Assembly (NCBI RefSeq): GCF_001187505.1
Contig: NZ_CP012150.1
Span: forward strand, 6,730,048-6,794,047
Length of the DNA: 64,000 nt
Reading direction: 5' to 3'
Origin: Mycolicibacterium goodii
GTDB lineage: Bacteria > Actinomycetota > Actinomycetes > Mycobacteriales > Mycobacteriaceae
Shown here: in pieces, positions 1-64,000 of the stretch
Numbering within the stretch: the stretch's first letter is position 1
Layout: every line of letters starts with the position of its first letter
The notes under the pieces: model-generated
The model's input: the letters and a program-made list of their open reading frames with translations, nothing else
What the model was told of the DNA's origin: nothing
Database searches by the model: none
Made by a program: the position numbers and the translations under genes

Positions 1-32
1 GCCCCGGGCGGTCCGAGTAGAACGACTCTCAC
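1..32 (-). CDS. adk: Adenylate kinase, N-terminal fragment
   Basis: Only the first ten codons are inside the window. Read on the minus strand from a GTG at 32-30 they give (M)RVVLLGPPG, the start of the adenylate kinase P-loop (GPPGAGKGT in the family). The GTG overlaps the secY stop in a 4-nt GTGA, so the two genes are translationally coupled, which is the usual secY-adk order. The enzyme interconverts AMP, ADP and ATP in the cytoplasm. The rest lies beyond position 1. Confidence 0.9.
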   Translation of the reverse strand, partial: MRVVLLGPPG

Positions 33-1354
33 TTCAGGAACCCTTCGTAGTTACGTTGCATCAGCTGGCTCTCGATCTGCTTCACGGTGTCGAGACCGAC
101 ACCGATCATGATCAGAACCGCGGTCCCGCCGAACGGCAGGTTCTGTACCGATCCGGTGTTGCCGATCTCCAGGAACAGGTTCGGCAGGACGGCGATCACG
201 CCGAGGTAGATCGAGCCGGGCAGCGTGATGCGGCTCAGCACGTACCTTAGATAGTCCGCCGTCGGCTTGCCGGGACGGATGCCCGGGATGAAGCCGCCGA
301 ATTTCTTCATCTCGTCGGCACGCTCGTCGGGGTTGAACGTGATCGACACATAGAAATAGGTGAAGAACACGATCAGGCCGAAGTAGATCGCGATGTAGAC
401 GGGATCGGCGGGGTTGGTCAGGTAGTTCGCGACGAACTTGTCCCACCAGCCGGTGCCCGGGTTCGAGCTTCCGCTCTGGATCAGCTGTGTGATCAGGTGC
501 GGGATGTAGATCAGCGACGACGCGAAGATGACCGGGATGACGCCGGCCTGGTTGACCTTGAGCGGCAGGTAGGTCGAGGTGCCGCCGTACATCTTGCGGC
601 CCACCATGCGCTTGGCGTACTGGACCGGGATACGGCGTTGGCCCTGCTCGACGAACACCACGCCGATGATGATCACCAGGGCCGCGATGCAGACCGCGGT
701 GAACACGACGCCGCCGCGGCTTTCCAGGATGGTCTGGCCCTCGGCCGGGATGCGGGCGGCGATACCGGCGAAGATCAGCAGCGACATGCCGTTGCCGATG
801 CCGCGCTCGGTGACCAGCTCGCCCATCCACATCACCAGGGCCGCGCCTGCGGTCATGACCAGCACGATCACGATCAGGCCGAAGATCGAGCTGTCCTGGA
901 TGATGTCCAGCGAGCAGCCCTGCAGCAGGCCGCCGTTGGCGGCGAGCGCCACGATGCTGGTGGCCTGCAGAATCGCCAGCGCGATCGACAGGTACCGGGT
1001 GTACTGGGTCATCTTGGCCTGGCCGGCCTGACCTTCTTTACGCAGCTGTTCGAACCTCGGGATCACCACGGTGAGCAGCTGCACGATGATGCTCGCGGTG
1101 ATGTACGGCATGACGCCCACCGCGAACACCGTGAGCTGCAGCAGCGCACCGCCGGAGAACAGGTTGATCAGTGAGTAGATCTGGGCCGAGTCGCCACCGC
1201 TGACCTGCTCGATGCATTGCTGCACGTTGGGGTAGTTCACCCCGGGCGACGGGATCGAGGCACCGACCCGGTACAGGATGACCAGGCCCAAGGTGAACAG
1301 GATCTTGCGTCTGAGGTCGGCCGTTCGCAGCGACGAGATGAAAGCCGAAAGCAC
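29..1354 (-). CDS. secY: Protein translocase subunit SecY
   Basis: This is the channel-forming subunit of the SecYEG translocon in the cytoplasmic membrane. The 441-residue product begins (M)LSAFISSLRTADLRRK and has about ten hydrophobic segments. The family hallmarks are visible, including SPGVNYPNVQQC in the first periplasmic region and a cytoplasmic loop with NPDERADEMKKFGGFIPGIR. I chose GTG at 1354 because an AGGAGGAA ribosome-binding site lies just upstream. The open frame continues 14 codons further, to 1396, but those residues look unlike SecY. The gene is separated from the spc ribosomal operon by sppA, the LLM gene and the methyltransferases, a layout seen in mycobacteria. Confidence 0.97.
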   Translation of the reverse strand: MLSAFISSLRTADLRRKILFTLGLVILYRVGASIPSPGVNYPNVQQCIEQVSGGDSAQIYSLINLFSGGALLQLTVFAVGVMPYITASIIVQLLTVVIPRFEQLRKEGQAGQAKMTQYTRYLSIALAILQATSIVALAANGGLLQGCSLDIIQDSSIFGLIVIVLVMTAGAALVMWMGELVTERGIGNGMSLLIFAGIAARIPAEGQTILESRGGVVFTAVCIAALVIIIGVVFVEQGQRRIPVQYAKRMVGRKMYGGTSTYLPLKVNQAGVIPVIFASSLIYIPHLITQLIQSGSSNPGTGWWDKFVANYLTNPADPVYIAIYFGLIVFFTYFYVSITFNPDERADEMKKFGGFIPGIRPGKPTADYLRYVLSRITLPGSIYLGVIAVLPNLFLEIGNTGSVQNLPFGGTAVLIMIGVGLDTVKQIESQLMQRNYEGFLK

Positions 1355-1678
1355 TCTTCCTCCTGCGCAGCCGACCTTCACAGCGCGGCGTGCCAAATGG
1401 GGCTGGTGGGTCCAGCGTCAATGGTCAAGTCATGTCCGGCTTGTCTGCAGGCGCGCAGCCTGCGAACTCAGCCGTCAAACAGTCTACGAGAGTAACAGGA
1501 GCCCTCGCGCCGGCCCGCATCGATGGCGGGTGCGGCCGGTCCGGAACTCGGTCAGAGAAACCTTTCAGATTCGGAGCGTACAGTCGGCGACAGCTCGTTA
1601 TAGGGCCTAACTAATACCCGCACCCACCGCTCATGCGGGTGCGTACCTCACCTACGAGACAGACGAAAAGGGGGCGTC
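1355..1678. other. Intergenic region between secY and methyltransferase 1
   Basis: This is a 324-bp divergent region that must carry promoters for secY (minus) and the methyltransferase tandem (plus). I see no confident -35/-10 pair in either direction. A small stem-loop lies at 1616-1640 (ACCCGCA at 1616-1622 pairing with TGCGGGT at 1634-1640), about 40 nt before the methyltransferase start and presumably in its 5' leader. No RNA gene is recognisable. Confidence 0.5.
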
Positions 1679-2593
1679 ATGGCGCGCACTCACGACGACA
1701 CCTGGGACCTCGCATCCAGCGTCGGCGCAACCGCGACGATGGTGGCCGCGGCGCGGGCGCTGGCGACCAGTGCCGACGATCCGGTCATCGACGACCCGTT
1801 CGCCGCACCTCTGGTGCGTGCGGTCGGCGTCGAATTCTTCACCAAGCTGGTCGACGACAGCTTCGATCTGTCGGCCCTCGACGAGGAAGGGCGCGCAGGC
1901 CTGACCCGGTTCGCCAACGTGATGGCGGCCCGCACCCGCTTCTTCGACGACTTCTTCCTCGACGCCTCGCGTGCCGGGATCCGCCAGTCGGTGATCTTGG
2001 CGGCGGGCTTGGATGCGCGGGCCTACCGACTGCCGTGGCCGGCGGGCAGCGTGGTGTTCGAGATCGACCAGCCCGAGGTCGTCGAGTTCAAGACCAAGGC
2101 GCTGGCCGATCTCGGCGCGCTGCCCACGACCGACCGCCGGACCGTGGCGGTTGATCTGCGCTTCGACTGGCCCGCCGCGCTGGCCGAGGCGGGCTTCGAC
2201 GCGGGCAAGCCGACCGCGTGGATCGCCGAGGGCCTGTTCGGCTACCTGCCGCCCGAGGCCCAGGACCGTCTGCTGGACCAGATCACCGAACTCAGCGCCC
2301 CGGGCAGCCGGATCGCCGCCGAAGGCGTGCCCGCCACCAAGGAGGAGGACCGTGCGGCGATCGCAGCGCGGATGAAGGACTTCTCCGACCGCTGGCGCGC
2401 CCACGGGTTCGACCTGGACTTCACCGAACTGGTGTTCCTCGGTGACCGCGCCGACGTCACCAGTTATCTGCAGGGGCACGGCTGGAAGACCACCAGCATG
2501 ACCTCCGATGAACTGCTGGTCCACACCGGACTGCCGCCGGTCGACGACGAAGTCCAGTTCGGGTCCATCGCCTACATCTCCGCGCGGAGGTAG
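1679..2593 (+). CDS. SAM-dependent methyltransferase, tandem copy 1
   Basis: The 304-residue protein belongs to the mycobacterial family of putative SAM-dependent methyltransferases related to leucine carboxyl methyltransferase (PF04072/TIGR00027). The N-terminus carries [17 protein letters not shown]. The SAM-binding motif is [13 protein letters not shown], followed by [18 protein letters not shown] at 1679 follows a purine-rich AAAAGGGGG. It is the first of four paralogues separated by only 5-11 nt. The natural substrate is unknown, and family membership says nothing firm about it. Confidence 0.93.
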
Positions 2594-2598
2594 CACCG

Positions 2599-3501
2599 AT
2601 GGCACGAACCGACGGCGACACCTGGGACCTGGCCTCGAGTGTCGGCGCGACGGCCACCCTGGTGGCCGTCGCCCGCGCGATCGCCACGGCCGAACCGAAC
2701 CCGCTGATCGACGATCCCTACGCCGCCGACCTGGTGCGGGCCGTCGGGGTGGAGTTCTTCACCAAACTCGTCGACGGCGACATCACGCTGGACGGCGACG
2801 ACGCCGCAGCAGCGGAGTTGACGGTGTCGATGATGGCCGTGCGGACCCGCTTCTTCGACGACTTCTTCTGTGACGCGGCGGGCGCGGGTCTGCGCCAGGC
2901 CGTGATCCTCGCGTCGGGCCTGGACTCACGGGCCTACCGCCTCGGATGGCCGGCAGGCACGGTCGTCTACGAGATCGACCAACCGCAGGTCATCGAGGCC
3001 AAGACCGCGGCCATGGCCGCGATCGGCGCCACGGAAACAGCCGAGCGTCGCACGGTCGCGGTGGACCTGCGCGACGACTGGCCCGCCGCCCTGCGCGACG
3101 CCGGGTTCGATCCGCAGCGGCCCACCGCGTGGATCGCCGAAGGCCTGCTCGTCTATCTGCCGCCCGCGGCACAGGACCTGTTGTTCGACAACATCACCGC
3201 GCTGTCGGCGCCGGGCAGCTGGCTGGCCACCGAGTTCCACCACGATGTCGGATCGATCCTGCAGGCCCGTGGTCGGGCGATGGCCGACCGCTGGCGCGAC
3301 CACGGTTTCGACGTCGACCTGTCCACCCTCTGGTACGTCGGCGACCGGAATCCGGCCGACGAGTATCTAACCGAGCACGGCTGGCGGGTCAGCACGCGCA
3401 CCCGCCCCGAGGTGTTCGAGGCCTACGGCCGCCCCTTCCCCGACCGCGACGACACCGCACCGATGCGGCGGTCGCTGGCGATCACCGCAACACGTGATTA
3501 G
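2599..3501 (+). CDS. SAM-dependent methyltransferase, tandem copy 2
   Basis: The 300-residue paralogue of the preceding gene starts 5 nt after its stop, so the two are almost certainly co-transcribed. It has the same N-terminal signature ([17 protein letters not shown]), SAM motif ([15 protein letters not shown]) and acidic strand-2 motif ([15 protein letters not shown]). It also carries the late motif [14 protein letters not shown] shared across the set. The C-terminus differs from copy 1 (it ends SLAITATRD). No substrate can be assigned from sequence. Confidence 0.93.
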
Positions 3502-3509
3502 GAGTTCGC

Positions 3510-4406
3510 ATGGCACGAACTGACGGAGACACCTGGGACCTGGCGACCAGCGTCGGGTCAACCGCGACCGGGGTCGCGGCGATGCGAGCGCTCGCGACCA
3601 GGCAGCCCGACCCGCTCATCGACGACCCGTTCGCCGACGCGCTGGTCAAGGCGGTGGGTCTGGAGCACTGCATCGAACTGGCCAACGGCGAGCTCTGCGT
3701 CGAAGGTGACCCGATGCTGGACCTGCAGCGCATGTGCGAGCAGATCGCTGTGCGCACAAGGTTTTTCGACGATTTCTTCCAGTCGTCCTGTACCGACGGG
3801 ATCCGCCAGGCCGTGATCGCGGCCGCCGGTCTGGACACCCGGGCCTACCGGCTGTCCTGGCCCGCGAGTGCCGTGGTGTTCGAGGTCGACCAGCCCGCGG
3901 TGATCGAGTTCAAGACCCGCACGCTCGCCGAGCTGGGTGCCGAACCCGCCGCAGGCCGGCGCACCGTCGCCATCGATCTGCGCGAGGACTGGCCCGCGGC
4001 CCTGCGTGATGCCGGCTTCGACCCGCAGCAGCCCACTGCCTGGATCGCCGAAGGTCTGCTGATCTATCTGCCGCCCGAGGCCCAGGACCGGCTGCTGGAC
4101 AACATCACCGCGCTGTCGGCGCCGGGCAGCCGGCTGGCCACCGAGCACATGGATCAGCACATGCTCACCGAAGGCGTCACCAAGCGGCTCAGCGAGTGGT
4201 CGCGGCGGGTGGGCAGCGCGGTCGATGTGACGGACCTCTTCTACACCGGTGACCGCAATGCAGCGGGCGACTACCTGCGCGGGCTGGGCTGGCAGGTCAC
4301 GGTGCAGACGTCACGCGAGGCCTACGCTGGTCATGGCTTCGAATATCCCGAGGAGATGGCCGAACTCTCCGGCGACTCGGGGTACCTGTCGGCACACCTG
4401 AGGTGA
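3510..4406 (+). CDS. SAM-dependent methyltransferase, tandem copy 3
   Basis: This is the third tandem paralogue, 298 residues, 8 nt after copy 2. The N-terminus reads [17 protein letters not shown], the SAM motif [15 protein letters not shown], and then [15 protein letters not shown] and [19 protein letters not shown]. The acidic insert after the first helix is longer than in copies 1 and 2 ([15 protein letters not shown]). The stop lies 11 nt before the ATG of copy 4. It is a predicted cytoplasmic methyltransferase of unknown substrate. Confidence 0.93.
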
Positions 4407-4417
4407 GGACGTCCATG

Positions 4418-6220
4418 GCACGCAGTGACAACGACACATGGGATCTGGCGTCGAGCGTGGGGGCGACGGCAACGATGGTCGCGACCGGGCGCGCCGTCGT
4501 CAGCCGGGATCCCAACGGACTCATCAACGATCCGTTCGCGGCTCCGCTGGTGCGGGCCGTCGGGATCGAGGTCTTCACGGCGATGGCGGACGGCACGCTC
4601 GACATCGAGAAGGTGGTGCCGGAGGCGGGGGCGCGGGTGCGCGCCAACATCGACGAGATGGCCGTGCGGACGAAGTTCTTCGACGACTACTTCCTGGCCG
4701 CAACCGAGGGTGGTGTGCGGCAGGCGGTGATTCTCGCCTCCGGCCTCGATTCCCGCGCCTACCGGTTGGCGTGGCCGGACGGCACCGTGGTGTTCGAGGT
4801 CGACCAACCCGACGTCATCGAGTTCAAGACCCGCACACTGGCCGACCTGGGTGCCGCACCCACCGCCGAGCGGCGCACGGTGTCGATCGATCTGCGTTAC
4901 GACTGGCCCGCCGCGTTGCGGGCCGCCGGATTCGACCCGAAGGCGCCGACCGCGTGGTGCGCCGAGGGTCTGCTGATCTATCTGCCACCCGAGGCACAAG
5001 ACCTGTTGTTCGACCGGATTCACGATCTCAGCGTTCCCGGCAGCACGGTGGCCACCGAATTCGTACCCGCCCTCAAGGATTTCGACCCGGAGAAGGCGCG
5101 CGAGGCGACCGAGATGTTCACCCGCATGGGCCTGGACATCGACATGCCCTCGCTGATCTACCACGGCGAACGGCATTCGGCCGCGGACTATCTCGGCGCC
5201 AAAGGCTGGCAGATGGACAGTGTGGCGCGGGCAGCGTTGTTCACCCGCTGCGGCCTGCCCGCACCGCAGCGCAACGAGGACGATCCGCTCGGTGAGATCT
5301 TCTACGTCAGCGGCACTTTGGTCTCACGGCTCGCACCCGATCGAACCCGATTGAGCCCGCGGCGGTACATCCGTTCAGGATGCGCGGGCGGGCTCCTGGT
5401 AGTCCAACTGCGGTGGCGCCTCTGGCGTCCCGGGAATCTCGGTGCCGTTGATCGGGCAACGTGCGGTCTCGGGCATTCTCACCAGCGAGATCGCACCGAC
5501 GAGGCAGGCCGCCATCATGTAGTAGGCAGGCACCAGGTTGTCGCCGGTCAGGTTGACCAACCAATCGTTGATCGCGGGCGCGGTGCCGCCGAAGATCGAG
5601 GTCGACACGTTGTAGGCGATCGCGAAGCCCGCGAACCGCACCTGCGTCGGGAACATCGCCGGGAACGTCGCCGAGATCGTCGCCAGCTGCGGTACGTACA
5701 GCAGGCCGAGAACCGCGAAACCGATCACGGCGCCGAGCAGGTTCGTGCTCATGAGCATGAACATCGGCACACCCGCCACAAACAGCCCGATCAGCGAGAT
5801 CCACCACATCGGTTTGCGCCCAACACGATCCGAGATTCGGCCGGCGAACGGCAGGAACACCATCATCGACAGCATGCCGATGATCGGCACCACCAGCGAC
5901 TGATCCGTGGACAGGCCGACGGCGCTCTCCAGATAGGTCGGCATGTAGGTGAGCAGTGTGTAGTTCACCACGTTGAGCGCCACAACCAGGCCGCCGAGGC
6001 GCAGGATCGGGCTCCAGCAGTCGACCATCCGGGCCTTGAACTCGCCGGTCGGCCGGTCCTCGGGCTCGCCGGTCTCTTCCAGTTCGCGGTAGCTCGGGGT
6101 GTCTTCGAGCCGCGACCGCAGGTACACGCCGATCAGGCCGAGCGGCGCGGCTATCAGGAACGGCAATCGCCAGCCCCACGAGCCCATCTGATCGTCGGAG
6201 AGCAGAATCCTCGTGTCTGA
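4418..6220 (+). CDS. SAM-dependent methyltransferase, tandem copy 4, with read-through 3' extension
   Basis: The methyltransferase domain occupies roughly residues 1-300. It starts [16 protein letters not shown], has the SAM motif [16 protein letters not shown], then [15 protein letters not shown], and should finish near EIFYVSG at about 5317. No in-frame stop follows until 6218-6220. The frame therefore continues for about 300 more residues as an Arg/His-rich, low-complexity antisense translation of the neighbouring MFS remnant. A GTG at 4403 overlaps the previous stop, but ATG 4418 matches the paralogues. The domain is secure. The extension is probably a lost stop codon (deletion or frameshift at the junction) rather than functional protein. 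Confidence 0.75.
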   Translation, partial: ARSDNDTWDLASSVGATATMVATGRAVVSRDPNGLINDPFAAPLVRAVGIEVFTAMADGTLDIEKVVPEAGARVRANIDEMAVRTKFFDDYFLAATEGGVRQAVILASGLDSRAYRLAWPDGTVVFEVDQPDVIEFKTRTLADLGAAPTAERRTVSIDLRYDWPAALRAAGFDPKAPTAWCAEGLLIYLPPEAQDLLFDRIHDLSVPGSTVATEFVPALKDFDPEKAREATEMFTRMGLDIDMPSLIYHGERHSAADYLGAKGWQMDSVARAALFTRCGLPAPQRNEDDPLGEIFYVSGTLVSRLAPDRTRLSPRRYIRSGCAGGLLVVQLRWRLWRPGNLGAVDRATCGLGHSHQRDRTDEAGRHHVVGRHQVVAGQVDQPIVDRGRGAAEDRGRHVVGDREAREPHLRREHRRERRRDRRQLRYVQQAENRETDHGAEQVRAHEHEHRHTRHKQPDQRDPPHRFAPNTIRDSAGERQEHHHRQHADDRHHQRLIRGQADGALQIGRHVGEQCVVHHVERHNQAAEAQDRAPAVDHPGLELAGRPVLGLAGLFQFAVARGVFEPRPQVHADQAERRGYQERQSPAPRAHLIVGEQNPRV

Positions 6221-6259
6221 CGCCCGGCACTTGCGCTCCCGTAAATTACGGGGCGCCAA
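5375..6259 (-). pseudogene. MFS metabolite:H+ symporter, 5'-truncated
   Basis: Only the C-terminal part of a ProP/metabolite:H+ symporter-type MFS protein is present. Homology-like sequence begins at GSWGWRLPFLIAAPLG (about 6187), which in intact relatives sits near residue 180 at the end of TM5/TM6. It then runs through the central loop (SRLEDTPSYRELEE) and TM7-12 to a TGA at 5375. The 25 residues upstream (MAPRNLRERKC...) do not look like a transporter. TM1-5 are missing, so it should not transport. It lies wholly antisense to the extension of methyltransferase copy 4, which suggests one deletion or rearrangement damaged both genes. Confidence 0.8.
6238..6252. repeat. Perfect 15-bp palindrome near the MFS truncation point
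   Basis: CCCGTAA and TTACGGG are perfect 7-bp arms around a single A. It lies just upstream of the truncated MFS homology and about 165 bp from the end of sppA. It could be an operator or the mark of a rearrangement. There is no direct support for either. Confidence 0.4.
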
Positions 6260-6418
6260 GCCGGTTCAAGATCGGCCCAGCACGACGCGACCGTAGTTGT
6301 CGGCTTCCATCTCGTGCGGGGGTGAGGTTACCCCCTGACGGACGAAATTACACATGGGAGTGTCATCGTCGCCGACGCACCCCCATGCGTGACCCGTGCT
6401 CGAAACTTCAAGATCGCG

Positions 6419-8203
6419 TCAGAAGCGGTACTCCCCCAGCCACAATGCGCTCGATCCCGTCATCGAGCGTTCCGCCTCGTCGAGTACACCCATCACCGAT
6501 TTGCCGAGCAGTGCAGCCACGGCCTGCGGCAGCGATGCGGCCGCGGGTTGCGAAGACGGCTTGGGCCGCAACATGTCCAGCCACGAAGAACCCGGGTAGC
6601 TCACCACACGCGCGTCGACATCCTCGTCGAAACCGGCGAGCACCTTCGCACGCGTCACCGCGGTGCGAAGCCCGCCGAGGCGGTCGACAAGACCGCGTTC
6701 CTTCGCATCCGCGCCGCTCCAAACACGTCCCCGTGCAAGGGATTTCATCTTCCCAAGCGGAATCTTGCGACCTTCGGCGGCGCGTTCGACGAAATCGCGG
6801 TAGAGCAGGTCGGCCTCGGCTTCGACACGCGCATGCTGCTCGTCGGTGAACGGCGCGTCGGTCGACCACGCATCGGCATTTGCGTTGGTGCGCACCGCAT
6901 CTGAGCCCACACCGAGTTTGTCTTTCAGCTCGCGGGACACAAACTTTCCGGTCAGCACACCGATCGATCCGGTGATCGTGCCCGCGTTGGCGACGATCTC
7001 GTCGGCGGCCATCGACACGTAGTACCCGCCCGAGGCCGCAACGGCACCCATCGACGCCACCACGGGTTTACCCGATTCACGCGTCCGGATGACCTCGCGC
7101 CAGATGGTTTCCGATCCGGTCACCGATCCTCCCGGACTGTCCACCCGCAGGACGACCGCGGCCACATCGTCATTCGCGGCGGCCTCCCGCAGCGCCGCGG
7201 CGATGGTGTCGCCCCCGGCACTGGAACGGCCGAACGGTAACGGCTGCGGTCCGCCCCGTCCGCTGACGATGGCACCGTGCAGCGTCACCACCGCGATCGT
7301 CGGCTTGGTCTTACGTCCGGGCAGCGGCGGCAGCGACGGAGCGGGTTTGGGCGCGGTCGCTTTCGCATACCGCGACAGGAACAGTCGCGGTGGCGCGTCA
7401 TCGTCGTCGGCGTCGGTGTTCTCGGGCCCACCGGCGAGTTCACCGATCCGCGAATATGCCTCGTCCCGGAAACCGATGCGGTCCACCAGTCCCGCGGTGA
7501 CCGCGGCCTCGCGCAACAACGGGGCCTGATCGGCCAGCGCGTCGATGGCGTCCGGGTCGAGGCCGCGTGACTGCGCGATGCTCTGCCACACCTGCTCGCG
7601 CAGGCTTTCGATCAGTCGGGCGTCGGCTTCCCGGTGCGGTTCGGTGTAGGAGTCTTCGGTGAAAACGTTTGCCGCGGACTTGTATTCGCCGCGCGCGATG
7701 AACTGTGCCTCGATGCCGGCCTTGTCGAGGGCATCACGCAGGAACATCGCGTTCGTCGCGAACCCGATGAGCCCCACAGATCCGGCCGGTTGCATCCAGA
7801 TCTCGCGGAACGCCGAGGCCAGGTAGTACGACATCGTGCCGGGATAGGTCTCGGCCCAGGCCACTGTCGGCTTTGCCTCGCCGAACGCCACGATCGCGTC
7901 CCGCAACTCCTGCACCGGGCCGGGCGCCGCGGCGGGCAGTTGCACGCGCGCGATCAATCCGGCCACCCGGTCGTCCTCGGCGGCACGGTGGATCGCCGCG
8001 ACCGCTTGGCGCAGCACCACAGGTCGCCCGCCGCCGGCGATCATCGCCAACGGGTCGAATCCGGTGGTCTCGGGCGGGATCGACATGAGATCGAGTTCGA
8101 GCACGCATCCGTCGGGCACACCGTTGTGGCGCGCGGTGTCGACGCGGCGCACGAGCGCCCGCAGATCTTCCTGGCCGGGGATTCCTGGGAGAAAACCGAA
8201 CAT
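6419..8203 (-). CDS. sppA: Signal peptide peptidase SppA, 67-kDa type
   Basis: The 594-residue serine protease has the duplicated peptidase S49 layout of the long SppA form. The N-terminal repeat carries the general-base lysine in RGEYKSAANVF (K175). The C-terminal repeat carries the nucleophile in VAASGGYYVS (S391), followed by TITGSIGV. In the family it degrades cleaved signal peptides and membrane-associated fragments. I see no clear N-terminal membrane anchor, although the first residues (MFGFLPGIPG) are hydrophobic. It sits between the spc operon and secY, as sppA does in other mycobacteria, but is separated from rplO by an oppositely oriented gene. Confidence 0.93.
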   Translation of the reverse strand: MFGFLPGIPGQEDLRALVRRVDTARHNGVPDGCVLELDLMSIPPETTGFDPLAMIAGGGRPVVLRQAVAAIHRAAEDDRVAGLIARVQLPAAAPGPVQELRDAIVAFGEAKPTVAWAETYPGTMSYYLASAFREIWMQPAGSVGLIGFATNAMFLRDALDKAGIEAQFIARGEYKSAANVFTEDSYTEPHREADARLIESLREQVWQSIAQSRGLDPDAIDALADQAPLLREAAVTAGLVDRIGFRDEAYSRIGELAGGPENTDADDDDAPPRLFLSRYAKATAPKPAPSLPPLPGRKTKPTIAVVTLHGAIVSGRGGPQPLPFGRSSAGGDTIAAALREAAANDDVAAVVLRVDSPGGSVTGSETIWREVIRTRESGKPVVASMGAVAASGGYYVSMAADEIVANAGTITGSIGVLTGKFVSRELKDKLGVGSDAVRTNANADAWSTDAPFTDEQHARVEAEADLLYRDFVERAAEGRKIPLGKMKSLARGRVWSGADAKERGLVDRLGGLRTAVTRAKVLAGFDEDVDARVVSYPGSSWLDMLRPKPSSQPAAASLPQAVAALLGKSVMGVLDEAERSMTGSSALWLGEYRF

Positions 8204-8234
8204 GGACCGAGCCTACCGACGCTCCGTTTGACCG

Positions 8235-8292
8235 CGAGCAGACGCGAAGGTCCCCGCATTTGTGTGGAAATGGGTACTTTGGCGTCTGCTCG
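8235..8292. repeat. Long imperfect palindrome, GAGCAGACG family, copy 1
   Basis: The ends CGAGCAGACGC and GCGTCTGCTCG face each other around an imperfect inner stem (GGTCCCC... against ...GGGTACTTT). Unlike the other copies it sits in a divergent intergenic region, between the starts of sppA (8203) and the LLM gene (8313), so it cannot be a simple 3' terminator for either. Related elements occur at 9252-9311 and 62604-62661. Confidence 0.8.
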
Positions 8293-8312
8293 GACGTCGT
8301 ACGGTGGTAGGG

Positions 8313-9242
8313 GTGACGACGTTCTCGATCTCCATCCCGCAGCTCGACACCGGCCGCTTCGATGCCGCGGGCATCAAGGAATACCTGGCCCGCGCCGAGG
8401 AGCTCGGTTTCGAGGGCGGGTGGACCCTGGAGCAGACCGTCGGCCACGCCCCGCTGATCGCGCCTCTGGAGTTGCTGTCGTACGCGGCTGCGGTCACGAC
8501 GCGCCTGCGCCTGGGCGTCGCGGTCCTGGTGGCGTCGTTGCACGATCCGCTGCAGTTGGCGGCGTCGATCACGGCCGTCGATCGACTGAGCCACGGTCGC
8601 GTGGATGTGGGTGTCGCCCCGGGCGGCGGGTCGCGTCAGTTCCGGGCGTTCGGCGTCGACCCGTCGACGTTCATCTCCAGCTTCACCGAGGGGTTGGAGC
8701 TCATGAAAGCGGCGTGGTCGGACGAGCCGCGGGTGACGTTCCACGGCCGTTTCCGCGACGTCGACGACCTGCCCATCACGCCCAAGCCCGTGCAGCGTCC
8801 GCATCCGCCGATCTGGTTCGGCGCCAACGCCCCCAAGGCCCTCGCGCGGGCCGTGCGCCTCGGTGACGCGTTCCTCGGCGCGGGATCGTCGACCACGGCA
8901 CACTTCGCCGAGGCGGTGCGCACCGTGCACGAGGAACTCGACAAGCAGGGCAAGGATCCCGGCGACTTCCGCATCGGCAAGCGGGTGTATCTCATGGTCG
9001 ATGACGATGCCGCCCGCGCGCGGGAGCGGGTGCGCGCCGGGCTGCACCGGATCTACGGCCCGAAGGCCGATCTGGCGGCGGTGGCCGTCGCCGGTACGGC
9101 CGACGATGTGGCACGCGGATTACGTGAGGTGATCGACGCCGGCGCGCAGACCGTGCTGCTCAACCCGACCGGCGCCGATGTCGAAGAGGACCGCGAGCAG
9201 ATGGAACGCCTGGCCGCCGACGTGATCCCCCAGCTCGTCTGA
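8313..9242 (+). CDS. LLM-class flavin-dependent oxidoreductase
   Basis: The 309-residue protein has the luciferase-like monooxygenase TIM-barrel pattern. The first strand is FSISIPQLDTGRFD, followed by AEELGFEGGWTLEQ and RLRLGVAVLVAS. The family loop LSHGRVDVGVAPGGG comes next, and then PHPPIWFGANAPKALARAVRLGD. In mycobacteria such proteins use F420 or FMN and often act on small xenobiotics or ketones; the substrate here is unknown. I chose GTG 8313 over an upstream ATG at 8262, because the latter would begin inside the palindromic element. The gene is flanked on both sides by copies of that element. Confidence 0.88.
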   Translation: MTTFSISIPQLDTGRFDAAGIKEYLARAEELGFEGGWTLEQTVGHAPLIAPLELLSYAAAVTTRLRLGVAVLVASLHDPLQLAASITAVDRLSHGRVDVGVAPGGGSRQFRAFGVDPSTFISSFTEGLELMKAAWSDEPRVTFHGRFRDVDDLPITPKPVQRPHPPIWFGANAPKALARAVRLGDAFLGAGSSTTAHFAEAVRTVHEELDKQGKDPGDFRIGKRVYLMVDDDAARARERVRAGLHRIYGPKADLAAVAVAGTADDVARGLREVIDAGAQTVLLNPTGADVEEDREQMERLAADVIPQLV

Positions 9243-9251
9243 CATCTCTGG

Positions 9252-9311
9252 GCGAGCAGACGCGAAAGTGCCCCTTTTCAGGTGAAAAGGGGCACTTTCG
9301 TGTCTGCTCGC
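9252..9311. terminator. Near-perfect long hairpin, GAGCAGACG family, copy 2; bidirectional terminator
   Basis: Arms of about 28 nt (CGAGCAGACGCGAAAGTGCC onwards) pair with one mismatch around a tiny loop. The inner part CCCCTTTT/AAAAGGGG gives a run of T on either strand. It lies between the stop of the LLM gene (9242, plus) and the stop of rplO (9322, minus), so it can terminate both. Its outer ends match the elements at 8235 and 62604 while the inner sequence differs. Confidence 0.85.
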
Positions 9312-9321
9312 GCAGTGAAAT

Positions 9322-9765
9322 TTACAGTTCGGTGGCCGAACCGCCTGCCGCGGTGATCGCCTCGCGGGCGCTGCCGCTGAACTTGTTGGCGGTCACGTCG
9401 ACCTTGACGGTCAGCTTGCCGTCGCCGAGAACCTTGACCAGGCTGTTCTTGCGAACCAGGCCCTTGGCCACCAGCTCGTCGACACCAACTGTGCCGCCCT
9501 GCGGGAAGGCCTTGTTGATGTCGCCGACGTTGACGACCTGGTACTCGGTGCGGAAGCGGTTCTTGAAGCCCTTGAGCTTCGGCAGCCGCATGTGGATCGG
9601 CATCTGGCCACCCTCGAACATCACGGGGACGTTCTTGCGGGCCTTCGTGCCCTTGGTACCACGGCCTGCGGTCTTACCCTTCGAGCCTTCGCCACGACCG
9701 ACGCGGGTCTTGGCCTTCTTCTCTCCGGGAGCCGGTTTCAGGTCGTGCAGCTTGATGACGCTCAC
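9322..9765 (-). CDS. rplO: 50S ribosomal protein L15
   Basis: At 147 residues this is standard L15, with the N-terminal LHDLKPAPG and the glycine/lysine-rich [17 protein letters not shown]. It is the last gene of the spc operon. Its GTG start overlaps the rpmD stop (GTGA, 9765-9762). The operon does not continue into secY as it does in many bacteria; it ends at the hairpin at 9252-9311. Confidence 0.98.
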
Positions 9766-9947
9766 TTGCCAACCTCCTCTACTTCAACGAGGTGGTGAAC
9801 GGTATTGATGAGGCCACGGGTCTGGGCGTTGTCCTCGCGCACCACCGACTGGCGGATCTTCTTGAGGCCCAGGGTCCGCAGGCTCTCACGCTGCTTCCAG
9901 CGCGCACCGATGGTGCTGCGCACCTGGGTGATCTTAAGCTCTGCCAT
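9762..9947 (-). CDS. rpmD: 50S ribosomal protein L30
   Basis: The 61-residue L30 starts [14 protein letters not shown], with [14 protein letters not shown] in the middle. ATG at 9947 lies directly after rpsE, and its stop overlaps the rplO start. Length and sequence are typical. Confidence 0.97.
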
Positions 9948-9949
9948 GG

Positions 9950-10606
9950 TTATGCCGATCCCTCACGCGCAGCCGCCGCGGCCAGCGCTTCGCTCTCGCG
10001 CCGGGCCTTGAGCATGCCGGCCGGCGCAACGTCCTCGATGGGCAGGCCGCGACGGGCCGCCACTTCCTCGGGCCGCTGCAGCAGCTTCAGCGCGGCAACG
10101 GTGGCGTGCACCACGTTGATCGCGTTGTCGCTACCCAGCGACTTGGCCAGGATGTCGTGCACGCCCGCGCATTCCAGCACCGCACGAGCGGCACCGCCGG
10201 CGATCACACCGGTACCCGGGCTGGCCGGGCGCAGCATCACGACACCGGCAGCGGCCTCGCCCTGAACGGGGTGAGTGACGGTGCCGCCGATGAGCGGAAC
10301 CCGGAAGAAGTTCTTGCGAGCCTCTTCGACGCCCTTGGCGATGGCGGCCGGAACTTCCTTGGCCTTGCCGTAGCCGACGCCGACCATGCCCTTGCCGTCG
10401 CCGACGATCACCAGCGCGGTGAAGCTGAACCGGCGGCCGCCCTTGACGACCTTGGAAACCCGGTTGATCGACACCACGCGTTCGATGTAATTGCTCTTGT
10501 CACCGCCGTCGCGGCCGCGGCCGCCACGGTCGTCGCGGCGGCCACGGCCACCGCGGTTGTCTGAAGCGCCTGGGCCGCCGGCGCTATTTGCCTGCTCGGC
10601 CATCAT
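9950..10606 (-). CDS. rpsE: 30S ribosomal protein S5
   Basis: The 218-residue S5 has a Gly/Arg/Asp-rich N-terminal extension ([20 protein letters not shown]), longer than in E. coli S5 and typical of actinobacteria. It is followed by the double-stranded-RNA-binding-like domain ([18 protein letters not shown]) and the C-terminal domain ([12 protein letters not shown]). Two adjacent ATG codons (10606 and 10603) can start it. S5 contributes to decoding accuracy and lines the mRNA entry channel. Confidence 0.97.
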
Positions 10607-10628
10607 GCAGTCCTCTCGTTGCCGGTCA

Positions 10629-11042
10629 TCAGAATTTCAGCCCTGCCTCACGCGCGGCGTCTGCCAGCGCAGCGATGCGGCCGCCGTAGGTGTAGCCGCC
10701 GCGGTCGAACACGACGGTCTCGATCCCGGCTGCCTTGGCACGCTCGGCGATCAGCTGACCGACCCGAACGCTGTGGGCCTTCTTGTCGCCGTCGATGGCG
10801 CGCACATCGGCCTCGATCGACGAAGCCGCCGCCAGGGTCGTGCCGTTCAGGTCGTTGACCAGCTGCACGTGGATGTGGCGAGCCGACCGGTTGACCACCA
10901 GGCGGGGCACCGCAGCGGTGCCGGCGACCTTCTTGCGCAGACGCGCGTGGCGACGCAGCCGAGCGTTGCGGCGAACCTCGGAGATGTTCTGCCCGACCGG
11001 CTTGTGGGCCACGGTGCCGTCAGTTTTGGTAGCCATGCTCAC
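10629..11042 (-). CDS. rplR: 50S ribosomal protein L18
   Basis: L18 binds 5S rRNA; the core is [20 protein letters not shown] and [23 protein letters not shown] at 11042 overlaps the rplF stop (GTGA) and gives 137 residues. ATG at 11036 (MATKTDG) is an equally plausible start and gives 135. Confidence 0.96.
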
Positions 11043-11578
11043 TTACCTGTCTTTCCGACCTTGCGGCGGATCTGCTCACCCTCGTAACGCACGCCCTTGC
11101 CCTTGTACGGGTCGGGACGGCGCAGGCGACGGATGACCGCCGAGATCTGTCCGACTTTCTGCTTGTCGATGCCCGACACCGAGAACTTCGTCGGCGACTC
11201 CACCGCGAAGGTGATGCCCTCTGGCGCCTCGATCAGGACCGGGTGGCTGTAACCCAGCGCGAACTCCAGGTTCTGGCCCTTGAGCTGCACGCGGTAACCG
11301 ACGCCGAAGATCTCCATCTTCTGCGTGTACCCCTCGGTGACACCGGTCACCAGGTTGGCGATCAGCGTGCGCGACAGCCCGTGCAGGCTGCGGCTGCGCC
11401 GTTCGTCGTCGGGGCGGGTCACCACGATGGCGCCGTCCTCGGCACGCGAGACCGAGATGGGCTCTGCGACGTCCAGGGTCAGGGTGCCCTTGGGGCCCTT
11501 GACCGACAGATTCTGACCGTTGATGCTCACATCGACCCCGGCGGGAACCGGGACCGGCTGCTTTCCAATACGCGACAT
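11039..11578 (-). CDS. rplF: 50S ribosomal protein L6
   Basis: The 179-residue L6 starts [15 protein letters not shown] and ends with the conserved [20 protein letters not shown]. Both L6 repeats are present. It lies near the GTPase-associated centre of the large subunit. Confidence 0.98.
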
Positions 11579-11592
11579 GTCTTATCTACCTC

Positions 11593-11991
11593 TCACCACA
11601 CGTACGCGAGGACTTCGCCGCCCACGCCCTGTCGTGCTGCCTGGCGATCGGTGAGCAGACCGGATGACGTGGAGATGATCGCCACGCCGAGGCCGCCGAG
11701 CACCCGGGGCAGGTTGGTGGATTTCGCGTAGACCCGCAGGCCGGGCTTGGACACCCGTCGCAGGCCGGCGATGCTGCGCTCACGGCTGGGGCCGTACTTG
11801 AGCTGCACCACCAGCGACTTGCCGACCCGAGCATCCTCGGTGCGGTAATCGGAGATGTAGCCCTCACGCTTGAGGATCTCGGCGATGTTCGCCTTGATCT
11901 TCGAGTGGGGCAGTGTCACCTCGTCGTGGTACGCCGAATTGGCGTTACGCAGACGCGTCAAGAAGTCTGCGATCGGGTCAGTCATCGTCAT
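11593..11991 (-). CDS. rpsH: 30S ribosomal protein S8
   Basis: The 132-residue S8 carries [14 protein letters not shown] and the C-terminal [23 protein letters not shown] at 11991 and ATG at 11985 are both possible starts. A 118-nt gap separates it from rpsN, unusually large within this operon. In E. coli S8 is the translational repressor of the spc operon; I see no clear mimic of its binding site here. Confidence 0.97.
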
Positions 11992-12109
11992 GACAACCGG
12001 CTCACCTTCCTCGCGGCGGTTCCCCTGTGTCCAATTCCTTGGGGGGCCTGCCGCAATCTGTTTTGGTTGGGTCTATGTGTTTCTGCGGTGCGTGCGCGCC
12101 GGGCAGCCG

Positions 12110-12295
12110 TTACCAGCTGGACTTCTGCACGCCGGGCAGCTCACCCGCGTGCGCCATCTCGCGCAGGCAGATGCGGCACAAACCGAACTTGCGGTAGACC
12201 GAGTGCGGGCGGCCGCACTTGTTGCACCGCGTGTACGCGCGAACCGCGAACTTGGGCTTCTTGCTGGCCTTGTGGATCAGCGCCTTCTTTGCCAT
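12110..12295 (-). CDS. rpsN: 30S ribosomal protein S14, zinc-binding type
   Basis: This is the short 61-residue S14 with an intact zinc site, C24-x2-C27 and C40-x2-C43, around KFGLCRIC. Mycobacteria also make a longer, zinc-independent S14 from a Zur-regulated locus elsewhere. This copy, inside the spc operon, is the zinc-replete housekeeping form. Confidence 0.97.
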
Positions 12296-12298
12296 AGC

Positions 12299-12862
12299 TC
12301 AGTTCTCCTTGAACGGGAAGCCCAGCGCCCGCAGCAGCGCGCGGCCTTCAGCGTCGTTCGTCGCCGAGGTGACGACGGTGATGTCCATGCCGCGCGGCCG
12401 GTCGATGCTGTCCACGTCGATCTCGTGGAACATCGACTGCTCGTTCAGCCCGAAGGTGTAGTTGCCGGTGCCGTCGAACTGCTTGGGCGACAGGCCGCGG
12501 AAGTCGCGGATACGCGGCAGCGCGATCGAGATGAGCCGGTCGAGGAACTCCCACATCCGGTCGCCGCGCAGCGTGACGCGCGCGCCGATCGGCATGCCTT
12601 CACGCAGCTTGAACTGCGCGATCGACTTGCGGGCCCGGCGAACCTCCGGCTTCTGGCCGGTGATCAGGGCGAGATCGTTGATCGCACCGTTGATCAGCTT
12701 GGCGTCGCGGGCGGCGTCACCGACACCCATGTTGACGACGACCTTGACCACGCCGGGGATCTGCATCACGTTGGCGTAGTTGAACTCCTGCTGGAGCGCC
12801 TCGCGGATCTCTTCGCGGTAGCGCTGCTTGAGCCGGGGCAGAGCCTTTTCAGTGGTGGTCAT
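12299..12862 (-). CDS. rplE: 50S ribosomal protein L5
   Basis: The 187-residue L5 binds 5S rRNA and contacts the P-site tRNA. Visible family motifs are [17 protein letters not shown] and [20 protein letters not shown]. Its ATG overlaps the rplX stop by one base (TGATG). Confidence 0.98.
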
Positions 12863-13179
12863 CAGATGTCCTTGCCGTTGGTCTTGGCGATGCGGACCTT
12901 CTTGCCGGTCTCGTCGTCAATGCGGTATCCGACACGGGTCGGCTTGCCGTCGGAATCGACCACCATCACGTTCGAGACGTGGATGGGCGCTTCCTGGGTG
13001 ACGATGCCACCCGACGAGGCGCCGCGTTCGTTGGCCGAGACAGCGGTGTGCTTCTTGATCCGGTTCACGCCTTCGACCAGGACCTTGTTGCGCTCCGGGT
13101 AGGCGACCAGCACCTTGCCCTTGGCACCCTTGTCCTTGCCGGAGATCACCAGCACGGTGTCACCCTTGTGCACCTTCAT
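12862..13179 (-). CDS. rplX: 50S ribosomal protein L24
   Basis: The 105-residue L24 has an N-terminal KOW motif ([19 protein letters not shown]) and [20 protein letters not shown]. It starts immediately after the rplN stop and overlaps rplE by one base. L24 is an early assembly protein of the large subunit. Confidence 0.98.
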
Positions 13180-13548
13180 TTACAGCACCTCCGGGGCGAG
13201 CGAGACGATCTTCATGAACTTCTTCTCGCGCAGTTCCCGGCCGACGGGGCCGAAGATGCGCGTGCCGCGCGGATCGTTGTCGTTCTTGATGATGACGGCG
13301 GCGTTCTCATCGAACTTGATGTAGCTGCCGTCGGCGCGACGCCGCTCCTTGACGGTGCGGACCACGACGGCCTTGACGACATCGCCACGCTTGACGTTGC
13401 CGCCCGGGATGGCGTCCTTGACGGTCGCCACGATGACATCGCCGATTCCGGCGTAGCGCCGCGACGAGCCACCGAGAACGCGGATGCACAAGATCTCCTT
13501 GGCGCCCGTGTTGTCGGCGACCTTCAACCGCGATTCCTGCTGAATCAC
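13180..13548 (-). CDS. rplN: 50S ribosomal protein L14
   Basis: L14 starts (M)[17 protein letters not shown] and is 122 residues. GTG at 13548 is preceded by AGGAG. The open frame extends further upstream, but only as non-homologous leader sequence. It is the first gene of the spc operon, which here has its own promoter because the S10 operon lies 27 kb away. Confidence 0.97.
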
Positions 13549-13690
13549 TCGATCTCCTGACCTGGTTTTGTATGCACGCCAGATACCGACCTGGACGTGC
13601 GCGGTCTTTGTCCCCTGAAGGCACGCGAGGCTGTCCGATACTGCAAAAAGCAGCGTCAACCAGCCAAGGTCTGCCCAAGGCAACCCCTAC

Positions 13691-13719
13691 ATACTAGGTG
13701 AGCTCGCGCAATGCTCCAA
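13691..13719 (-). promoter_or_regulatory. Promoter of the spc ribosomal operon
   Basis: On the minus strand TTGGAG (13719-13714) and TAGTAT (13696-13691) are separated by exactly 17 bp, a good housekeeping sigma-type promoter. It predicts a leader of about 135 nt before rplN. The -35 region (GATTTGGAGC) and the sequence just after the -10 (GGGTTGCCTTG) are identical to those of the S10 operon promoter at 46570-46598, at the same spacing. Confidence 0.75.
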
Positions 13720-13748
13720 ATCGCTGCCTGACCACCTCTGATCAGGCC

Positions 13749-13808
13749 CGCGAGTGTGCGCCGAGCGCGAATATTCACCGATTTTCTCGCAGAGGTTTCA
13801 CACTCGCG
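13749..13808. repeat. Inverted repeat between amidase end and spc promoter
   Basis: CGCGAGTGTG (13749-13758) and CACACTCGCG (13799-13808) are perfect 10-bp arms around about 40 nt. A smaller stem, GCCTGA/TCAGGC, lies at 13726-13747. Together they lie between the amidase stop (13830) and the spc promoter. They could terminate amidase transcription and insulate the ribosomal operon. Confidence 0.6.
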
Positions 13809-13829
13809 AAATCCGGGCCGATCAGCAGG

Positions 13830-15212
13830 TCAGCCCAGCGTCTCCTCCACCGCGGCCGCGGCCGCGAGCACCAGCGCGTCGGCGTGACGACGCCCCACGA
13901 TCTGCAGTCCGACCGGCGCCCCGCCGACGGTCCCGGCAGGCACCGAGATGGCGGGCTGACCGGTCAGGTTGAACGGCATGGTCACGGCCAACGCACCCCA
14001 GTGATCCACCTGCCGGCCCGCGATCTCGGTGGGCATCGGCCCCTCGGCCGCGAACGCCGGGACCTGGGTGGCCGGCAGCAGGAGCAGGTCGAAACGCTCG
14101 AACGCCTCGGCCATCCGCGCGACGAGACGGGCGCGTGCCTCGTGGGCGTCGGCGAGCAGCTCGGCGGTCATCGCGCCGGCCGCGTCCAGGTAACCGCGCA
14201 GCGTCGGGTGGATGTCGCGCCCTGGCGGTGCACCACGCAGCTGGGTGTGGACATCGGGTGCCGAGAGGGTGCGGTAGGCCAGGCCGCAGTCCGGGTCGAC
14301 GGCCAGCTGCGCGGGTACCGGTCGGGCTCCGGTCGCGGCGACGAACTTCTCGGCCGCGGTCTGCACGACCTCGATGACCTGCGGGTCGCACGGTGCGTTG
14401 CCCAGGTCGGGTGCGAACGCGATGCGAAGCCCGCGCAGATCCGCGGTCAGGTGGTCTTCGAACCGTACGTGCGCCGGGATCGAGGCGCGGTCGAACGGAT
14501 CGATTCCACAGACGCAGTCGAGGAAACGTGCGGTGTCACGCACCGTGCGGGTCAGGGCGCCGTAGTGGTCGTTGTCGGCCGCGCCGGTGTGCCGGGGGCC
14601 CCGCGGGACGAGGCCGTAGGTGGGTTTGAACCCGACCAGGCCGCAGTAGGACGCGGGGATGCGGAGGGACCCCGCGCCGTCGGTGCCGGTGGCGACGGGC
14701 ACCATGCCCGCGGCCACCGCGGCGGCCGATCCTCCGCTCGACCCGCCGGGAGTGAGTGCGAGATCCCAGGGGTTGCGGGTGACGCCGTGCAGCGCCGACG
14801 CGGTGAAGGACGCCCGCCCGAATTCCGGTGAGGCGGTCACGCCGATGGGCACCGCACCGGCGGCGACGGCACGTTGCACCAGCGTGCAGGTGTGGTCGGC
14901 GACCCGATCGGCGTACAGCGCACTGCCCATGGCGAACGGCCATCCGGTAACCGGATGAAGTTCCTTGACTCCCAAGGGAACTCCGGACATCGGGCCGGGA
15001 TCCCGACCGGCCCGCACCGACTCGTCCACCGCGCTCGCCCGTTGCATGGCGCCTTCGGCGTCGACGTGGACGAACGCACCGAGGGTTGCGTTGCACTCCC
15101 CGATCCGGTCGAGTGCCTGCTGCACGACGGCACGCGCGGTCAACGCACCCGAACGCACGAGCGCCGCCGTCTCGACGACGCTGCGGCCCGGTTCGGCCAG
15201 GGACCACGTCAC
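13830..15212 (-). CDS. Amidase (amidase signature family)
   Basis: The 460-residue protein has the Ser-cisSer-Lys amidase core: K83 in GVKELHP, the signature TPGGSSGGSAAAVAAG with S158, and nucleophile S182 in GTDGAGSLRIPAS. The usual GGS before LR is AGS here, a small departure. It hydrolyses an amide to acid plus ammonia or amine; the substrate is unknown. GTG 15212 overlaps the permease stop (GTGA), so the two are coupled. It is the last gene of a minus-strand run that begins at 23616 with the HDO cluster, which suggests that a nitrogen compound is deamidated in that pathway. Confidence 0.92.
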   Translation of the reverse strand: MTWSLAEPGRSVVETAALVRSGALTARAVVQQALDRIGECNATLGAFVHVDAEGAMQRASAVDESVRAGRDPGPMSGVPLGVKELHPVTGWPFAMGSALYADRVADHTCTLVQRAVAAGAVPIGVTASPEFGRASFTASALHGVTRNPWDLALTPGGSSGGSAAAVAAGMVPVATGTDGAGSLRIPASYCGLVGFKPTYGLVPRGPRHTGAADNDHYGALTRTVRDTARFLDCVCGIDPFDRASIPAHVRFEDHLTADLRGLRIAFAPDLGNAPCDPQVIEVVQTAAEKFVAATGARPVPAQLAVDPDCGLAYRTLSAPDVHTQLRGAPPGRDIHPTLRGYLDAAGAMTAELLADAHEARARLVARMAEAFERFDLLLLPATQVPAFAAEGPMPTEIAGRQVDHWGALAVTMPFNLTGQPAISVPAGTVGGAPVGLQIVGRRHADALVLAAAAAVEETLG

Positions 15213-16750
15213 AGCAGCACCACCGCCGCTATTCCGGTCGCCACCAGAAGGCCGGTGACCACCGGGATGAACAGGCGCCGCGCCAGGTCGATCACCGACA
15301 CCCCGGTCAGACCCGCGACGACGATCAACGAGGACCAGATCACCAGTGTGCCGCCGCCGGTCCAGCTCGCACCGTTCTGCGCGATGGCGGCCAGGGTGGC
15401 GACGTCGGAGGTCCCGTCCCCGAGCGTCGATGCCAGCGACCCGGTGAACGGCAGGCCCGGCCAACCGTTGCCGTCCAGCCCGATCAGCATTCCGACGATC
15501 AGCATCGCGAACGCCGCGAACACCGGCGCCTGCGGAATGTGGTCCTGTACCGCGCCCACCGCGTCGAACAGGAATGCCGGCGCCGCGGCATCTTCGGGCA
15601 GTCCGAGAATTCCGCCCGAATAGTCGGCCAGGCCGATGTAGACGAATCCGGCGACGGGGATGACCATGCCCATGGTGCGGAACGAGAACGCGACGCCTTC
15701 GGTGAAGTGCCTGCCGACATCCTCGAGCCAGTCTTTTCGGTTGGCTACGAACGAGATTGCCACGAGCGCGAGCGCGGCCGTGCCACCCACCAGCGGTGCG
15801 CCCAGCCCTTCGTCGATGTCCGGGATGACCGTGGTGAACCGGCCCAGGAGCATGAGGACCAGCAATCCGGCGAACAGCACGGGGACCGCAACCGCAACCA
15901 GCACGCCCTTGGGGCCCGTCGGTTGCTCGGCCTCGGTTTGCACCGGCGCAGTCAGGGTGGCGACGGCCGCGGTCTCCTGCGCCGGACCACCGGCACCGGT
16001 GATCGGACTCGGTGGATCCGGCAGCTGAGCGGGTGCCGCGGGCAGGGAGACGTCGTCGACGGACCCCGGAGCTCGGGTCTTGGTGCGGACATCGCGGAAA
16101 TAGACGATCGCCAAGGCCACTGCCCCGGCGATCAACGCGATGATGGTGGCCCGGTCGGCGATCAACCGCGCGGGCACGTCGGCGCCCTCGGCGGACAACG
16201 CAGGCGCCACACCCATGATGTAGTCCGAACTGAGCGCCATGCCCTGACCGGCGATGGCGATCGCCAGTGCGGCGCCCAGCAGCGGCAGCCCGGCCCGCAC
16301 CGCGGCGGGCAGCAGGATCGCGGCGATCAGCGGCAGGACGGGCGTCGGCCAAAATGCCAGCGAAAGAAGAAAAGTCACGACGGCGAGCAGTAGGTACGAG
16401 ATGTGACCGTTGCGGAACAGGCCGCGCAGCGGACGGATCATGATGGCGTCGGCGCCCAGCGCCCGCATCGCACCGAGCATCGCGGAGACCAGTGCAATGA
16501 TGATGAAAATCGGTAGCAGTTCCCGGGTTCCGGTGATTGCGGCGTTGAATACCGCGCCCACGCCGGTGGTCACACTGCCCTGGTAGACCAGGCCGGTGAG
16601 AAACGTTGCCAGCAGCGCGGGCGCTATGACGTTCTTCTTGGCGACCACGGTGCCGATCAACACCACCAGACCGATCAAATACACCCAATGAGCTGCGGAC
16701 AACGTGTTCACATCCAATCGACTAGAACTTCCTGGTTGCCTGTCGTTCAT
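15209..16750 (-). CDS. Multi-pass membrane permease, paralogue 1
   Basis: The 513-residue protein has about 12 hydrophobic segments and a charged, Pro/Ala-rich cytoplasmic linker near residues 225-275. I do not recognise a named family, but the pattern resembles ion-transporter-superfamily symporters. Conserved motifs are FWPTPVLPLIAA, IAGQGMALSSDYIMGVAP, LDGNGWPGLPFTGSLAS and NGASWTGGGTLVIWSS. All recur in the permease at 27243-28856. ATG 16750 is used; GTG 16711 aligns better with the paralogue start. It probably imports the substrate of the adjacent amidase/HDO pathway, an inference from position only. Confidence 0.8.
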   Translation of the reverse strand: MNDRQPGSSSRLDVNTLSAAHWVYLIGLVVLIGTVVAKKNVIAPALLATFLTGLVYQGSVTTGVGAVFNAAITGTRELLPIFIIIALVSAMLGAMRALGADAIMIRPLRGLFRNGHISYLLLAVVTFLLSLAFWPTPVLPLIAAILLPAAVRAGLPLLGAALAIAIAGQGMALSSDYIMGVAPALSAEGADVPARLIADRATIIALIAGAVALAIVYFRDVRTKTRAPGSVDDVSLPAAPAQLPDPPSPITGAGGPAQETAAVATLTAPVQTEAEQPTGPKGVLVAVAVPVLFAGLLVLMLLGRFTTVIPDIDEGLGAPLVGGTAALALVAISFVANRKDWLEDVGRHFTEGVAFSFRTMGMVIPVAGFVYIGLADYSGGILGLPEDAAAPAFLFDAVGAVQDHIPQAPVFAAFAMLIVGMLIGLDGNGWPGLPFTGSLASTLGDGTSDVATLAAIAQNGASWTGGGTLVIWSSLIVVAGLTGVSVIDLARRLFIPVVTGLLVATGIAAVVLL

Positions 16751-16885
16751 GTAACACTAAGTTGGTCTTCAGTTTTCGCAATTCGACCGATTGCCCCGAG
16801 GAGGTCGGCGGCAAACCGCACATCGTGAACCGAGAGAGCATGTGCACTGTGTCCCTTGCCATCTCGCGGTCAACACCGAACCGGT
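16751..16885. promoter_or_regulatory. Gap upstream of permease 1, with a TGTGCACTGT box
   Basis: This is the only sizeable gap (135 bp) in the minus-strand run between RidA and the permease, so an internal promoter is likely. TGTGCACTGT at 16841-16850 is an exact match to 27149-27158 upstream of the paralogous permease. Confidence 0.45.
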
Positions 16886-17320
16886 CTACACCACCGCGGC
16901 GATCAGATCGACCTCGACGGGCGCACCGGACGGCAGCGCCTGCACACCGATGGCGGCGCGCACCGGAACGCCGGCCTCGCCGAGTTCTGCGCGCAGCGCG
17001 GCCGAGGCGCCGTCGGCGACGGCCGAGAGGTCGTGGAACGACGCCGTGCCGGCGATGTACACGGTCATCCGCAGGCAGCGCAGTCCCGCGGCGCCGTCGG
17101 GCAGTACCGAACGGGCCGCGGCCAGTGCGTTGCGGGCGGCCACACCGGCCGCACCGTGTGCCTGCTGCGCCGACACGGTGTCGCCGACGACACCACGCAG
17201 CACCAGTTGACCGTCGCGGCGCGGCGTCATCCCCGCGGTGTAGACGACTCCGTCGTGCAGCAGCGCCGGCCGGTAGTCACCCTGCGGGACAGGCGCGGCC
17301 ACCGGGTTCTCAGTCGACAC
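16886..17320 (-). CDS. RidA/YjgF-family enamine/imine deaminase
   Basis: The 144-residue protein has the YjgF/RidA fold signature, with MTVYIAGTASFHDL and the C-terminal VRAAIGVQALPSGAPVEVD. The latter includes the arginine that binds the carboxylate in RidA deaminases. Such proteins hydrolyse reactive enamine or imine intermediates to ketone plus ammonia. Its GTG start overlaps the end of the gamma-glutamyltransferase gene by 11 nt. In this operon a role in clearing an imine from amine oxidation is a reasonable inference. Confidence 0.88.
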   Translation of the reverse strand: MSTENPVAAPVPQGDYRPALLHDGVVYTAGMTPRRDGQLVLRGVVGDTVSAQQAHGAAGVAARNALAAARSVLPDGAAGLRCLRMTVYIAGTASFHDLSAVADGASAALRAELGEAGVPVRAAIGVQALPSGAPVEVDLIAAVV

Positions 17321-18902
17321 CGATCGCGATCCCCTCCTGGCGCGGATCGGCCGCGCCGCTCAGCACGCCGCGCGGGTCGCGCCGGATCACCTGGGCGCTT
17401 CCGCCCGCTCCGAAGGCCGGTTGCACGACGACGCGGTGCCCCATGTCCCGCAGTCGGGTTCGGACGTCGTCGGGGATGGTGGCCTCGACACGCAGTTCGT
17501 CGGGTTGTCCGATGACGTCGGCGTCGGATCCTGGGAACACCGTGAACCGCGGTGCGCTGACCGCTTCTGCCGGGTCGAGTCCGTGGTCGAACAGATGCGA
17601 GAGCAACTGCATGTTCCACTGCACCTGACCGTCACCGCCGGGGATGGCGCCGAGGGCGAGCAGTTCTCCGTCGGTGCCGGTGGCGATCCAGGCGTTGAGG
17701 GTGTGCAGCGGCTTGCGCCGCGGCGCAACCTCGTTGGGATGTCCGGGGATAAGGTAGGCCCCTCGCCCCAGCCGGTTGTTGAGCACGACGCCGGTGCCGG
17801 GGACGGTGGTCTTGGCACCGAACGTGAAGCCCAGCGAGTGGATGAACGACACCGCACGACCGTCCGCGTCGACCGCGACGGTGCACGTCGTGTCACCGCC
17901 GGCGACGCTGAACGACAGACGCTGCTGTGCCGACGCGTCCAGCGCGCGACGCTGTTCGGCAATCCTGCGGGGGTCCAACACTTCCCGCACACCCGAACCG
18001 TCGCTGCCGCACAGCTCGAACCGGTCATGGAACGCCAGTCGCGCAGCGCGGGCCATGCGGTCGATGGCCTCGGCGCCCAGCCACGGCGTCTCACCGAGCG
18101 CGCCGTCGCACAGCGCGGCCTGCTGCAGCACCATCCAGCCCGGGGTGGGCAGCGGGGTCTGGTGGATCGTCGCGCCTGCGTAGCCGCCGGTGAGCGCGGC
18201 CTCGGGCGCGACGACGGCACCTGCGGCCCACTCGTCGCCGGTGAACGGCGCGCCGGCCGCACGCAGCACGGCCACGGCGCGTTCGGCGAACTCACCGGTG
18301 TAGAACCATTCGGGTGCCGCCGCGAGACGCCGGATGGTGCGCGCCAGGTCGGGCTGAGGCAGGCGCTGCCCGACGGCAGGCGGAACGCCGGAGGGCGTGT
18401 ACACCGCGGCGAGATCGGCGTCGGCGCGGACGGCGTCGAAGGCCTCCCGCACGTCGGTGACGGTTTTCGCCGAACACGGCACACCGTGGTCGGCCATCCG
18501 CGCCGCCGGTTCCCACAACTGGGTGAGCGCGGTGCGGGCACCGTGGGCGTGCAGCGCCGCCAGCGCCGCAGGCGCGCCGGGGACCGCGACGCCGAGGGCG
18601 CCGTCGATCGGGATGCCGGAACGCTCCCGGTAGAAATCCGGGGTGCCGCCGTCGGGGCCGAAACCGGATCCGTTGACCGTCCACACCCGCCCGTCGGGTT
18701 CGCGGACCACGGCGAAGGCGTCGCCGCCGATTCCGCACTGCCCCGGCAGGGTCAGCCAGGTGATCGCGGCCATCGCCAGGGTGGCGTCGATCGCGTTGCC
18801 GCCGTCGGCGAGCACCCGCGCGCCGGCGAAGCTGGCGGCGGGATGGCTCGAGCTGACCATCCCGCCGGTCGACAGGGTCGGCGGTCGCTGCACGCTGTTC
18901 AC
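17310..18902 (-). CDS. Gamma-glutamyltransferase-family Ntn hydrolase
   Basis: The 530-residue protein has the catalytic threonine context GGDTTCTVAVDADG, which aligns with TTHxSVVD of gamma-glutamyltransferases (T339 predicted nucleophile after autoprocessing). It also has the GVVLNNRLGRG loop. No signal peptide is visible, so unlike periplasmic GGT it is probably cytoplasmic. That fits hydrolysis of an intracellular gamma-glutamyl amide or acyl amide better than glutathione salvage. Its GTG overlaps the Rieske 1 stop (GTGA). Confidence 0.9.
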   Translation of the reverse strand: MNSVQRPPTLSTGGMVSSSHPAASFAGARVLADGGNAIDATLAMAAITWLTLPGQCGIGGDAFAVVREPDGRVWTVNGSGFGPDGGTPDFYRERSGIPIDGALGVAVPGAPAALAALHAHGARTALTQLWEPAARMADHGVPCSAKTVTDVREAFDAVRADADLAAVYTPSGVPPAVGQRLPQPDLARTIRRLAAAPEWFYTGEFAERAVAVLRAAGAPFTGDEWAAGAVVAPEAALTGGYAGATIHQTPLPTPGWMVLQQAALCDGALGETPWLGAEAIDRMARAARLAFHDRFELCGSDGSGVREVLDPRRIAEQRRALDASAQQRLSFSVAGGDTTCTVAVDADGRAVSFIHSLGFTFGAKTTVPGTGVVLNNRLGRGAYLIPGHPNEVAPRRKPLHTLNAWIATGTDGELLALGAIPGGDGQVQWNMQLLSHLFDHGLDPAEAVSAPRFTVFPGSDADVIGQPDELRVEATIPDDVRTRLRDMGHRVVVQPAFGAGGSAQVIRRDPRGVLSGAADPRQEGIAIGVD

Positions 18903-19252
18903 GCCCCCTTGCGACGGCGCCGCGGCCCGACGGGCATCTCCCCCGGTTCGACACCGACGAAGATCTCGCCGTCACGTTCCTCGACGGGGTAGGTCTTGAT
19001 CGCGACGGTCGCAGGCGGGCAGATGGGCTCGCCGGTCTCGAGGTCGAATGCGCTTCCGTGGCAGGAGCATCCGATACCGTCGTCGACCAGTTTGCCCGAC
19101 GACAGCATGCAGTCCAGATGCGTGCAGTAGTTCGACGTCGCGTAGGCCTTGCCGTTGAGGCGGGCGACGGCGAACTCGTATTCGCCTGCGAAGAACCGTC
19201 GCACCATGCCCTCGGGCACCTGACCGGATCTGGCGACTCGGGTGAATTCCAT
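18899..19252 (-). CDS. Rieske [2Fe-2S] ferredoxin 1
   Basis: The 117-residue protein is a complete soluble Rieske ferredoxin. Its cluster ligands are C43-x-H45 (NYCTHLDC) and C62-x2-H65 (CSCHGSAFD), followed by the usual LETGEP turn. Rieske ferredoxins of this size carry electrons from an FAD reductase to an oxygenase. The C-terminal tail is basic (GPRRRRKGA), unlike ferredoxin 2. It lies 14 nt downstream of the aldehyde dehydrogenase gene. Confidence 0.93.
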   Translation of the reverse strand: MEFTRVARSGQVPEGMVRRFFAGEYEFAVARLNGKAYATSNYCTHLDCMLSSGKLVDDGIGCSCHGSAFDLETGEPICPPATVAIKTYPVEERDGEIFVGVEPGEMPVGPRRRRKGA

Positions 19253-19266
19253 TGCAGCTCCTGTGA

Positions 19267-20712
19267 TCAGACGGCCGGAGTGAGGTAGACGGTTTTTTCG
19301 AGCGTGTAGAACTCCATGAGCGTCGGCCCGGCCTGTTCCTTGTGGGTCTGGGTGCTCGACGCCTTGTAGCCCCCGAAGGGTGCGTTCATGGCCATGCCGG
19401 TCGTGGGCTGGTTGATCTTGACCAGTCCGGTCTTCGACTGCCGGGCGAACCGGGTTGCCGCGGCGAGATCCGAGGTCACGATCGAGGCGGCCAGGCCGTA
19501 TTCGGTGGCGTTGGCCAGTGCGACGGCCTCGTCGAGGTCCATCGCGCGCTGGAAGGCGACCAGCGGTCCGAACACTTCCTCGGTGACGATGCGCATGGTG
19601 GGCAGCGCATCTGCGAAAACCGCTGGGCGGACGAAGAATCCGCGATCGCCGGCCGTGGTGCCGCCGCAGCGCAGTGTCGCGCCCTCGGTGATCCCAATGT
19701 GCACGTAGCGCAGGAATTTCTCCATCTGGTCGGAACTCGCGAGCGGCCCCATCTGCACGCCGGGTTCGTCGCCAGGGCCGACGGTCAGCGCGTCGGCCCT
19801 GGCCGCCACTCGTTCCAGCAGGGCGTCGTGGATCGCGTCGACGGCGATGACCCGGCTGGTACCGGTGCAGGCCTGTCCGCTGAGCCCGAAGGCACCCTTG
19901 ACGATCAGTGCGGCCGCGCCGTCGAGGTCCGCGTCCTCGGCGACCACGACGGGGTTCTTGCCGCCCATCTCCAGCTGGACGCGGCGCTGCGGGCCCACCT
20001 GCTGGTGGATCGCGCGGCCGACCGCCGTCGATCCGGTGAAGGTGACCGCCGCGACCCGCGGATCGGCGGTGACCGCGGCGCCCGCCACGCCGTCACCCTG
20101 GACCAGCGCGAGCGCCGACGGCGGCAGACCACCGTCCAGCAGCGCCTCGACCAGACGCTGCCCCATGAGCGGTGTGATCTCCGACGGCTTGTACAGCACG
20201 GGATTTCCGGCTGCCAGCGCGGGCCCGAGCTTGCGGGACGGGATGTTGAACGGGAAGTTCCACGGTGTGATGGCACCGACGATGCCGACGGGCTCGCGCA
20301 GGGTGTAGACCAGCGCCTCCCCCGCGACGGGGTAGGTGGCGCCGGTGCAACGCAGTGCCTCGCCGGCGTAGAAGCGCAGGTTCGCCGGGGTCCTGGTGAC
20401 CTCCATGGTGGCCTCGGCGACGGTCTTGCCCTCTTCCCGCACCAGCTCGTCGATCAATGCCTGGGCACGCGATTCCAGCTGTGTGGCAGCGGCTTCCAGG
20501 ATCGCCGCGCGGCGCTCCGGCGGCGTGGCGGCCCACTCGGGCGCGGCCTTGTCGAGTGCGTCGACGGCGGTGCGCACGTCGACGTCGTCGGACGCCGGGA
20601 AGGTGCCGACGAGATCGTCGGGGTCGGCCGGGTTGTACCGCGCGAACGTCCGCCCCGACGCGGCCGGAACCCATTGCCCGTCGATGAAGTTGGCTCCCTC
20701 GACAGCGCTCAC
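19267..20712 (-). CDS. NAD(P)-dependent aldehyde dehydrogenase
   Basis: The 481-residue ALDH has E248 (QLEMGGKNP) and C282 (SGQACTGTSR), the nucleotide-binding TFTGSTAVGRAI and the WNFPFNIPSRK segment. It resembles the semialdehyde/benzaldehyde dehydrogenase branch, but the substrate cannot be read from sequence. GTG 20712 overlaps the reductase stop (GTGA), and I prefer it to an upstream ATG at 20745. In the operon it would oxidise the aldehyde released by oxygenative C-N or C-C cleavage. Confidence 0.93.
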   Translation of the reverse strand: MSAVEGANFIDGQWVPAASGRTFARYNPADPDDLVGTFPASDDVDVRTAVDALDKAAPEWAATPPERRAAILEAAATQLESRAQALIDELVREEGKTVAEATMEVTRTPANLRFYAGEALRCTGATYPVAGEALVYTLREPVGIVGAITPWNFPFNIPSRKLGPALAAGNPVLYKPSEITPLMGQRLVEALLDGGLPPSALALVQGDGVAGAAVTADPRVAAVTFTGSTAVGRAIHQQVGPQRRVQLEMGGKNPVVVAEDADLDGAAALIVKGAFGLSGQACTGTSRVIAVDAIHDALLERVAARADALTVGPGDEPGVQMGPLASSDQMEKFLRYVHIGITEGATLRCGGTTAGDRGFFVRPAVFADALPTMRIVTEEVFGPLVAFQRAMDLDEAVALANATEYGLAASIVTSDLAAATRFARQSKTGLVKINQPTTGMAMNAPFGGYKASSTQTHKEQAGPTLMEFYTLEKTVYLTPAV

Positions 20713-21935
20713 TGTGCCACCTCCTCGGCGTCGACGAGCTCCCACAGATCGCTGTCCTGGTCCTGCAGCGCGGCGCGCGGAATACGCCGGCCCAGCAGTT
20801 CCCGGCCGACCATGACGTCTTCACCACGATCGACGGTGAACACGCCGCACAGCGTGTCGTCGGTGTCGACGTAGAACGCGGTGAACTCGAAACCCTCGAT
20901 GTCACCGCGGATCACCGCATCGCCGGTGGCGGCGCCGAGCAGTTGGAGGTTGTGCTCGTACTGGTCGGACCAGAACCACGGGGCGTCGTCGTTGACGGCG
21001 TCGCGACCCAGCATCGCGTTGGCGACCGCGGCGCCCTGCCGGTTCGCGTTGTCGAAGTGTTCGACGCGCAGGTGTCTGCCCGCGCGGTCGGAGAAGCGGC
21101 GCGCGACGTCGCCCGCGGCGTAGATGTTGGGTACCGAGGCACGGCCCATGGCGTCGACGACGATGCCGTCATCGACGGCGAGTCCGGATGCCGCGGCGAC
21201 GTCGGTGTTCGGCGTGATGCCGATGCCGATCACGACGGCGTCGAACCGCAGATCCTGTGCGCCGGTGTTGACGACGACCCCGTCGGCGTCGGTGCGCACA
21301 CCCTCCACCGCGACGCCGGTGTGCAGGCCGACCCCGTTGCCGCGGTGCAATCGCACGATCTCGGTGCCCACGCGTGGCCCGAGCACGGTGCCCAGCGGGA
21401 TCGCCGCGGCCTCGAGTACCGTCACCGACACGCCGAGACCCACTGCTGTGGAAGCGATTTCGAGTCCGATGAAACCGGCGCCGATGATGCCGATCCGGCA
21501 TCCGGGGGTCAGGGTCCGGCCCAACCGCCGGGCGTCGTCGAGGGTGCGCAGGTAGTGCACGAGTTCGGGACGCGGGCCCGGCACCGGCAGGCGGCGGGGC
21601 CGCCCGCCCGTGGCGAACAGCACCGCGTCCGCGCGGATCGGTGCCTGGCCGGCGATCTCGACGGTGCCGGTCGTGGCGTCGACGTGGGTCACCTCGGCGC
21701 CGGTGCGGATCTCGATGCTGTTGTCGGCGCACCACTTTTCGGGCAGGATCCACAGGTCATCCGGTGCGCCTGCGCCGGAGAGGAATTCCTTGGACAGCGG
21801 AGGCCGCTGGTACGGCGGGTGGGGTTCGTCGCCGATCAGGATGATCCGGCCGTCGAAGCCGCGGCGCCGCAGCGTGCGCGCGGCCACCGCGGCGGTCTGT
21901 CCCGCCCCGACGGTCACGAAGGTGCGGTCGGTCAT
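20709..21935 (-). CDS. FAD-dependent ferredoxin reductase
   Basis: The 408-residue reductase is of the rubredoxin/Rieske-ferredoxin reductase type. The FAD motif is VTVGAGQTAAVAARTLRRRG, the NAD-binding motif GIIGAGFIGLEIAS, and the C-terminal FAD motif NIYAAGDVAR. A reductase C-terminal domain follows. ATG 21935 overlaps the stop of Rieske ferredoxin 2 (ATGA), so the redox pair is translationally coupled. It should pass electrons from NAD(P)H to the Rieske proteins. A paralogue lies at 62672-63859. Confidence 0.93.
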   Translation of the reverse strand: MTDRTFVTVGAGQTAAVAARTLRRRGFDGRIILIGDEPHPPYQRPPLSKEFLSGAGAPDDLWILPEKWCADNSIEIRTGAEVTHVDATTGTVEIAGQAPIRADAVLFATGGRPRRLPVPGPRPELVHYLRTLDDARRLGRTLTPGCRIGIIGAGFIGLEIASTAVGLGVSVTVLEAAAIPLGTVLGPRVGTEIVRLHRGNGVGLHTGVAVEGVRTDADGVVVNTGAQDLRFDAVVIGIGITPNTDVAAASGLAVDDGIVVDAMGRASVPNIYAAGDVARRFSDRAGRHLRVEHFDNANRQGAAVANAMLGRDAVNDDAPWFWSDQYEHNLQLLGAATGDAVIRGDIEGFEFTAFYVDTDDTLCGVFTVDRGEDVMVGRELLGRRIPRAALQDQDSDLWELVDAEEVAQ

Positions 21936-22285
21936 GCGTTGGCTTCCTCTCCTGCGGTCACGGGCGACAGTCGCGCCGTGGTGGGGTCGACGTATACGGT
22001 GTCGTCGTCGACGCGCACCGCGTAGGTGGGTTGGCAGCGGTCCTGGCTCTCCTCGTATCCGGTCTCGAGGTCGAACTGCCACTGGTGGCCGGGGCAGATC
22101 ACCTTGCCGTGCAGCAGGGTTCCTTTGACCAGGGACCGGTCCTGGTGCACGCATGCATCGGCGAATGCGTACACCCGTCCCGCCGCCTCGAACAGCGCGA
22201 TGGCCAGACCGTCGAGTTCCACCCGGAGTTTGCGGCGCCGGGCGAGCTCTTTACGGCTCGCCACCGCAACCCAGTTCGCAGTCAC
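21932..22285 (-). CDS. Rieske [2Fe-2S] ferredoxin 2
   Basis: The 117-residue soluble Rieske ferredoxin has cluster ligands C45-x-H47 (ADACVHQDR) and C64-x2-H67 (VICPGHQWQFD). It differs clearly from ferredoxin 1 in the same operon. GTG 22285 is supported by an upstream GAAAGG. It sits directly between the HDO gene and the reductase, so it is the likeliest immediate electron donor to the diiron oxidase. Confidence 0.92.
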   Translation of the reverse strand: MTANWVAVASRKELARRRKLRVELDGLAIALFEAAGRVYAFADACVHQDRSLVKGTLLHGKVICPGHQWQFDLETGYEESQDRCQPTYAVRVDDDTVYVDPTTARLSPVTAGEEANA

Positions 22286-22329
22286 AGCAACACCTTTCTG
22301 TCGAGGCGGCGGATCGGGAGCAGATGGGC

Positions 22330-23049
22330 TCAGACGGCGGCCGGCTCGAGATCCGGCGCGACGTAGTAGTCGTAGAGGCCCTTGGTGTAGGAGAACCGCA
22401 TCTCGGCGCCCCAACGCACCAGTTGCAGGCAGCGCTGCTGCAGCTGCGGGGTGTCGGCGTGGTCGAGCACGATCTGGTATCCGCGCTCGCCGTGCACCAC
22501 GTCAGAGGTGATGTGCAGATCGAAGAACTCGATCTCGTCCTCGGAGAACCCGTACACCTCGCGCAGCGGCACGATCTGCTTGGTGTAGATGCTGGGCACC
22601 TGGGATTCCAGCCCGACCACCAGGGCCGCGGTGGCGACCACGAAGTGCTCGCGCTGCGAGACCGCGTAGCACCACGCCTGTAGACCGCGCGTGATCGGGT
22701 TCATGTTCGACGGGTCCTCGATGCGTTCCCGCGTGGTGCCGCACGCCTCACCGAACTTGATCAGCAGATCGGTGTGACGGATGTCGGCCAGCTCCTCCTC
22801 GTACATGTTCTGCAGCGTGAAGTCCTTCGCGCCGGTGAACTCGTCAGGGGTGTTCGAGTAGATGTTGGCCAGGTAGTCGGCGAACGGACCCACGTAGTGG
22901 TAGTGGTTCTCGGCCCACCGGGCGAAGTGCTCCTTGGTCAGCTTGCCCTCGGCCCACGCCTTGGAGAACGACGCGTTCTTGGCTTCGCGGCCCTTGATCG
23001 CGTTCTGGAGTTCGGCGCGGAATTCGTCGCGTCCCAGCAGCTCGGTCAT
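22330..23049 (-). CDS. Haem-oxygenase-like diiron oxidase (HDO; TenA/PqqC-like fold)
   Basis: The 239-residue all-helical protein is related to PqqC/TenA and CADD. The HDO metal-ligand pattern is complete: E85-x6-H92 (EEELADIRH), E148 (VVGLESQ) and H179-x3-D183-x2-H186 (LHITSDVVHGE). This matches the spacing known in CADD and SznF, so a diiron site is predicted rather than PQQ chemistry. HDOs activate O2 for N-oxygenation, desaturation or C-C cleavage of amines and amino acids. ATG 23049 follows AAAGGA. It heads the group Rieske 2, reductase, ALDH, Rieske 1, GGT, RidA. The reaction is undetermined. Confidence 0.85.
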   Translation of the reverse strand: MTELLGRDEFRAELQNAIKGREAKNASFSKAWAEGKLTKEHFARWAENHYHYVGPFADYLANIYSNTPDEFTGAKDFTLQNMYEEELADIRHTDLLIKFGEACGTTRERIEDPSNMNPITRGLQAWCYAVSQREHFVVATAALVVGLESQVPSIYTKQIVPLREVYGFSEDEIEFFDLHITSDVVHGERGYQIVLDHADTPQLQQRCLQLVRWGAEMRFSYTKGLYDYYVAPDLEPAAV

Positions 23050-23169
23050 TGGTGTTCCTTTCGCTGAAAATGCTTGGGTTCCAGGGAGATTAATGACGTC
23101 TCGCGGTGCGGACCATGGTCACAATCACCGGGCGGGCGACCGTTTTGCGGTCAACCTGCACAGCCGGCG

Positions 23170-23616
23170 TCACACCTGCGCGGCGGTCAGTGCCTCGAAT
23201 TCGGCGAGGATCGCCGCGCCGACGGCCTTGTCCTGGTCGCCGTTGCCGCCGCTGATGCCCACTCCCCCCACGATCTGCCCGTCGTACACCAGCGGGAATC
23301 CGCCGACGAAGATCGCGAATTTGCCGGGCAGCATGTGGCTGATGCCGAACGCCTCGTTGCCGGGCAGCGCGGGCCCGTTGGGCGGTTCGTTGAACAGGTG
23401 CGTGGCACGTTCGTGACCTGCCGCGGTGAACGCCTTCGCGATCGCGATGTCCACACCGGTGAGCCTGGCTCCCGGCAACCGGTGCAGCGCAATGACATTG
23501 CCGCCGTCATCACAGATGCACAGGGTCTGCTTGACGCCGATCTCCTCGGCTTTGGCACGGCCCGCGGCCAGCAATGGCAACGCGTCATCGAGGGTGATGC
23601 GGTGAATTCTGTGCAT
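23170..23616 (-). CDS. GlcG/HbpS-family protein
   Basis: The 148-residue protein has the GlcG/HbpS (DUF336) pattern. Near the N-terminus is ICDDGGNVIALHRLPGA, then GVDIAIAKAFTAAG, and the glycine-rich GGFPLVYDGQIVGGVGISGG. Members bind haem or cobalamin-like ligands or occur as small partners in catabolic operons; the role here is unknown. ATG 23616 is chosen from homology. It is 120 nt upstream of the HDO gene and divergent from the PucR regulator. Confidence 0.85.
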   Translation of the reverse strand: MHRIHRITLDDALPLLAAGRAKAEEIGVKQTLCICDDGGNVIALHRLPGARLTGVDIAIAKAFTAAGHERATHLFNEPPNGPALPGNEAFGISHMLPGKFAIFVGGFPLVYDGQIVGGVGISGGNGDQDKAVGAAILAEFEALTAAQV

Positions 23617-23814
23617 TTGATCTCTCGCTCTCTCGCAGCTCGGGCTGACGCAGCCATGTCTATCAACGCCCACACCATCCAGGTGATGGTTAAAATGACC
23701 GGAATAGGCCCTCAAGGCGGGTCAAGTTGCACATGGTGCCTGTGCGAGGGCTGCGGTAATCGAATAGCAGGCACCGGGCGCGCAGGGCACCAGGCACAGA
23801 GCACGGGGGTTGAC
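23617..23814. promoter_or_regulatory. Divergent control region between GlcG/HDO operon and pucR-type gene
   Basis: In this 198-bp region GGTGCCTG (23735-23742) and CAGGCACC (23768-23775) are perfect inverted arms. A further CAGGCACA lies at 23791-23798, and a TGCACA hexamer at 23728-23733. Another TGTGCA (23610-23615) overlaps the GlcG start codon. These are candidate operators for the adjacent PucR regulator. Confidence 0.5.
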
Positions 23815-25503
23815 ATGACGGCACCACCGATCGACAGCGACCGGATGACCGTGCGCGGACTGCTCGACGAGTCACTGATGTCGAGCGCCAGGGTGGTGGC
23901 GGGCGAAAATCTGCTCGACGAGGAACTCAACTGGGTGCTGCCACTCAACGAAGTTCTGTCACAACATGATCGGCTCGACGCGGTGGCGGTGTACGCGCGC
24001 CCGGAGTCGTTGAGCGGCCGCGCGTCGACGCTGTCGGCGCTGGCCGCCAGGGGTGCGACGACGTTGCTCGTCGACGGCGTGGCCCCACCCGACCTCGGCG
24101 GACTGCCGACCGGACTGGTGGTCGTCGAACTCGGTATTCCGGTGGGCTTCGCCGCACTCAACCGGCTGCTGGCCGAGCGCGCGCTCAGCCAGGAGGTCCA
24201 CGTCATGCGCTACTCGACGCACGTACACGCCACCCTGGCCGGATTGTTCCACCGCGGCGCCGGCCTGCAGATCCTGGTGCGCGAGGTTTCCAACCTGGCC
24301 CGCAACCCCGCGGTCGCCCTCGACGCCCGCGGCCATGTGGTGGCCCACCATGGGCTGCCACCCGAAGCCGTGGCAGCCCTGGCCGATTCGATGAGCCGGA
24401 TGCTCGCCACCGACCTCCCGGCGTCCGAGCGCCGCCACGACGGCCACGACACCCGCACCCAGCAGGTCACCGGACCCCAGGACAGCACGTGGACCTGTGT
24501 GGCGAGCGCGATCCGGCTAGGTAAATCGTTCGAGGGATGGGTGGCCGTCCTGGTCCCGGCCCTCGGGCCGGACCACACCGCCAATGCGCCGACCAGACAC
24601 GACCTGGCCCGGCATGCGGTGCTCACCGAACAGGCCACCGCGATCATCGGTTCGGAGATGCTGCGGCAGCGCAGCGTCGACGAGGCCGAGGAACGCGCAC
24701 GGGGCGATTTCGTCCAGGCGCTCGTGCACGGCAGTTTCTCCAGCGAGCACGACATGCGGGCCCGCGCCGAACACCACGACATCGAGCTCGACGCCCGGTT
24801 CGGCGTGTTCGTGGCGCCGGGTGTGCTGCCTCGGGTCTCCGACAGCCCGACGACCCCGATGGTGCGTCTTGCGCGCTACGCGGCCGGGGTGGCCCCGCAC
24901 CCGTCGGTGCACGCATACGTCACGGTGATCGGTGACGTGCTCGTCGTGGTCCGCACGCTGCGCGGCGAGGACGCCGGCACCATGCGCACCGAGATGGCCG
25001 ACTACGCCGAGGCCATGTCGCACGAACTGCAGCGGCGCCGTGGTCTGCCCGCCCCGGTCGCCTTCGGACGGCCCGCCCTCGGCGCAGGCGAGGTCAGGGA
25101 GAGTTATCGCGAGGCCAGGGTCGCGCTCGGCATCGCCCGGCGCCTGCACCGCACCGGGGCGACGTCGTATCAGCAACTGCGGGGTTTCACGGTGCTGGCC
25201 CAGGTCGCCGAGACCGAGGACAGCCGCCAGCTTGTCCGAGATGTGTTGGGCCCGTTGCGCTCTTCACCGGACCTGTTGGAGACGCTGGAGGCGTACCTGT
25301 CCGAGGGCGGCAACATCAATGCCACCGCACGCACGCTCAACGTGCACCGCAACACCATGCTGGCCAAGCTGGACCGCATCTCCCGGATGCTCGGCATGGA
25401 CGTCCGCGATCCCGAGCATCAGTTCACGGTGTGGCTGGCCATCCGTCTCGATCTGCTCGACGAGGTGCATTCGGCGGTCGAACGCGAGGCGAGCTTCCGC
25501 TGA
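23815..25503 (+). CDS. PucR/CdaR-family transcriptional regulator
   Basis: The 562-residue regulator has an N-terminal PucR ligand domain (TVRGLLDESLMSSARVVAGE onwards), a central GGDEF-like/CdaR region, and the C-terminal PucR helix-turn-helix. That helix-turn-helix is NINATARTLNVHRNTMLAKL followed by RISRMLG. PucR proteins usually activate purine, amino-acid or amine catabolic genes in response to a metabolite. Divergent orientation from the HDO operon makes that operon the natural target. The open frame extends upstream, but ATG 23815 matches the domain start. Its TGA abuts the stop of the convergent MFS gene. Confidence 0.9.
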   Translation: MTAPPIDSDRMTVRGLLDESLMSSARVVAGENLLDEELNWVLPLNEVLSQHDRLDAVAVYARPESLSGRASTLSALAARGATTLLVDGVAPPDLGGLPTGLVVVELGIPVGFAALNRLLAERALSQEVHVMRYSTHVHATLAGLFHRGAGLQILVREVSNLARNPAVALDARGHVVAHHGLPPEAVAALADSMSRMLATDLPASERRHDGHDTRTQQVTGPQDSTWTCVASAIRLGKSFEGWVAVLVPALGPDHTANAPTRHDLARHAVLTEQATAIIGSEMLRQRSVDEAEERARGDFVQALVHGSFSSEHDMRARAEHHDIELDARFGVFVAPGVLPRVSDSPTTPMVRLARYAAGVAPHPSVHAYVTVIGDVLVVVRTLRGEDAGTMRTEMADYAEAMSHELQRRRGLPAPVAFGRPALGAGEVRESYREARVALGIARRLHRTGATSYQQLRGFTVLAQVAETEDSRQLVRDVLGPLRSSPDLLETLEAYLSEGGNINATARTLNVHRNTMLAKLDRISRMLGMDVRDPEHQFTVWLAIRLDLLDEVHSAVEREASFR

Positions 25504-26895
25504 TCAGGCCGGGTCCGGCCCGAAGAACGACCCGGCCAGCCCGATGGCCACGATCACCGCGCCCGCGATGAACACTCCCGGATACGACGCGGCGCCGGCC
25601 AGGGCCACCGCGACCCAGGCTGCGCCGCAGGCCGATCCGGCGAAGCGCACCAGGTTGAACACGCCGAGACCGGTGCCCTCCGCGCCTGCAGGTGAGCGCG
25701 TCGCGCCGGTCGCCGCCGGGGTCTGCACCAGTGCGATGCCCACGCCCGCCGCCACCAGCGCGGCTGTCAGCAATCCCAGCATCAGGCGGTGCTGGGCAAC
25801 CGTGACGGCCAGGCCGACCTGCACCGCCAGCAACAGGATGAGCCCGACGCGCAGCACGCGGCGCGGCCCGAGTCGGTCCTGCCCGCGCCCCACCACCGGG
25901 CCCAGCACCGCCATCGCCACAGGCACCGTGAACAGCACCAGACCGGCCGCCGATATCGACACCTGATGCGCGACCAGATACAGCGGCACGGCCAGCAGGA
26001 TGGCCCCGAGACAGAACATCTGCGCAAACGCCGCGAGAGCACTTCTGGCAAAACGGGTTTCGGTGAGCAGGCGAACGTTGACAAACGGATTCGCCACCCG
26101 CGCACAGTGAAAGCAGAACCAGGCCAGCGCGACGACGCCGAGCACCATAGATGCCGGCGCGACCCAACCGCTGACGTTGTCCTGCGGCACCAGGGCCAGT
26201 CCGAGCATCAGCAGTGCCGAACCGAACGTCAACGCGGCCGCCCCGGTCAGGTCGAATGACATCTTGGCCCCGGGAAACCGCGGCACGTAGCGCAGTGTGC
26301 TCACCAGGCCCGCCAGTGCGACCGGGACGAGCGGAACGAAGACCCACCGCCATCCCCAGGTGTCGGCCACCAGACCGCCCAGGCTGGGACCCACAGCCTG
26401 CCCGATGCCGTTCACCGACGCCCATGCGCCCATGGCCTGGCCGCGGCGCGGCCCGGAGAACATCCACGCGATCAGTCCCATCACCGCGGGTGCGAACGCC
26501 GCCGCGGCAACGCCTCCCACCGACCGCCACGCGATCAGCAGCGGCAACGACGGCGCGGTCGCCGCGCCGACAGCACACACCGCGGTGGCGAGCAGCGCCG
26601 CGCAGTACACCCGACGGCGGCCGAATCGGTCGCCGAACCACCCGGCCAGCGGTATGGTCGCGGCGAAGCAGACCAGGAAGCCCACCACGACGAAAACGCC
26701 GCTCTCCAGAGAAGAATCGAACTCGTCGATGATCGCGCCGAGCGGCACGTTCACGACGTTGTTGCTGAGGGTGCCCACGAGCGTGCCGGCGAGCAGCGCG
26801 GTAAGGCCCAGCGGTGTACCGGTGTCGGTGCTGGTGTCCGGACCGTTCGGGGGGGTCTGCGCCTGGCGGACATCGGTCATGCTGTGCGTAACCAT
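25504..26895 (-). CDS. MFS transporter, DHA2 (EmrB/QacA) 14-TM family
   Basis: The 463-residue protein has about 14 hydrophobic helices. The MFS loop motif is GWFGDRFGRRRVY after TM2, and GPSLGGLVADTWGWRWVF marks TM5, as in EmrB/QacA-type drug:H+ antiporters. It is probably an exporter of toxic organic compounds. The start is GTG 26895, with ATG 26880 (MTDVRQ) as an alternative. It is divergent from permease 2 and convergent with pucR, so it may export pathway intermediates; that is inference. Confidence 0.88.
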   Translation of the reverse strand: MVTHSMTDVRQAQTPPNGPDTSTDTGTPLGLTALLAGTLVGTLSNNVVNVPLGAIIDEFDSSLESGVFVVVGFLVCFAATIPLAGWFGDRFGRRRVYCAALLATAVCAVGAATAPSLPLLIAWRSVGGVAAAAFAPAVMGLIAWMFSGPRRGQAMGAWASVNGIGQAVGPSLGGLVADTWGWRWVFVPLVPVALAGLVSTLRYVPRFPGAKMSFDLTGAAALTFGSALLMLGLALVPQDNVSGWVAPASMVLGVVALAWFCFHCARVANPFVNVRLLTETRFARSALAAFAQMFCLGAILLAVPLYLVAHQVSISAAGLVLFTVPVAMAVLGPVVGRGQDRLGPRRVLRVGLILLLAVQVGLAVTVAQHRLMLGLLTAALVAAGVGIALVQTPAATGATRSPAGAEGTGLGVFNLVRFAGSACGAAWVAVALAGAASYPGVFIAGAVIVAIGLAGSFFGPDPA

Positions 26896-27242
26896 CCTGT
26901 CGGCTGACGAGTTGCTGAGTGCTCGTGAATTTCTCTGTCCGCCACTCTCCCACCGGTGTGCCCGGTGTTGGCGGTTCCGGTCGGGTGAAGATGCACAACG
27001 CCTTGCCGCGACGGTGGGCCAAGGTGCACAAAATCACCGGTCGCCGCGATTTCGGCCACGACTGTCCGCCAAACGTAACAGCACTGAAACGCCTGGCCAT
27101 GCGATCGACACGATCGGAGCACATTGCACAGGGTGCGCCAGTTTCGGCTGTGCACTGTTGTCGTTGACCCACGCCCTGACCGCGCCGAACATTCCAGCAT
27201 CTGACTGCACAGCCCACCAGCAGTTCAACGAGAGGTCCCCCA
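26896..27242. promoter_or_regulatory. Divergent intergenic region rich in TGCACA boxes
   Basis: This 347-bp region lies between the DHA2 exporter and permease 2, with no convincing gene. It contains five TGCACA/TGTGCA hexamers: 26992, 27025, 27125, 27149 and 27206. TGCACAG (27125-27131) and CTGTGCA (27148-27154) form a perfect inverted pair. TGTGCACTGT (27149-27158) also occurs upstream of permease 1. In DNA of this composition I would expect about 0.1 such hexamers here by a rough base-frequency estimate. It is a candidate multi-site operator. Confidence 0.55.
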
Positions 27243-28856
27243 TTGGACACCCAACTCACCGCGGCGCACTGGATCTATCTCGCCGGCATCGTGGTCATCC
27301 TGCTCACGATGGCCATCCGCAAGAACATCGTCGTGCCCGCGGTCACCGCAACGCTGCTCACCGCCTGGGCGTTCTCGGGCAGCCTGATCACCGGGCTGTC
27401 GGCGATCTTCAACGCGAGCCTGACCGCGGCCAAGGAACTGTTCAACATCTTCCTGATCATCGCGATCGTCACGGCGATGCTCGGCGCGCTGCGCGAGATG
27501 GGCGCCGACCGCATGATGGTCACCCCGTTCCGACGCGTGATGCGCGCAGGACCCAGCAGCTTCATCGTGCTGGCCATCGTGACGTATGTGATCTCGTTGT
27601 TCTTCTGGCCCACCCCGGCCGTCCCGCTGGTGGGCGCGGTGCTCATCCCGGTGGCGATCCGCGCCGGTCTCTCGCCGATGTCGGTCGGCATGGTCATCGC
27701 GATCGCGGGCCAGGGCATGGCGTTGTCGTCGGACTACATCATCAAGGTCGCACCCGGAATCTCGGCGAAATCCGCTGGCGTGGACGCGGATTCGGTCGCC
27801 GACAAGGCCATGGTGCTGTCCCTCGTGGTGGGGTTGACCGCGCTGGTGCTCACCTACGTCATGCAGCGTCGCACCTGGCGCAACCCGTCCCCGGAGCTGC
27901 TGGTCGAGTGGGAGAACGCGGCCGAGCGCGGCGGGGAGGATGACGAGCAGGACAAGGGGGACACCCCGGGCGGCGGCGCGACCGCAGGCGGCAACGGGCG
28001 CGCCTCGGCAGGCGCCAACGGGCACCCACCCGCACCGACCGGCCCCCCGGTCGGCGGCGGCGCAGGCGGTGAAGCCGCCGTGAGCACGGTGTCCACCGTG
28101 AAAACCGTGCCGGTCGTGCAGCCCGTCGAGCCGGAGCAGGACCGAAAGACCGTGGCGGCAAAGGTTTTCGCACTCCTGGTGCCGGTGGTCTACCTGGCGT
28201 TCATCGTCTACCTGCTGCTCGGCAAGTTCACCGATGTGGTGCCCCCGCTCAAGGGCGGGGACGCCGCGGCGATCGTCGGCGGCCTGGCCGCGATGCTGCT
28301 GTTCGCCGCGTCGGCCACCAACGACAAACGCAACTTCCTGGAGACCTCGTCGCAGCACGTCGTCGACGGCCTGGTGTTCGCATTCAAGGCGATGGGCATC
28401 GTCCTGCCCATCGCGGGCTTCTTCTTCATCGGCAACGGCGACTTCTCGGCGGCCATCCTCGGCATGCCCGCGGACTCCACGGGCCCCGCGTTCCTGTTCG
28501 ACCTCATCACCGCCGCACAGTCGCACCTGTCGCCGAACCCGGTCATCACCTCGTTCGCGGTGCTGTTCGTCGGACTCATCGCGGGCCTCGAGGGCTCGGG
28601 TTTCAGCGGCCTGCCGTTGACCGGTTCGTTGTCCGGAGCGCTGGGTCCGGTGGTGCACATGGACCCGTCGACGCTGGCCGCGATCGGGCAGATGGGCAAC
28701 ATCTGGTCGGGTGGTGGCACCCTGGTCGCCTGGTCGTCGCTGGTGGCGGTGGCCGGTTTCGCCCGGGTTCCGGTGCTCAGCCTGGCCCGCAAGTGCTTCC
28801 TGCCGGTGATGGCCGGCCTCGTCCTGTCCACCGTCGTCGCGATCATCATCTTCTGA
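27243..28856 (+). CDS. Multi-pass membrane permease, paralogue 2
   Basis: The 537-residue paralogue of the permease at 15209-16750 has matching segments throughout. Examples are LTAAHWIYLAGIVV, FWPTPAVPLVGAVL, IAGQGMALSSDYIIKVAP, LEGSGFSGLPLTGSLSG and NIWSGGGTLVAWSSL. It has about 12 TM segments with a long Gly/Pro-rich cytoplasmic linker near residues 225-300 that paralogue 1 largely lacks. The start is TTG 27243 with GAGAGG upstream; no better start exists. Substrate is unknown. It lies just outside the HDO cluster and next to the FGE/sulfatase pair. Confidence 0.8.
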   Translation: MDTQLTAAHWIYLAGIVVILLTMAIRKNIVVPAVTATLLTAWAFSGSLITGLSAIFNASLTAAKELFNIFLIIAIVTAMLGALREMGADRMMVTPFRRVMRAGPSSFIVLAIVTYVISLFFWPTPAVPLVGAVLIPVAIRAGLSPMSVGMVIAIAGQGMALSSDYIIKVAPGISAKSAGVDADSVADKAMVLSLVVGLTALVLTYVMQRRTWRNPSPELLVEWENAAERGGEDDEQDKGDTPGGGATAGGNGRASAGANGHPPAPTGPPVGGGAGGEAAVSTVSTVKTVPVVQPVEPEQDRKTVAAKVFALLVPVVYLAFIVYLLLGKFTDVVPPLKGGDAAAIVGGLAAMLLFAASATNDKRNFLETSSQHVVDGLVFAFKAMGIVLPIAGFFFIGNGDFSAAILGMPADSTGPAFLFDLITAAQSHLSPNPVITSFAVLFVGLIAGLEGSGFSGLPLTGSLSGALGPVVHMDPSTLAAIGQMGNIWSGGGTLVAWSSLVAVAGFARVPVLSLARKCFLPVMAGLVLSTVVAIIIF

Positions 28857-28879
28857 AACCGATTGCGACGGAAAGTCTT

Positions 28880-29770
28880 TCAGGACACGACGCAGCGGAA
28901 ACCGATGTGGGTGGTGGAACTGTCCTGCGACTGGGGTGAGCGCGCCGCCGGCCGGTAGCGGTGGCAGTACTCCGGCGCGCACAGGTGCGATCCGCCCTTG
29001 AGCACCTGGATGACGCCGGGGTCGCCGCCCGCGGGCGGCGGGCAGCACGTGACGTGCGACCGGTCCCCCGGTCGGTGATGGGCCGAGAACTTCGTCGCCG
29101 TCCACTCCCACACGTTGCCGATCATGTCGACGAGGCCGAGCCGGTTCGGCGGGAACGTTCCGACCGGTGACGTGCCCTTCCAGCCGAGTGCACCGTCGTT
29201 GCGATACGGGAACCTGCCCTGCCAGGTGTTCGCCATCAGCCGGCCGCCCGGGCTGACCTCGTCACCCCAGGCGTAGCGCAACCCGACGTCGCCATCGGGA
29301 CCACCGCGCGCGGCGTACTCCCACTCGGCCTCGGTGGGCAGGCGGCGTCCGGCCCACGTCGCGTAGGCCAGCGCGTCGGGATAGGCGACCTGCACCACAG
29401 GGTGGTCGGGTCGGCAGGGTTCGCGGGCAGGCCCGAACGGGTGGCGCCAGCACGCGCCGGGCGCCCAGTCCCACCACTGTCGCCAGTCGCGCAGATCCAC
29501 CGGTCCGGGCGTCGGCCGGAACACCAGCGAACCCGGCACCAGGTCGGCTTCTGACACACCCGGATACAGCTCGGGATCCAGCGGCCGCTCAGCGACGGTG
29601 ACATATCCGGTGGCGTCGACGAACTCGGCGAACTGCGCGTTGGTCACCGGATGGCGCTCGATCGCGAAATCGGCGACCGTCGCGGTATGCACCGGCGCTT
29701 CCTCGGGGTAGAAACTCGTCGACCCCATCCGGAACGACCCGCCGGGAACCTCGACAAGCTCGGTCAACAT
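28880..29770 (-). CDS. Formylglycine-generating enzyme (sulfatase-modifying factor)
   Basis: The 296-residue FGE-sulfatase domain protein oxidises the active-site cysteine of sulfatases to formylglycine. The copper-binding cysteines are C264 and C269 in GGSHLCAPEYCHRYRP. Other hallmarks are RLPTEAEWEYAARGG, MIGNVWEWT and the terminal GFRCV. Its ATG overlaps the stop of the arylsulfatase by one base (TGATG), so enzyme and client are made together. M. tuberculosis has a comparable pair beside rpsQ. Confidence 0.95.
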   Translation of the reverse strand: MLTELVEVPGGSFRMGSTSFYPEEAPVHTATVADFAIERHPVTNAQFAEFVDATGYVTVAERPLDPELYPGVSEADLVPGSLVFRPTPGPVDLRDWRQWWDWAPGACWRHPFGPAREPCRPDHPVVQVAYPDALAYATWAGRRLPTEAEWEYAARGGPDGDVGLRYAWGDEVSPGGRLMANTWQGRFPYRNDGALGWKGTSPVGTFPPNRLGLVDMIGNVWEWTATKFSAHHRPGDRSHVTCCPPPAGGDPGVIQVLKGGSHLCAPEYCHRYRPAARSPQSQDSSTTHIGFRCVVS

Positions 29771-32121
29771 CAGTCCCTGGCGAACGCGGCGGCCCGTCTT
29801 ATCGCCAGATCCTCGTACGGCTCTCCGGACAGGTCCACGGTCAGCTGGGCGATCTCGCCACCGGTGAACGGGAACGGCGCCCGGTAGCTGCGCGACACCG
29901 CCGACCCGGTGTTGCGTCCGACGGCGATGCCGCCGCCTGCGAGCGAGAAGATCGCCGGGTGGGTCTGCACGTCGGCCAGCTCAGCCACGGCCACGCCGTC
30001 GACGAACAACGTCGCCACGCCGACCGGGGTGTGGCTGTTCGGCACGGTGCCGGTGCGCTCGTAGCGCACCCCGAAGATGTGGCGGCCCAACGGAACCGGA
30101 TCCGGTGCGGACAGCACCTGCTCGCGTTCGCCGAGGAAGTTGTACACGTAGTGCAGGTGACCGTCGGCGATGAACAGCGCGTGACCGCCGTGTGCGCCGC
30201 CGTGCTTGAAGATCACCCCCTGGGCCTCGGCACTGTCGACGGTGACCTCGGCCAGCACCTTGAACGACTGCCCGCGCAGTTCGACGACCGCACCCATGCC
30301 GACCTCGGCGGTGTGCGGGTAGTACGTGTAGCTGGTCCGTTGCCCGGTCAGGTAGGGCCTCCACCGGCTGGTGGTCTCCAGGATGTCGAAATCACTCAGC
30401 GGCAGGCCGTTGTACTTGTCGGCTTCGCTGAACCACAGCGCCTTGAGTTCTTCGAGTTTGCCGGGATGTTCGGCAGCCAGGTCGCGACACTGGCTGCGGT
30501 CGGTGTCGATGTGGAAGAGCTCCCAGCGGTCGTCGTCGAAATGACCCCAGCCCGATGGCGTCGCCGCGTGCACGGTGTTGGCGAACCAACCCTTGTGCCA
30601 GATGCCGCGCGTCCCCAGCATCGCGTAGAACTGGGTCTCCTTGCCGGTGGGCGACTGCGGATCACTCAGCGCCGTTTTGAAGCTCACGCCGTCGAGCGGT
30701 TTCTGCGGGATACCGCGCACCGTGGCAGGTGGGGTGATGCCCAGCAGGTCGTACACCGTCGGCGTGATGTCGCAGACGTTGACGTAGTTGTCGCGGATCT
30801 CGCCGTGAGCGGCAATTCCCTTGGGCCAGGCGATGATTGCCGGATCGGCGATGCCGCCTTCGTGTGAGGCGTAGCGCTTGAACAACTTGTACGGCGTGTT
30901 GAACGCCATGGCCCAGCCGATCGGGTAGTGGTTGTAGGTCTGCGGGCCACCGAGTTTGTCGATGACCTTCAGCCCCTCCTCGGCCGTGTCGATGTAGCCG
31001 TTGAAGAACTTGGTCTCGTTGACCGACCCGTTGGGGCCGCCCTCGCCGCTGGCTCCGTTGTCGGAGATCACCACGATGATGGTGTTGTCGATCTGCCCCG
31101 ACTCCTCCAGGTAGTCCAGCAACCGCCCGATCTGGGCGTCGGTGTAGGACAGGAACCCGGCGAACACCTCGGCCATCCGGCAGAACAGGGTCTTTTCCTC
31201 GTCGGACAGGCTGTCCCACGGTCGCACGGTGTCCTGCGCGGGCCACGGTTGACCGCCGGGACCCGCCACGTCCAGGTAGGGGTTCATCGGCGACAGCTCG
31301 GTGTCGGGCGGCACCAGACCCATCCGCTTCTGGTTCTCCAGCACGATCTCGCGGTACTTCTCGTAGCCCATGTCGAAGCGGCCCTGGTACCGGTCGGCCC
31401 ACTCCTTGAACACGTGGTGCGGCGCGTGGCCCGCTCCCGGGCACAGGTAGGTGAACCACGGCTTGTCCGGGGCCACCACCTTGGCGTCGCGGATGAACTC
31501 GATCGTCTTGTCTGCCAGGTCTTTTGACAGGTGATAGCCCTCTTCGGGCGTAGCAGGCGGGTCGACCGGGTGGTTGTCGTAGGTCAGGTCCGGATACCAC
31601 TGGTCGGTCTCGCCGCCCATGAAGCCGTAGAACCGCTCGAAGCCGCGCGAGCACGGCCAGTGCCGCTTCGTCGACGCGAGGTTCGACTCTTCCAACGGCG
31701 TCAGGTGCCATTTGCCGATGCAGTATGTGTTGTAGCCGTTCTCGGCGAGCACCTCGGGTAGCAGTGCGGTCTCGAACGGGATGCGGCCGCTGCAGTTGGG
31801 GAACCCGTCGGTGAACTCCTCGATGGTTGCCATCCCGACGGTGGTGGGGTTACGGCCGGTGAGCAGCGACGCCCGCGTCGGCGAGCACAGCGCCGTGGTG
31901 TGGAACTGGGACAACCGCACGCCGCGTTCGGCGATGCGCCGCATCGCGGGCATCTCGACCAGGCCACCGAAGCAGTCCCAGGTGGCGATGCCGATGTCGT
32001 CCCACACGAGGTAGAGGACGTTGGGCGCGCCCTCGGGCGCCGTTGGCGCCGAGAACGGCCCCCAGTCCGGCTCGGAATCCCTGATGTCCAGTTCGATCTT
32101 GCCGTTGAACTCGGTAGCCAT
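29770..32121 (-). CDS. atsA: Arylsulfatase, type I formylglycine-dependent
   Basis: The 783-residue sulfatase has metal-binding LVWDDIG at the N-terminus and the modification motif C79-SPTRASLLTGR, where C79 becomes formylglycine. A phosphonate-monoester-hydrolase/arylsulfatase core follows, including PWFTYLCPGAGHAPHH and ISDNGASGEGG, and then a C-terminal beta-rich domain (about residues 600-783). No signal peptide is evident. It hydrolyses sulfate esters; the natural substrate is unknown. The maturase gene follows it directly. Confidence 0.94.
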   Translation of the reverse strand: MATEFNGKIELDIRDSEPDWGPFSAPTAPEGAPNVLYLVWDDIGIATWDCFGGLVEMPAMRRIAERGVRLSQFHTTALCSPTRASLLTGRNPTTVGMATIEEFTDGFPNCSGRIPFETALLPEVLAENGYNTYCIGKWHLTPLEESNLASTKRHWPCSRGFERFYGFMGGETDQWYPDLTYDNHPVDPPATPEEGYHLSKDLADKTIEFIRDAKVVAPDKPWFTYLCPGAGHAPHHVFKEWADRYQGRFDMGYEKYREIVLENQKRMGLVPPDTELSPMNPYLDVAGPGGQPWPAQDTVRPWDSLSDEEKTLFCRMAEVFAGFLSYTDAQIGRLLDYLEESGQIDNTIIVVISDNGASGEGGPNGSVNETKFFNGYIDTAEEGLKVIDKLGGPQTYNHYPIGWAMAFNTPYKLFKRYASHEGGIADPAIIAWPKGIAAHGEIRDNYVNVCDITPTVYDLLGITPPATVRGIPQKPLDGVSFKTALSDPQSPTGKETQFYAMLGTRGIWHKGWFANTVHAATPSGWGHFDDDRWELFHIDTDRSQCRDLAAEHPGKLEELKALWFSEADKYNGLPLSDFDILETTSRWRPYLTGQRTSYTYYPHTAEVGMGAVVELRGQSFKVLAEVTVDSAEAQGVIFKHGGAHGGHALFIADGHLHYVYNFLGEREQVLSAPDPVPLGRHIFGVRYERTGTVPNSHTPVGVATLFVDGVAVAELADVQTHPAIFSLAGGGIAVGRNTGSAVSRSYRAPFPFTGGEIAQLTVDLSGEPYEDLAIRRAAAFARD

Positions 32122-32276
32122 CGCTCCTCAACCCGGTCGGAGTGCCATCTCCGCAACGGAGATCCGCCCGGAGATTACACCGCACAGGGGGCTGCTGCGG
32201 GGAAACTGACGACGGCGAAACCACATGTCGCGTCCGTCGGATCACACACCCGTCCGGGGACGACACAGGGGTGTCG

Positions 32277-33296
32277 TCACTGCGTCAGGCTGCTGCCGCG
32301 GACGATGAGCTCAGGCTCAAGGACGACCGATTCCGGCGTGCGGCCGGCCAGCAGTTCCAGCAGAAGCCGCACGCCCTGGCGTCCCATCTCGTGCATCGGG
32401 GAGCGGATCGTGGTCAGGGGCACAGCTCCACCCTCCGCGAGCGGCGTGTCGTTGTATCCCACCAGAGCAACATCGTCGGGAACACGAATTCCCTTGTCCC
32501 GCAGCACCCCGAACGCACCGATGGCAGCGAAGTCGTTGGTGGCGAAGATCGCGTCGGGCACCGAACCCGATGCGAGGATCCGCTCGGCGGCAGCGCGGCC
32601 TCCCGCGGGGTCGAAACCGGTATAGATCACACGTTCGGGAGGAACGTGAATTCCGTTCTCCGCCAACGCGTCGATACAACCTTGTGTACGTTTGCGCGCC
32701 GTCGAGGCGAATTCCAACCCGGCCACCACGGCCACGTCACGGCGCCCGGTGTCGGCGAGATGCCGGCCGACGAGCCGGCCGCCCAACATGTCGTCGACGG
32801 TTGCCGACGGGTAGTCGCCCGCCGAACGTGACACCAGCGAGAACTTGACGCCCTGGTCGTGCACTTCGTCGAGAAACCTGTGATCCAGATGCGCATCACC
32901 GTAGATCAGTCCGTCGACGCGCCGGTCGATCATCATCCGGGTCCGCGCCCGCTGATTCTCGGGTTTGTCGAGCGAGTTGGTGACGAAGGTGGAAAGCCCC
33001 GCCTCCGAGGCAGCTTCCTCGATCCCTTCGTAGATCGTGGCCAGCACGTAGTCCTGGAGTCGCGGGACCAGCACGCCGATCAGCCCCGACCGGCGGGTCC
33101 GCAGACTCGATGCCTGGGGATTGGGCGAGTAACCGTGCTCCTCGGCATACGCGCGGATGCGCGCGACGGTCTCCGGGGCTCCCCATCGCAACGCCGCCTC
33201 GCCGGGCGCGGCGAGCACACGAGACACAGTGGACGGGCTGACGCCCAGTTCGTCGGCGATTTTCCGCAATGTCAACGGTCCGCGCTGTCCCGCCAT
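32277..33296 (-). CDS. LacI-family transcriptional repressor
   Basis: The 339-residue regulator has an N-terminal LacI helix-turn-helix (TLRKIADELGVSPSTVSRVL) and a periplasmic-binding-protein-like effector domain (SGLIGVLVPRLQDYVLATIY). The latter includes the typical DAIFATNDFAAIGAFGVL and DVALVGYNDTPLAEG. It is divergent from the asparaginase operon, with two palindromic operators between them, so autoregulation plus control of that operon is likely. Confidence 0.94.
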   Translation of the reverse strand: MAGQRGPLTLRKIADELGVSPSTVSRVLAAPGEAALRWGAPETVARIRAYAEEHGYSPNPQASSLRTRRSGLIGVLVPRLQDYVLATIYEGIEEAASEAGLSTFVTNSLDKPENQRARTRMMIDRRVDGLIYGDAHLDHRFLDEVHDQGVKFSLVSRSAGDYPSATVDDMLGGRLVGRHLADTGRRDVAVVAGLEFASTARKRTQGCIDALAENGIHVPPERVIYTGFDPAGGRAAAERILASGSVPDAIFATNDFAAIGAFGVLRDKGIRVPDDVALVGYNDTPLAEGGAVPLTTIRSPMHEMGRQGVRLLLELLAGRTPESVVLEPELIVRGSSLTQ

Positions 33297-33363
33297 CAGC
33301 TAACTGTCCTTCCACCGGTGGCCACCACCGTACAAGACTCGCCGCGGCGATGAATCTTTAACA

Positions 33364-33411
33364 CAAACGTTTGACGGAAGTTACACAAACGATTGCGGCA
33401 ATCGTTTGTGT
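33364..33411. promoter_or_regulatory. Paired LacI-type operators
   Basis: The site at 33383-33411 is a perfect palindrome: 14-nt arms ACACAAACGATTGC and GCAATCGTTTGTGT around one G. A second site at 33364-33373 is the perfect 10-mer CAAACGTTTG. The shared half-site ACAAACG suggests one dimeric repressor binds both. They sit between the LacI gene (minus) and the asparaginase gene (plus). Confidence 0.8.
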
Positions 33412-33478
33412 CGTGGTTCACTCGCCATATGTTCAACGACGCACACCCTCCGACCGACCGCCGACCGTCAACATCCCG

Positions 33479-34507
33479 ATGACACGCATCGCCGTCATCG
33501 CCACCGGCGGGACCATCGCGTCCACCGCCACCGACAGCGGCGTCGTCGCCACCCGGCCGGCCGCCAACCTGGTCGAGCGGGCCGGCGTCTCCGGAATCGA
33601 CACCGAGCCACACGACCTCATGACGGTCGGCTCCTACTGCATGGACCTGCACCACCTGCGACTGATCAGTGACGCGGTCGCCGAATTGCTGAATCGCACC
33701 GACGATCCCGTCGACGGCATCGTGATCACCCACGGCACAGACACCCTGGAGGAGACTGCGATCCTGCTGGATCTCGTCCATGACGACCCACGACCGGTCG
33801 TGCTCACCGGCGCACAACGAGCGAGTGACTCCCCCGATGCCGACGGCCCACGCAACCTCGCCGACGCCATCCTCGTCGCGGGTGACACACGCTCACGCGA
33901 GCAGGGCGTGCTCATCGTGTTCGCCGGTCAGGTCCTCCCGGCGCGAGGAACCCGCAAGACGCACACCTCGTCGCTGGCGGCGTTCAGTTCGATGTCGGGA
34001 TGTCCGGCCGGCCAGGTTCGGAGCCGGGCCCAGGACGGCGCGCCGATCCTCGCCGGCGCAGCCGGTGCACGGCGGCCCACACCGCCACTGCCGCGGCCGA
34101 CGAACACGTTCGACAACACCAGGGTCGATCTCGTCGAGATGTACCCCGGCGCCGACGACACGTTGATGCGTGCGGCCGTCGCGGCCGGCGCCAAGGGCAT
34201 CGTGCTGGCGGGCACGGGCATCGGAAATGCCAACCCCGTCGTCGTCGATGCCGCACGAGACCTGGTCACCCGGCACGACGTGGCGGTCGTGCTCTCGACA
34301 CGTGTGCCACAGGGACCGGTCGCGGGTGTGTACGGCAACGGCGGTGGTGCCGACCTGGTCGCCGCCGGTATCCCCGCCGCCTCCGGACTGCCCGCGACAC
34401 AACTGCGAATCCTGTTGGCCTTGTGGCTTTCACAGCACGAGTTCGACGCATCACAGATCAGATCGATGATCGCCCGCTACGCGAACGACCCAGATGATCC
34501 GAAATGA
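33479..34507 (+). CDS. Asparaginase/glutaminase-family amidohydrolase
   Basis: The 342-residue protein has both active-site motifs of bacterial L-asparaginases: ATGGTIAST near the N-terminus and THGTDTLEETA about 85 residues later. It hydrolyses asparagine or a related amide to ammonia and acid. I chose ATG 33479 at the motif boundary; the open frame continues upstream into the operator. It is the first gene of the LacI-controlled run. With a deacetylase-fold hydrolase and SDRs downstream, the true substrate may be an unusual amide rather than asparagine. Confidence 0.9.
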   Translation: MTRIAVIATGGTIASTATDSGVVATRPAANLVERAGVSGIDTEPHDLMTVGSYCMDLHHLRLISDAVAELLNRTDDPVDGIVITHGTDTLEETAILLDLVHDDPRPVVLTGAQRASDSPDADGPRNLADAILVAGDTRSREQGVLIVFAGQVLPARGTRKTHTSSLAAFSSMSGCPAGQVRSRAQDGAPILAGAAGARRPTPPLPRPTNTFDNTRVDLVEMYPGADDTLMRAAVAAGAKGIVLAGTGIGNANPVVVDAARDLVTRHDVAVVLSTRVPQGPVAGVYGNGGGADLVAAGIPAASGLPATQLRILLALWLSQHEFDASQIRSMIARYANDPDDPK

Positions 34508-34532
34508 CCCGAAATAACAAGGAGAGATGACC

Positions 34533-35411
34533 ATGGCAAAAGAAATCTTCGTCGCATTCGGCATCGACGTGGACGCCGTCGGCGGCTGGTTGGGTTCCTA
34601 TGGTGGGGAGAACTCACCGGGCGACATCTCGCGGGGCATGTTCGCCGGAGAGGTCGGCGTGCCCCGGTTGAATGCGCTTCTGGAGCGTTACGACCTGCCG
34701 GCCACCTGGTTCTGGCCCGGTCACTCGATCGAGACGTTCCCGGAGCAGTTCGACGCCGTGGTGAAAGCCGGCCACGAGATCGGTGTGCACGGCTACAGCC
34801 ACGAGAACCCGATCGCCATGACGCGCGAGCAGGAATCCGAAATCCTCGACTACTGCATCGATCTCATCGAGCGTCGCGCCGGGGCACGCCCGACCGGATA
34901 CGTGGCCCCGTGGTGGGAGTTCAGCAAGGTGACCAATGAGCTTCTCGTCGAACGCGGCATCAAATACGACCATTCCCTGATGCACCGCGACTTCGAGCCG
35001 TACTACGTTCGCGTGGGCGACTCCTGGACCCCGATCGACTACGACAAGTCGGCGTCCGAGTGGATGAAGCCACTGGTGCGCGGTCACGAGACCGACCTCG
35101 TCGAGATCCCCGCCAGCTGGTACCTGGACGACCTGCCTCCCATGATGTTCATCAAGGGCAGCCCGAACAGCCACGGCTTCGTCAACCCGCGGCACATCGA
35201 AGAGATGTGGCGCGACCAATTCGACTGGGTGTACCGCGAATACGACTACGCGGTGTTCACGTTCACCATCCACCCGGACGTGTCAGGGCGCCCCCAGGTC
35301 CTGCTCATGCTCGAACGCCTCATCGAACACATCAACACCCACGACGGCATCACGTGGGCCAAGTTCGACGCCATCGCCGAGGACTTCAAGAATCGGCGGC
35401 CACGCACCTAG
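34533..35411 (+). CDS. Polysaccharide-deacetylase-fold hydrolase (PuuE/HpPgdA-like)
   Basis: The 292-residue NodB-fold metallohydrolase starts [21 protein letters not shown]. The metal-binding aspartates lie in FGIDVDA, and the zinc histidines in [11 protein letters not shown] (HGYSHE). VAPWWEFS and [11 protein letters not shown] follow. Its length and N-terminus fit the PuuE/HpPgdA-like subgroup, which removes N-acyl groups or opens cyclic amides rather than acting on cell-wall polymers. ATG 34533 has AAGGAG at the right spacing; ATG 34527 is too close. It follows the asparaginase gene by 25 nt. Confidence 0.88.
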
Positions 35412-35474
35412 CCACTCGCGCCGGGACCAACGGCGGCCCGCGACAACATCATCCATCATCGGAAAGGTTCATCA

Positions 35475-36849
35475 ATGTCATCATCGAGCGACGCCGCCGG
35501 CCCTTTGCTTCGGCGCGTCTCCGGAAAGGAGACCCGGCGCGCATCAGCCATCGCGTTCATCGCCTGGACCATCGCTGTCTACGACTTCATCCTCTTCGGC
35601 ACTCTCCTTCCGCGGATCGCGGAGTCGTTCAACTGGTCCACCAGTCACGCCTTGCTGGTATCCACCCTGGTGAGTGTCGGTACGGCCATCGTCGTACTGC
35701 TGGTCGGTCCCATGGTGGACAAGTTGGGGCGGCGACGGGGCATGATCATCTCCGTCGGCGGCACCGCCGCCTCTTCGGCCGCGACAGCGGCGACCGTCGG
35801 TGCGGCATCGTTGATCGGCGTGCGGTCGATCAGCGGCCTCGGCCTCGCCGAACAGTCGGTGAACGCGACGTACCTCAACGAGCTCTACGAACTCACCGAG
35901 GACGAGACCATCAAGAAGCGCCGTGGGTTTGTCTACTCCATGGTGCAAACCGGTTGGCCAGGCAGGAGCATTGCTCGCGGCCGCGTTCGTCACCGTGATC
36001 ACGGCGGTGTTCGGTGCGGATGCCTGGCGTATCGCCTTCCTCCTCGCCACCATCCCGGCGCTACTCGTGGCGCTGTTGTGCCGCACCCTCAAGGAGAGTC
36101 CGCAGTTCCAGGCTCAGCAGACAGTCCGAAATCTGCGCCGTGACGGAAAGCACGATCAGGCCGCGGCACTGGCTGCCGCCACCGCGACCGTCGAGCATAC
36201 GGCGGCCCCGTACAAGCGGATCTTCACAGGTAAGCACCTGCGCAACACCGTCGTATTGTCGGTCGCCTGGTTGCTCAACTGGTTTGCCATCCAGACCTTT
36301 TCGGTGCTCGGCACGACAGTTCTCGAGAACGGCAAGGGTATCGACGCGTCGAGCACCCTCATCCTCGTCGTGTTGTCCAACCTGGTGGGCGTGGCGGGGT
36401 ACCTCGCCCACGGCTGGGCCGGTGATCGCTTCGGCCGGCGGAACACCATCGCGGTCGGGTGGCTGCTGTCCGGGGTGTTCTTCGCGGCCATGCTGTTCGG
36501 GCCGTCGACCCAGGCTTATGTCCTGGTCACCTACATGATGGGCCTGTTCTTCCTGTTGGGCCCGTACGCCGCGATCATGTTCTTCCAGGCGGAGTGCTTC
36601 GACACCGACTGCCGCGCAACGGGTAGCGCGTTCATCGGTGCGATGTCACAACCGGGAGCGATCATCTCCGGCTTCATCCTCACCGGACTGACCGCCGCGT
36701 CCATCGGTTACTCGACGGCGGCGTTCTGGGTCGGCGCGCTCGGCGCCGTCGCGTCGGGGTTGGTGGTCCTCGGCGCCCGCCGGGTGACTCCACCGGTCTC
36801 ACCGGAAACCTCGGCGCAATCGCCCGCCGTCACGGAGGTGCAGCCGTGA
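35475..36849 (+). pseudogene. MFS transporter, single frameshift
   Basis: The two reading frames together make a complete 12-TM metabolite:H+ symporter. Frame 1 starts ATG 35475 (AIAFIAWTIAVYDFILFGT, then GPMVDKLGRRRGM) and is homologous up to SMVQTGWP at about 35959. Frame 2 resumes with GALLAAAFVTVITAVFGADA and runs to a stop at 36849. One extra base near 35955-35965 explains the break. It is either a true null mutation or a sequence error; the rest is intact. The stop overlaps the next gene (GTGA), consistent with an operon carrying the uptake system for the LacI-controlled pathway. Confidence 0.85.
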
Positions 36850-37610
36850 GCGAACAACCTGTCGCCATGATCACCGGTGCCGCGTCCGGCATCGGCGCCG
36901 CGACCGCGGTGTGTTTCGCCGAACGCGGTATCCGGGTGGGCATCGGCACCTTCCCCGGGGATCCGCATGATCCGGAGACCACACTTCGCGATGTGCGGGA
37001 CGCCGGTGGCGAAGGTGTGATCGTGGAGGTCGACGTGCGGTCGACCGAATCGGTCGATGCGTTCGCCGAGACCCTCATATCGACCTGGCAGCGTATCGAC
37101 ATCGCCATAGCCAATGCGGGGATTCTCCGGGGCTCGGCGTTCGGCGCGATCACCGACGAGCAGTGGCACGATCTGCTGAACGTGGATCTCCACGGCGTCA
37201 TGCGAACTGCTCGTGCCGCGTTGCGGCACATGGCCGAAGGCGGTTCGGTGACTGCGATCTCGTCGATCGCCGGCGGCGTGTACGGGTGGCAGGAGCACGC
37301 CCACTACGCGACCGCGAAGGCCGGCGTCCTCGGACTGACACGCAGTCTGGCGGTCGAGTACGGACCGCGCGGCATACGCGCGAACGCCGTGATTCCGGGC
37401 CTCATCCGCACTCCGCAGTCCACCGATGCCGTCAACTCCCTCGGTCCCGACGGCCTGGACCGGGCAGGTGGGTACATCCCGTGGGGACGCGTCGGGCATC
37501 CCCGGGAGGTCGCCGAGGTCATCGCCTTCCTGTCGAGTCCGCAGGCGTCCTACGTGAGCGGACAGGCCATCGTCGTGGACGGTGCGTTGACCACGGCGAT
37601 GCGGGACTGA
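36846..37610 (+). CDS. Short-chain dehydrogenase/reductase 1
   Basis: The 254-residue classical SDR has the cofactor motif TGAASGIGAAT, IANAGIL, the catalytic serine in ISSIAGGVYG and HYATAKAG (Y-x3-K). The C-terminal SGQAIVVDGALT is typical. GTG 36846 overlaps the MFS stop. It is an NAD(P)-dependent oxidoreductase of unknown substrate in the LacI-controlled operon. Confidence 0.92.
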   Translation: MSEQPVAMITGAASGIGAATAVCFAERGIRVGIGTFPGDPHDPETTLRDVRDAGGEGVIVEVDVRSTESVDAFAETLISTWQRIDIAIANAGILRGSAFGAITDEQWHDLLNVDLHGVMRTARAALRHMAEGGSVTAISSIAGGVYGWQEHAHYATAKAGVLGLTRSLAVEYGPRGIRANAVIPGLIRTPQSTDAVNSLGPDGLDRAGGYIPWGRVGHPREVAEVIAFLSSPQASYVSGQAIVVDGALTTAMRD

Positions 37611-37611
37611 C

Positions 37612-38370
37612 GTGGCACGGAAGGACACCCTCTTGACCAGAATCCTCGAAGGACGCCGGACACTCGTCACCGGTGCGGCATCCGGTATCGGACATGCCAT
37701 CGCCGCAGCGTTTGTCGACGCGGGCGCCGTTGTCACGGTGACGGACAGGAACCCCGCGGTCACGGGTATCGCCGATGAAATCGGCGCCAAGCGCAGTGAG
37801 GTCGTGGATGCCACGTCGGAGTCCGAGATCGACGCACTCGTCTCGGGAATCGTGGCCGCCGACGGTGGTCTCGATGTCCTGGTGTGTTCACACGGCATCC
37901 TGACCCAGTCCCCGGCCGCCACCATGTCGACCGGACAGTGGCGCGAGACACTCGACGTCGACCTCACCGGCGTGTTCATGTTCAACCGCGCCGCACTCGG
38001 TCCGATGCTCCGACAGCGCAGCGGTCGGATCATCAACATCGCGTCTCAACTGGCGATCAAAGGCGGTGTGTCGTTGGCACATTACGCTGCCGCCAAAGCG
38101 GGCGTGATCGCGATGACGAAGTCGATCGCCTTGGAGACCGCCGCGCATGGCGTGCTCGTCAACGCCATCGCACCAGGGCCGATCGACACACCGATGGTTG
38201 CGGGCATCGACGACCAGTGGAAGCGCGACAAACGTGCCGAACTCCCGCTCGGCCGGTTCGGACACCCCGCGGAGATCGCGCCCACCGCGGTGCTTCTGGC
38301 ATCCGATCCGGGTGGCAACCTCTACGTCGGCCAGGTTCTCGGCCCGAACTCCGGGGATGTGATGCCTTGA
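37612..38370 (+). CDS. Short-chain dehydrogenase/reductase 2
   Basis: This second classical SDR has 252 residues, with the motifs VTGAASGIGHAIA, the cofactor-specificity aspartate in VTVTDRN, VCSHGIL in place of NNAG, and HYAAAKAG. It starts (GTG) one base after the previous stop and overlaps the next small gene by one base. VCSHGI is an uncommon variant of the NNAG motif. Two SDRs in tandem suggest successive oxidation and reduction of one carbon skeleton. Confidence 0.91.
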   Translation: MARKDTLLTRILEGRRTLVTGAASGIGHAIAAAFVDAGAVVTVTDRNPAVTGIADEIGAKRSEVVDATSESEIDALVSGIVAADGGLDVLVCSHGILTQSPAATMSTGQWRETLDVDLTGVFMFNRAALGPMLRQRSGRIINIASQLAIKGGVSLAHYAAAKAGVIAMTKSIALETAAHGVLVNAIAPGPIDTPMVAGIDDQWKRDKRAELPLGRFGHPAEIAPTAVLLASDPGGNLYVGQVLGPNSGDVMP

Positions 38371-38639
38371 TGTGCGGCGGATGCGCAGGCGCGCCGCCGG
38401 ACTGGGCGGCCGAGTTCGTCAGCGGCCCGCAACGTCGCGCCGCGGTGGCCCGACGCCTCACCACGTTGGTGAAGCGCGACCAGATCCGTCCGATGACAGC
38501 GGGGTGGGTGTTCAGCACTCCCACCGGCCGCTCCGTCGTCTGCCGGACTTACGACGAACTGGTCGCCGTGGTGAGCGAACGTACCGGCATCGATGCCGAG
38601 GTCGTCACCAGCACCGGCCTCGGCGCAGCCCGGCATTAG
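38370..38639 (+). CDS. Small conserved-looking protein of unknown function
   Basis: The 89-residue protein has a cysteine-rich start, MCGGCAGAPPDWAAEF, then a basic helix (RRAAVARRLTTLVKRD) and a beta-rich second half (GWVFSTPTGRSVVCRTYDEL). I do not recognise a family. ATG 38370 overlaps the SDR stop (TGATG), indicating translational coupling and hence a real gene. The C-x2-C start could bind metal; no second pair is present. It closes the LacI-controlled operon. Confidence 0.7.
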   Translation: MCGGCAGAPPDWAAEFVSGPQRRAAVARRLTTLVKRDQIRPMTAGWVFSTPTGRSVVCRTYDELVAVVSERTGIDAEVVTSTGLGAARH

Positions 38640-38690
38640 GAAGTTCGGCTTCCGCACGCTGTGCGCTTGGGCACATCGACGTCCGCCGAT

Positions 38691-38723
38691 TTGGTGGGCA
38701 ACCCTCCCCCGACGGTAGGGTTG
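38691..38723 (+). promoter_or_regulatory. MerR-type promoter upstream of sulP
   Basis: TTGGTG (38691-38696) and TAGGGT (38716-38721) are separated by 19 bp, the over-long spacing typical of MerR-activated promoters. The inverted repeat CAACCCT (38699-38705) and AGGGTTG (38717-38723) lies in the spacer and runs through the -10. The target would be sulP-merR, the MerR protein being encoded just downstream. Confidence 0.55.
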
Positions 38724-38820
38724 GCCGCGCTGCCGAACGCCCGCTGCCGACGAGCACCGTCGCTCACCGATACGACCAATTCTTCGTTACGGCAACACCT
38801 CTCGCACGAACGGAGTTTCT

Positions 38821-40320
38821 GTGACGTCTGCAACGATCACGCCACGCGAAGAGCAGTCGGTGCTGGCCGCGCTGCGCTCACCCAGACGCCTCCGCACCGA
38901 GGTGCTCGCGGGCCTGGTCGTGGCGTTGGCCCTCATCCCCGAGGCGATCTCGTTCTCGATCATCGCCGGGGTGGACCCGCGGGTCGGCCTGTTCGCGTCG
39001 TTCACCATGGCGGTCACCATCGCCATCGTCGGCGGGCGGCCCGCGATGATCTCCGCGGCGACCGGCGCCGTCGCCCTCGTGGTGGCCCCGCTGGTGCGCA
39101 GCCACGGACTCGACTACCTGATCGCGACGGTCGTCCTGGCCGGCGTGCTGCAACTCGTGCTGGGCGGTCTCGGTGTCGCCAGGCTCATGCGGTTCGTCCC
39201 GCGCAGCGTGATGGTGGGATTCGTCAACGCGCTGGCGATCCTCATCTTCCTCGCGCAGATCCCGCATCTGTTGGGCGTGCCGTGGCTCGTGTACCCGATG
39301 GTCGCGGTGGCGCTGGTGATCATCGTGGCGTTGCCGAAGCTCACCGCGGCGGTTCCCGGCCCGCTGGTGGCGATCGTCGTACTCACCGCCGCCACCATGA
39401 CTTTCGGCTGGTCGGTGCCCGACGTCGCCGACGAGGGCAAGCTTCCATCGAGCCTGCCGTCACTGCTGATCCCGAACGTCCCGGTCAATCTGGACACCCT
39501 CAAGATCATCGCGCCGTACGCGCTGACGATGGCCGTCGTGGGCCTGCTCGAATCGCTGATGACGGCCAAACTCGTCGACGACATCACCGACACCCACTCG
39601 AACAAGTCGCGTGAGGCGCTCGGTCAGGGCGCGGCCAACATCGTCACCGGGTTCTTCGGCGGCATGGGCGGTTGCGCGATGATCGGCCAGACCATGATCA
39701 ACGTGCGGGCCTGTGGGGCACGCACCCGCATCTCGACGTTCCTGGCAGGCGCGTTCCTGCTCGGTCTCGTGGTGGGCCTGGGCGACATCGTCGGCCAGAT
39801 CCCGATGGCGGCGCTCGTCGCGGTCATGGTGATGGTGTCGGTGGGCACCTTCGACTGGCACAGCATCAACCCGAAGACGTTGCGGCGCATGCCGAAGAGT
39901 GAGACCGCCGTGATGCTCGCAACCGTCGCGATCACCGTCGTGACCGGCAACCTCGCGTACGGCGTGGCCGTGGGCACGCTGACCGCCATGGTGCTGTTCG
40001 CCCGTCGCGTCGCACATCTCACCGAGGTGGCCGTCACGGACCGACCCGACGAGAACACCCGGGTGTACGCGGTGCGCGGTGAATTGTTCTTCGCCTCCAG
40101 CAACGATCTGGTCTATCAGTTCGACTACGTCGGCGATCCGGACAACATCGTCATCGACATGAGCGAGGCGCACATCTGGGACGCCTCCACCGTGGCCACG
40201 CTCGACGCCGTCACCACCAAGTACGCCGCCAAGGGCAAGACAGTGCGCATCATCGGCATGAACGAAAACAGCGCACAACGCCATGCCCGGCTCAGCGGCC
40301 AACTCACCGGCGCGCACTGA
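38821..40320 (+). CDS. SulP-family anion transporter with STAS domain
   Basis: The 499-residue transporter starts with the SulP N-terminal pattern ALRSPRRLRTEVLAGLVVAL, PEAISFSIIAGVDPRVGLFAS and GGRPAMISAATGAVALVV. About ten TM segments follow, then a C-terminal STAS domain (VYAVRGELFFASSNDLVYQF and VIDMSEAHIWDAST). SulP proteins carry sulfate, bicarbonate or dicarboxylates; the substrate here is not determined. GTG 38821 is the start. The stop overlaps the MerR gene by one base (TGATG). Confidence 0.93.
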   Translation: MTSATITPREEQSVLAALRSPRRLRTEVLAGLVVALALIPEAISFSIIAGVDPRVGLFASFTMAVTIAIVGGRPAMISAATGAVALVVAPLVRSHGLDYLIATVVLAGVLQLVLGGLGVARLMRFVPRSVMVGFVNALAILIFLAQIPHLLGVPWLVYPMVAVALVIIVALPKLTAAVPGPLVAIVVLTAATMTFGWSVPDVADEGKLPSSLPSLLIPNVPVNLDTLKIIAPYALTMAVVGLLESLMTAKLVDDITDTHSNKSREALGQGAANIVTGFFGGMGGCAMIGQTMINVRACGARTRISTFLAGAFLLGLVVGLGDIVGQIPMAALVAVMVMVSVGTFDWHSINPKTLRRMPKSETAVMLATVAITVVTGNLAYGVAVGTLTAMVLFARRVAHLTEVAVTDRPDENTRVYAVRGELFFASSNDLVYQFDYVGDPDNIVIDMSEAHIWDASTVATLDAVTTKYAAKGKTVRIIGMNENSAQRHARLSGQLTGAH

Positions 40321-40727
40321 TGACCGCTGCCGAGGACACCTCAGACGTCGAACTCCTGCAGATCGGCGAGGTCGCCGCGCGAACCGAGTTGTCCATCAAG
40401 ACGATCCGCCACTACGACGAAGTGGGTCTGGTGGTCCCGTCGGCGCGCTCGGCCGGCGGGTTCCGGCTCTACACCGCCGACGACGTGGATCGCCTGATGG
40501 CGATCCGGCGCATGAAACCGCTCGGCTTCACCCTCGACGAGATGGGCCGCCTGCTCGACGCCCTGGCGGTGCTCGACAACCCGGCCGCTGGCGCCGCCGA
40601 ACGTGCGGCGGCCGCGGAGGTGGTCGCGGACTGTCACACCCGCGCGCAGCAGGCCTGTGACCGGCTCGCCCGTCACCTCGGCTACGCGCGGGAACTCACC
40701 GAACAGCTCGCGCAGGTGCGCCGCTAG
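40320..40727 (+). CDS. MerR-family transcriptional regulator
   Basis: The 135-residue MerR protein has winged-helix residues LLQIGEVAARTELSIKTIRH followed by YDEVGLV and GGFRLYTADDVDRLMAIRRM. A coiled-coil dimerisation helix ends the protein. Two cysteines in DCHTRAQQACD could sense metal or redox state, but the arrangement is not that of known metal-binding MerR groups. It is translationally coupled to sulP and probably regulates it through the site at 38691-38723. Confidence 0.92.
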   Translation: MTAAEDTSDVELLQIGEVAARTELSIKTIRHYDEVGLVVPSARSAGGFRLYTADDVDRLMAIRRMKPLGFTLDEMGRLLDALAVLDNPAAGAAERAAAAEVVADCHTRAQQACDRLARHLGYARELTEQLAQVRR

Positions 40728-40839
40728 ATGTACCCGTAACCGAATCACCCAGCGCCGCAACAGGTCCGCGATCAGCACCCAAGTGACGGGCACGGCATCC
40801 GTCTCGTCCATCGCACCTCCCGCGGAAACCCTGTCGAAA

Positions 40840-40890
40840 ACACACAGACCCCCGACGCCGCCGCAGCGGGTGGGGGTCTGCGTATGTGTT
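40840..40890. terminator. Bidirectional terminator between merR and the S10 operon
   Basis: CAGACCCCC (40845-40853) and GGGGGTCTG (40872-40880) form a perfect 9-bp stem, extended imperfectly by ACACA/TATGTGT. It lies between the converging stops of the MerR gene (40727) and rpsQ (40939). The remainder of 40728-40938 shows no gene I can support. Confidence 0.75.
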
Positions 40891-40938
40891 TGTCGCTGAT
40901 CGCGGCGGCCCAGGGGCCGCCGGCGATCCGGCGCGGAC

Positions 40939-41247
40939 CTACTTGGCCTTCTCCAGGATCTCGACCAGGCGCCAGCGCTTGGTCGCCGACAACGGACGGG
41001 TCTCCATCAGCGAGACACGGTCGCCGATACCGGCTTCCCCGTTCTCGTCGTGGGCCTTGACCTTCTTGGTGGTCCGGATGATCTTGCCGTAGAGCGGGTG
41101 GCTCTTACGATCTTCCAGCTCGACCACGATGGTCTTCTGCATCTTGTCGCTGACGACGTAGCCGATGGCGGTCTTACGACGACCGCGCGGCTTCTCGGCA
41201 GCCGGGGTGTACTTGGGGCCCGACCCTTTTGCGGTGTTCTCTGCCAT
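40939..41247 (-). CDS. rpsQ: 30S ribosomal protein S17
   Basis: The 102-residue S17 has an N-terminal extension ([20 protein letters not shown]) before the core [20 protein letters not shown]. It is the last gene of the S10 operon in this window. In most bacteria rplN would follow directly; here rplN is 27 kb away. Confidence 0.97.
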
Positions 41248-41249
41248 TT

Positions 41250-41483
41250 TTACGATTCCTCACCAGCGGGCCCGGATGCCAAGCCCAATTCACGTTCACG
41301 CAGCACGGTGTAGACCCGTGCAATCTCCTGGCGCACGGTACGCAGCCGACGGTTGTTCGAAAGCTGACCGGTGGCCATCTGGAAGCGCAGGTTGAACAGC
41401 TCTTCCTTGGACTCGCGCAGCTTGTCCTTCAACTCGTCGTCGGTCAGTTCGCGCAGTTCACCAGGCGTAGTTCCCACTGCCAT
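41250..41483 (-). CDS. rpmC: 50S ribosomal protein L29
   Basis: The 77-residue L29 includes [20 protein letters not shown] and [13 protein letters not shown]. It is slightly longer than E. coli L29. The ATG overlaps the rplP stop (TGATG), and rpsQ follows within 2 nt of the stop. Confidence 0.97.
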
Positions 41484-41899
41484 CAGAACTGCTCCTCTCG
41501 GGTCACGATGCGTGCCTTGATCGGCAACTTGTGGATCGCGCGGGTCAGTGCGTCCCGGGCGGTCTTCTCATCGGGGTAGCTCAGCTCGAACAGCACGCGT
41601 CCGGGCTTGACGTTGGCGACCCACCACTCCGGCGAACCCTTACCGGAACCCATACGGGTCTCGGCGGGCTTCTTGGTCAGCGGACGGTCCGGGAAGATGT
41701 TGATCCACACCTTGCCGCCACGCTTGATGTGCCGGTTGATGGCGATACGAGCGGACTCGATCTGCCGGTTGGTGATGTAGGCGTGCTCCAGTGCCTGGAT
41801 GCCGTAGTCACCGAAGCTCACCGACGTGCCGCCGCTGGCGATGCCACGCTGCTCGGGGTGATGCTGCTTGCGGTGCTTGACCTTACGGGGAATCAGCAT
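41483..41899 (-). CDS. rplP: 50S ribosomal protein L16
   Basis: The 138-residue L16 starts [19 protein letters not shown] and has [20 protein letters not shown] and [19 protein letters not shown]. It helps organise the A-site region of the large subunit. Confidence 0.98.
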
Positions 41900-41901
41900 G
41901 T

Positions 41902-43192
<1,291 letters not shown>

Positions 43193-43196
<4 letters not shown>

Positions 43197-43474
43197 CGAC
43201 GCTTGCTCTTCCGGTCGTCCTTGATGTGACCCTTGAACGTGCGCGTCGGGGCGAACTCGCCGAGCTTGTGCCCGACCATCGCCTCGGTGACGAACACCGG
43301 GACGTGCTTGCGGCCGTCGTGCACCGCGAAGGTGTGTCCGATGAAGTCCGGGATGATGGTCGACCGACGCGACCAGGTCTTGATGACCTGCTTGGTGTTC
43401 TTCTCGTTCTGGACGTCGACCTTCTTCAGGAGATGGTCGTCGACGAACGGACCTTTCTTGAGACTGCGAGGCAT
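43193..43474 (-). CDS. rpsS: 30S ribosomal protein S19
   Basis: The 93-residue S19 starts [20 protein letters not shown] and includes [20 protein letters not shown]. Length and sequence are typical. It is located in the head of the small subunit. Confidence 0.98.
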
Positions 43475-43495
43475 CGCTGCTACTCCTTCCGCGGC

Positions 43496-44332
<837 letters not shown>

Positions 44333-44356
44333 GTTTCTCTAGGTCTCTCTGCCGGA

Positions 44357-44659
44357 CTAGGCCGGCGCTCCGAACAGGTCGATGGGCTTGCTGCCTGCGG
44401 CCAGCTTCACGATGGCGCGCTTGGTGCTCTTGCGCTTGCCGAAACCGGTGCGCGTGCGCTTGCGCTTGCCCTGACGGTTGGCGGTGTTCACCGAATCGAC
44501 CTTGACGTCGAAGATCTTCTCGATCGCGATCTTGATCTGCGTCTTGTTGGAATCGGGGTGCACCACGAACGTGTACACGTTGTCCTCGATCAGCCCGTAC
44601 GACTTCTCCGAGATGACCGGGGCCAGGATGATGTCGCGGGGGTCTGTAATTGTTGCCAT
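44357..44659 (-). CDS. rplW: 50S ribosomal protein L23
   Basis: The 100-residue L23 reads [20 protein letters not shown] and [20 protein letters not shown]. It lies at the peptide exit and is the docking site for trigger factor and SRP. The ATG overlaps the rplD stop (TGATG). Confidence 0.98.
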
Positions 44660-45315
44660 CAGACCGACGCTCCTTCTTTTTCGTCCTTCGCGTTCGCGCT
44701 GATGTAGGCGTTCAAGGCCTCGACCGAGAACACCACGTCGTCGGCGTTGAGCACGTCGTAGGTGTTCAGCTGATCGGGCGAGATCACATGCACGCCAGGC
44801 AGATTGCGAACGCTGCGGGCGCCGACCTCATCGGTGCGGCCGATGACGACGAGCACCTTCTTGTGCTCGGTCAGCGTCCCGAGGAACGCCTTGGCGCTCT
44901 TGGTCGACGGGGTCTGGCCCTCGACGAGTTCGGTGACCGCGTGGATCCGGTCGTTGCGGGCCCGGTCGCTCAGCGCACCGCGCAGGGCGGCGGCGATCAT
45001 CTTCTTCGGGGTCCGCTGGCTGTAGTCGCGCGGCTTGGGGCCGTGGACGGTGCCACCACCGGTGAACTGCGGCGCACGGGTCGAACCCTGACGGGCGCGG
45101 CCGGTGCCCTTCTGGCGGTACGGCTTCTTGCCGCCGCCGGACACCTCGCCGCGGGTCTTGGTCGAGTGGGTGCCCTGACGCTTGGCGGCCAGCTGTGCGG
45201 TGACCACCTGGTGCATCAGCGCGATGTTGGGTTCGACGTCGAACAGCTCGGCGGGCAGTTCGACCGAACCGTCCGTCTTGCCGGCCGGCGTCTTCACGTC
45301 AACTTTGAGTGTCAT
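44659..45315 (-). CDS. rplD: 50S ribosomal protein L4
   Basis: The 218-residue L4 has the tunnel loop [20 protein letters not shown] and [20 protein letters not shown]. In E. coli L4 autoregulates the S10 operon; the leader here (46287-46569) is long enough for such control, but I cannot identify the structure. The ATG overlaps the rplC stop (TAATG). Confidence 0.97.
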
Positions 45316-45968
45316 TACTTCTCGCCTCGCTTGATTGCGCTGCGGACAACCACCAGACCACCGTTGCGTCCGGGGATGGCGCCCTTGATCAACAGCACGC
45401 CGTTCTCGGCGTCGACCTTGTGCACCTTCAGGTTCTGTGTCGTCACGCGGTCGTTGCCCATACGGCCCGACATCCGGGTGCCCTTGAACACGCGGCCGGG
45501 GGTGGCGCAGCCACCGATGGAGCCGGGACGGCGGTGCACGGCCTGGGCACCGTGTGCGGCACCCTGGCCACGGAAGCCGTGGCGCTTCATGGTGCCCGCG
45601 AAGCCCTTGCCCTTGCTGGTGCCGGTCACGTCGACGTAGGCACCGTCGCTGAAGATCTCAGCGGTCAGTTCCTGGCCGACCTCGTATTCGGCGGCGGCGA
45701 CCTCGTCGTCGAGACGCAGCTCGGCGACGTGGCGGCGCGGGTTCACACCCGCTGCGGCGAACTGGCCCGCGACGGGCTTGATCACCTTGCGGGGGCTGAT
45801 CTCGCCGTAAGCGAGCTGCACGGCGCTGTAGCCGTCACGCTCGGGGGTACGGATACGGGTCACCACGTTCGGACCGGCCTTGACGACGGTCACCGGCACG
45901 ACCTTGTTGTTCTCGTCGAACACCTGTGTCATGCCCAGCTTGGTGCCCAGAATGCCTTTACGTGCCAT
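45315..45968 (-). CDS. rplC: 50S ribosomal protein L3
   Basis: The 217-residue L3 starts [20 protein letters not shown] and carries [20 protein letters not shown] and [19 protein letters not shown]. It is an early assembly protein near the peptidyl transferase centre. Confidence 0.98.
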
Positions 45969-45980
45969 TTCTTGGGTCTC

Positions 45981-46286
45981 CTACTGGATGTTGACGTCGA
46001 CGCTGGCCGGCAGATCGATGCGCATGAGTGCGTCAACGGTCTTGGGCGTCGGGTCGAGGATGTCGATCAACCGCTTGTGCGTGCGCATCTCGAAGTGCTC
46101 CCGCGAGTCCTTGTACTTGTGCGGAGACCGGATGACGCAGTACACGTTCTTCTCGGTCGGCAGCGGCACAGGGCCCACCACACTGGCGCCGGTACGGGTG
46201 ACCGTTTCGACGATCTTGCGCGCAGAGGCATCAATGGCCTCATGGTCGTAGGCCTTGAGCCTGATGCGGATCTTCTGTCCCGCCAC
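45981..46286 (-). CDS. rpsJ: 30S ribosomal protein S10 (NusE)
   Basis: The 101-residue S10 starts (GTG) [19 protein letters not shown], with [20 protein letters not shown] and a normal C-terminus. It is the first gene of the S10 operon and also acts in transcription antitermination as NusE. Confidence 0.98.
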
Positions 46287-46569
46287 GCTTCTCCTACCTC
46301 GCTCCTACTTCGTACATCGGCCGGCCTTGTCGGGAGCAGCGAAACTCACTGCCACCCGTCGGGCCTGGTGCCCGGCACACATCGCGCCGAGGCTTGCCGC
46401 CGCTGTTTACCTGTCTGTGGTTCACCGGTCCCCGCGGTCGGGCGTGTCGCCCTCTCACTTTTCCGATCGGGCCGAAAATCGTCACGATCGAAGCTGGGAC
46501 CGGATGCGTCCGTGGGGACGCGGGTCGGATGCCCGGCCAGGTGCGTACCCGGCGCAAGGCAACCCGAAC
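46287..46569 (-). promoter_or_regulatory. Leader of the S10 operon
   Basis: About 280 nt lie between the predicted promoter and rpsJ with no supported gene. The length fits an untranslated regulatory leader (L4-type or stringent control). I cannot define its secondary structure by eye. Confidence 0.5.
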
Positions 46570-46598
46570 AGTATGCCCTAGATCCTCGCGTGCTCCAA
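46570..46598 (-). promoter_or_regulatory. Promoter of the S10 ribosomal operon
   Basis: On the minus strand TTGGAG (46598-46593) and CATACT (46575-46570) are 17 bp apart. The flanks GATTTGGAGC (-35 side) and GGGTTGCCTTG (just downstream of the -10) match the spc promoter at 13691-13719 base for base and at the same distance, which strongly supports both assignments. Confidence 0.75.
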
Positions 46599-46754
46599 AT
46601 CCCCGGATCAGCCCCGAGCGTGGGCCCTGTGCACGCAAAATCCCCGTCGACTGTACATAAGGCCCACGGTCGGCGGAGGTTGGCCGCTGTGACCGCGGTC
46701 TCGTCCCGCAGCGGAATTTCCGCCCGCATGGGCTCGTTCTCGATATCACGTCTA

Positions 46755-46769
46755 TAGAACAACGTTCTA
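46755..46769. promoter_or_regulatory. TetR-type operator
   Basis: TAGAAC-AAC-GTTCTA is a perfect 6+6 inverted repeat about 40 bp before the alpha/beta-hydrolase remnant and upstream of the TetR gene at 47395. Its form and position fit an operator for that repressor. Confidence 0.6.
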
Positions 46770-46807
46770 CAAGCAAATCTGACCCCACTCGAGAAGGAGA
46801 AGGACCC

Positions 46808-47391
46808 ATGACGAACGTCGTTCTTCATCCACGGACCCTGGATCACCCACAACGCGTGGCAACCATGGATCGACCACTTCGCCGACAACGGCATCGATGC
46901 GGTCGCTCCGCCGTGGCCCGGTGAGGCCACAACAGTCGCCGCACTCGCGAGAACCCCTCGGCGCAAGCGGGTTTCGGTATCAACGAGGTGACCGCACACT
47001 TCGCCGAGATTCTCCGGCAATACGATGAGCCACCGGTGGTCGTCGGCCACTCATTCGGCGGTCTCATCGCCCAGAAGCTGCTCGCCTCCCAAGCGGCCTC
47101 CGCGGCCGTGGCCATCGATCCGGCGCCGATCAAGGGCGTGCGAGCGCTCCCGCCGGCCCAACTGCGCTCCGCGTCCCCGGTTTCTGGGAAACCCCCGCCG
47201 ACCACACCGTGCCGCACACCACCGCCAAAGCCGCGTTCAAGCGGTACGCGAAGTCGCCCGCGATCACCGAGTTCCACGAGTTCGCCGGCCGCGGGCATTC
47301 GCTGACCATCGATCACGGGTGGCGCGAGGTCGCCGACGTCGCCTTGTCCTGGCTCCGCGAACACGACCTCGTCACCCAGCCGCGGGCATGA
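46808..47391 (+). pseudogene. Alpha/beta hydrolase, degenerate
   Basis: Pieces of one alpha/beta hydrolase appear in order in different frames. The N-terminal FIHGPWITHNAWQPW (from about 46823) comes first, then GFGINEVTAHFAEILRQYDE and the nucleophile elbow VVVGHSFGGLIAQKL (to about 47170). Last comes the C-terminal TTAKAAFKRYAKSPAITEFH with catalytic-His-like GRGHSLTIDHGW, ending at a stop at 47389-47391. At least three frame changes and a missing middle (cap) segment make it non-functional. A good AAGGAGAAGG precedes ATG 46808. It was presumably the target of the adjacent TetR repressor. Confidence 0.85.
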
Positions 47392-47394
47392 TGA

Positions 47395-48030
47395 GTGAAC
47401 ACACCGAGCCCGCGAGGAGGCGACACGGACACGTCAGGTGCATCGGCGACCCGGCGTCGGACCGCGAGTGACCAGGTTTCGGCCGCGCTTGTCAGCGCGG
47501 CCGAAACCGTGCTCGACCGCGGCGGCGTGAACGAGGTGACCGTGCGCGCGGTCGCCCGCGAGGCGGGCGTCGCCCCGATGGGCGTCTACAACCGGTTCGG
47601 CAGCAAGGAGGGACTGATCAGCGCGCTCGCGATGCGTGCGCGCCACGAGTTGACCACCGCGATCGCGGTTCCTGCCGACTGCGAACCTGCCGAACGACTC
47701 CGCCGGGCGTGCCGCGGTTACCGCTCGTTCGCGCTCGCCCATCCGGCGCGATACACGCTGATCTTCGCCACCGGCAGCCCACTGGGGGACACCGCCTCTG
47801 CCGTGGCCACGCACGGCCGCTCGGTGTTCGGCGTGCTGACCGACCTGGTCGCAGCGCTGGTCGCCGACGACGAGGATCCGCGGGAAAGCAGTCAGGCGGT
47901 CTGGAGCGGGGTGCACGGCGCCGTCACCATCGAACAGGCCGGGCTCGGACAGACGGCCGACGCCACAGCATCGTTCGAACGTCTGCTGGATTTGCTCGTC
48001 GCAGGCCTCACTGCCGGCGTGGCCCGTTAG
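47395..48030 (+). CDS. TetR-family transcriptional regulator
   Basis: The 211-residue TetR protein has the helix-turn-helix VTVRAVAREAGVAPMGVYNR followed by FGSKEGLISALAMRARHE, and a TetR C-terminal domain of the WHG type (HPARYTLIFATGSPLG). The start is uncertain: GTG 47395 gives this length, and the first 25 residues look poorly conserved. It follows the hydrolase remnant by 3 nt, so it may now regulate only itself or distant genes. Its stop overlaps the convergent kinase remnant. Confidence 0.88.
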   Translation: MNTPSPRGGDTDTSGASATRRRTASDQVSAALVSAAETVLDRGGVNEVTVRAVAREAGVAPMGVYNRFGSKEGLISALAMRARHELTTAIAVPADCEPAERLRRACRGYRSFALAHPARYTLIFATGSPLGDTASAVATHGRSVFGVLTDLVAALVADDEDPRESSQAVWSGVHGAVTIEQAGLGQTADATASFERLLDLLVAGLTAGVAR

Positions 48031-48533
48031 CTCGCCCCTGATGCCGCCGGCACGGGTGGTGCAGGCGCACCCAGTGGGAGCCGCACGACGAACCGCGTGT
48101 CCCCTGGCTTCGACTGCACCGACATGTCACCGCGGTGCTTGTCGACAACCACGCGCCAGACGATGTCGAGGCCCAGGCCCGAACCTTTTCTGCCGCCTTG
48201 GTGGTGAAGAACGGTGAGAACACCCGGTCGAGGTTCTCGTCGGGGATACCGCACCCGTCGTCGCAGAACTCGATGCGCACGATGTTGTCGCCTTCGCGCG
48301 CGGTTCGCACGGTCAGGGTGCCCGCACCGCCCATGGCCTCGATGACGTTGTCGATGAGATTGGTCCACACCTGGTTTCAGATCGCCTGGGTAGCACAGGA
48401 TTTCGGGCAGTGAATCGCCCCAGTCGCGGGTCAGCAGGATCGGCTTGCCGTCACCGATCCGGTCCCCGAAGACCATGAGGGTGCTGTGCAGCAACTCGTG
48501 GATGTCGACACTCAGGTAGGCGCCGCGGTCCAT
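48027..48533 (-). pseudogene. Sensor histidine kinase, C-terminal remnant with two frameshifts
   Basis: Only the HATPase domain and what precedes it remain. The frame starts MDRGAYLSVDIHELLHSTLM, shifts near 48370 to VWTNLIDNVIEAMGG and FCDDGCGIPDENLDRVFSPF, then shifts back near 48195 to GSGLGLDIVWRVVVDKHRGD. The N and G boxes are recognisable, but the sensor and dimerisation parts are gone. The two shifts compensate. The 5' end abuts a fragment of an unrelated gene at 48536. Confidence 0.85.
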
Positions 48534-48535
48534 CT

Positions 48536-48661
48536 GGGAACCACGTGGGCATTTCCCACAGCGGCATCGTCGACGAGACTCAGCCGATCACGTACTCCAC
48601 CGTGGTGTTCCGGGATCCGGACAACATCGCGCTCGAGCTGATCGCGGTCGAGCCGGCCTGA
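48536..48661 (+). pseudogene. VOC/glyoxalase-family C-terminal fragment
   Basis: The plus-strand frame reads NHVGISHSGIVDETQ and then VVFRDPDNIALELIAVEPA followed by TGA at 48659-48661. The FRDPDNIALEL motif is the usual end of a vicinal-oxygen-chelate protein. Nothing upstream continues it; the kinase remnant begins 2 nt away on the other strand. It is a 41-codon relic. Confidence 0.75.
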
Positions 48662-48669
48662 TCGGCCGC

Positions 48670-49041
48670 CTACACCAGGTAGGTGCCGTGCCCTTCCCGC
48701 ACCAGCTCGCCGTCGAAGACCAGCACCTCGTTGACGAGTCCGCCGCGCTGGTTGCGGTACCGGATCACCAGTGTGTTCACGCCTTGGTAGACCTCGACGA
48801 CCTCGAAACGCAGGTCCGGCATGCCGGCCAGGGCCGTGGTCCAATAGGTCCGCAGCGCGTCCTTGCCTCGGACGACGCCACCGCTGTCGGGCAGCACCCG
48901 CGCGGCGACCGGCGAACTGAACACCACGTCGTCGTGAAAATGTGCGAGCACTCCTTCGACGTCGTGGGCGTTCCACGCGCGCACCCATGCGTCGGCGAAC
49001 CGCTGCGGATCCGGCGTCCCGGTCGGCGTCGTCGAACTCAT
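48670..49041 (-). CDS. SnoaL-like (NTF2-fold) protein
   Basis: The 123-residue protein has the SnoaL/NTF2 pattern: ADAWVRAWNAHDVEGVLAHF, then DDVVFSSPVAARV, LRTYWTTALAGMPDLRFEV and a beta-rich C-terminus. Such small cone-shaped proteins act as isomerases, hydrolases or unassigned binders. ATG 49041 overlaps the stop of the upstream carboxylesterase gene (ATGA), so the two are co-translated. Confidence 0.88.
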   Translation of the reverse strand: MSSTTPTGTPDPQRFADAWVRAWNAHDVEGVLAHFHDDVVFSSPVAARVLPDSGGVVRGKDALRTYWTTALAGMPDLRFEVVEVYQGVNTLVIRYRNQRGGLVNEVLVFDGELVREGHGTYLV

Positions 49042-50600
49042 CTTTCCCTCAGTCCCGCCCAGAACGGGCATTGATGTTCCGTCGAGAAGTCCGCCGTCAT
49101 GCGGCTGCCGTCCGGCCGCAGCGACATCCACCGCCCGTCGAAGGCGGGCCACTGCGGTTGCCCCTCCCCCGACGGGTCGCCGGTGCGGACGAATCGGCTC
49201 CAGTATTCGATCATCTGGTCGGCCAGCGCCTGCTGTGCGGCGTCGAGCGGCGGCGCCCCGCCGACGTCGAACAGGTAACGCAGCTCCAGGGAGTGGCTCG
49301 CGCCGACCGGGAACGGCAGGGTGCGCATCACCTCGGGGGCGGGTGCGCTGCGGTCGTTGAATTCGTAGGCGTAGACCTTTGCGGGCAGTTCCTCGGCCAT
49401 CCGTTCGGCGACACAGGAGAACGCGCTGTCGGTGACTGCCGCCGAATATGCCTGTGCCACACCACCGTAACGGGCCATTGGATAGTGGACACCGACCGCG
49501 CCCGCGTCGGCACCGAAGGTCTGCCGTAACAGCTCGGGGTATTCCTGCGGTGTGAAACGCTGTCCCTGGCGCAGATAGCGCAGCGCGACGAACAGCGTGA
49601 ACTCGTCGCGCGTGGTGCCGATCAGCACCGGCACGTCGGCCGCTTCGCCGAGGGCCGACAGCGGGGCGCGCGGCAGCATCTCGGTGCCGGTGACCGGCGT
49701 CGTCATCTCGTCGCTGCCGATGTTGAAGTACCAGACCGGCTTTCGGAGCCGATCCACCGGAAGCCCGCGCAGGCAGGCACCGGCCGTCGCCGGGTCGGGA
49801 CATCCAGCCTCGGCCGCGTAGGCGATGCTGCGCTGCTGGGCGGTCGGCAGATCGGTCTGCACCTGGCACGGCGCGCTCATCAGGATCACCGCGTGGAACA
49901 GCCCGGCCGATCCGGGCGCCACCAGGTGGTCGCACACCGACGTCCCGCCCGCCGATTCCCCGGCCAGCGTCACATGTGCGGGGTCACCGCCGAATTCGGC
50001 GATGTTGTCGCGCACCCACCGCAGCGCGGCCTGCTGGTCGGCGATGCCGTAGTTGCCGACGTCGCCGGCCGCCCCGAGGGCCGGGTGCGCGAGGAATCCG
50101 AGGGTGCCGAGCCGGTAGTTGACGGTGACGACGACGATGTCGCCGCGCGATGCGAGCCGGGCGGCGTCATAGACGTCGCTGCTGCCGTTGACGAAGCCCC
50201 CGCCGTGGATCCACACCATGACCGGACGCGGCTCCCCTGCACCCGGCGGGGTCCACACGTTGAGCGTCAGGCAGTCCTCGCCGGAGTTGTCGCCATGCTC
50301 GAGGTCGGCGTCGGGGTCCTGGACGCAACGGGGTCCCGGACGGGTCGCGTCCCGTTCGCCGGGCCAACTCGCGGCGGGTTCGGGTGGCGCGAACCGCTTG
50401 GTGCCGACCGGAGGTGCCGCATAAGGGATGCCCGCGAACAGCCGGTGATCGTCGGCGACCATGCCGCGCACGACCCCGGACCGGGTGTGCACGACAGCCG
50501 GATCCGTGTCGACCTGGGCGGGGTGCTCGGCGGCGCGGCATCCGGCGAGCCCGATCACCAGCCCGAGAAGCAACGCGCTCACCTGGCGGGCCCGACGCAT
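49038..50600 (-). CDS. Type-B carboxylesterase, predicted lipoprotein
   Basis: The 520-residue esterase has an N-terminal lipoprotein signal (basic MRRARQ, hydrophobic stretch, LAGC with C21 as the lipidated residue). The carboxylesterase core contains the oxyanion-hole IHGGGFVNGSS, nucleophile S216 in TLAGESAGGTS, and the paired cysteines typical of the family (EDCLTLNVW). It is expected to be anchored outside the membrane and to hydrolyse carboxylic esters. It is divergent from the P450 gene. Confidence 0.92.
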   Translation of the reverse strand: MRRARQVSALLLGLVIGLAGCRAAEHPAQVDTDPAVVHTRSGVVRGMVADDHRLFAGIPYAAPPVGTKRFAPPEPAASWPGERDATRPGPRCVQDPDADLEHGDNSGEDCLTLNVWTPPGAGEPRPVMVWIHGGGFVNGSSDVYDAARLASRGDIVVVTVNYRLGTLGFLAHPALGAAGDVGNYGIADQQAALRWVRDNIAEFGGDPAHVTLAGESAGGTSVCDHLVAPGSAGLFHAVILMSAPCQVQTDLPTAQQRSIAYAAEAGCPDPATAGACLRGLPVDRLRKPVWYFNIGSDEMTTPVTGTEMLPRAPLSALGEAADVPVLIGTTRDEFTLFVALRYLRQGQRFTPQEYPELLRQTFGADAGAVGVHYPMARYGGVAQAYSAAVTDSAFSCVAERMAEELPAKVYAYEFNDRSAPAPEVMRTLPFPVGASHSLELRYLFDVGGAPPLDAAQQALADQMIEYWSRFVRTGDPSGEGQPQWPAFDGRWMSLRPDGSRMTADFSTEHQCPFWAGLRER

Positions 50601-50656
50601 GGGCCGAGCCTACTGGGCCACGGCACGGGTGACAGCGGTCTGCCGAATCTTCAAAA

Positions 50657-50701
50657 GTTACGTAACGGCGATCACCTACACTGCACTTGACACCCGTCAA
50701 G
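50657..50701. promoter_or_regulatory. Two palindromes upstream of the P450 gene
   Basis: GTTACGTAAC (50657-50666) is a perfect 10-bp palindrome. CTTGAC-ACCC-GTCAAG (50686-50701) is a 6+6 inverted repeat. Both lie in the 124-bp divergent region between the esterase and P450 starts. They are candidate operators, perhaps for the TetR protein encoded at 51953-52594. Confidence 0.5.
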
Positions 50702-50724
50702 CACAGCGTCGTGTGAGGAGCCCG

Positions 50725-51987
50725 ATGAGCACACCGACCGTCAACGAGGAAGCGCGGGAGGCCGCAAAGGTCCTCGCGGACCCGAAGGCCTACGCCGACG
50801 ATGCCCGGCTTCACGAAGCCCTGGCCAAGCTGCGCGCCGAGAATCCGGTCGCGTGGGTGGACCGGGCGCCGTACCGGCCGTTCTGGGCGATCACCAGGCA
50901 CGCCGACATCATGGCCGTCGAGCGCGCCAACGATCTGTGGTTGTCCGAACCGCGGCCCCTGCTGTCCACGGCACAGGCCGACGACCTGGCGAAGGCTCAG
51001 CAGGAGATGGGCATCGGCTTGCGCACCCTGATCCACATGGACGATCCGCACCACCGCAAGGTGCGCGCCATCGGCGCCGACTGGTTCCGGCCGAAAGCGA
51101 TGCGCGAGTTGAAGGTTCGCGTCGACGAGCTGGCCAGGATCTACGTCGACAAAATGCGCGACATCGGCCCGGAGTGCGATTTCGTCACCGAGATCGCCGT
51201 GAATTTCCCTCTCTACGTGATTCTTTCGCTTCTCGGCCTGCCCGAAGAGGACTTCGGGCGCATGCACATGCTCACCCAGGAGATGTTCGGCGGCGACGAC
51301 GACGAGTACAAACGCGGGACCACGCCAGAAGAGCAGATGGCGGTGCTGACCGACTTCTTCAACTACTTCTCGGCACTCACGGCCTCACGGCGCGAGAACC
51401 CGACCGACGACCTCGCGTCGGCGATCGCCAACGGACGCGTCGACGGCGAGCTCATGTCGGACATGGACACGTTGTCCTACTACGTCATCGTCGCCAGCGC
51501 CGGTCACGACACCACCAAGGACGCGATCTCCGGCGGCCTGCACGCCCTCATCGACAATCCGGGGGAACTCGCCCGCCTCACGGCGGATCCGGGCCTGATG
51601 GGCACCGCGGTCGAGGAGATGATCCGGTGGACCACACCGGTCAAGGAGTTCATGCGCACCGCGGCCGAGGACACCACGGTGCGTGGCGTGCCGATCGCCA
51701 AGGGCGAATCCGTCTACCTCGCTTACGCTTCGGGCAACCGTGACGAGGAGGTCTTCGCAGATCCGTTCCGCTTCGACGTCGGCCGCGATCCGAACAAGCA
51801 CCTCGCCTTCGGTTACGGCGTGCACTTCTGCCTCGGCGCGGCGCTGGCGCGCATGGAGATGAACAGCCTGTTCACCGAACTGCTGCCGCGCCTGGAATCG
51901 ATCGAATTGGCCGGGGAGCCAGAGCTTTCCGCGACGACGTTCGTCGGCGGGCTCAAGCACCTGCCGATCCGGTACTCGATTCGCTGA
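50725..51987 (+). CDS. Cytochrome P450
   Basis: The 420-residue soluble P450 has all class hallmarks: I-helix ASAGHDTTKDA (about 258-268), E298-M-I-R301, and the haem loop AFGYGVHFCLGAALARME with C369 as the iron ligand. It needs a ferredoxin and reductase from elsewhere; none is adjacent, although a ferredoxin reductase lies at 62672. ATG 50725 is supported by GAGGAG. The substrate is unknown. Its 3' end overlaps the convergent TetR gene by 35 bp. Confidence 0.94.
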   Translation: MSTPTVNEEAREAAKVLADPKAYADDARLHEALAKLRAENPVAWVDRAPYRPFWAITRHADIMAVERANDLWLSEPRPLLSTAQADDLAKAQQEMGIGLRTLIHMDDPHHRKVRAIGADWFRPKAMRELKVRVDELARIYVDKMRDIGPECDFVTEIAVNFPLYVILSLLGLPEEDFGRMHMLTQEMFGGDDDEYKRGTTPEEQMAVLTDFFNYFSALTASRRENPTDDLASAIANGRVDGELMSDMDTLSYYVIVASAGHDTTKDAISGGLHALIDNPGELARLTADPGLMGTAVEEMIRWTTPVKEFMRTAAEDTTVRGVPIAKGESVYLAYASGNRDEEVFADPFRFDVGRDPNKHLAFGYGVHFCLGAALARMEMNSLFTELLPRLESIELAGEPELSATTFVGGLKHLPIRYSIR

Positions 51988-52594
51988 CACCGCGGTCGCG
52001 GCGGTGGGTGGCAAGGAAACCGTCCACCGCCGATCGCACGCACGCCGGGTAGTCGAACTCCGGCAGCGTGCTCAGCTTGCCCAGCACGATCGGCCCGAGC
52101 AGCAGCGCGGCGGCCAGGGCCCGGTCCACGTCCCCCAACTCGGCCTGCGCCTCGGCGCTGGAGAAGATCGCCTCGAACGGCGCGGCGTACTGCTCGGCGA
52201 CCCGCTCGCGCAGCGACAGCACCTCAGGGCTCGCGCTCGACGGCACATGCTGCATGTCGGCGCCGAGGGCCAACCACGACATCGCGGTCACCGTGACGGG
52301 GGCCTCGGCGATCAGTTCGGCCTGCGCCGACACCAGCGCGATGAGCCGGTCACGCAGCGTGCCCTGCTCCGGAGGCGTGGGCGCAGGGGGTATCAGCGCG
52401 CGAAACGCCGCTGCCAGCAAGTCGTTTCCGCTCGGGAAATGGCGGTAGAGCGTCGCCCTCGCCACGTGCGCCGCGCGGATGACCGCGTCGACGGTGACCG
52501 CACTCGGGCCCCCGGAGCGCAGCAGCGTCGTCGCCGCGTCCAGCAGCCGCGCCCGTGAGCGCGCCGGACGCGGATCGGTGCTCGGGGCCGTCAT
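51953..52594 (-). CDS. TetR-family transcriptional regulator
   Basis: The 213-residue protein has the helix-turn-helix VTVDAVIRAAHVARATLYRH followed by FPSGNDLLAAAFRAL. ATG 52594 is chosen because GGAGGTGAGG lies just upstream; the frame runs further back without homology. Convergent overlap with the P450 gene suggests a local regulatory pair. Confidence 0.9.
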   Translation of the reverse strand: MTAPSTDPRPARSRARLLDAATTLLRSGGPSAVTVDAVIRAAHVARATLYRHFPSGNDLLAAAFRALIPPAPTPPEQGTLRDRLIALVSAQAELIAEAPVTVTAMSWLALGADMQHVPSSASPEVLSLRERVAEQYAAPFEAIFSSAEAQAELGDVDRALAAALLLGPIVLGKLSTLPEFDYPACVRSAVDGFLATHRRDRGVSESSTGSAGA

Positions 52595-52676
52595 ATGCCT
52601 CACCTCCACCCACAAATCCGGAGACCGTTGGCCAGGATATCGACTCGGGCCCGGCCTGACCTGGCCTGACCAGGCC

Positions 52677-54092
52677 TCAGGAGACGATGAACTCGGCGGC
52701 ACGGTGACCGATCATCGCGATCGTGGCGTGCGGGCCGCGGCTGGTGATCGCCGGCATGATCGAACCGTCCACCACCCACAACCGGTCCACGCCGTGCACC
52801 CGGCACGTCGGGTCGAGCACCCCTGCCCCGTCGACACCCATCGGCGCGGTGCCGGCGAGATGCTGCGACGTCGACCACGACGTCTCCCCCACTTCCACTG
52901 TGTTGCTTACCAATTCGCGGGCCATCTCGGCGCCGGCGCGGAGCGCGTCGACGTCTTCGGCGACGGTGTCATAGCGGTGTTCGATGATCGGCGGCACGGC
53001 CGGATCAGTGGAGGCGAGCCGGACCCGGCCGCGCGAGTGTGGCCGCATGAGCGCGACACCGAGGTGTGGAAGTTCGGCGGGGTCGTGTTCGGGCCCGTGC
53101 ACCATCGCCGAGAAGCCCGCGGTGTACGGGCGGATCTCGATGCCGTCGGCCGTGGTCAGCACAGCCTCGAGCGGCGGCAGGTCGTGGGTGGGAGTCCAGG
53201 CGACCGGCAGAACCCACTCCGGGTGGTCGACGGTCGCCGTCCCCACGGGCAGAGCCGCTGCCACGTCGATGCCCAGCGCCGCGAGTTCGTCGGCGGGCCC
53301 GACACCCGACAGCAGCAGCAGCTGTGCCGATCCGATTGCCCCGGCCGACAATACAATCCGATCGGCGTGCAGAGTCCGGCCGTCGACGCATTCGACCCCG
53401 ACCGCGGCGCCGTGCTCGATCAGGACGCGGCGCACCCGGGTGTCGGCGCGCAACGTCAGATTGGGCCGGTCCAGTGCGGGCTGCAGGTAGGCGCCACCAG
53501 GCCCGAGCCGGGTCCCCCCGTTGATGTTCAGCGGCACCGCACCGACGCCCGGCGGCAACGCCGCGTCGGCGTCCGAACCGTTGAGGTCGTCGATCGAGCC
53601 GAATCCGGCGGTAACCGCGGCGTCGACGAAAGCTGCTGTACAACCGTCGAATTCGCGTACCCGACGCACCTTGATCGGGCCATCGGAGCCGTGCAGCGCG
53701 GTGTCGAAGTCCAGATCGGTCTCGATGGCCCGGAAATGCGGCAGCACATCGTCCCAGCTCCACCCGGGAACCGCCCACACCGCGAAATCGGTGGGCAACC
53801 CGCGACAGAAATAGCCACCGTTCACTGCCCCTGAACCGCCGACCACCGATCCCCGGATGATCTCGGTGTGCCGTGGCGGGTGCTCGGTGAGCGTCGACGG
53901 GTAGTGCCGCACCACCGAGCTCGCGGCGCCGATCGGCAGCCGCAGACCGTCGGTGATCTGTGCGGCCACCCGCGGGTCCGACGGCGCCGGGCCCGCCTCC
54001 ACCACCATGACCTGACACGAGGGATCTGCGGAAAGGCGTTCGGCCAACACCGATCCGGCGCTGCCGGCGCCGACGATCAAGACGTCACTCAA
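52677..54092 (-). CDS. mftG: Mycofactocin-associated GMC oxidoreductase MftG
   Basis: The 471-residue glucose-methanol-choline family flavoprotein has the N-terminal FAD motif VLIVGAGSAGSVLAERLS and GSVVGGSGAVNGGYFCRGLP. The C-terminus has the GMC histidine region (STSQHLAGTAPMGVD, VVDGSIMPAITSRGPHATI). In mycobacteria MftG is reported to link re-oxidation of reduced mycofactocin to respiration during alcohol metabolism. The start is TTG 54092, 9 nt after the mftF stop. It is the last gene of the mft run. Confidence 0.93.
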   Translation of the reverse strand: MSDVLIVGAGSAGSVLAERLSADPSCQVMVVEAGPAPSDPRVAAQITDGLRLPIGAASSVVRHYPSTLTEHPPRHTEIIRGSVVGGSGAVNGGYFCRGLPTDFAVWAVPGWSWDDVLPHFRAIETDLDFDTALHGSDGPIKVRRVREFDGCTAAFVDAAVTAGFGSIDDLNGSDADAALPPGVGAVPLNINGGTRLGPGGAYLQPALDRPNLTLRADTRVRRVLIEHGAAVGVECVDGRTLHADRIVLSAGAIGSAQLLLLSGVGPADELAALGIDVAAALPVGTATVDHPEWVLPVAWTPTHDLPPLEAVLTTADGIEIRPYTAGFSAMVHGPEHDPAELPHLGVALMRPHSRGRVRLASTDPAVPPIIEHRYDTVAEDVDALRAGAEMARELVSNTVEVGETSWSTSQHLAGTAPMGVDGAGVLDPTCRVHGVDRLWVVDGSIMPAITSRGPHATIAMIGHRAAEFIVS

Positions 54093-54101
54093 AGTCGGCG
54101 G

Positions 54102-55514
54102 CTAACTCCGCACCTGGGGTTTGAGCGCGCCGAGGTGACGCTCGCGCACCACGCCGGTCCACAGGCCCGTGCCGTAGGCGATGTCGTCGAGTCGCTTGAG
54201 CAGGATGTGGGTGAGCAGCCCGACGGGCTTGGTGTCGTCGTCGGCATTGTTGCGCCTGGTCACCCAGTCGACGACACCGTCGACCACCGCGGCCACCAAC
54301 ACCGCGTGTCGCGCCCGCCGGAACAACACCGCCGCGATCAGGGCGAGCGGCCAGTAGTGCCGACAGATCGCCGAACACAACTGCAGCGCCGACGACCACA
54401 GGCCGTGGGCGGCGACCACCGCGACCTCCTTGGGTTCGGTGTCGACGACGCTGAGCGCCCGCGCGATGCGGGTACCGGCGAACACCGCGGCCGCAAGCGA
54501 GGCCAGGTAGCCGAAGAACGAGCCCACACCGAGCATCAGCCACACCATCAGCGTCCAACCCGAGATCACCAGCGGCGACGTCTTGCCCGGGTGACGCACC
54601 GTGAGCGGTGCGGCCGAGGTTCCATAGAAAGCCTTGCGATTGAACCACTCTCGCAGGTTGGTGCGGTGATCATGGGCCACCAGGGCGATCGGCTCATAGC
54701 GCAACCGCGCACCGGACTCGACGAGGCGCCAGCACAGGTCGACGTCCTCACCCGAGTGCATGGTCTCGTCGAAACCGCCCACTTCCACCAGCGCCGACCG
54801 CCGGCAGATGATCGCCGCGCTCGGCACATAGGACACCGTGCCGTGCGGTACCACCGGAGCCTCCCGCACCCCGAGGTCCAGTGAGGACCGGACCGCCTCG
54901 TACCGGGCGACGAGGTTGTCGGCGTTGTGCAGACCCACGATGCGGGGCGCCACCAACGCGACGGCCGGGTCGCAGAAATGGCCGAGCAACGCTTCAAGCC
55001 AGCCCCGCCTTGGCACCACATCCGAATCCAGGAACGCCACGTAGTCCGTCTCGCAGGCCGCAAGTCCGGTGTTGCGCGCGGCCGCGGGACCGTTGCTGCG
55101 GGTATGGCGCAGCACCTGCACGTCGCAGTGCATGCCGGAGAAGTCGGACGGCTGCACCGGGATGGCCGAACCGTCGTCGACGACGATCACCCGCAGCCCC
55201 CGCAGGGCCGCCATCAGCCGGTGCAGGCCGGATGCGTTGTCCCGCACGGGAACAACCACGGTGACGTCGAGATGAGACGGTCCGCTGGCGGGACGTGGAT
55301 GTGCGACGGTCGCGTCGAGCAGCGTTCGCGCGAGTTGGGCGCTCACCGCGTCGCGGACCTCGAGGCGGCCCCCGTTGAGCATGTTCTGTGCCGTCGGCGC
55401 CAACCGCAGCAGCCGGGTCGGGGAGCCACCCAGCAACGCCGCGCCCTCCCCGAGCACCTTGACTCGGCGATCCACCTGCACGGCAAAACCGTCGGGCAGC
55501 CTCGGTCCGGTCAT
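54102..55514 (-). CDS. mftF: Mycofactocin glycosyltransferase MftF
   Basis: The 470-residue family-2 glycosyltransferase has [20 protein letters not shown], the DxD-type [15 protein letters not shown] and [17 protein letters not shown] residues ([19 protein letters not shown]). C-terminal hydrophobic helices ([20 protein letters not shown]) suggest membrane association. It decorates the redox cofactor with an oligoglucoside. ATG 55514 overlaps the mftE stop (ATGA). Confidence 0.95.
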
Positions 55515-56266
55515 GTCAGCAATCCGTTCCGGTCGGGCTGCCACCGCTTGATCCGGTCGGCGCAGCCGTTGACCATCTCAGCAAAGATACGCTCCCCTTC
55601 GGCAGCTGTCGCGGTCGTCGGGTCACCCAATATTCCGAGTTCGCTGACGGCTCCGATCCCGCCGCTGCGCATCCGCGGCATCAACTCCGACAGCGCAGAC
55701 GTATTACCGCACACGAGCTCATCGGTCAATACATCGCCGGGTGAAATATGTAGCAGTACGGACGTTTCGGTGTGGCCGGCGTGCGCGTCGGCGTCGGGTA
55801 CGCTGCACGGCACCCAGCCCACGTCCCGGCCCTCGTAACGCAGCAGCGCGACAGCCGCGGCGAGCGCCGCGACGTTACCGCCGTGGCCGTTGACGAAGAC
55901 GATACGGCCCGCCCAGTTCGACGCCGACCTGCCGTATTCGACCAGCAAAAGCTCCAGCGCGGCCGTTCCGATCGAGATGGTTCCGGTGAATCCCTGGTGC
56001 TCACCGCTGGCGCCGTAACCCACCGCAGGGGCCACCACCACGCGCCGGTCTCCTGGCGCGCCGAACTCTTCGGCCATGCGCTCCACCACGCCATCGGCCA
56101 CCGCTGTCGCGATCCTGGTGTCGGTGTCCAGCGGCAGGTGCGGACCGTGCTGTTCGGTGGAACCAACCGGGACAAGCAACATCGGCACCATGCTGCGCAG
56201 CTGCCTCGTCGTCGAGTTCCCGAGCCCGCTGGGAGATGCCACGTGCCGATGGTAAGCCGAATTCAC
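55511..56266 (-). CDS. mftE: Mycofactocin precursor peptidase MftE (creatininase family)
   Basis: The 251-residue creatininase-fold metallopeptidase has metal-site motifs [28 protein letters not shown] and HAGHTETS. MftE removes the modified C-terminal Val-Tyr unit from the MftA precursor, releasing AHDP. GTG 56266 is the furthest start; GTG 56242 is an alternative. A 120-nt gap separates it from mftD. Confidence 0.95.
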
Positions 56267-56386
56267 CTGGTGTGCGCCAGATGTTCGCGCATACGCAGTA
56301 CTTGATTTTCCGTCAGTTTTCTGCGGTGCAGGGGGCGCATCCCGTACGCCCCTTCTGCCACCCCTGTCACGCGTCGCGGAAGGACC

Positions 56387-57586
56387 TCACGAACCGGGCG
56401 CCGGTGGGACACCCAGCGCGCGGGTGAAGCCCTCCGGAACGAGGATGTCCTCGGGACCCAGATCGTGGATCGACGAACGGCCCAGGCCCATCAGCGCCGA
56501 GTCGATACCTCCGCGCAGGATGTCGAGCACATTCTCGACCCCGGCCTGCCCCTCGGCGGCCAGGCCCCACAGGTACGCGCGGCCGATCATGACCGCACGC
56601 GCACCCAGCGCGACGGCCTTGACGACGTCGCTGCCGCGGCGGATACCGCCGTCGAGCAGCACCTCGACCTGATCCCCGACCGCCTCGGCGATCGCAGGCA
56701 ACGCACGGATCGCCGCAGGCGTCCCGTCGAGGTTGTTGCCTCCGTGGTTCGACACCGAGATTGCCGAAACACCAGCGTCAACAGCACGTTTGGCGTCGTC
56801 GACACGAATGACGCCCTTGAGCATGAAAGGTCCGTCCCACTGCTCACGCAGCCAGGCGATGTCCTCCCACGTCGGCGGCGGCGTACCCATCCACTCGCCG
56901 TAGGCCTGGAAGAACGGCGGGCCCGACTCACCACGCGCGCCCTGGTTGGGCACCCGAAGGTTCGGCGGCCGCAGGGTCCTGCCCCACTGCCACAGCCACC
57001 TCGGCTTGGTCAGCGCCTCGGGCATCATCGTGACCATCGTTTTCAGATCCATCTTCTCGGGGATCTTGGGGCTGCCCCAGTCGCGGCCGTGGCTGAAGCT
57101 CCAGTCGGTGGTGACGATCAGGCCCACCGCACCCGCGGCCTTCGCGCGTTCGGCGCGGGCGAGAATCGCATCGCGGTCACCGAGCCAGTAGATCTGGAAG
57201 AAGATCTTGTCGTTGACCGCGACGACCTCTTCGATCGGCTTGCTGGCAAACGAGGACAGACCCATCGCGGTACCGCGTGCGGCGGCGGCGCGAGCAACCG
57301 CGACCTCACCGTCGGGATGCACGGCCTGCACGCCCGTCGGCGAGATGATCACCGGCAGCGAAATCTGTTGCCCCATCACCGTCGTGGCCATGTCGCGCTT
57401 CTCGGGCGCACCGACGACATGCGGCGCGAAGCCGAGTTCGGCGAACGACTCGACGTTGTCGGTGACGGTCACGCCCTTCTCGCTCGCCGAGATCAGCGAG
57501 GAGTAGACGGATTTCGGCAGCCGCTTGCGGGCCCTTTGCTGGGCGATCGCAACCGTCTCGAACCAGATGTCACGTGCCATGTTCAC
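56387..57586 (-). CDS. mftD: Mycofactocin biosynthesis FMN enzyme MftD
   Basis: The 399-residue protein is an FMN-dependent alpha-hydroxyacid dehydrogenase-type TIM barrel, with LPVIISPTGVQAVHPDGEVA and the substrate histidine in SVSNHGGNNLDGTPA. VEVLLDGGIRRGSDVVKA marks the phosphate-binding region. MftD oxidatively deaminates AHDP to pre-mycofactocin, creating the redox-active ketone. GTG 57586 overlaps the mftC stop (GTGA); ATG 57580 is an alternative. Confidence 0.96.
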   Translation of the reverse strand: MNMARDIWFETVAIAQQRARKRLPKSVYSSLISASEKGVTVTDNVESFAELGFAPHVVGAPEKRDMATTVMGQQISLPVIISPTGVQAVHPDGEVAVARAAAARGTAMGLSSFASKPIEEVVAVNDKIFFQIYWLGDRDAILARAERAKAAGAVGLIVTTDWSFSHGRDWGSPKIPEKMDLKTMVTMMPEALTKPRWLWQWGRTLRPPNLRVPNQGARGESGPPFFQAYGEWMGTPPPTWEDIAWLREQWDGPFMLKGVIRVDDAKRAVDAGVSAISVSNHGGNNLDGTPAAIRALPAIAEAVGDQVEVLLDGGIRRGSDVVKAVALGARAVMIGRAYLWGLAAEGQAGVENVLDILRGGIDSALMGLGRSSIHDLGPEDILVPEGFTRALGVPPAPGS

Positions 57587-58761
57587 ACCGGACTTTCGTT
57601 GCAGAAGCGGGCCGGGGGTTTGGTCAGCAGCTTCAAGGCGACCGGCCCTTGTTTCGTGCCCCGCGAGTGGTCACCGCTGGGCTTGGGCTTGATGCGGTCC
57701 TGCTCCAGGGCCGGGGCGCCCCAGCCCTCGACGCATTCGGGGTCGGGACCGTCGAGTGGCAGCCCCGTGAAGAACTTGGCCGCCATGCAGCCACCGCGGC
57801 AGCTGTCGTAGTGCCCGCAGCCGGCGCAGGCACCGGCCGACTGCGGCTCCCGCAACTCGCGGAACAGCTCGGCGTTCTGCCACACGTTCTGGAATCCGCC
57901 GTCGGACAAGATGTTTCCGGCCAGGAACTTGTCGTGGATCGCGAACGGGCAGGCGTAGACGTCACCGACCGGATCGATCAGGCACACCACGCGGCCTGCA
58001 CCGCACAGGTTCAGACCGGCGAGGGCACCGGGTGCGCCGAGCCCGGACAGGTGGAAGAACGAGTCACCGGTGAGCACCCGGTCACCCTTGGCGACGAGCC
58101 AGTCGTACAGCTGACGCTGCTGCTCGGCGGTCGGGTGCAGGTCATCCCACACGTCGGCACCGCGGCCCGACGGCCGCAGCCGCGTGATACGCAGGGTGGC
58201 ACCGTAACGCGCTGCCAGAGCCGCGAATTCGTCGAGCTGATCGACGTTCTGCCGCGTGACGACCACGGAGATCTTGGCGTCGCGAAAACCTGCGTTGTTC
58301 AGGTTCTCCAGCGCGCGGATCGCCATGTCGAACGAGCCCTTGCCGCGCACGGCGTCGTTCACCTCGGCGTTGGCGCCGTCCAGCGAGATCTGGACGTCGA
58401 CGTAGTCACTGGCCGCCAGCTTGGCCGCGACCTCGGGCGTGATCCGAACACCGTTGGTGGAGAACTTGACACCGACATGATGCGCGGTGGCGTAGTCGAC
58501 GAGCTCCCAGAAATCCGGGCGCACGGTGGGCTCGCCGCCGCCGATGTTGACGTAGAACACCTGCATGCGTTCGAGTTCGTCGATGATGTCCTTGCACTGC
58601 TGCGTCGTCAACTCGCGCGGATCCCGCTTGCCCGACGAGGACAGGCAGTGGACGCACGCGAGGTTGCACGCGTAGGTGAGCTCCCAGGTGAGGCAGATCG
58701 GCGCGTCGAGTCCGCGCTCGAACTGGTCGACCAACCGGGGCACGGGCTGAACTGAAGTCAT
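57583..58761 (-). CDS. mftC: Mycofactocin radical SAM maturase MftC
   Basis: The 392-residue radical SAM protein has C32-x3-C36-x2-C39 (ACNLACVHC) for the SAM cluster. A C-terminal SPASM domain carries further cysteines (LNLCGAGRVVCLIDP, CAGCGHYDSCRGGCMAAKFF). It decarboxylates the C-terminal tyrosine of MftA and cross-links it to the preceding valine. ATG 58761 overlaps the mftB stop. Confidence 0.97.
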   Translation of the reverse strand: MTSVQPVPRLVDQFERGLDAPICLTWELTYACNLACVHCLSSSGKRDPRELTTQQCKDIIDELERMQVFYVNIGGGEPTVRPDFWELVDYATAHHVGVKFSTNGVRITPEVAAKLAASDYVDVQISLDGANAEVNDAVRGKGSFDMAIRALENLNNAGFRDAKISVVVTRQNVDQLDEFAALAARYGATLRITRLRPSGRGADVWDDLHPTAEQQRQLYDWLVAKGDRVLTGDSFFHLSGLGAPGALAGLNLCGAGRVVCLIDPVGDVYACPFAIHDKFLAGNILSDGGFQNVWQNAELFRELREPQSAGACAGCGHYDSCRGGCMAAKFFTGLPLDGPDPECVEGWGAPALEQDRIKPKPSGDHSRGTKQGPVALKLLTKPPARFCNESPV

Positions 58762-59066
58762 TGTGATCCTTCGGGATTCCCGGGTACGAGCATGTTCGAC
58801 TGCACGAGCACGCGCAGTGCGTGCAGATAGGGCGCTTGCTGGTGGTCGGCGACCCCGGCGGCGCGCAGCGCCGACCGGGCGTCGGGGTGGTCGGCCAGCG
58901 CGTTGACCACCTCGACGACCGTCCGGTTCTTCAGGAACGACAGCTTGCGCGTCCCGAAGTGGTACAGCAGGGCGCCGAACGGCTCCGGCCGGACCGCGAC
59001 CTGGTGGTGCAGACGCCAGCTGACATCCGGGTCGAAGGTGATCTGTTCGGCGACCTGGCTGGACAC
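58758..59066 (-). CDS. mftB: Mycofactocin precursor-binding protein MftB (RRE)
   Basis: The 102-residue protein has the PqqD-like RiPP-recognition fold ([36 protein letters not shown]). It delivers the MftA leader to MftC. GTG 59066 lies 2 nt after the mftA stop; the open frame extends upstream only as an antisense shadow. Confidence 0.95.
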
Positions 59067-59068
59067 GA

Positions 59069-59164
59069 TCAGTAGACCCCGCACATACCGTCGATCGAGA
59101 CCTCTTCCACGAGAGTCTCGGTGACGAGTTCGGTGTCGGCCTCGACGTGCTGATTCGGTTCCAT
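59069..59164 (-). CDS. mftA: Mycofactocin precursor peptide MftA
   Basis: The 31-residue precursor starts [12 protein letters not shown] and ends in the invariant core IDGMCGVY, whose last Val-Tyr becomes the cofactor. AAAGGGAG precedes ATG 59164. It is the first gene of the mft operon and diverges from mftR. Confidence 0.97.
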
Positions 59165-59189
59165 GTGGACTCCCTTTCGTCGCGTATGG

Positions 59190-59210
59190 TCTCGACAGTT
59201 GTGATCGAGA
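59190..59210. promoter_or_regulatory. Candidate MftR operator
   Basis: TCTCGA (59190-59195) and TCGAGA (59205-59210) are perfect 6-bp inverted arms with a 9-bp spacer, in the middle of the 93-bp divergent region between mftA and mftR. Position and symmetry fit a TetR-dimer site controlling both directions. Confidence 0.6.
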
Positions 59211-59257
59211 TCGCAAATATATGGCATCGAGTGCCAGAATGGAAGAGGGGGTGTGAG

Positions 59258-59860
59258 ATGTCCGAGGGATCCCGTGCGGGACGTCGTCGCTCCACCACGC
59301 AGGACCACATCGCAGGCGTGGCGATCGAAATGTTCGCCGCCCGCGGATTCGACGCGGTCAGCGTCGACGACGTCGCGGCCGCGGCAGGCATCTCCCGGCG
59401 GACCCTGTTCCGGTACTACGCCTCCAAGAGCGCCATACCGTGGGGCGACTTCGACTCACACCTGCGGAACCTGCGGAACCTGCTGAGAACCCTGAGCCCC
59501 GAGATATCGCTCGGCGACGCGCTCCGGGAGGCCCTGCTGACCTTCAACACCTACGCCGACCACGAGATGGCCGAGCACCGCCAGCGCATGCGGGTGATCC
59601 TGGAAACCGAAGAGCTGCAAGCTTATTCGATGACCATGTACGCGGGATGGCGGGCCGTCATCGCCGAGTACGTCGCGGACCGGCTCGGCGTGCAGACCAC
59701 TGATCTGATGCCGCAGACCGTGGCGTGGCTGATGCTGGGCGTCGCGCTGTCGGCGTACGAGAACTGGCTGGCCGACGACTCCGTCTCGCTGCGCGGGGCC
59801 ATCGCCACCGCGTTCGAGGTGGCCCGGCCCGGTCTGGACGCCCTGCAACCCGCCCACTGA
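59258..59860 (+). CDS. mftR: Mycofactocin system TetR-type regulator MftR
   Basis: The 200-residue TetR protein has the helix-turn-helix [20 protein letters not shown] followed by [16 protein letters not shown], the MftR signature region. It is divergent from mftA. MftR has been described as a repressor released by long-chain acyl-CoA. ATG 59258 is chosen with GAGGGGG upstream; an in-frame start at 59147 would overlap mftA. Confidence 0.94.
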
Positions 59861-59865
59861 GAGCG

Positions 59866-59911
59866 ATTTGTGCACCGTGGGTGGCGCTCACCGCGACCAA
59901 CGGTGCACAGA
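59866..59911. terminator. Bidirectional hairpin between mftR and the PhyH gene
   Basis: TGTGCACCGT (59869-59878) and ACGGTGCACA (59900-59909) are perfect 10-bp arms, with an inner GGTG/CACC pairing. It separates the converging stops of mftR (59860) and the dioxygenase (59912). Confidence 0.7.
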
Positions 59912-60679
59912 TCACTCGGGGTGGTGCCACGCGCAGGCCAACGGTCCGGGACGCTCGGGGCGCAGCGGCTCGGTCAGCATGATCGGGGTCTGCGCCATGA
60001 AACGCGGGCGCGTGCCCCGGTGTTCGTCGGCGGCGTGGGCGGTGAACGGGTGCACCAGATACATATCCCCCGGCCGCCCGGTCGCGAACTGGACCGGACG
60101 GCCCGCGCTGGCCCGGTCGACCAGTGCGCCGGAGGCGAAAAAGTCAATTGGGTCGCCGGAGGCGACGGAGTTGATTAAGTCGCCGGAGGCGACGGAGCCG
60201 GCCGAGCCGGGGCCCAGTGCCGCCGCGACGTCGCGATGCGATCCCACGCGGATTCGCGTCGGCGCGTCGTCGGGGCCCACCTCCGACAGCAGCGTCAACA
60301 GCAGCATGGTGTGCGGCCTGCCCGTGACCGCCCAGCTGTCGGGGGTCAGCGGAGTGTTGGCGTCGATGTGCCAACCCCGGTCGTCGGCGGCGGGCCGAAC
60401 CGGGAATCGGACCGGGATGTTTCCCAACCCGAAACGCCGCACCCAGCCGTCGGGCCCGCACAGCTGATCGAGCGCATCGATCAGCACCGGGCTGGTCGTC
60501 AGCGCGGAGAACGGGCCGCCACCGGTGTAGTCGTTGGTCCACACCACGGGCTCGGTCCACGGGCCGTCGGGTGAGATGCCCATGCGTTCCCACAGCAATT
60601 CCCTTGCCGCGTCGGCAACCTCGACGTCGACCGCCTGCTCCAGTTTGACGAAGCCGTCACGCATGAATTCTTCGATCAT
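59912..60679 (-). CDS. PhyH-family Fe(II)/2-oxoglutarate dioxygenase with internal repeat
   Basis: The 255-residue protein resembles phytanoyl-CoA dioxygenases: MIEEFMRDGFVKLEQ, the metal pair H-x-D in RGWHIDANTPLTPDSW, and the distal histidine region DMYLVHPFTAHAADEHRGTR with arginine for 2-oxoglutarate. Between them (about residues 158-184) lies a nine-residue repeat, SVASGDLIN / SVASGDPID / FFASGALVD, encoded by a 27-bp DNA repeat. The insert sits in a loop just before the distal histidine. The substrate is unknown. Confidence 0.85.
   Translation of the reverse strand: MIEEFMRDGFVKLEQAVDVEVADAARELLWERMGISPDGPWTEPVVWTNDYTGGGPFSALTTSPVLIDALDQLCGPDGWVRRFGLGNIPVRFPVRPAADDRGWHIDANTPLTPDSWAVTGRPHTMLLLTLLSEVGPDDAPTRIRVGSHRDVAAALGPGSAGSVASGDLINSVASGDPIDFFASGALVDRASAGRPVQFATGRPGDMYLVHPFTAHAADEHRGTRPRFMAQTPIMLTEPLRPERPGPLACAWHHPE
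60128..60203. repeat. 27-bp tandem repeat, 2.8 units, inside a dioxygenase gene
   Basis: Units 60128-60154, 60155-60181 and 60182-60203 (partial) each begin GCCGGAGGCG. Units 2 and 3 are nearly identical over their shared length, while unit 1 has diverged. The unit is a multiple of three, so copy-number change keeps the reading frame of the surrounding PhyH gene. Confidence 0.85.
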
Positions 60680-60790
60680 CGAGGCCAGCTTGACCCGTGG
60701 CCGGCGCAGATGCGAACGATTTTCTCCGGCGCCAGAAAAATTTCCCGCGAGGACCGTCGGAGTTCGGCGCTTCGCGGCGACGATAAGGGT

Positions 60791-61306
60791 GTGAGTGCCG
60801 AAACAGATGCTCCGCGGGCACTGCTGCGGCTCTACGACGAGGCGTTGCCGGTGGTGTACGGATACTTCATCCGGCGCTGCGGTGACCGCGGAACCGCCGA
60901 GGATCTGACGTCGGAGACGTTCCTGGCGGCGATGGATGCCGCACGCAAGCCATCGCCGCCGCCGCTGTCGGTGCCGTGGCTGATCGGCGTGGCGCGGCAC
61001 AAACTCGCCGACCACTACCGGCGCAGGCACGACCGGTTCGGCGTTCCGGTGGCCGACCTGCCCGAACCGCAGGAGCAGGCCGACGACTGGGATGCCGCGC
61101 TGGACCGCATCGTCGCCGAGAGCGTGCTGGCCCGGTTGCCCGAGCAGCACCGCACGGTGCTGGCGCTGCGCTACCTGGACGACTGTTCGGTGCCCGAGTG
61201 CGCCGAGCTCATCGGACGTACCGTGCACGCCACCGAGGCGCTTCTGGTCAGGGCTCGCAGGGCATTTCGAGCGCAGTATCCACAACGGGAAGGAGGAACG
61301 CCGTGA
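60791..61306 (+). CDS. ECF-type RNA polymerase sigma factor
   Basis: The 171-residue sigma-70 family protein has region 2 (LLRLYDEALPVVYGYFIRRC, GTAEDLTSETFLAAMDAAR) and region 4 (LPEQHRTVLALRYLDDCSVP, ECAELIGRTVHATEALLVRA). GTG 60791 follows AAGGGT. Its TGA overlaps the start of a VOC-domain protein (GTGA) instead of a classical membrane anti-sigma gene. It is divergent from the PhyH dioxygenase gene. Confidence 0.92.
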   Translation: MSAETDAPRALLRLYDEALPVVYGYFIRRCGDRGTAEDLTSETFLAAMDAARKPSPPPLSVPWLIGVARHKLADHYRRRHDRFGVPVADLPEPQEQADDWDAALDRIVAESVLARLPEQHRTVLALRYLDDCSVPECAELIGRTVHATEALLVRARRAFRAQYPQREGGTP

Positions 61307-62601
61307 ACGCAGACCACGATCCGCTGACCGTGCTGTATCAGCACGACGAGCCTCCGGTCGCCCCGGATCCGGAGTTCGCCTTGCGGCTGCGGGCCCGCCT
61401 GGAGGCGGCACTCACGCTGCCCAACCGAACCGAAGGAGTTGTCATGACCGGAACCGACACCGCCATCGCGGAACTCAACACCCCGGCGCAGGCACCCGTT
61501 CCCGTGCGGCCCGCGGTGATCTCCTACCTCACCGTCGCCGACGCGCGTGCCGCGATCGGTTTCTACGTCGACGCGCTCGGTGCACGTGTGGTCGGTGAAC
61601 CGATCGTGATGGACGACGGACGTATCGGCCACGCCGAACTCGCACTCGGCGACGGGATCTTCTACCTGGCCGACGAGTTCACCGAGCTCGGGCTGAAAGC
61701 CCCAGCACCCGATGCAGTTTCGGTGAGCCTGATGTTGGATGTGCCGGATACCGATGCCGCGCTGGAGCGGGCCAGGGCGCACGGCGCCCGAGTGCAGCGT
61801 GAACCCTATGAGAACCACGGCACCCGCAATGCCACCATCATCGACCCGGCGGGACACCGGTGGATGCTGACCGGGCCGGTGGTCACCCGGACGCCCGCCG
61901 AGCCCGCCGACGTCATCCGGCACGGCGACGTCGGCTACGTGTCGGTGTGGGTGCCCGACGCCGAACGGGCCGCCGCGTTCTACGGACATGTCCTCGGATG
62001 GACCTACGACGCGGCCACCCGCCAGGTCACCAACACGCGTGAACACATCGGCATCTTCAGCGTCGCCGAGCCCCCCACGTTGTTCTGCTGCTACGCCGTC
62101 GACGATCTCGATGCGGCCCGCGAGGCGATCGCCGCAGGCGGCGGAACGCCGGCAGACACGCGGGAATTCGACTTCGGCACGGTCCTCGATGCGACCGATC
62201 CGGCGGGCGCGCCGTTCGCGGTGTTCGAGCCTGCCCCCGGCACACCGCGGCCCGCGCTCAACGGCACTGGGCCAGGGTCACTTTCGTACATCACGTACAA
62301 CGTGCCCGACTCGGCCGCGTTCCGGGAGTTCTACGGCCGGGTGCTGGCGTGGACGTTCGAACCGGGCCGCGTCGCCGACGGCTGGGGTGTGCAGAACTGC
62401 CGGCCGATGTCGGGCATGGCCGGTGGAAGTGACCGCGCCACAACGGTGCCCATGTGGACCGTCGACGACATCGACACCGCGGTCGCGCGGGTCCGCGAGG
62501 CCGGCGGCACGGTGGTCAGTGCGCCCGCCCGGCAGCCCTACGGCGTGATGGCCGAGTGCACCGACGATCAGGGCACCCGCTTCTACCTCGGCCAGTTCTA
62601 G
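61303..62601 (+). CDS. Triple VOC-domain protein coupled to an ECF sigma factor
   Basis: The 432-residue soluble protein has an N-terminal segment of about 50 residues (DPLTVLYQHDEPPVAPDPEF, LRLRARLEAALTLP) of the kind often seen in proteins encoded next to sigma factors. Three vicinal-oxygen-chelate domains follow: VISYLTVADARAAIGFYVDA, GYVSVWVPDAERAAAFYGHV and LSYITYNVPDSAAFREFYGR. GTG 61303 overlaps the sigma stop; ATG 61444 would give the VOC part alone. It could be a cytoplasmic ligand sensor for the sigma factor or its detoxifying target. Confidence 0.85.
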   Translation: MNADHDPLTVLYQHDEPPVAPDPEFALRLRARLEAALTLPNRTEGVVMTGTDTAIAELNTPAQAPVPVRPAVISYLTVADARAAIGFYVDALGARVVGEPIVMDDGRIGHAELALGDGIFYLADEFTELGLKAPAPDAVSVSLMLDVPDTDAALERARAHGARVQREPYENHGTRNATIIDPAGHRWMLTGPVVTRTPAEPADVIRHGDVGYVSVWVPDAERAAAFYGHVLGWTYDAATRQVTNTREHIGIFSVAEPPTLFCCYAVDDLDAAREAIAAGGGTPADTREFDFGTVLDATDPAGAPFAVFEPAPGTPRPALNGTGPGSLSYITYNVPDSAAFREFYGRVLAWTFEPGRVADGWGVQNCRPMSGMAGGSDRATTVPMWTVDDIDTAVARVREAGGTVVSAPARQPYGVMAECTDDQGTRFYLGQF

Positions 62602-62603
62602 CG

Positions 62604-62661
62604 CGAGCAGACGCAAAACTGCCGTTTTCCGCGTGGAAAAGGGCAGTTTTACGTCTGCTCG
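62604..62661. terminator. Long hairpin, GAGCAGACG family, copy 3
   Basis: CGAGCAGACGCAAAACTGCC and its near-complement pair over about 27 nt around a GCG loop. It separates the converging stops of the VOC gene (62601) and the reductase (62672). The outer ends match copies 1 and 2; the inner stem (AAAACTGCC...) does not. Confidence 0.85.
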
Positions 62662-62671
62662 GCAGAAAAAG

Positions 62672-63859
62672 TCAGCCGCCGAGGACCTCGGAGATGGGCG
62701 CACCGGCGGCGATCTTGCCGCGGGTCTTCATGACCTTGCCGGGCATGCCGCCGCCGACCACGCCGACCAGCACACCGTCGCGTTCGTAGTAGGCCAGGAA
62801 CTTGCGTCCGTCGTCCTCGACGATGTGCACGATGTCGTCGGACTCAGGTTCACCGAGGCACTGGATCTTGACGTCGTACTGGTCGCTCCAGAAGTACGGA
62901 ACCGACACCACGGGTGAGGCCTCCTGGCCGAGCAGCGCGGGCACCATGGCCCGCGCCTGGTCGGCGACGTTGCTCCAATGCTCAACGCGCACTTGGCCAC
63001 CCACGTGGTCGCGCCACGACGCGACGTCGCCGATCGCCCACACGTGCGGGACACTCGCGCGGCCGACCTCGTCGCACACCACGCCGTTGTCGACCTTGAT
63101 GCCGCTGCCTTCGAGCCAGTCGACCGAGGGGCGGGAGCCGATCCCGACGATCACCAGATCCGCCTGCAGCTCGGTGCCGTCGGCGAGCACCACGGTCTCG
63201 ACGTTCTGGGTGCCACGCACCTCGGTGACGCCGACACCACAGCGGACGTCGACATCCTCGGCCTCATGCAGGCGGGTCACCAGCGCACCGATCTTCTCGC
63301 CCAGCACCGACGCCAGCGGGGTCGGCTGCGGCTCCACGAGCACCACCTCGACACCGAGCTTGCGCAGGCTCGCGGCGACCTCGCAGCCGATGAAGCCCGC
63401 ACCGATCACCACGGCGCGCGTCGCCTTCGCGGCATCCTCGCGCAGGGCCATGCTCTCGTCGTAGGTCCGCAGCACGCGGATGCCCTGCAGGTCCGGAAAC
63501 GAGCTGATCCGCTTGGGCACCAGCCCGGTGGCGATCACCAGTTCGTCGTAGGCCAGCTCGGTGCCGTCGGCGAGCTTGACGGTCTTGGCGGCCGTGTCCA
63601 CCGACTGCGCCCCGGACCCCAGCCGCAGGGTGATGTTGTTCTCCTCGTAGAACTCGGCCGGTTTGAGCGTGACGTCGTCGTTCTCCGCGCGCAGGACCTC
63701 CTTCGACAGCGGCGGACGGTCGTACGGCAGATGGTCCTCGTCACTGACGATGGTGATCGGCCCGGCGTACTCCGAACGGCGCAGCTGTTCGGCGGTCCGG
63801 GTGGCGGCCAGGCCACCACCGACGATCACGATGCCCGCAGAATGCGCTGATGTGGTCAC
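62672..63859 (-). CDS. FAD-dependent ferredoxin reductase
   Basis: The 395-residue protein is homologous to the reductase at 20709-21935. Motifs are IVIVGGGLAATRTAEQLRR, LPYDRPPLSKEVLRAEND, AVVIGAGFIGCEVAASLRK and HVWAIGDVASWRD. GTG 63859 is the start. It is not next to a ferredoxin. In M. tuberculosis a similar reductase gene also sits beside the mft locus, so it may serve P450 or ferredoxin partners encoded elsewhere. Confidence 0.93.
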   Translation of the reverse strand: MTTSAHSAGIVIVGGGLAATRTAEQLRRSEYAGPITIVSDEDHLPYDRPPLSKEVLRAENDDVTLKPAEFYEENNITLRLGSGAQSVDTAAKTVKLADGTELAYDELVIATGLVPKRISSFPDLQGIRVLRTYDESMALREDAAKATRAVVIGAGFIGCEVAASLRKLGVEVVLVEPQPTPLASVLGEKIGALVTRLHEAEDVDVRCGVGVTEVRGTQNVETVVLADGTELQADLVIVGIGSRPSVDWLEGSGIKVDNGVVCDEVGRASVPHVWAIGDVASWRDHVGGQVRVEHWSNVADQARAMVPALLGQEASPVVSVPYFWSDQYDVKIQCLGEPESDDIVHIVEDDGRKFLAYYERDGVLVGVVGGGMPGKVMKTRGKIAAGAPISEVLGG

Positions 63860-63926
63860 GAGGGCTTTTTACACGATCGACAAGCTCAGGTGTGCGCCAC
63901 CCCACACATGCGCCGTGATCTCGGCC

Positions 63927-64000
63927 TCAGCTGCGGGCCCGTTCGATGATGCTCGACAGCACCACGATGCTCTCGCTGCGTTCGATGTCGGCGGACGCGC
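63927..64000 (-). CDS. Probable Lrp/AsnC-family regulator, C-terminal fragment
   Basis: The minus-strand frame runs in from beyond 64000 and ends ADIERSESIVVLSSIIERAR plus Ser and TGA at 63927. The xxSxSIVVLSSIIE pattern resembles the last strand of Lrp/AsnC ligand domains, but only 23 residues are visible, so the assignment is tentative. Confidence 0.45.
   Translation of the reverse strand, partial: ASADIERSESIVVLSSIIERARS

Follow-up and report, generated by a model that had tools for sequence, protein, structure and literature searches.

The locus described here raises the question of what a protein of the TenA/PqqC fold does in an operon which also encodes two Rieske ferredoxins and a ferredoxin reductase. 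It lies on contig NZ_CP012150.1 of Mycolicibacterium goodii (GCF_001187505.1), within the 64,000-nt stretch of DNA that was analysed as a whole (6,730,048-6,794,047, the window), and the coordinates given below are positions in this window. The initial annotation had described a run of ten minus-strand genes with a divergent PucR regulator. All were confirmed at the expected positions and with the expected domains, permease 1 being the one gene without a domain match. The range originally proposed for the locus, 13830..25503, contains real genes but is too short, since the MFS gene and permease 2 (to 28856) are part of the conserved set. Conservation was evaluated on 80 actinobacterial loci, the best 80 of 257, so that the sample leans to close orthologues; 61 of these, with about 10 kb available on both sides, are referred to as full-flank loci. 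The genes are the following:

13830..15212, minus strand: amidase-signature hydrolase, accessory (PF01425, 327 bits; GGSSGGS at 156)
15209..16750, start maybe 16684, minus strand: permease 1 (no Pfam or NCBIfam family)
16886..17320, minus strand: Rid-family protein, imine/enamine hydrolase-like, RidA (PF01042, 52 bits; Arg121 kept)
17310..18902, minus strand: GGT-fold N-terminal-nucleophile hydrolase (PF01019, 310 bits; Thr338 kept, gamma-glutamyl pocket altered)
18899..19252, minus strand: Rieske ferredoxin 1, 117 aa (PF00355, 66 bits)
19267..20712, minus strand: aldehyde dehydrogenase, ALDH (PF00171, 491 bits; Cys282 and Glu248 present)
20709..21935, minus strand: FAD/NAD(P)H ferredoxin reductase, HcaD/AndAa-like (PF07992, PF14759; below NCBIfam equivalog cut-offs)
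21932..22285, minus strand: Rieske ferredoxin 2, 117 aa (GTG start after AGAAAGG; PF00355, 53.9 bits)
22330..23049, minus strand: predicted HDO-family diiron oxidase/oxygenase, 239 aa (ligands E85, H92, E148, H179, D183, H186)
23170..23616, minus strand: GlcG/HbpS-like protein (PF03928, 111 bits; 71 of the best 80 loci)
23815..25503, plus strand: PucR-family regulator, divergent (PF13556, PF17853; 74 of the best 80 loci)
25504..26895, minus strand: MFS transporter (PF07690, 184 bits; 72 of the best 80 loci)
27243..28856, plus strand: permease 2 (ion-transporter-superfamily fold, dicarboxylate/sulfate/TRAP-M/ArsB-like)

Overlaps of 4-11 nt, said to join most of the ten genes, are real, but occur at five of the nine junctions, so that "mostly" was generous: they measure 4 nt for Rieske-2/reductase, reductase/ALDH, Rieske-1/GGT and permease/amidase, and 11 nt for GGT/RidA. 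HDO and Rieske-2 are separated by 44 nt and ALDH and Rieske-1 by 14 nt; the gaps between GlcG and HDO and between RidA and the permease are of about 120 and 135 nt, respectively, so that the genes may form more than a single transcription unit. Promoter and terminator scans of the locus gave nothing exceeding shuffles.

The protein encoded at 22330..23049 has the heme-oxygenase-like helical fold and matches PF03070 with 39.7 bits (cut-off 22). The ligand set of the HDO class, three histidines and three carboxylates, had been reported as complete; it is exact in this protein (E85-x6-H92, E148, H179-x3-D183-x2-H186), and all 84 homologues share it without change. Its prediction as an HDO-type diiron oxidase/oxygenase is thus supported at the sequence level, while a TenA thiaminase identity is unlikely. 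PqqC was rejected as a candidate, the score against TIGR02111 being 49 bits for a cut-off of 240.

Among solved structures, those nearest in sequence are CADD-type proteins, and in the fold comparison CADD is at the top, tied with PqqC, a pair which fold alone cannot separate. On this basis the HDO could be a self-sacrificing 4-aminobenzoate synthase of the CADD type, or some other single-turnover enzyme, with the Rieske genes as unrelated neighbors. Tyr27, Lys152 and Tyr43 of CADD, however, correspond to S29, Q158 and W45, as counted by hand on the pairwise alignment, and each replacement is fixed in all 84 homologues; the roles of these residues, including the sacrificial ones of Tyr27 and Lys152, are described in PMC11965152. 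As the sacrificial Tyr and Lys of the CADD and NePabS pABA synthases are absent, and the score against TIGR04305, the model for CADD-type pABA synthases, is 94 bits for a cut-off of 200, the protein was not assigned to this type. Gene linkage speaks against the notion of unrelated neighbors, and the reading as a whole is highly improbable.

Within the best 80 loci, HDO, Rieske-2 and the reductase follow one another directly and in the same orientation in 78, and in 79 the first recognised gene to follow HDO, again on its strand, is Rieske-2. Absence of the Rieske, reductase and ALDH genes from most HDO loci, which had been named beforehand as an argument against a linked pathway, was looked for and not observed: Rieske-2, the reductase and ALDH are found in 79, 79 and 75 of the best 80 loci, respectively, and Rieske-1 in 75; the exception is given by three Burkholderiales loci, where the Rieske genes themselves are absent. 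Among the 61 full-flank loci, Rieske-2, the reductase and Rieske-1 are present in all, ALDH and PucR in 60, GlcG and RidA in 59, MFS and permease in 57 and the GGT-like gene in 56, so that each of the last seven is unfound in 1 to 5 loci. At least four gene orders occur, with the gene set retained throughout. GlcG has a median identity of 90% over the best 80 loci, equal to that of HDO. A DUF1275 gene is found in 37 of the best 80; apart from it, no cluster outside the set occurs in more than 18 of them, hence no second oxygenase is conserved. Both Rieske proteins contain the CxH...CxxH motif, retained by all 73 homologues of one and all 72 of the other, and are two of the 17 Rieske-domain matches of the 7.1 Mb genome. 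Two such matches in one operon, and the recurrence of the set in the best 80 loci, exceed what chance would give.

Orthologues of HDO, Rieske-1 and GlcG were found in the same eight of 100 genomes. The family is spread over many genera, but patchily: of 396 genomes in a sample covering the phylum, two have orthologues, that of the window included, and the phylum sample (E 1e-20) added only genomes G130 (74%) and G138 (31%). In G130 the HDO is accompanied by one Rieske and one Fer2 protein, with no match to either type of reductase in 20 kb. No Rieske match was obtained at the loci of six distant TenA/HDO-fold relatives, none of them shown to be a CADD and the relative itself being re-found in three of the six. 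In the phylogenetic tree outgroup branches are very long and 16 of 39 inner branches are open, and for these reasons no evolutionary history was drawn from it.

A different version of the locus was detected in three Burkholderiales replicons. HDO (65-69%), GlcG, ALDH and the permease are retained at all three loci examined, defining a stable core in two phyla, but the place of the Rieske chain is taken by two plant-type Fer2 ferredoxins and an oxygenase-type Fer2-FAD-NAD reductase. No match to the Rieske proteins or reductase of the window, nor to its GGT-like or RidA proteins, was found at these three loci. Conversely, the Fer2 ferredoxins have no match in the best 80 actinobacterial loci, and their reductase a single weak one. 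A dedicated reductase gene thus lies beside HDO in 79 of the best 80 actinobacterial loci and in 3 of 3 Burkholderiales loci.

Linkage of HDO, Rieske and reductase genes, co-occurrence in the same eight genomes and the exchange of one chain for a non-homologous one beside the same HDO support an NAD(P)H-driven multicomponent HDO oxygenase. The case for a dedicated electron chain, proposed in the initial annotation as a two-ferredoxin chain belonging to the HDO, is strong. With a probability of about 0.65, the operon encodes a multicomponent oxygenase in which the HDO-fold diiron protein is the oxygenase component, and which catabolises an imported nitrogen compound. Electrons would pass from NAD(P)H to the FAD reductase, to one or both Rieske ferredoxins and to the diiron site, allowing repeated reaction with O2.

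Linkage is nevertheless no proof of electron transfer, and an operon may share carriers. The Rieske/reductase chain might feed an oxygenase encoded elsewhere, with the HDO working in the same pathway independently of NAD(P)H; the best NCBIfam models for the carriers come from Rieske dioxygenase systems, with scores below cut-offs, PMC13185094 describes other HDOs that can work with chemical reductants and mediators, and G130 has no linked reductase. The uninterrupted order HDO, Rieske-2, reductase in 78 of the best 80 loci, the oxygenase-type chain of Burkholderiales adjoining the same HDO and the lack of a second oxygenase cluster widely common to the best 80 loci make this explanation unlikely. 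A biosynthetic cluster, in which the HDO would modify an amino acid on the way to a small natural product, with the MFS protein as its exporter, would agree with the MFS gene in 57 of 61 full-flank loci and with the biosynthetic roles of the HDOs discussed in PMC13185094. This reading is improbable to a similar degree, as the widely shared clusters include no recognised assembly-line or ligase gene (the small clusters being only partly identified), and ALDH, Rid, amidohydrolases, PucR and a permease of importer fold fit breakdown.

For the catabolic multicomponent oxygenase, the classes of regulator, transporter and enzymes suggest a possible scheme. The compound, probably anionic and possibly an amine or amide, would be sensed by PucR and enter through the ion-transporter-superfamily permease; oxidation by the HDO would give an imine/carbinolamine or, by cleavage, an aldehyde. 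RidA, replaced in Burkholderiales by an ornithine-cyclodeaminase/mu-crystallin-type enzyme, would handle the imine, ALDH would convert the aldehyde to the acid, and the GGT-fold hydrolase, joined in some genomes by the amidase, would split an amide adjoining an acidic group; the MFS protein could be an exporter. Catalytic residues are kept in ALDH (Cys in 72 of 72 homologues, Glu in 71 of 72) and in Rid (Arg121 in 65 of 65). The amidase, initially listed as a pathway member, is not core but accessory: it is found in 14 of 61 full-flank loci, with 69% identity or more in 11 and only 32-33% in three.

Breakdown of a gamma-glutamylated amine, the intermediate suggested at first, would account for the GGT-fold gene seen in 56 of 61 full-flank loci, and the Thr nucleophile (T338) and the Gly-Gly oxyanion hole (G422/G423) of GGT are present in 65 of 65 GGT-like proteins. 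Arg114, Asn411, Gln430, Asp433, Ser462 and Ser463 of E. coli GGT are, however, replaced by S79, G358, R377, R380, H400 and T401; R377 and R380 occur in 65 of 65 GGT-like proteins and Ser at S79 in 63 of 65, so that Arg114 and Asp433, which hold the glutamyl group, are lost. Moreover, no copy of the gene was found at 5 of the 61 full-flank loci, the widely shared clusters contain no recognised gamma-glutamylamide synthetase and the score against TIGR00066 is 246 bits for a cut-off of 358. As Arg replaces Asp433 throughout, the gamma-glutamyl idea is unsupported, and there is very little chance that it is correct. Among PDB entries the small subunit is best matched by 5hft, deposited as a gamma-glutamyltranspeptidase, which has Asn-Arg at the same place; amidohydrolases of the GGT family include HpxW, which acts on oxamate. 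The family of the window differs by the extra invariant Arg380. According to PMC8062742, Ser and His-Thr are likewise present at two of these places in some extremophile GGTs, and part of the hydrolase activity survives when Asp433 is varied in true GGTs.

Permeases 1 and 2 are 45% identical. The former belongs to no Pfam or NCBIfam family and the latter to no Pfam family, and no solved sequence relative was found below E 0.4; the fold indicates nothing narrower than carriers of organic anions. Permease 1 occurs with the amidase in some genomes. On an Arthrobacter plasmid (L105) the permease is found without HDO, beside a luciferase-like monooxygenase, an amidase, an ALDH and a Rid-domain protein, a neighborhood which is suggestive, not decisive, of amide/imine chemistry.

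The nearest known system is MboA/MboB, which shares with the window family an HDO-fold diiron enzyme (predicted in the window) and a dedicated NAD(P)H reductase gene. According to PMC13185094 (April 2026), MboA acts on a tripeptide in mangotoxin biosynthesis and needs the reductase MboB, a flavin/Fe2S2 enzyme and its one partner, for the second oxidation; the paper regards MboAB as possibly the first HDO to be characterised together with a redox partner dedicated to it. Reductases of the MboB class, with Fer2, are also found in the Burkholderiales loci, whereas that of the window has no Fer2 domain, its Rieske proteins being separate. The window family further differs in having ferredoxins, ALDH, GlcG and permease, and in Actinobacteria also Rid and PucR; the word "Rieske" is absent from the MboAB paper. 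Multicomponent Rieske dioxygenases (HcaCD, AndAab) contain a reductase and a Rieske ferredoxin of the same families, to which those of the window score below cut-offs, but their terminal oxygenase is a Rieske/mononuclear iron protein rather than a predicted diiron HDO. In agreement with the statement that no pathway was known for this gene set, a literature search of freely available main texts revealed, among the papers listed, no assigned pathway or description of the set and no HDO-redox pair with Rieske ferredoxins; no paper was found for the presumed locus tags MSMEG_1457 to 1462.

More tentatively, and with slightly more doubt than confidence, the family may form a separate class of HDO multicomponent oxygenases, with a terminal HDO, GlcG as obligate partner and interchangeable two-ferredoxin chains, devoted to an unrecognised breakdown of nitrogen compounds in soil. 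Such a class would stand parallel to soluble diiron monooxygenases and Rieske dioxygenases, using a Rieske chain in Actinobacteria and a plant-type one in Burkholderiales. The family bears on the question of the cellular electron source of HDOs, for which it offers many natural pairings and, within one HDO subfamily, two chains that are not homologous, and it likely represents an unknown nitrogen-compound pathway of soil bacteria, directly testable by reconstitution. Homologue searches at E 0.001 gave 1284 and 1458 matches, overlapping sets which include distant relatives, and the best 120 of each were inspected; among the matches listed, these HDOs are annotated as "TenA family transcriptional regulator" or "pyrroloquinoline-quinone synthase", names which hide the HDO function.

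A single scan of genome contigs detected 257 relatives of HDO, the heme-oxygenase-like diiron oxidase/oxygenase gene at 22330-23049 on the minus strand, and the best 80 of these 257 were retained, together with the surrounding actinobacterial loci. Genes were counted in each locus by tblastn with the window proteins, accepting non-overlapping hits with a coverage of at least 30%.

Window genes found by tblastn around HDO relatives. The first value refers to all 80 loci, the second to the 61 loci with full flanks (about 10 kb on either side).
Rieske-2: 79/80; 61/61
Reductase: 79/80; 61/61
Rieske-1: 75/80; 61/61
ALDH: 75/80; 60/61
PucR: 74/80; 60/61
MFS: 72/80; 57/61
GlcG: 71/80; 59/61
Permease: 70/80; 57/61
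RidA: 68/80; 59/61
GGT-like: 66/80; 56/61
Amidase: 14/80; 14/61

By a looser count, accepting any hit at E 1e-5, the permease is present in 61/61 full-flank loci. Identity of the amidases is at least 69% in 11 of their 14 loci and 32-33% in the other three. Rieske-2 and then the reductase are the next two recognised genes on the HDO strand in 78/80 loci, the exceptions being L059, where the contig ends, and L043, with no Rieske-2 hit above the coverage cut. Outside this unit, gene orientation and position are shuffled, with four differing orders, found in Corynebacteriales, Actinomadura/Nonomuraea, Streptomyces/Pseudonocardia and the Blastococcus/Prauserella type. Compared with the window proteins, HDO and GlcG both have a median identity of 90% and are thus under the tightest constraint; the medians are 81% in Rieske-1 and 53-71% across the remaining core genes. 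The co-conservation of GlcG with HDO makes it a candidate partner, worth testing. The most widely shared gene beyond this set encodes a DUF1275 membrane protein (37/80 loci). Every further cluster is found in at most 18 loci, many of these clusters being genes from the mycobacterial ribosomal/sulfatase region; the small clusters were identified in part, by eye. The DUF1275 protein (PF06912; e.g. L017:3544-4278) often, not always, adjoins the permease.

Six loci of 12-20 kb around distant TenA/HDO-fold relatives (L103, L104, L106-L109) were used as controls. None contained a Rieske match at E 1e-3, and one partial reductase match (30%) was located at the edge of L103; L107-L109 are weaker controls, since tblastn did not find the relative itself again there. 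At L103:7467-11031 the gene for the distant relative (30%) is part of an operon for succinate dehydrogenase/fumarate reductase, flanked by the genes for the flavoprotein and the iron-sulphur subunit.

A tblastn search of plasmid records with HDO returned seven records: four from Cupriavidus and two from Caballeronia, with identities of 65-69%, plus a PqqC from Azospirillum at 25%. Relatives listed by a search with a Cupriavidus HDO include records named Achromobacter, Bordetella, Paraburkholderia and Hydrogenophaga. Three of the six Burkholderiales plasmid loci were read (L097-L099), each containing HDO, ALDH (47%), GlcG (56-58%) and the permease (45-49%), along with two plant-type (Fer2) ferredoxins, a Fer2-FAD-NAD reductase, whose domains were scanned in L097, and an ornithine-cyclodeaminase/mu-crystallin-type enzyme (OCD). 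Window-type Rieske, reductase, GGT-like and RidA proteins had no matches in these three loci; conversely, the Fer2 ferredoxins and OCD matched 0/80 actinobacterial loci, and the reductase gave one weak match (L072). In L099 tblastn splits the reductase into two adjoining pieces, so this copy may be interrupted. Between both ferredoxins a protein of 104-116 aa is encoded, with no Pfam match in the two copies scanned and 37-77% identity to the L097 copy:
L097:14400-14720
L098:14078-14428
L099:11486-11800

G130, a genome of the window's phylum (HDO 73-74%), has a mixed form of both chains: one Rieske, one Fer2, GGT-like, RidA, OCD, GlcG, ALDH and MFS, neither reductase type being matched within the 20 kb locus. 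In addition to HDO, the Rieske and the plant-type ferredoxin, this stretch (L102:8735-17793) has a luciferase-like monooxygenase gene.

One HDO subfamily thus adjoins two non-homologous sets able to do the same job, which argues for electron delivery to HDO. According to PMC13185094, MboA without its partner MboB formed the first desaturation product only in traces and did not reach the alkyne; MboB, described there with flavin, Fe2S2 and NAD, resembles the Burkholderiales reductase in make-up. Beyond gene identity, we infer every step of the following scheme, which we prefer. An anionic amino-amide, or lactam, would be imported and oxidised by HDO at the carbon adjoining the nitrogen; the imine would be hydrolysed with RidA, or handled by OCD in Burkholderiales; ALDH would form the acid, and the half-amide so produced would lose ammonia through the GGT-fold hydrolase. 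HDOs as such are known, and an HDO-redox pair has been published; the novelty lies in a subfamily of HDOs that has chains of both the Rieske-based and the plant type and is linked to ALDH, to GlcG and to a permease outside assigned families. No account of it was found in the literature listings searched or in passages of PMC13185094, PMC13061610 and PMC11965152.

The window permeases (15209-16750 and 27243-28856) are 45% identical, have a predicted ion-transporter-superfamily fold and belong to a family without a Pfam model, found also in Burkholderiales and on an Arthrobacter plasmid. In the latter (L105:15004-24648), which has no HDO, the permease is next to a luciferase-like monooxygenase, an amidase, an ALDH and a TetR-Rid fusion.

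The HDO family occurs in many genera, yet its distribution is patchy. Within a sample of 100 related genomes, the window's own included, orthologues of 91-100% identity are present in eight, which, sharing descent, are not eight independent events; Rieske-1 and GlcG matches (E 1e-35) occur in exactly those eight. Weak HDO matches were found in three other genomes (21-27%) and as a second match in the window's genome (22%). Among 396 genomes drawn across the phylum, the orthologue is found in the window's own and G130 only, with a 31% relative in G138. The closest HDOs among named records include those of Mycolicibacterium brisbanense (97%) and M. wolinskyi (96%), in a comparison from which the window's own record, or ones very close to it, may be missing.

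The window's genome, a single 7.1 Mb contig, has 17 Rieske-domain matches, two of them within the HDO cluster. All genes of the initial annotation were found with the domains stated, the permease having no domain match, and a simple codon-usage gene caller recovered the same genes in 13830-28856, some with different starts, and no extra ones. The cluster is bordered by:
13180-13548, rplN, ribosomal protein gene, on one side
28880-29770, sulfatase-modifying-factor gene, on the other, with a sulfatase gene behind
It lies between these two within the ribosomal-protein region (13180-29770), and an rplN-like gene is also present in 17 of the 80 loci around the best 80 of 257 relatives in genome contigs.
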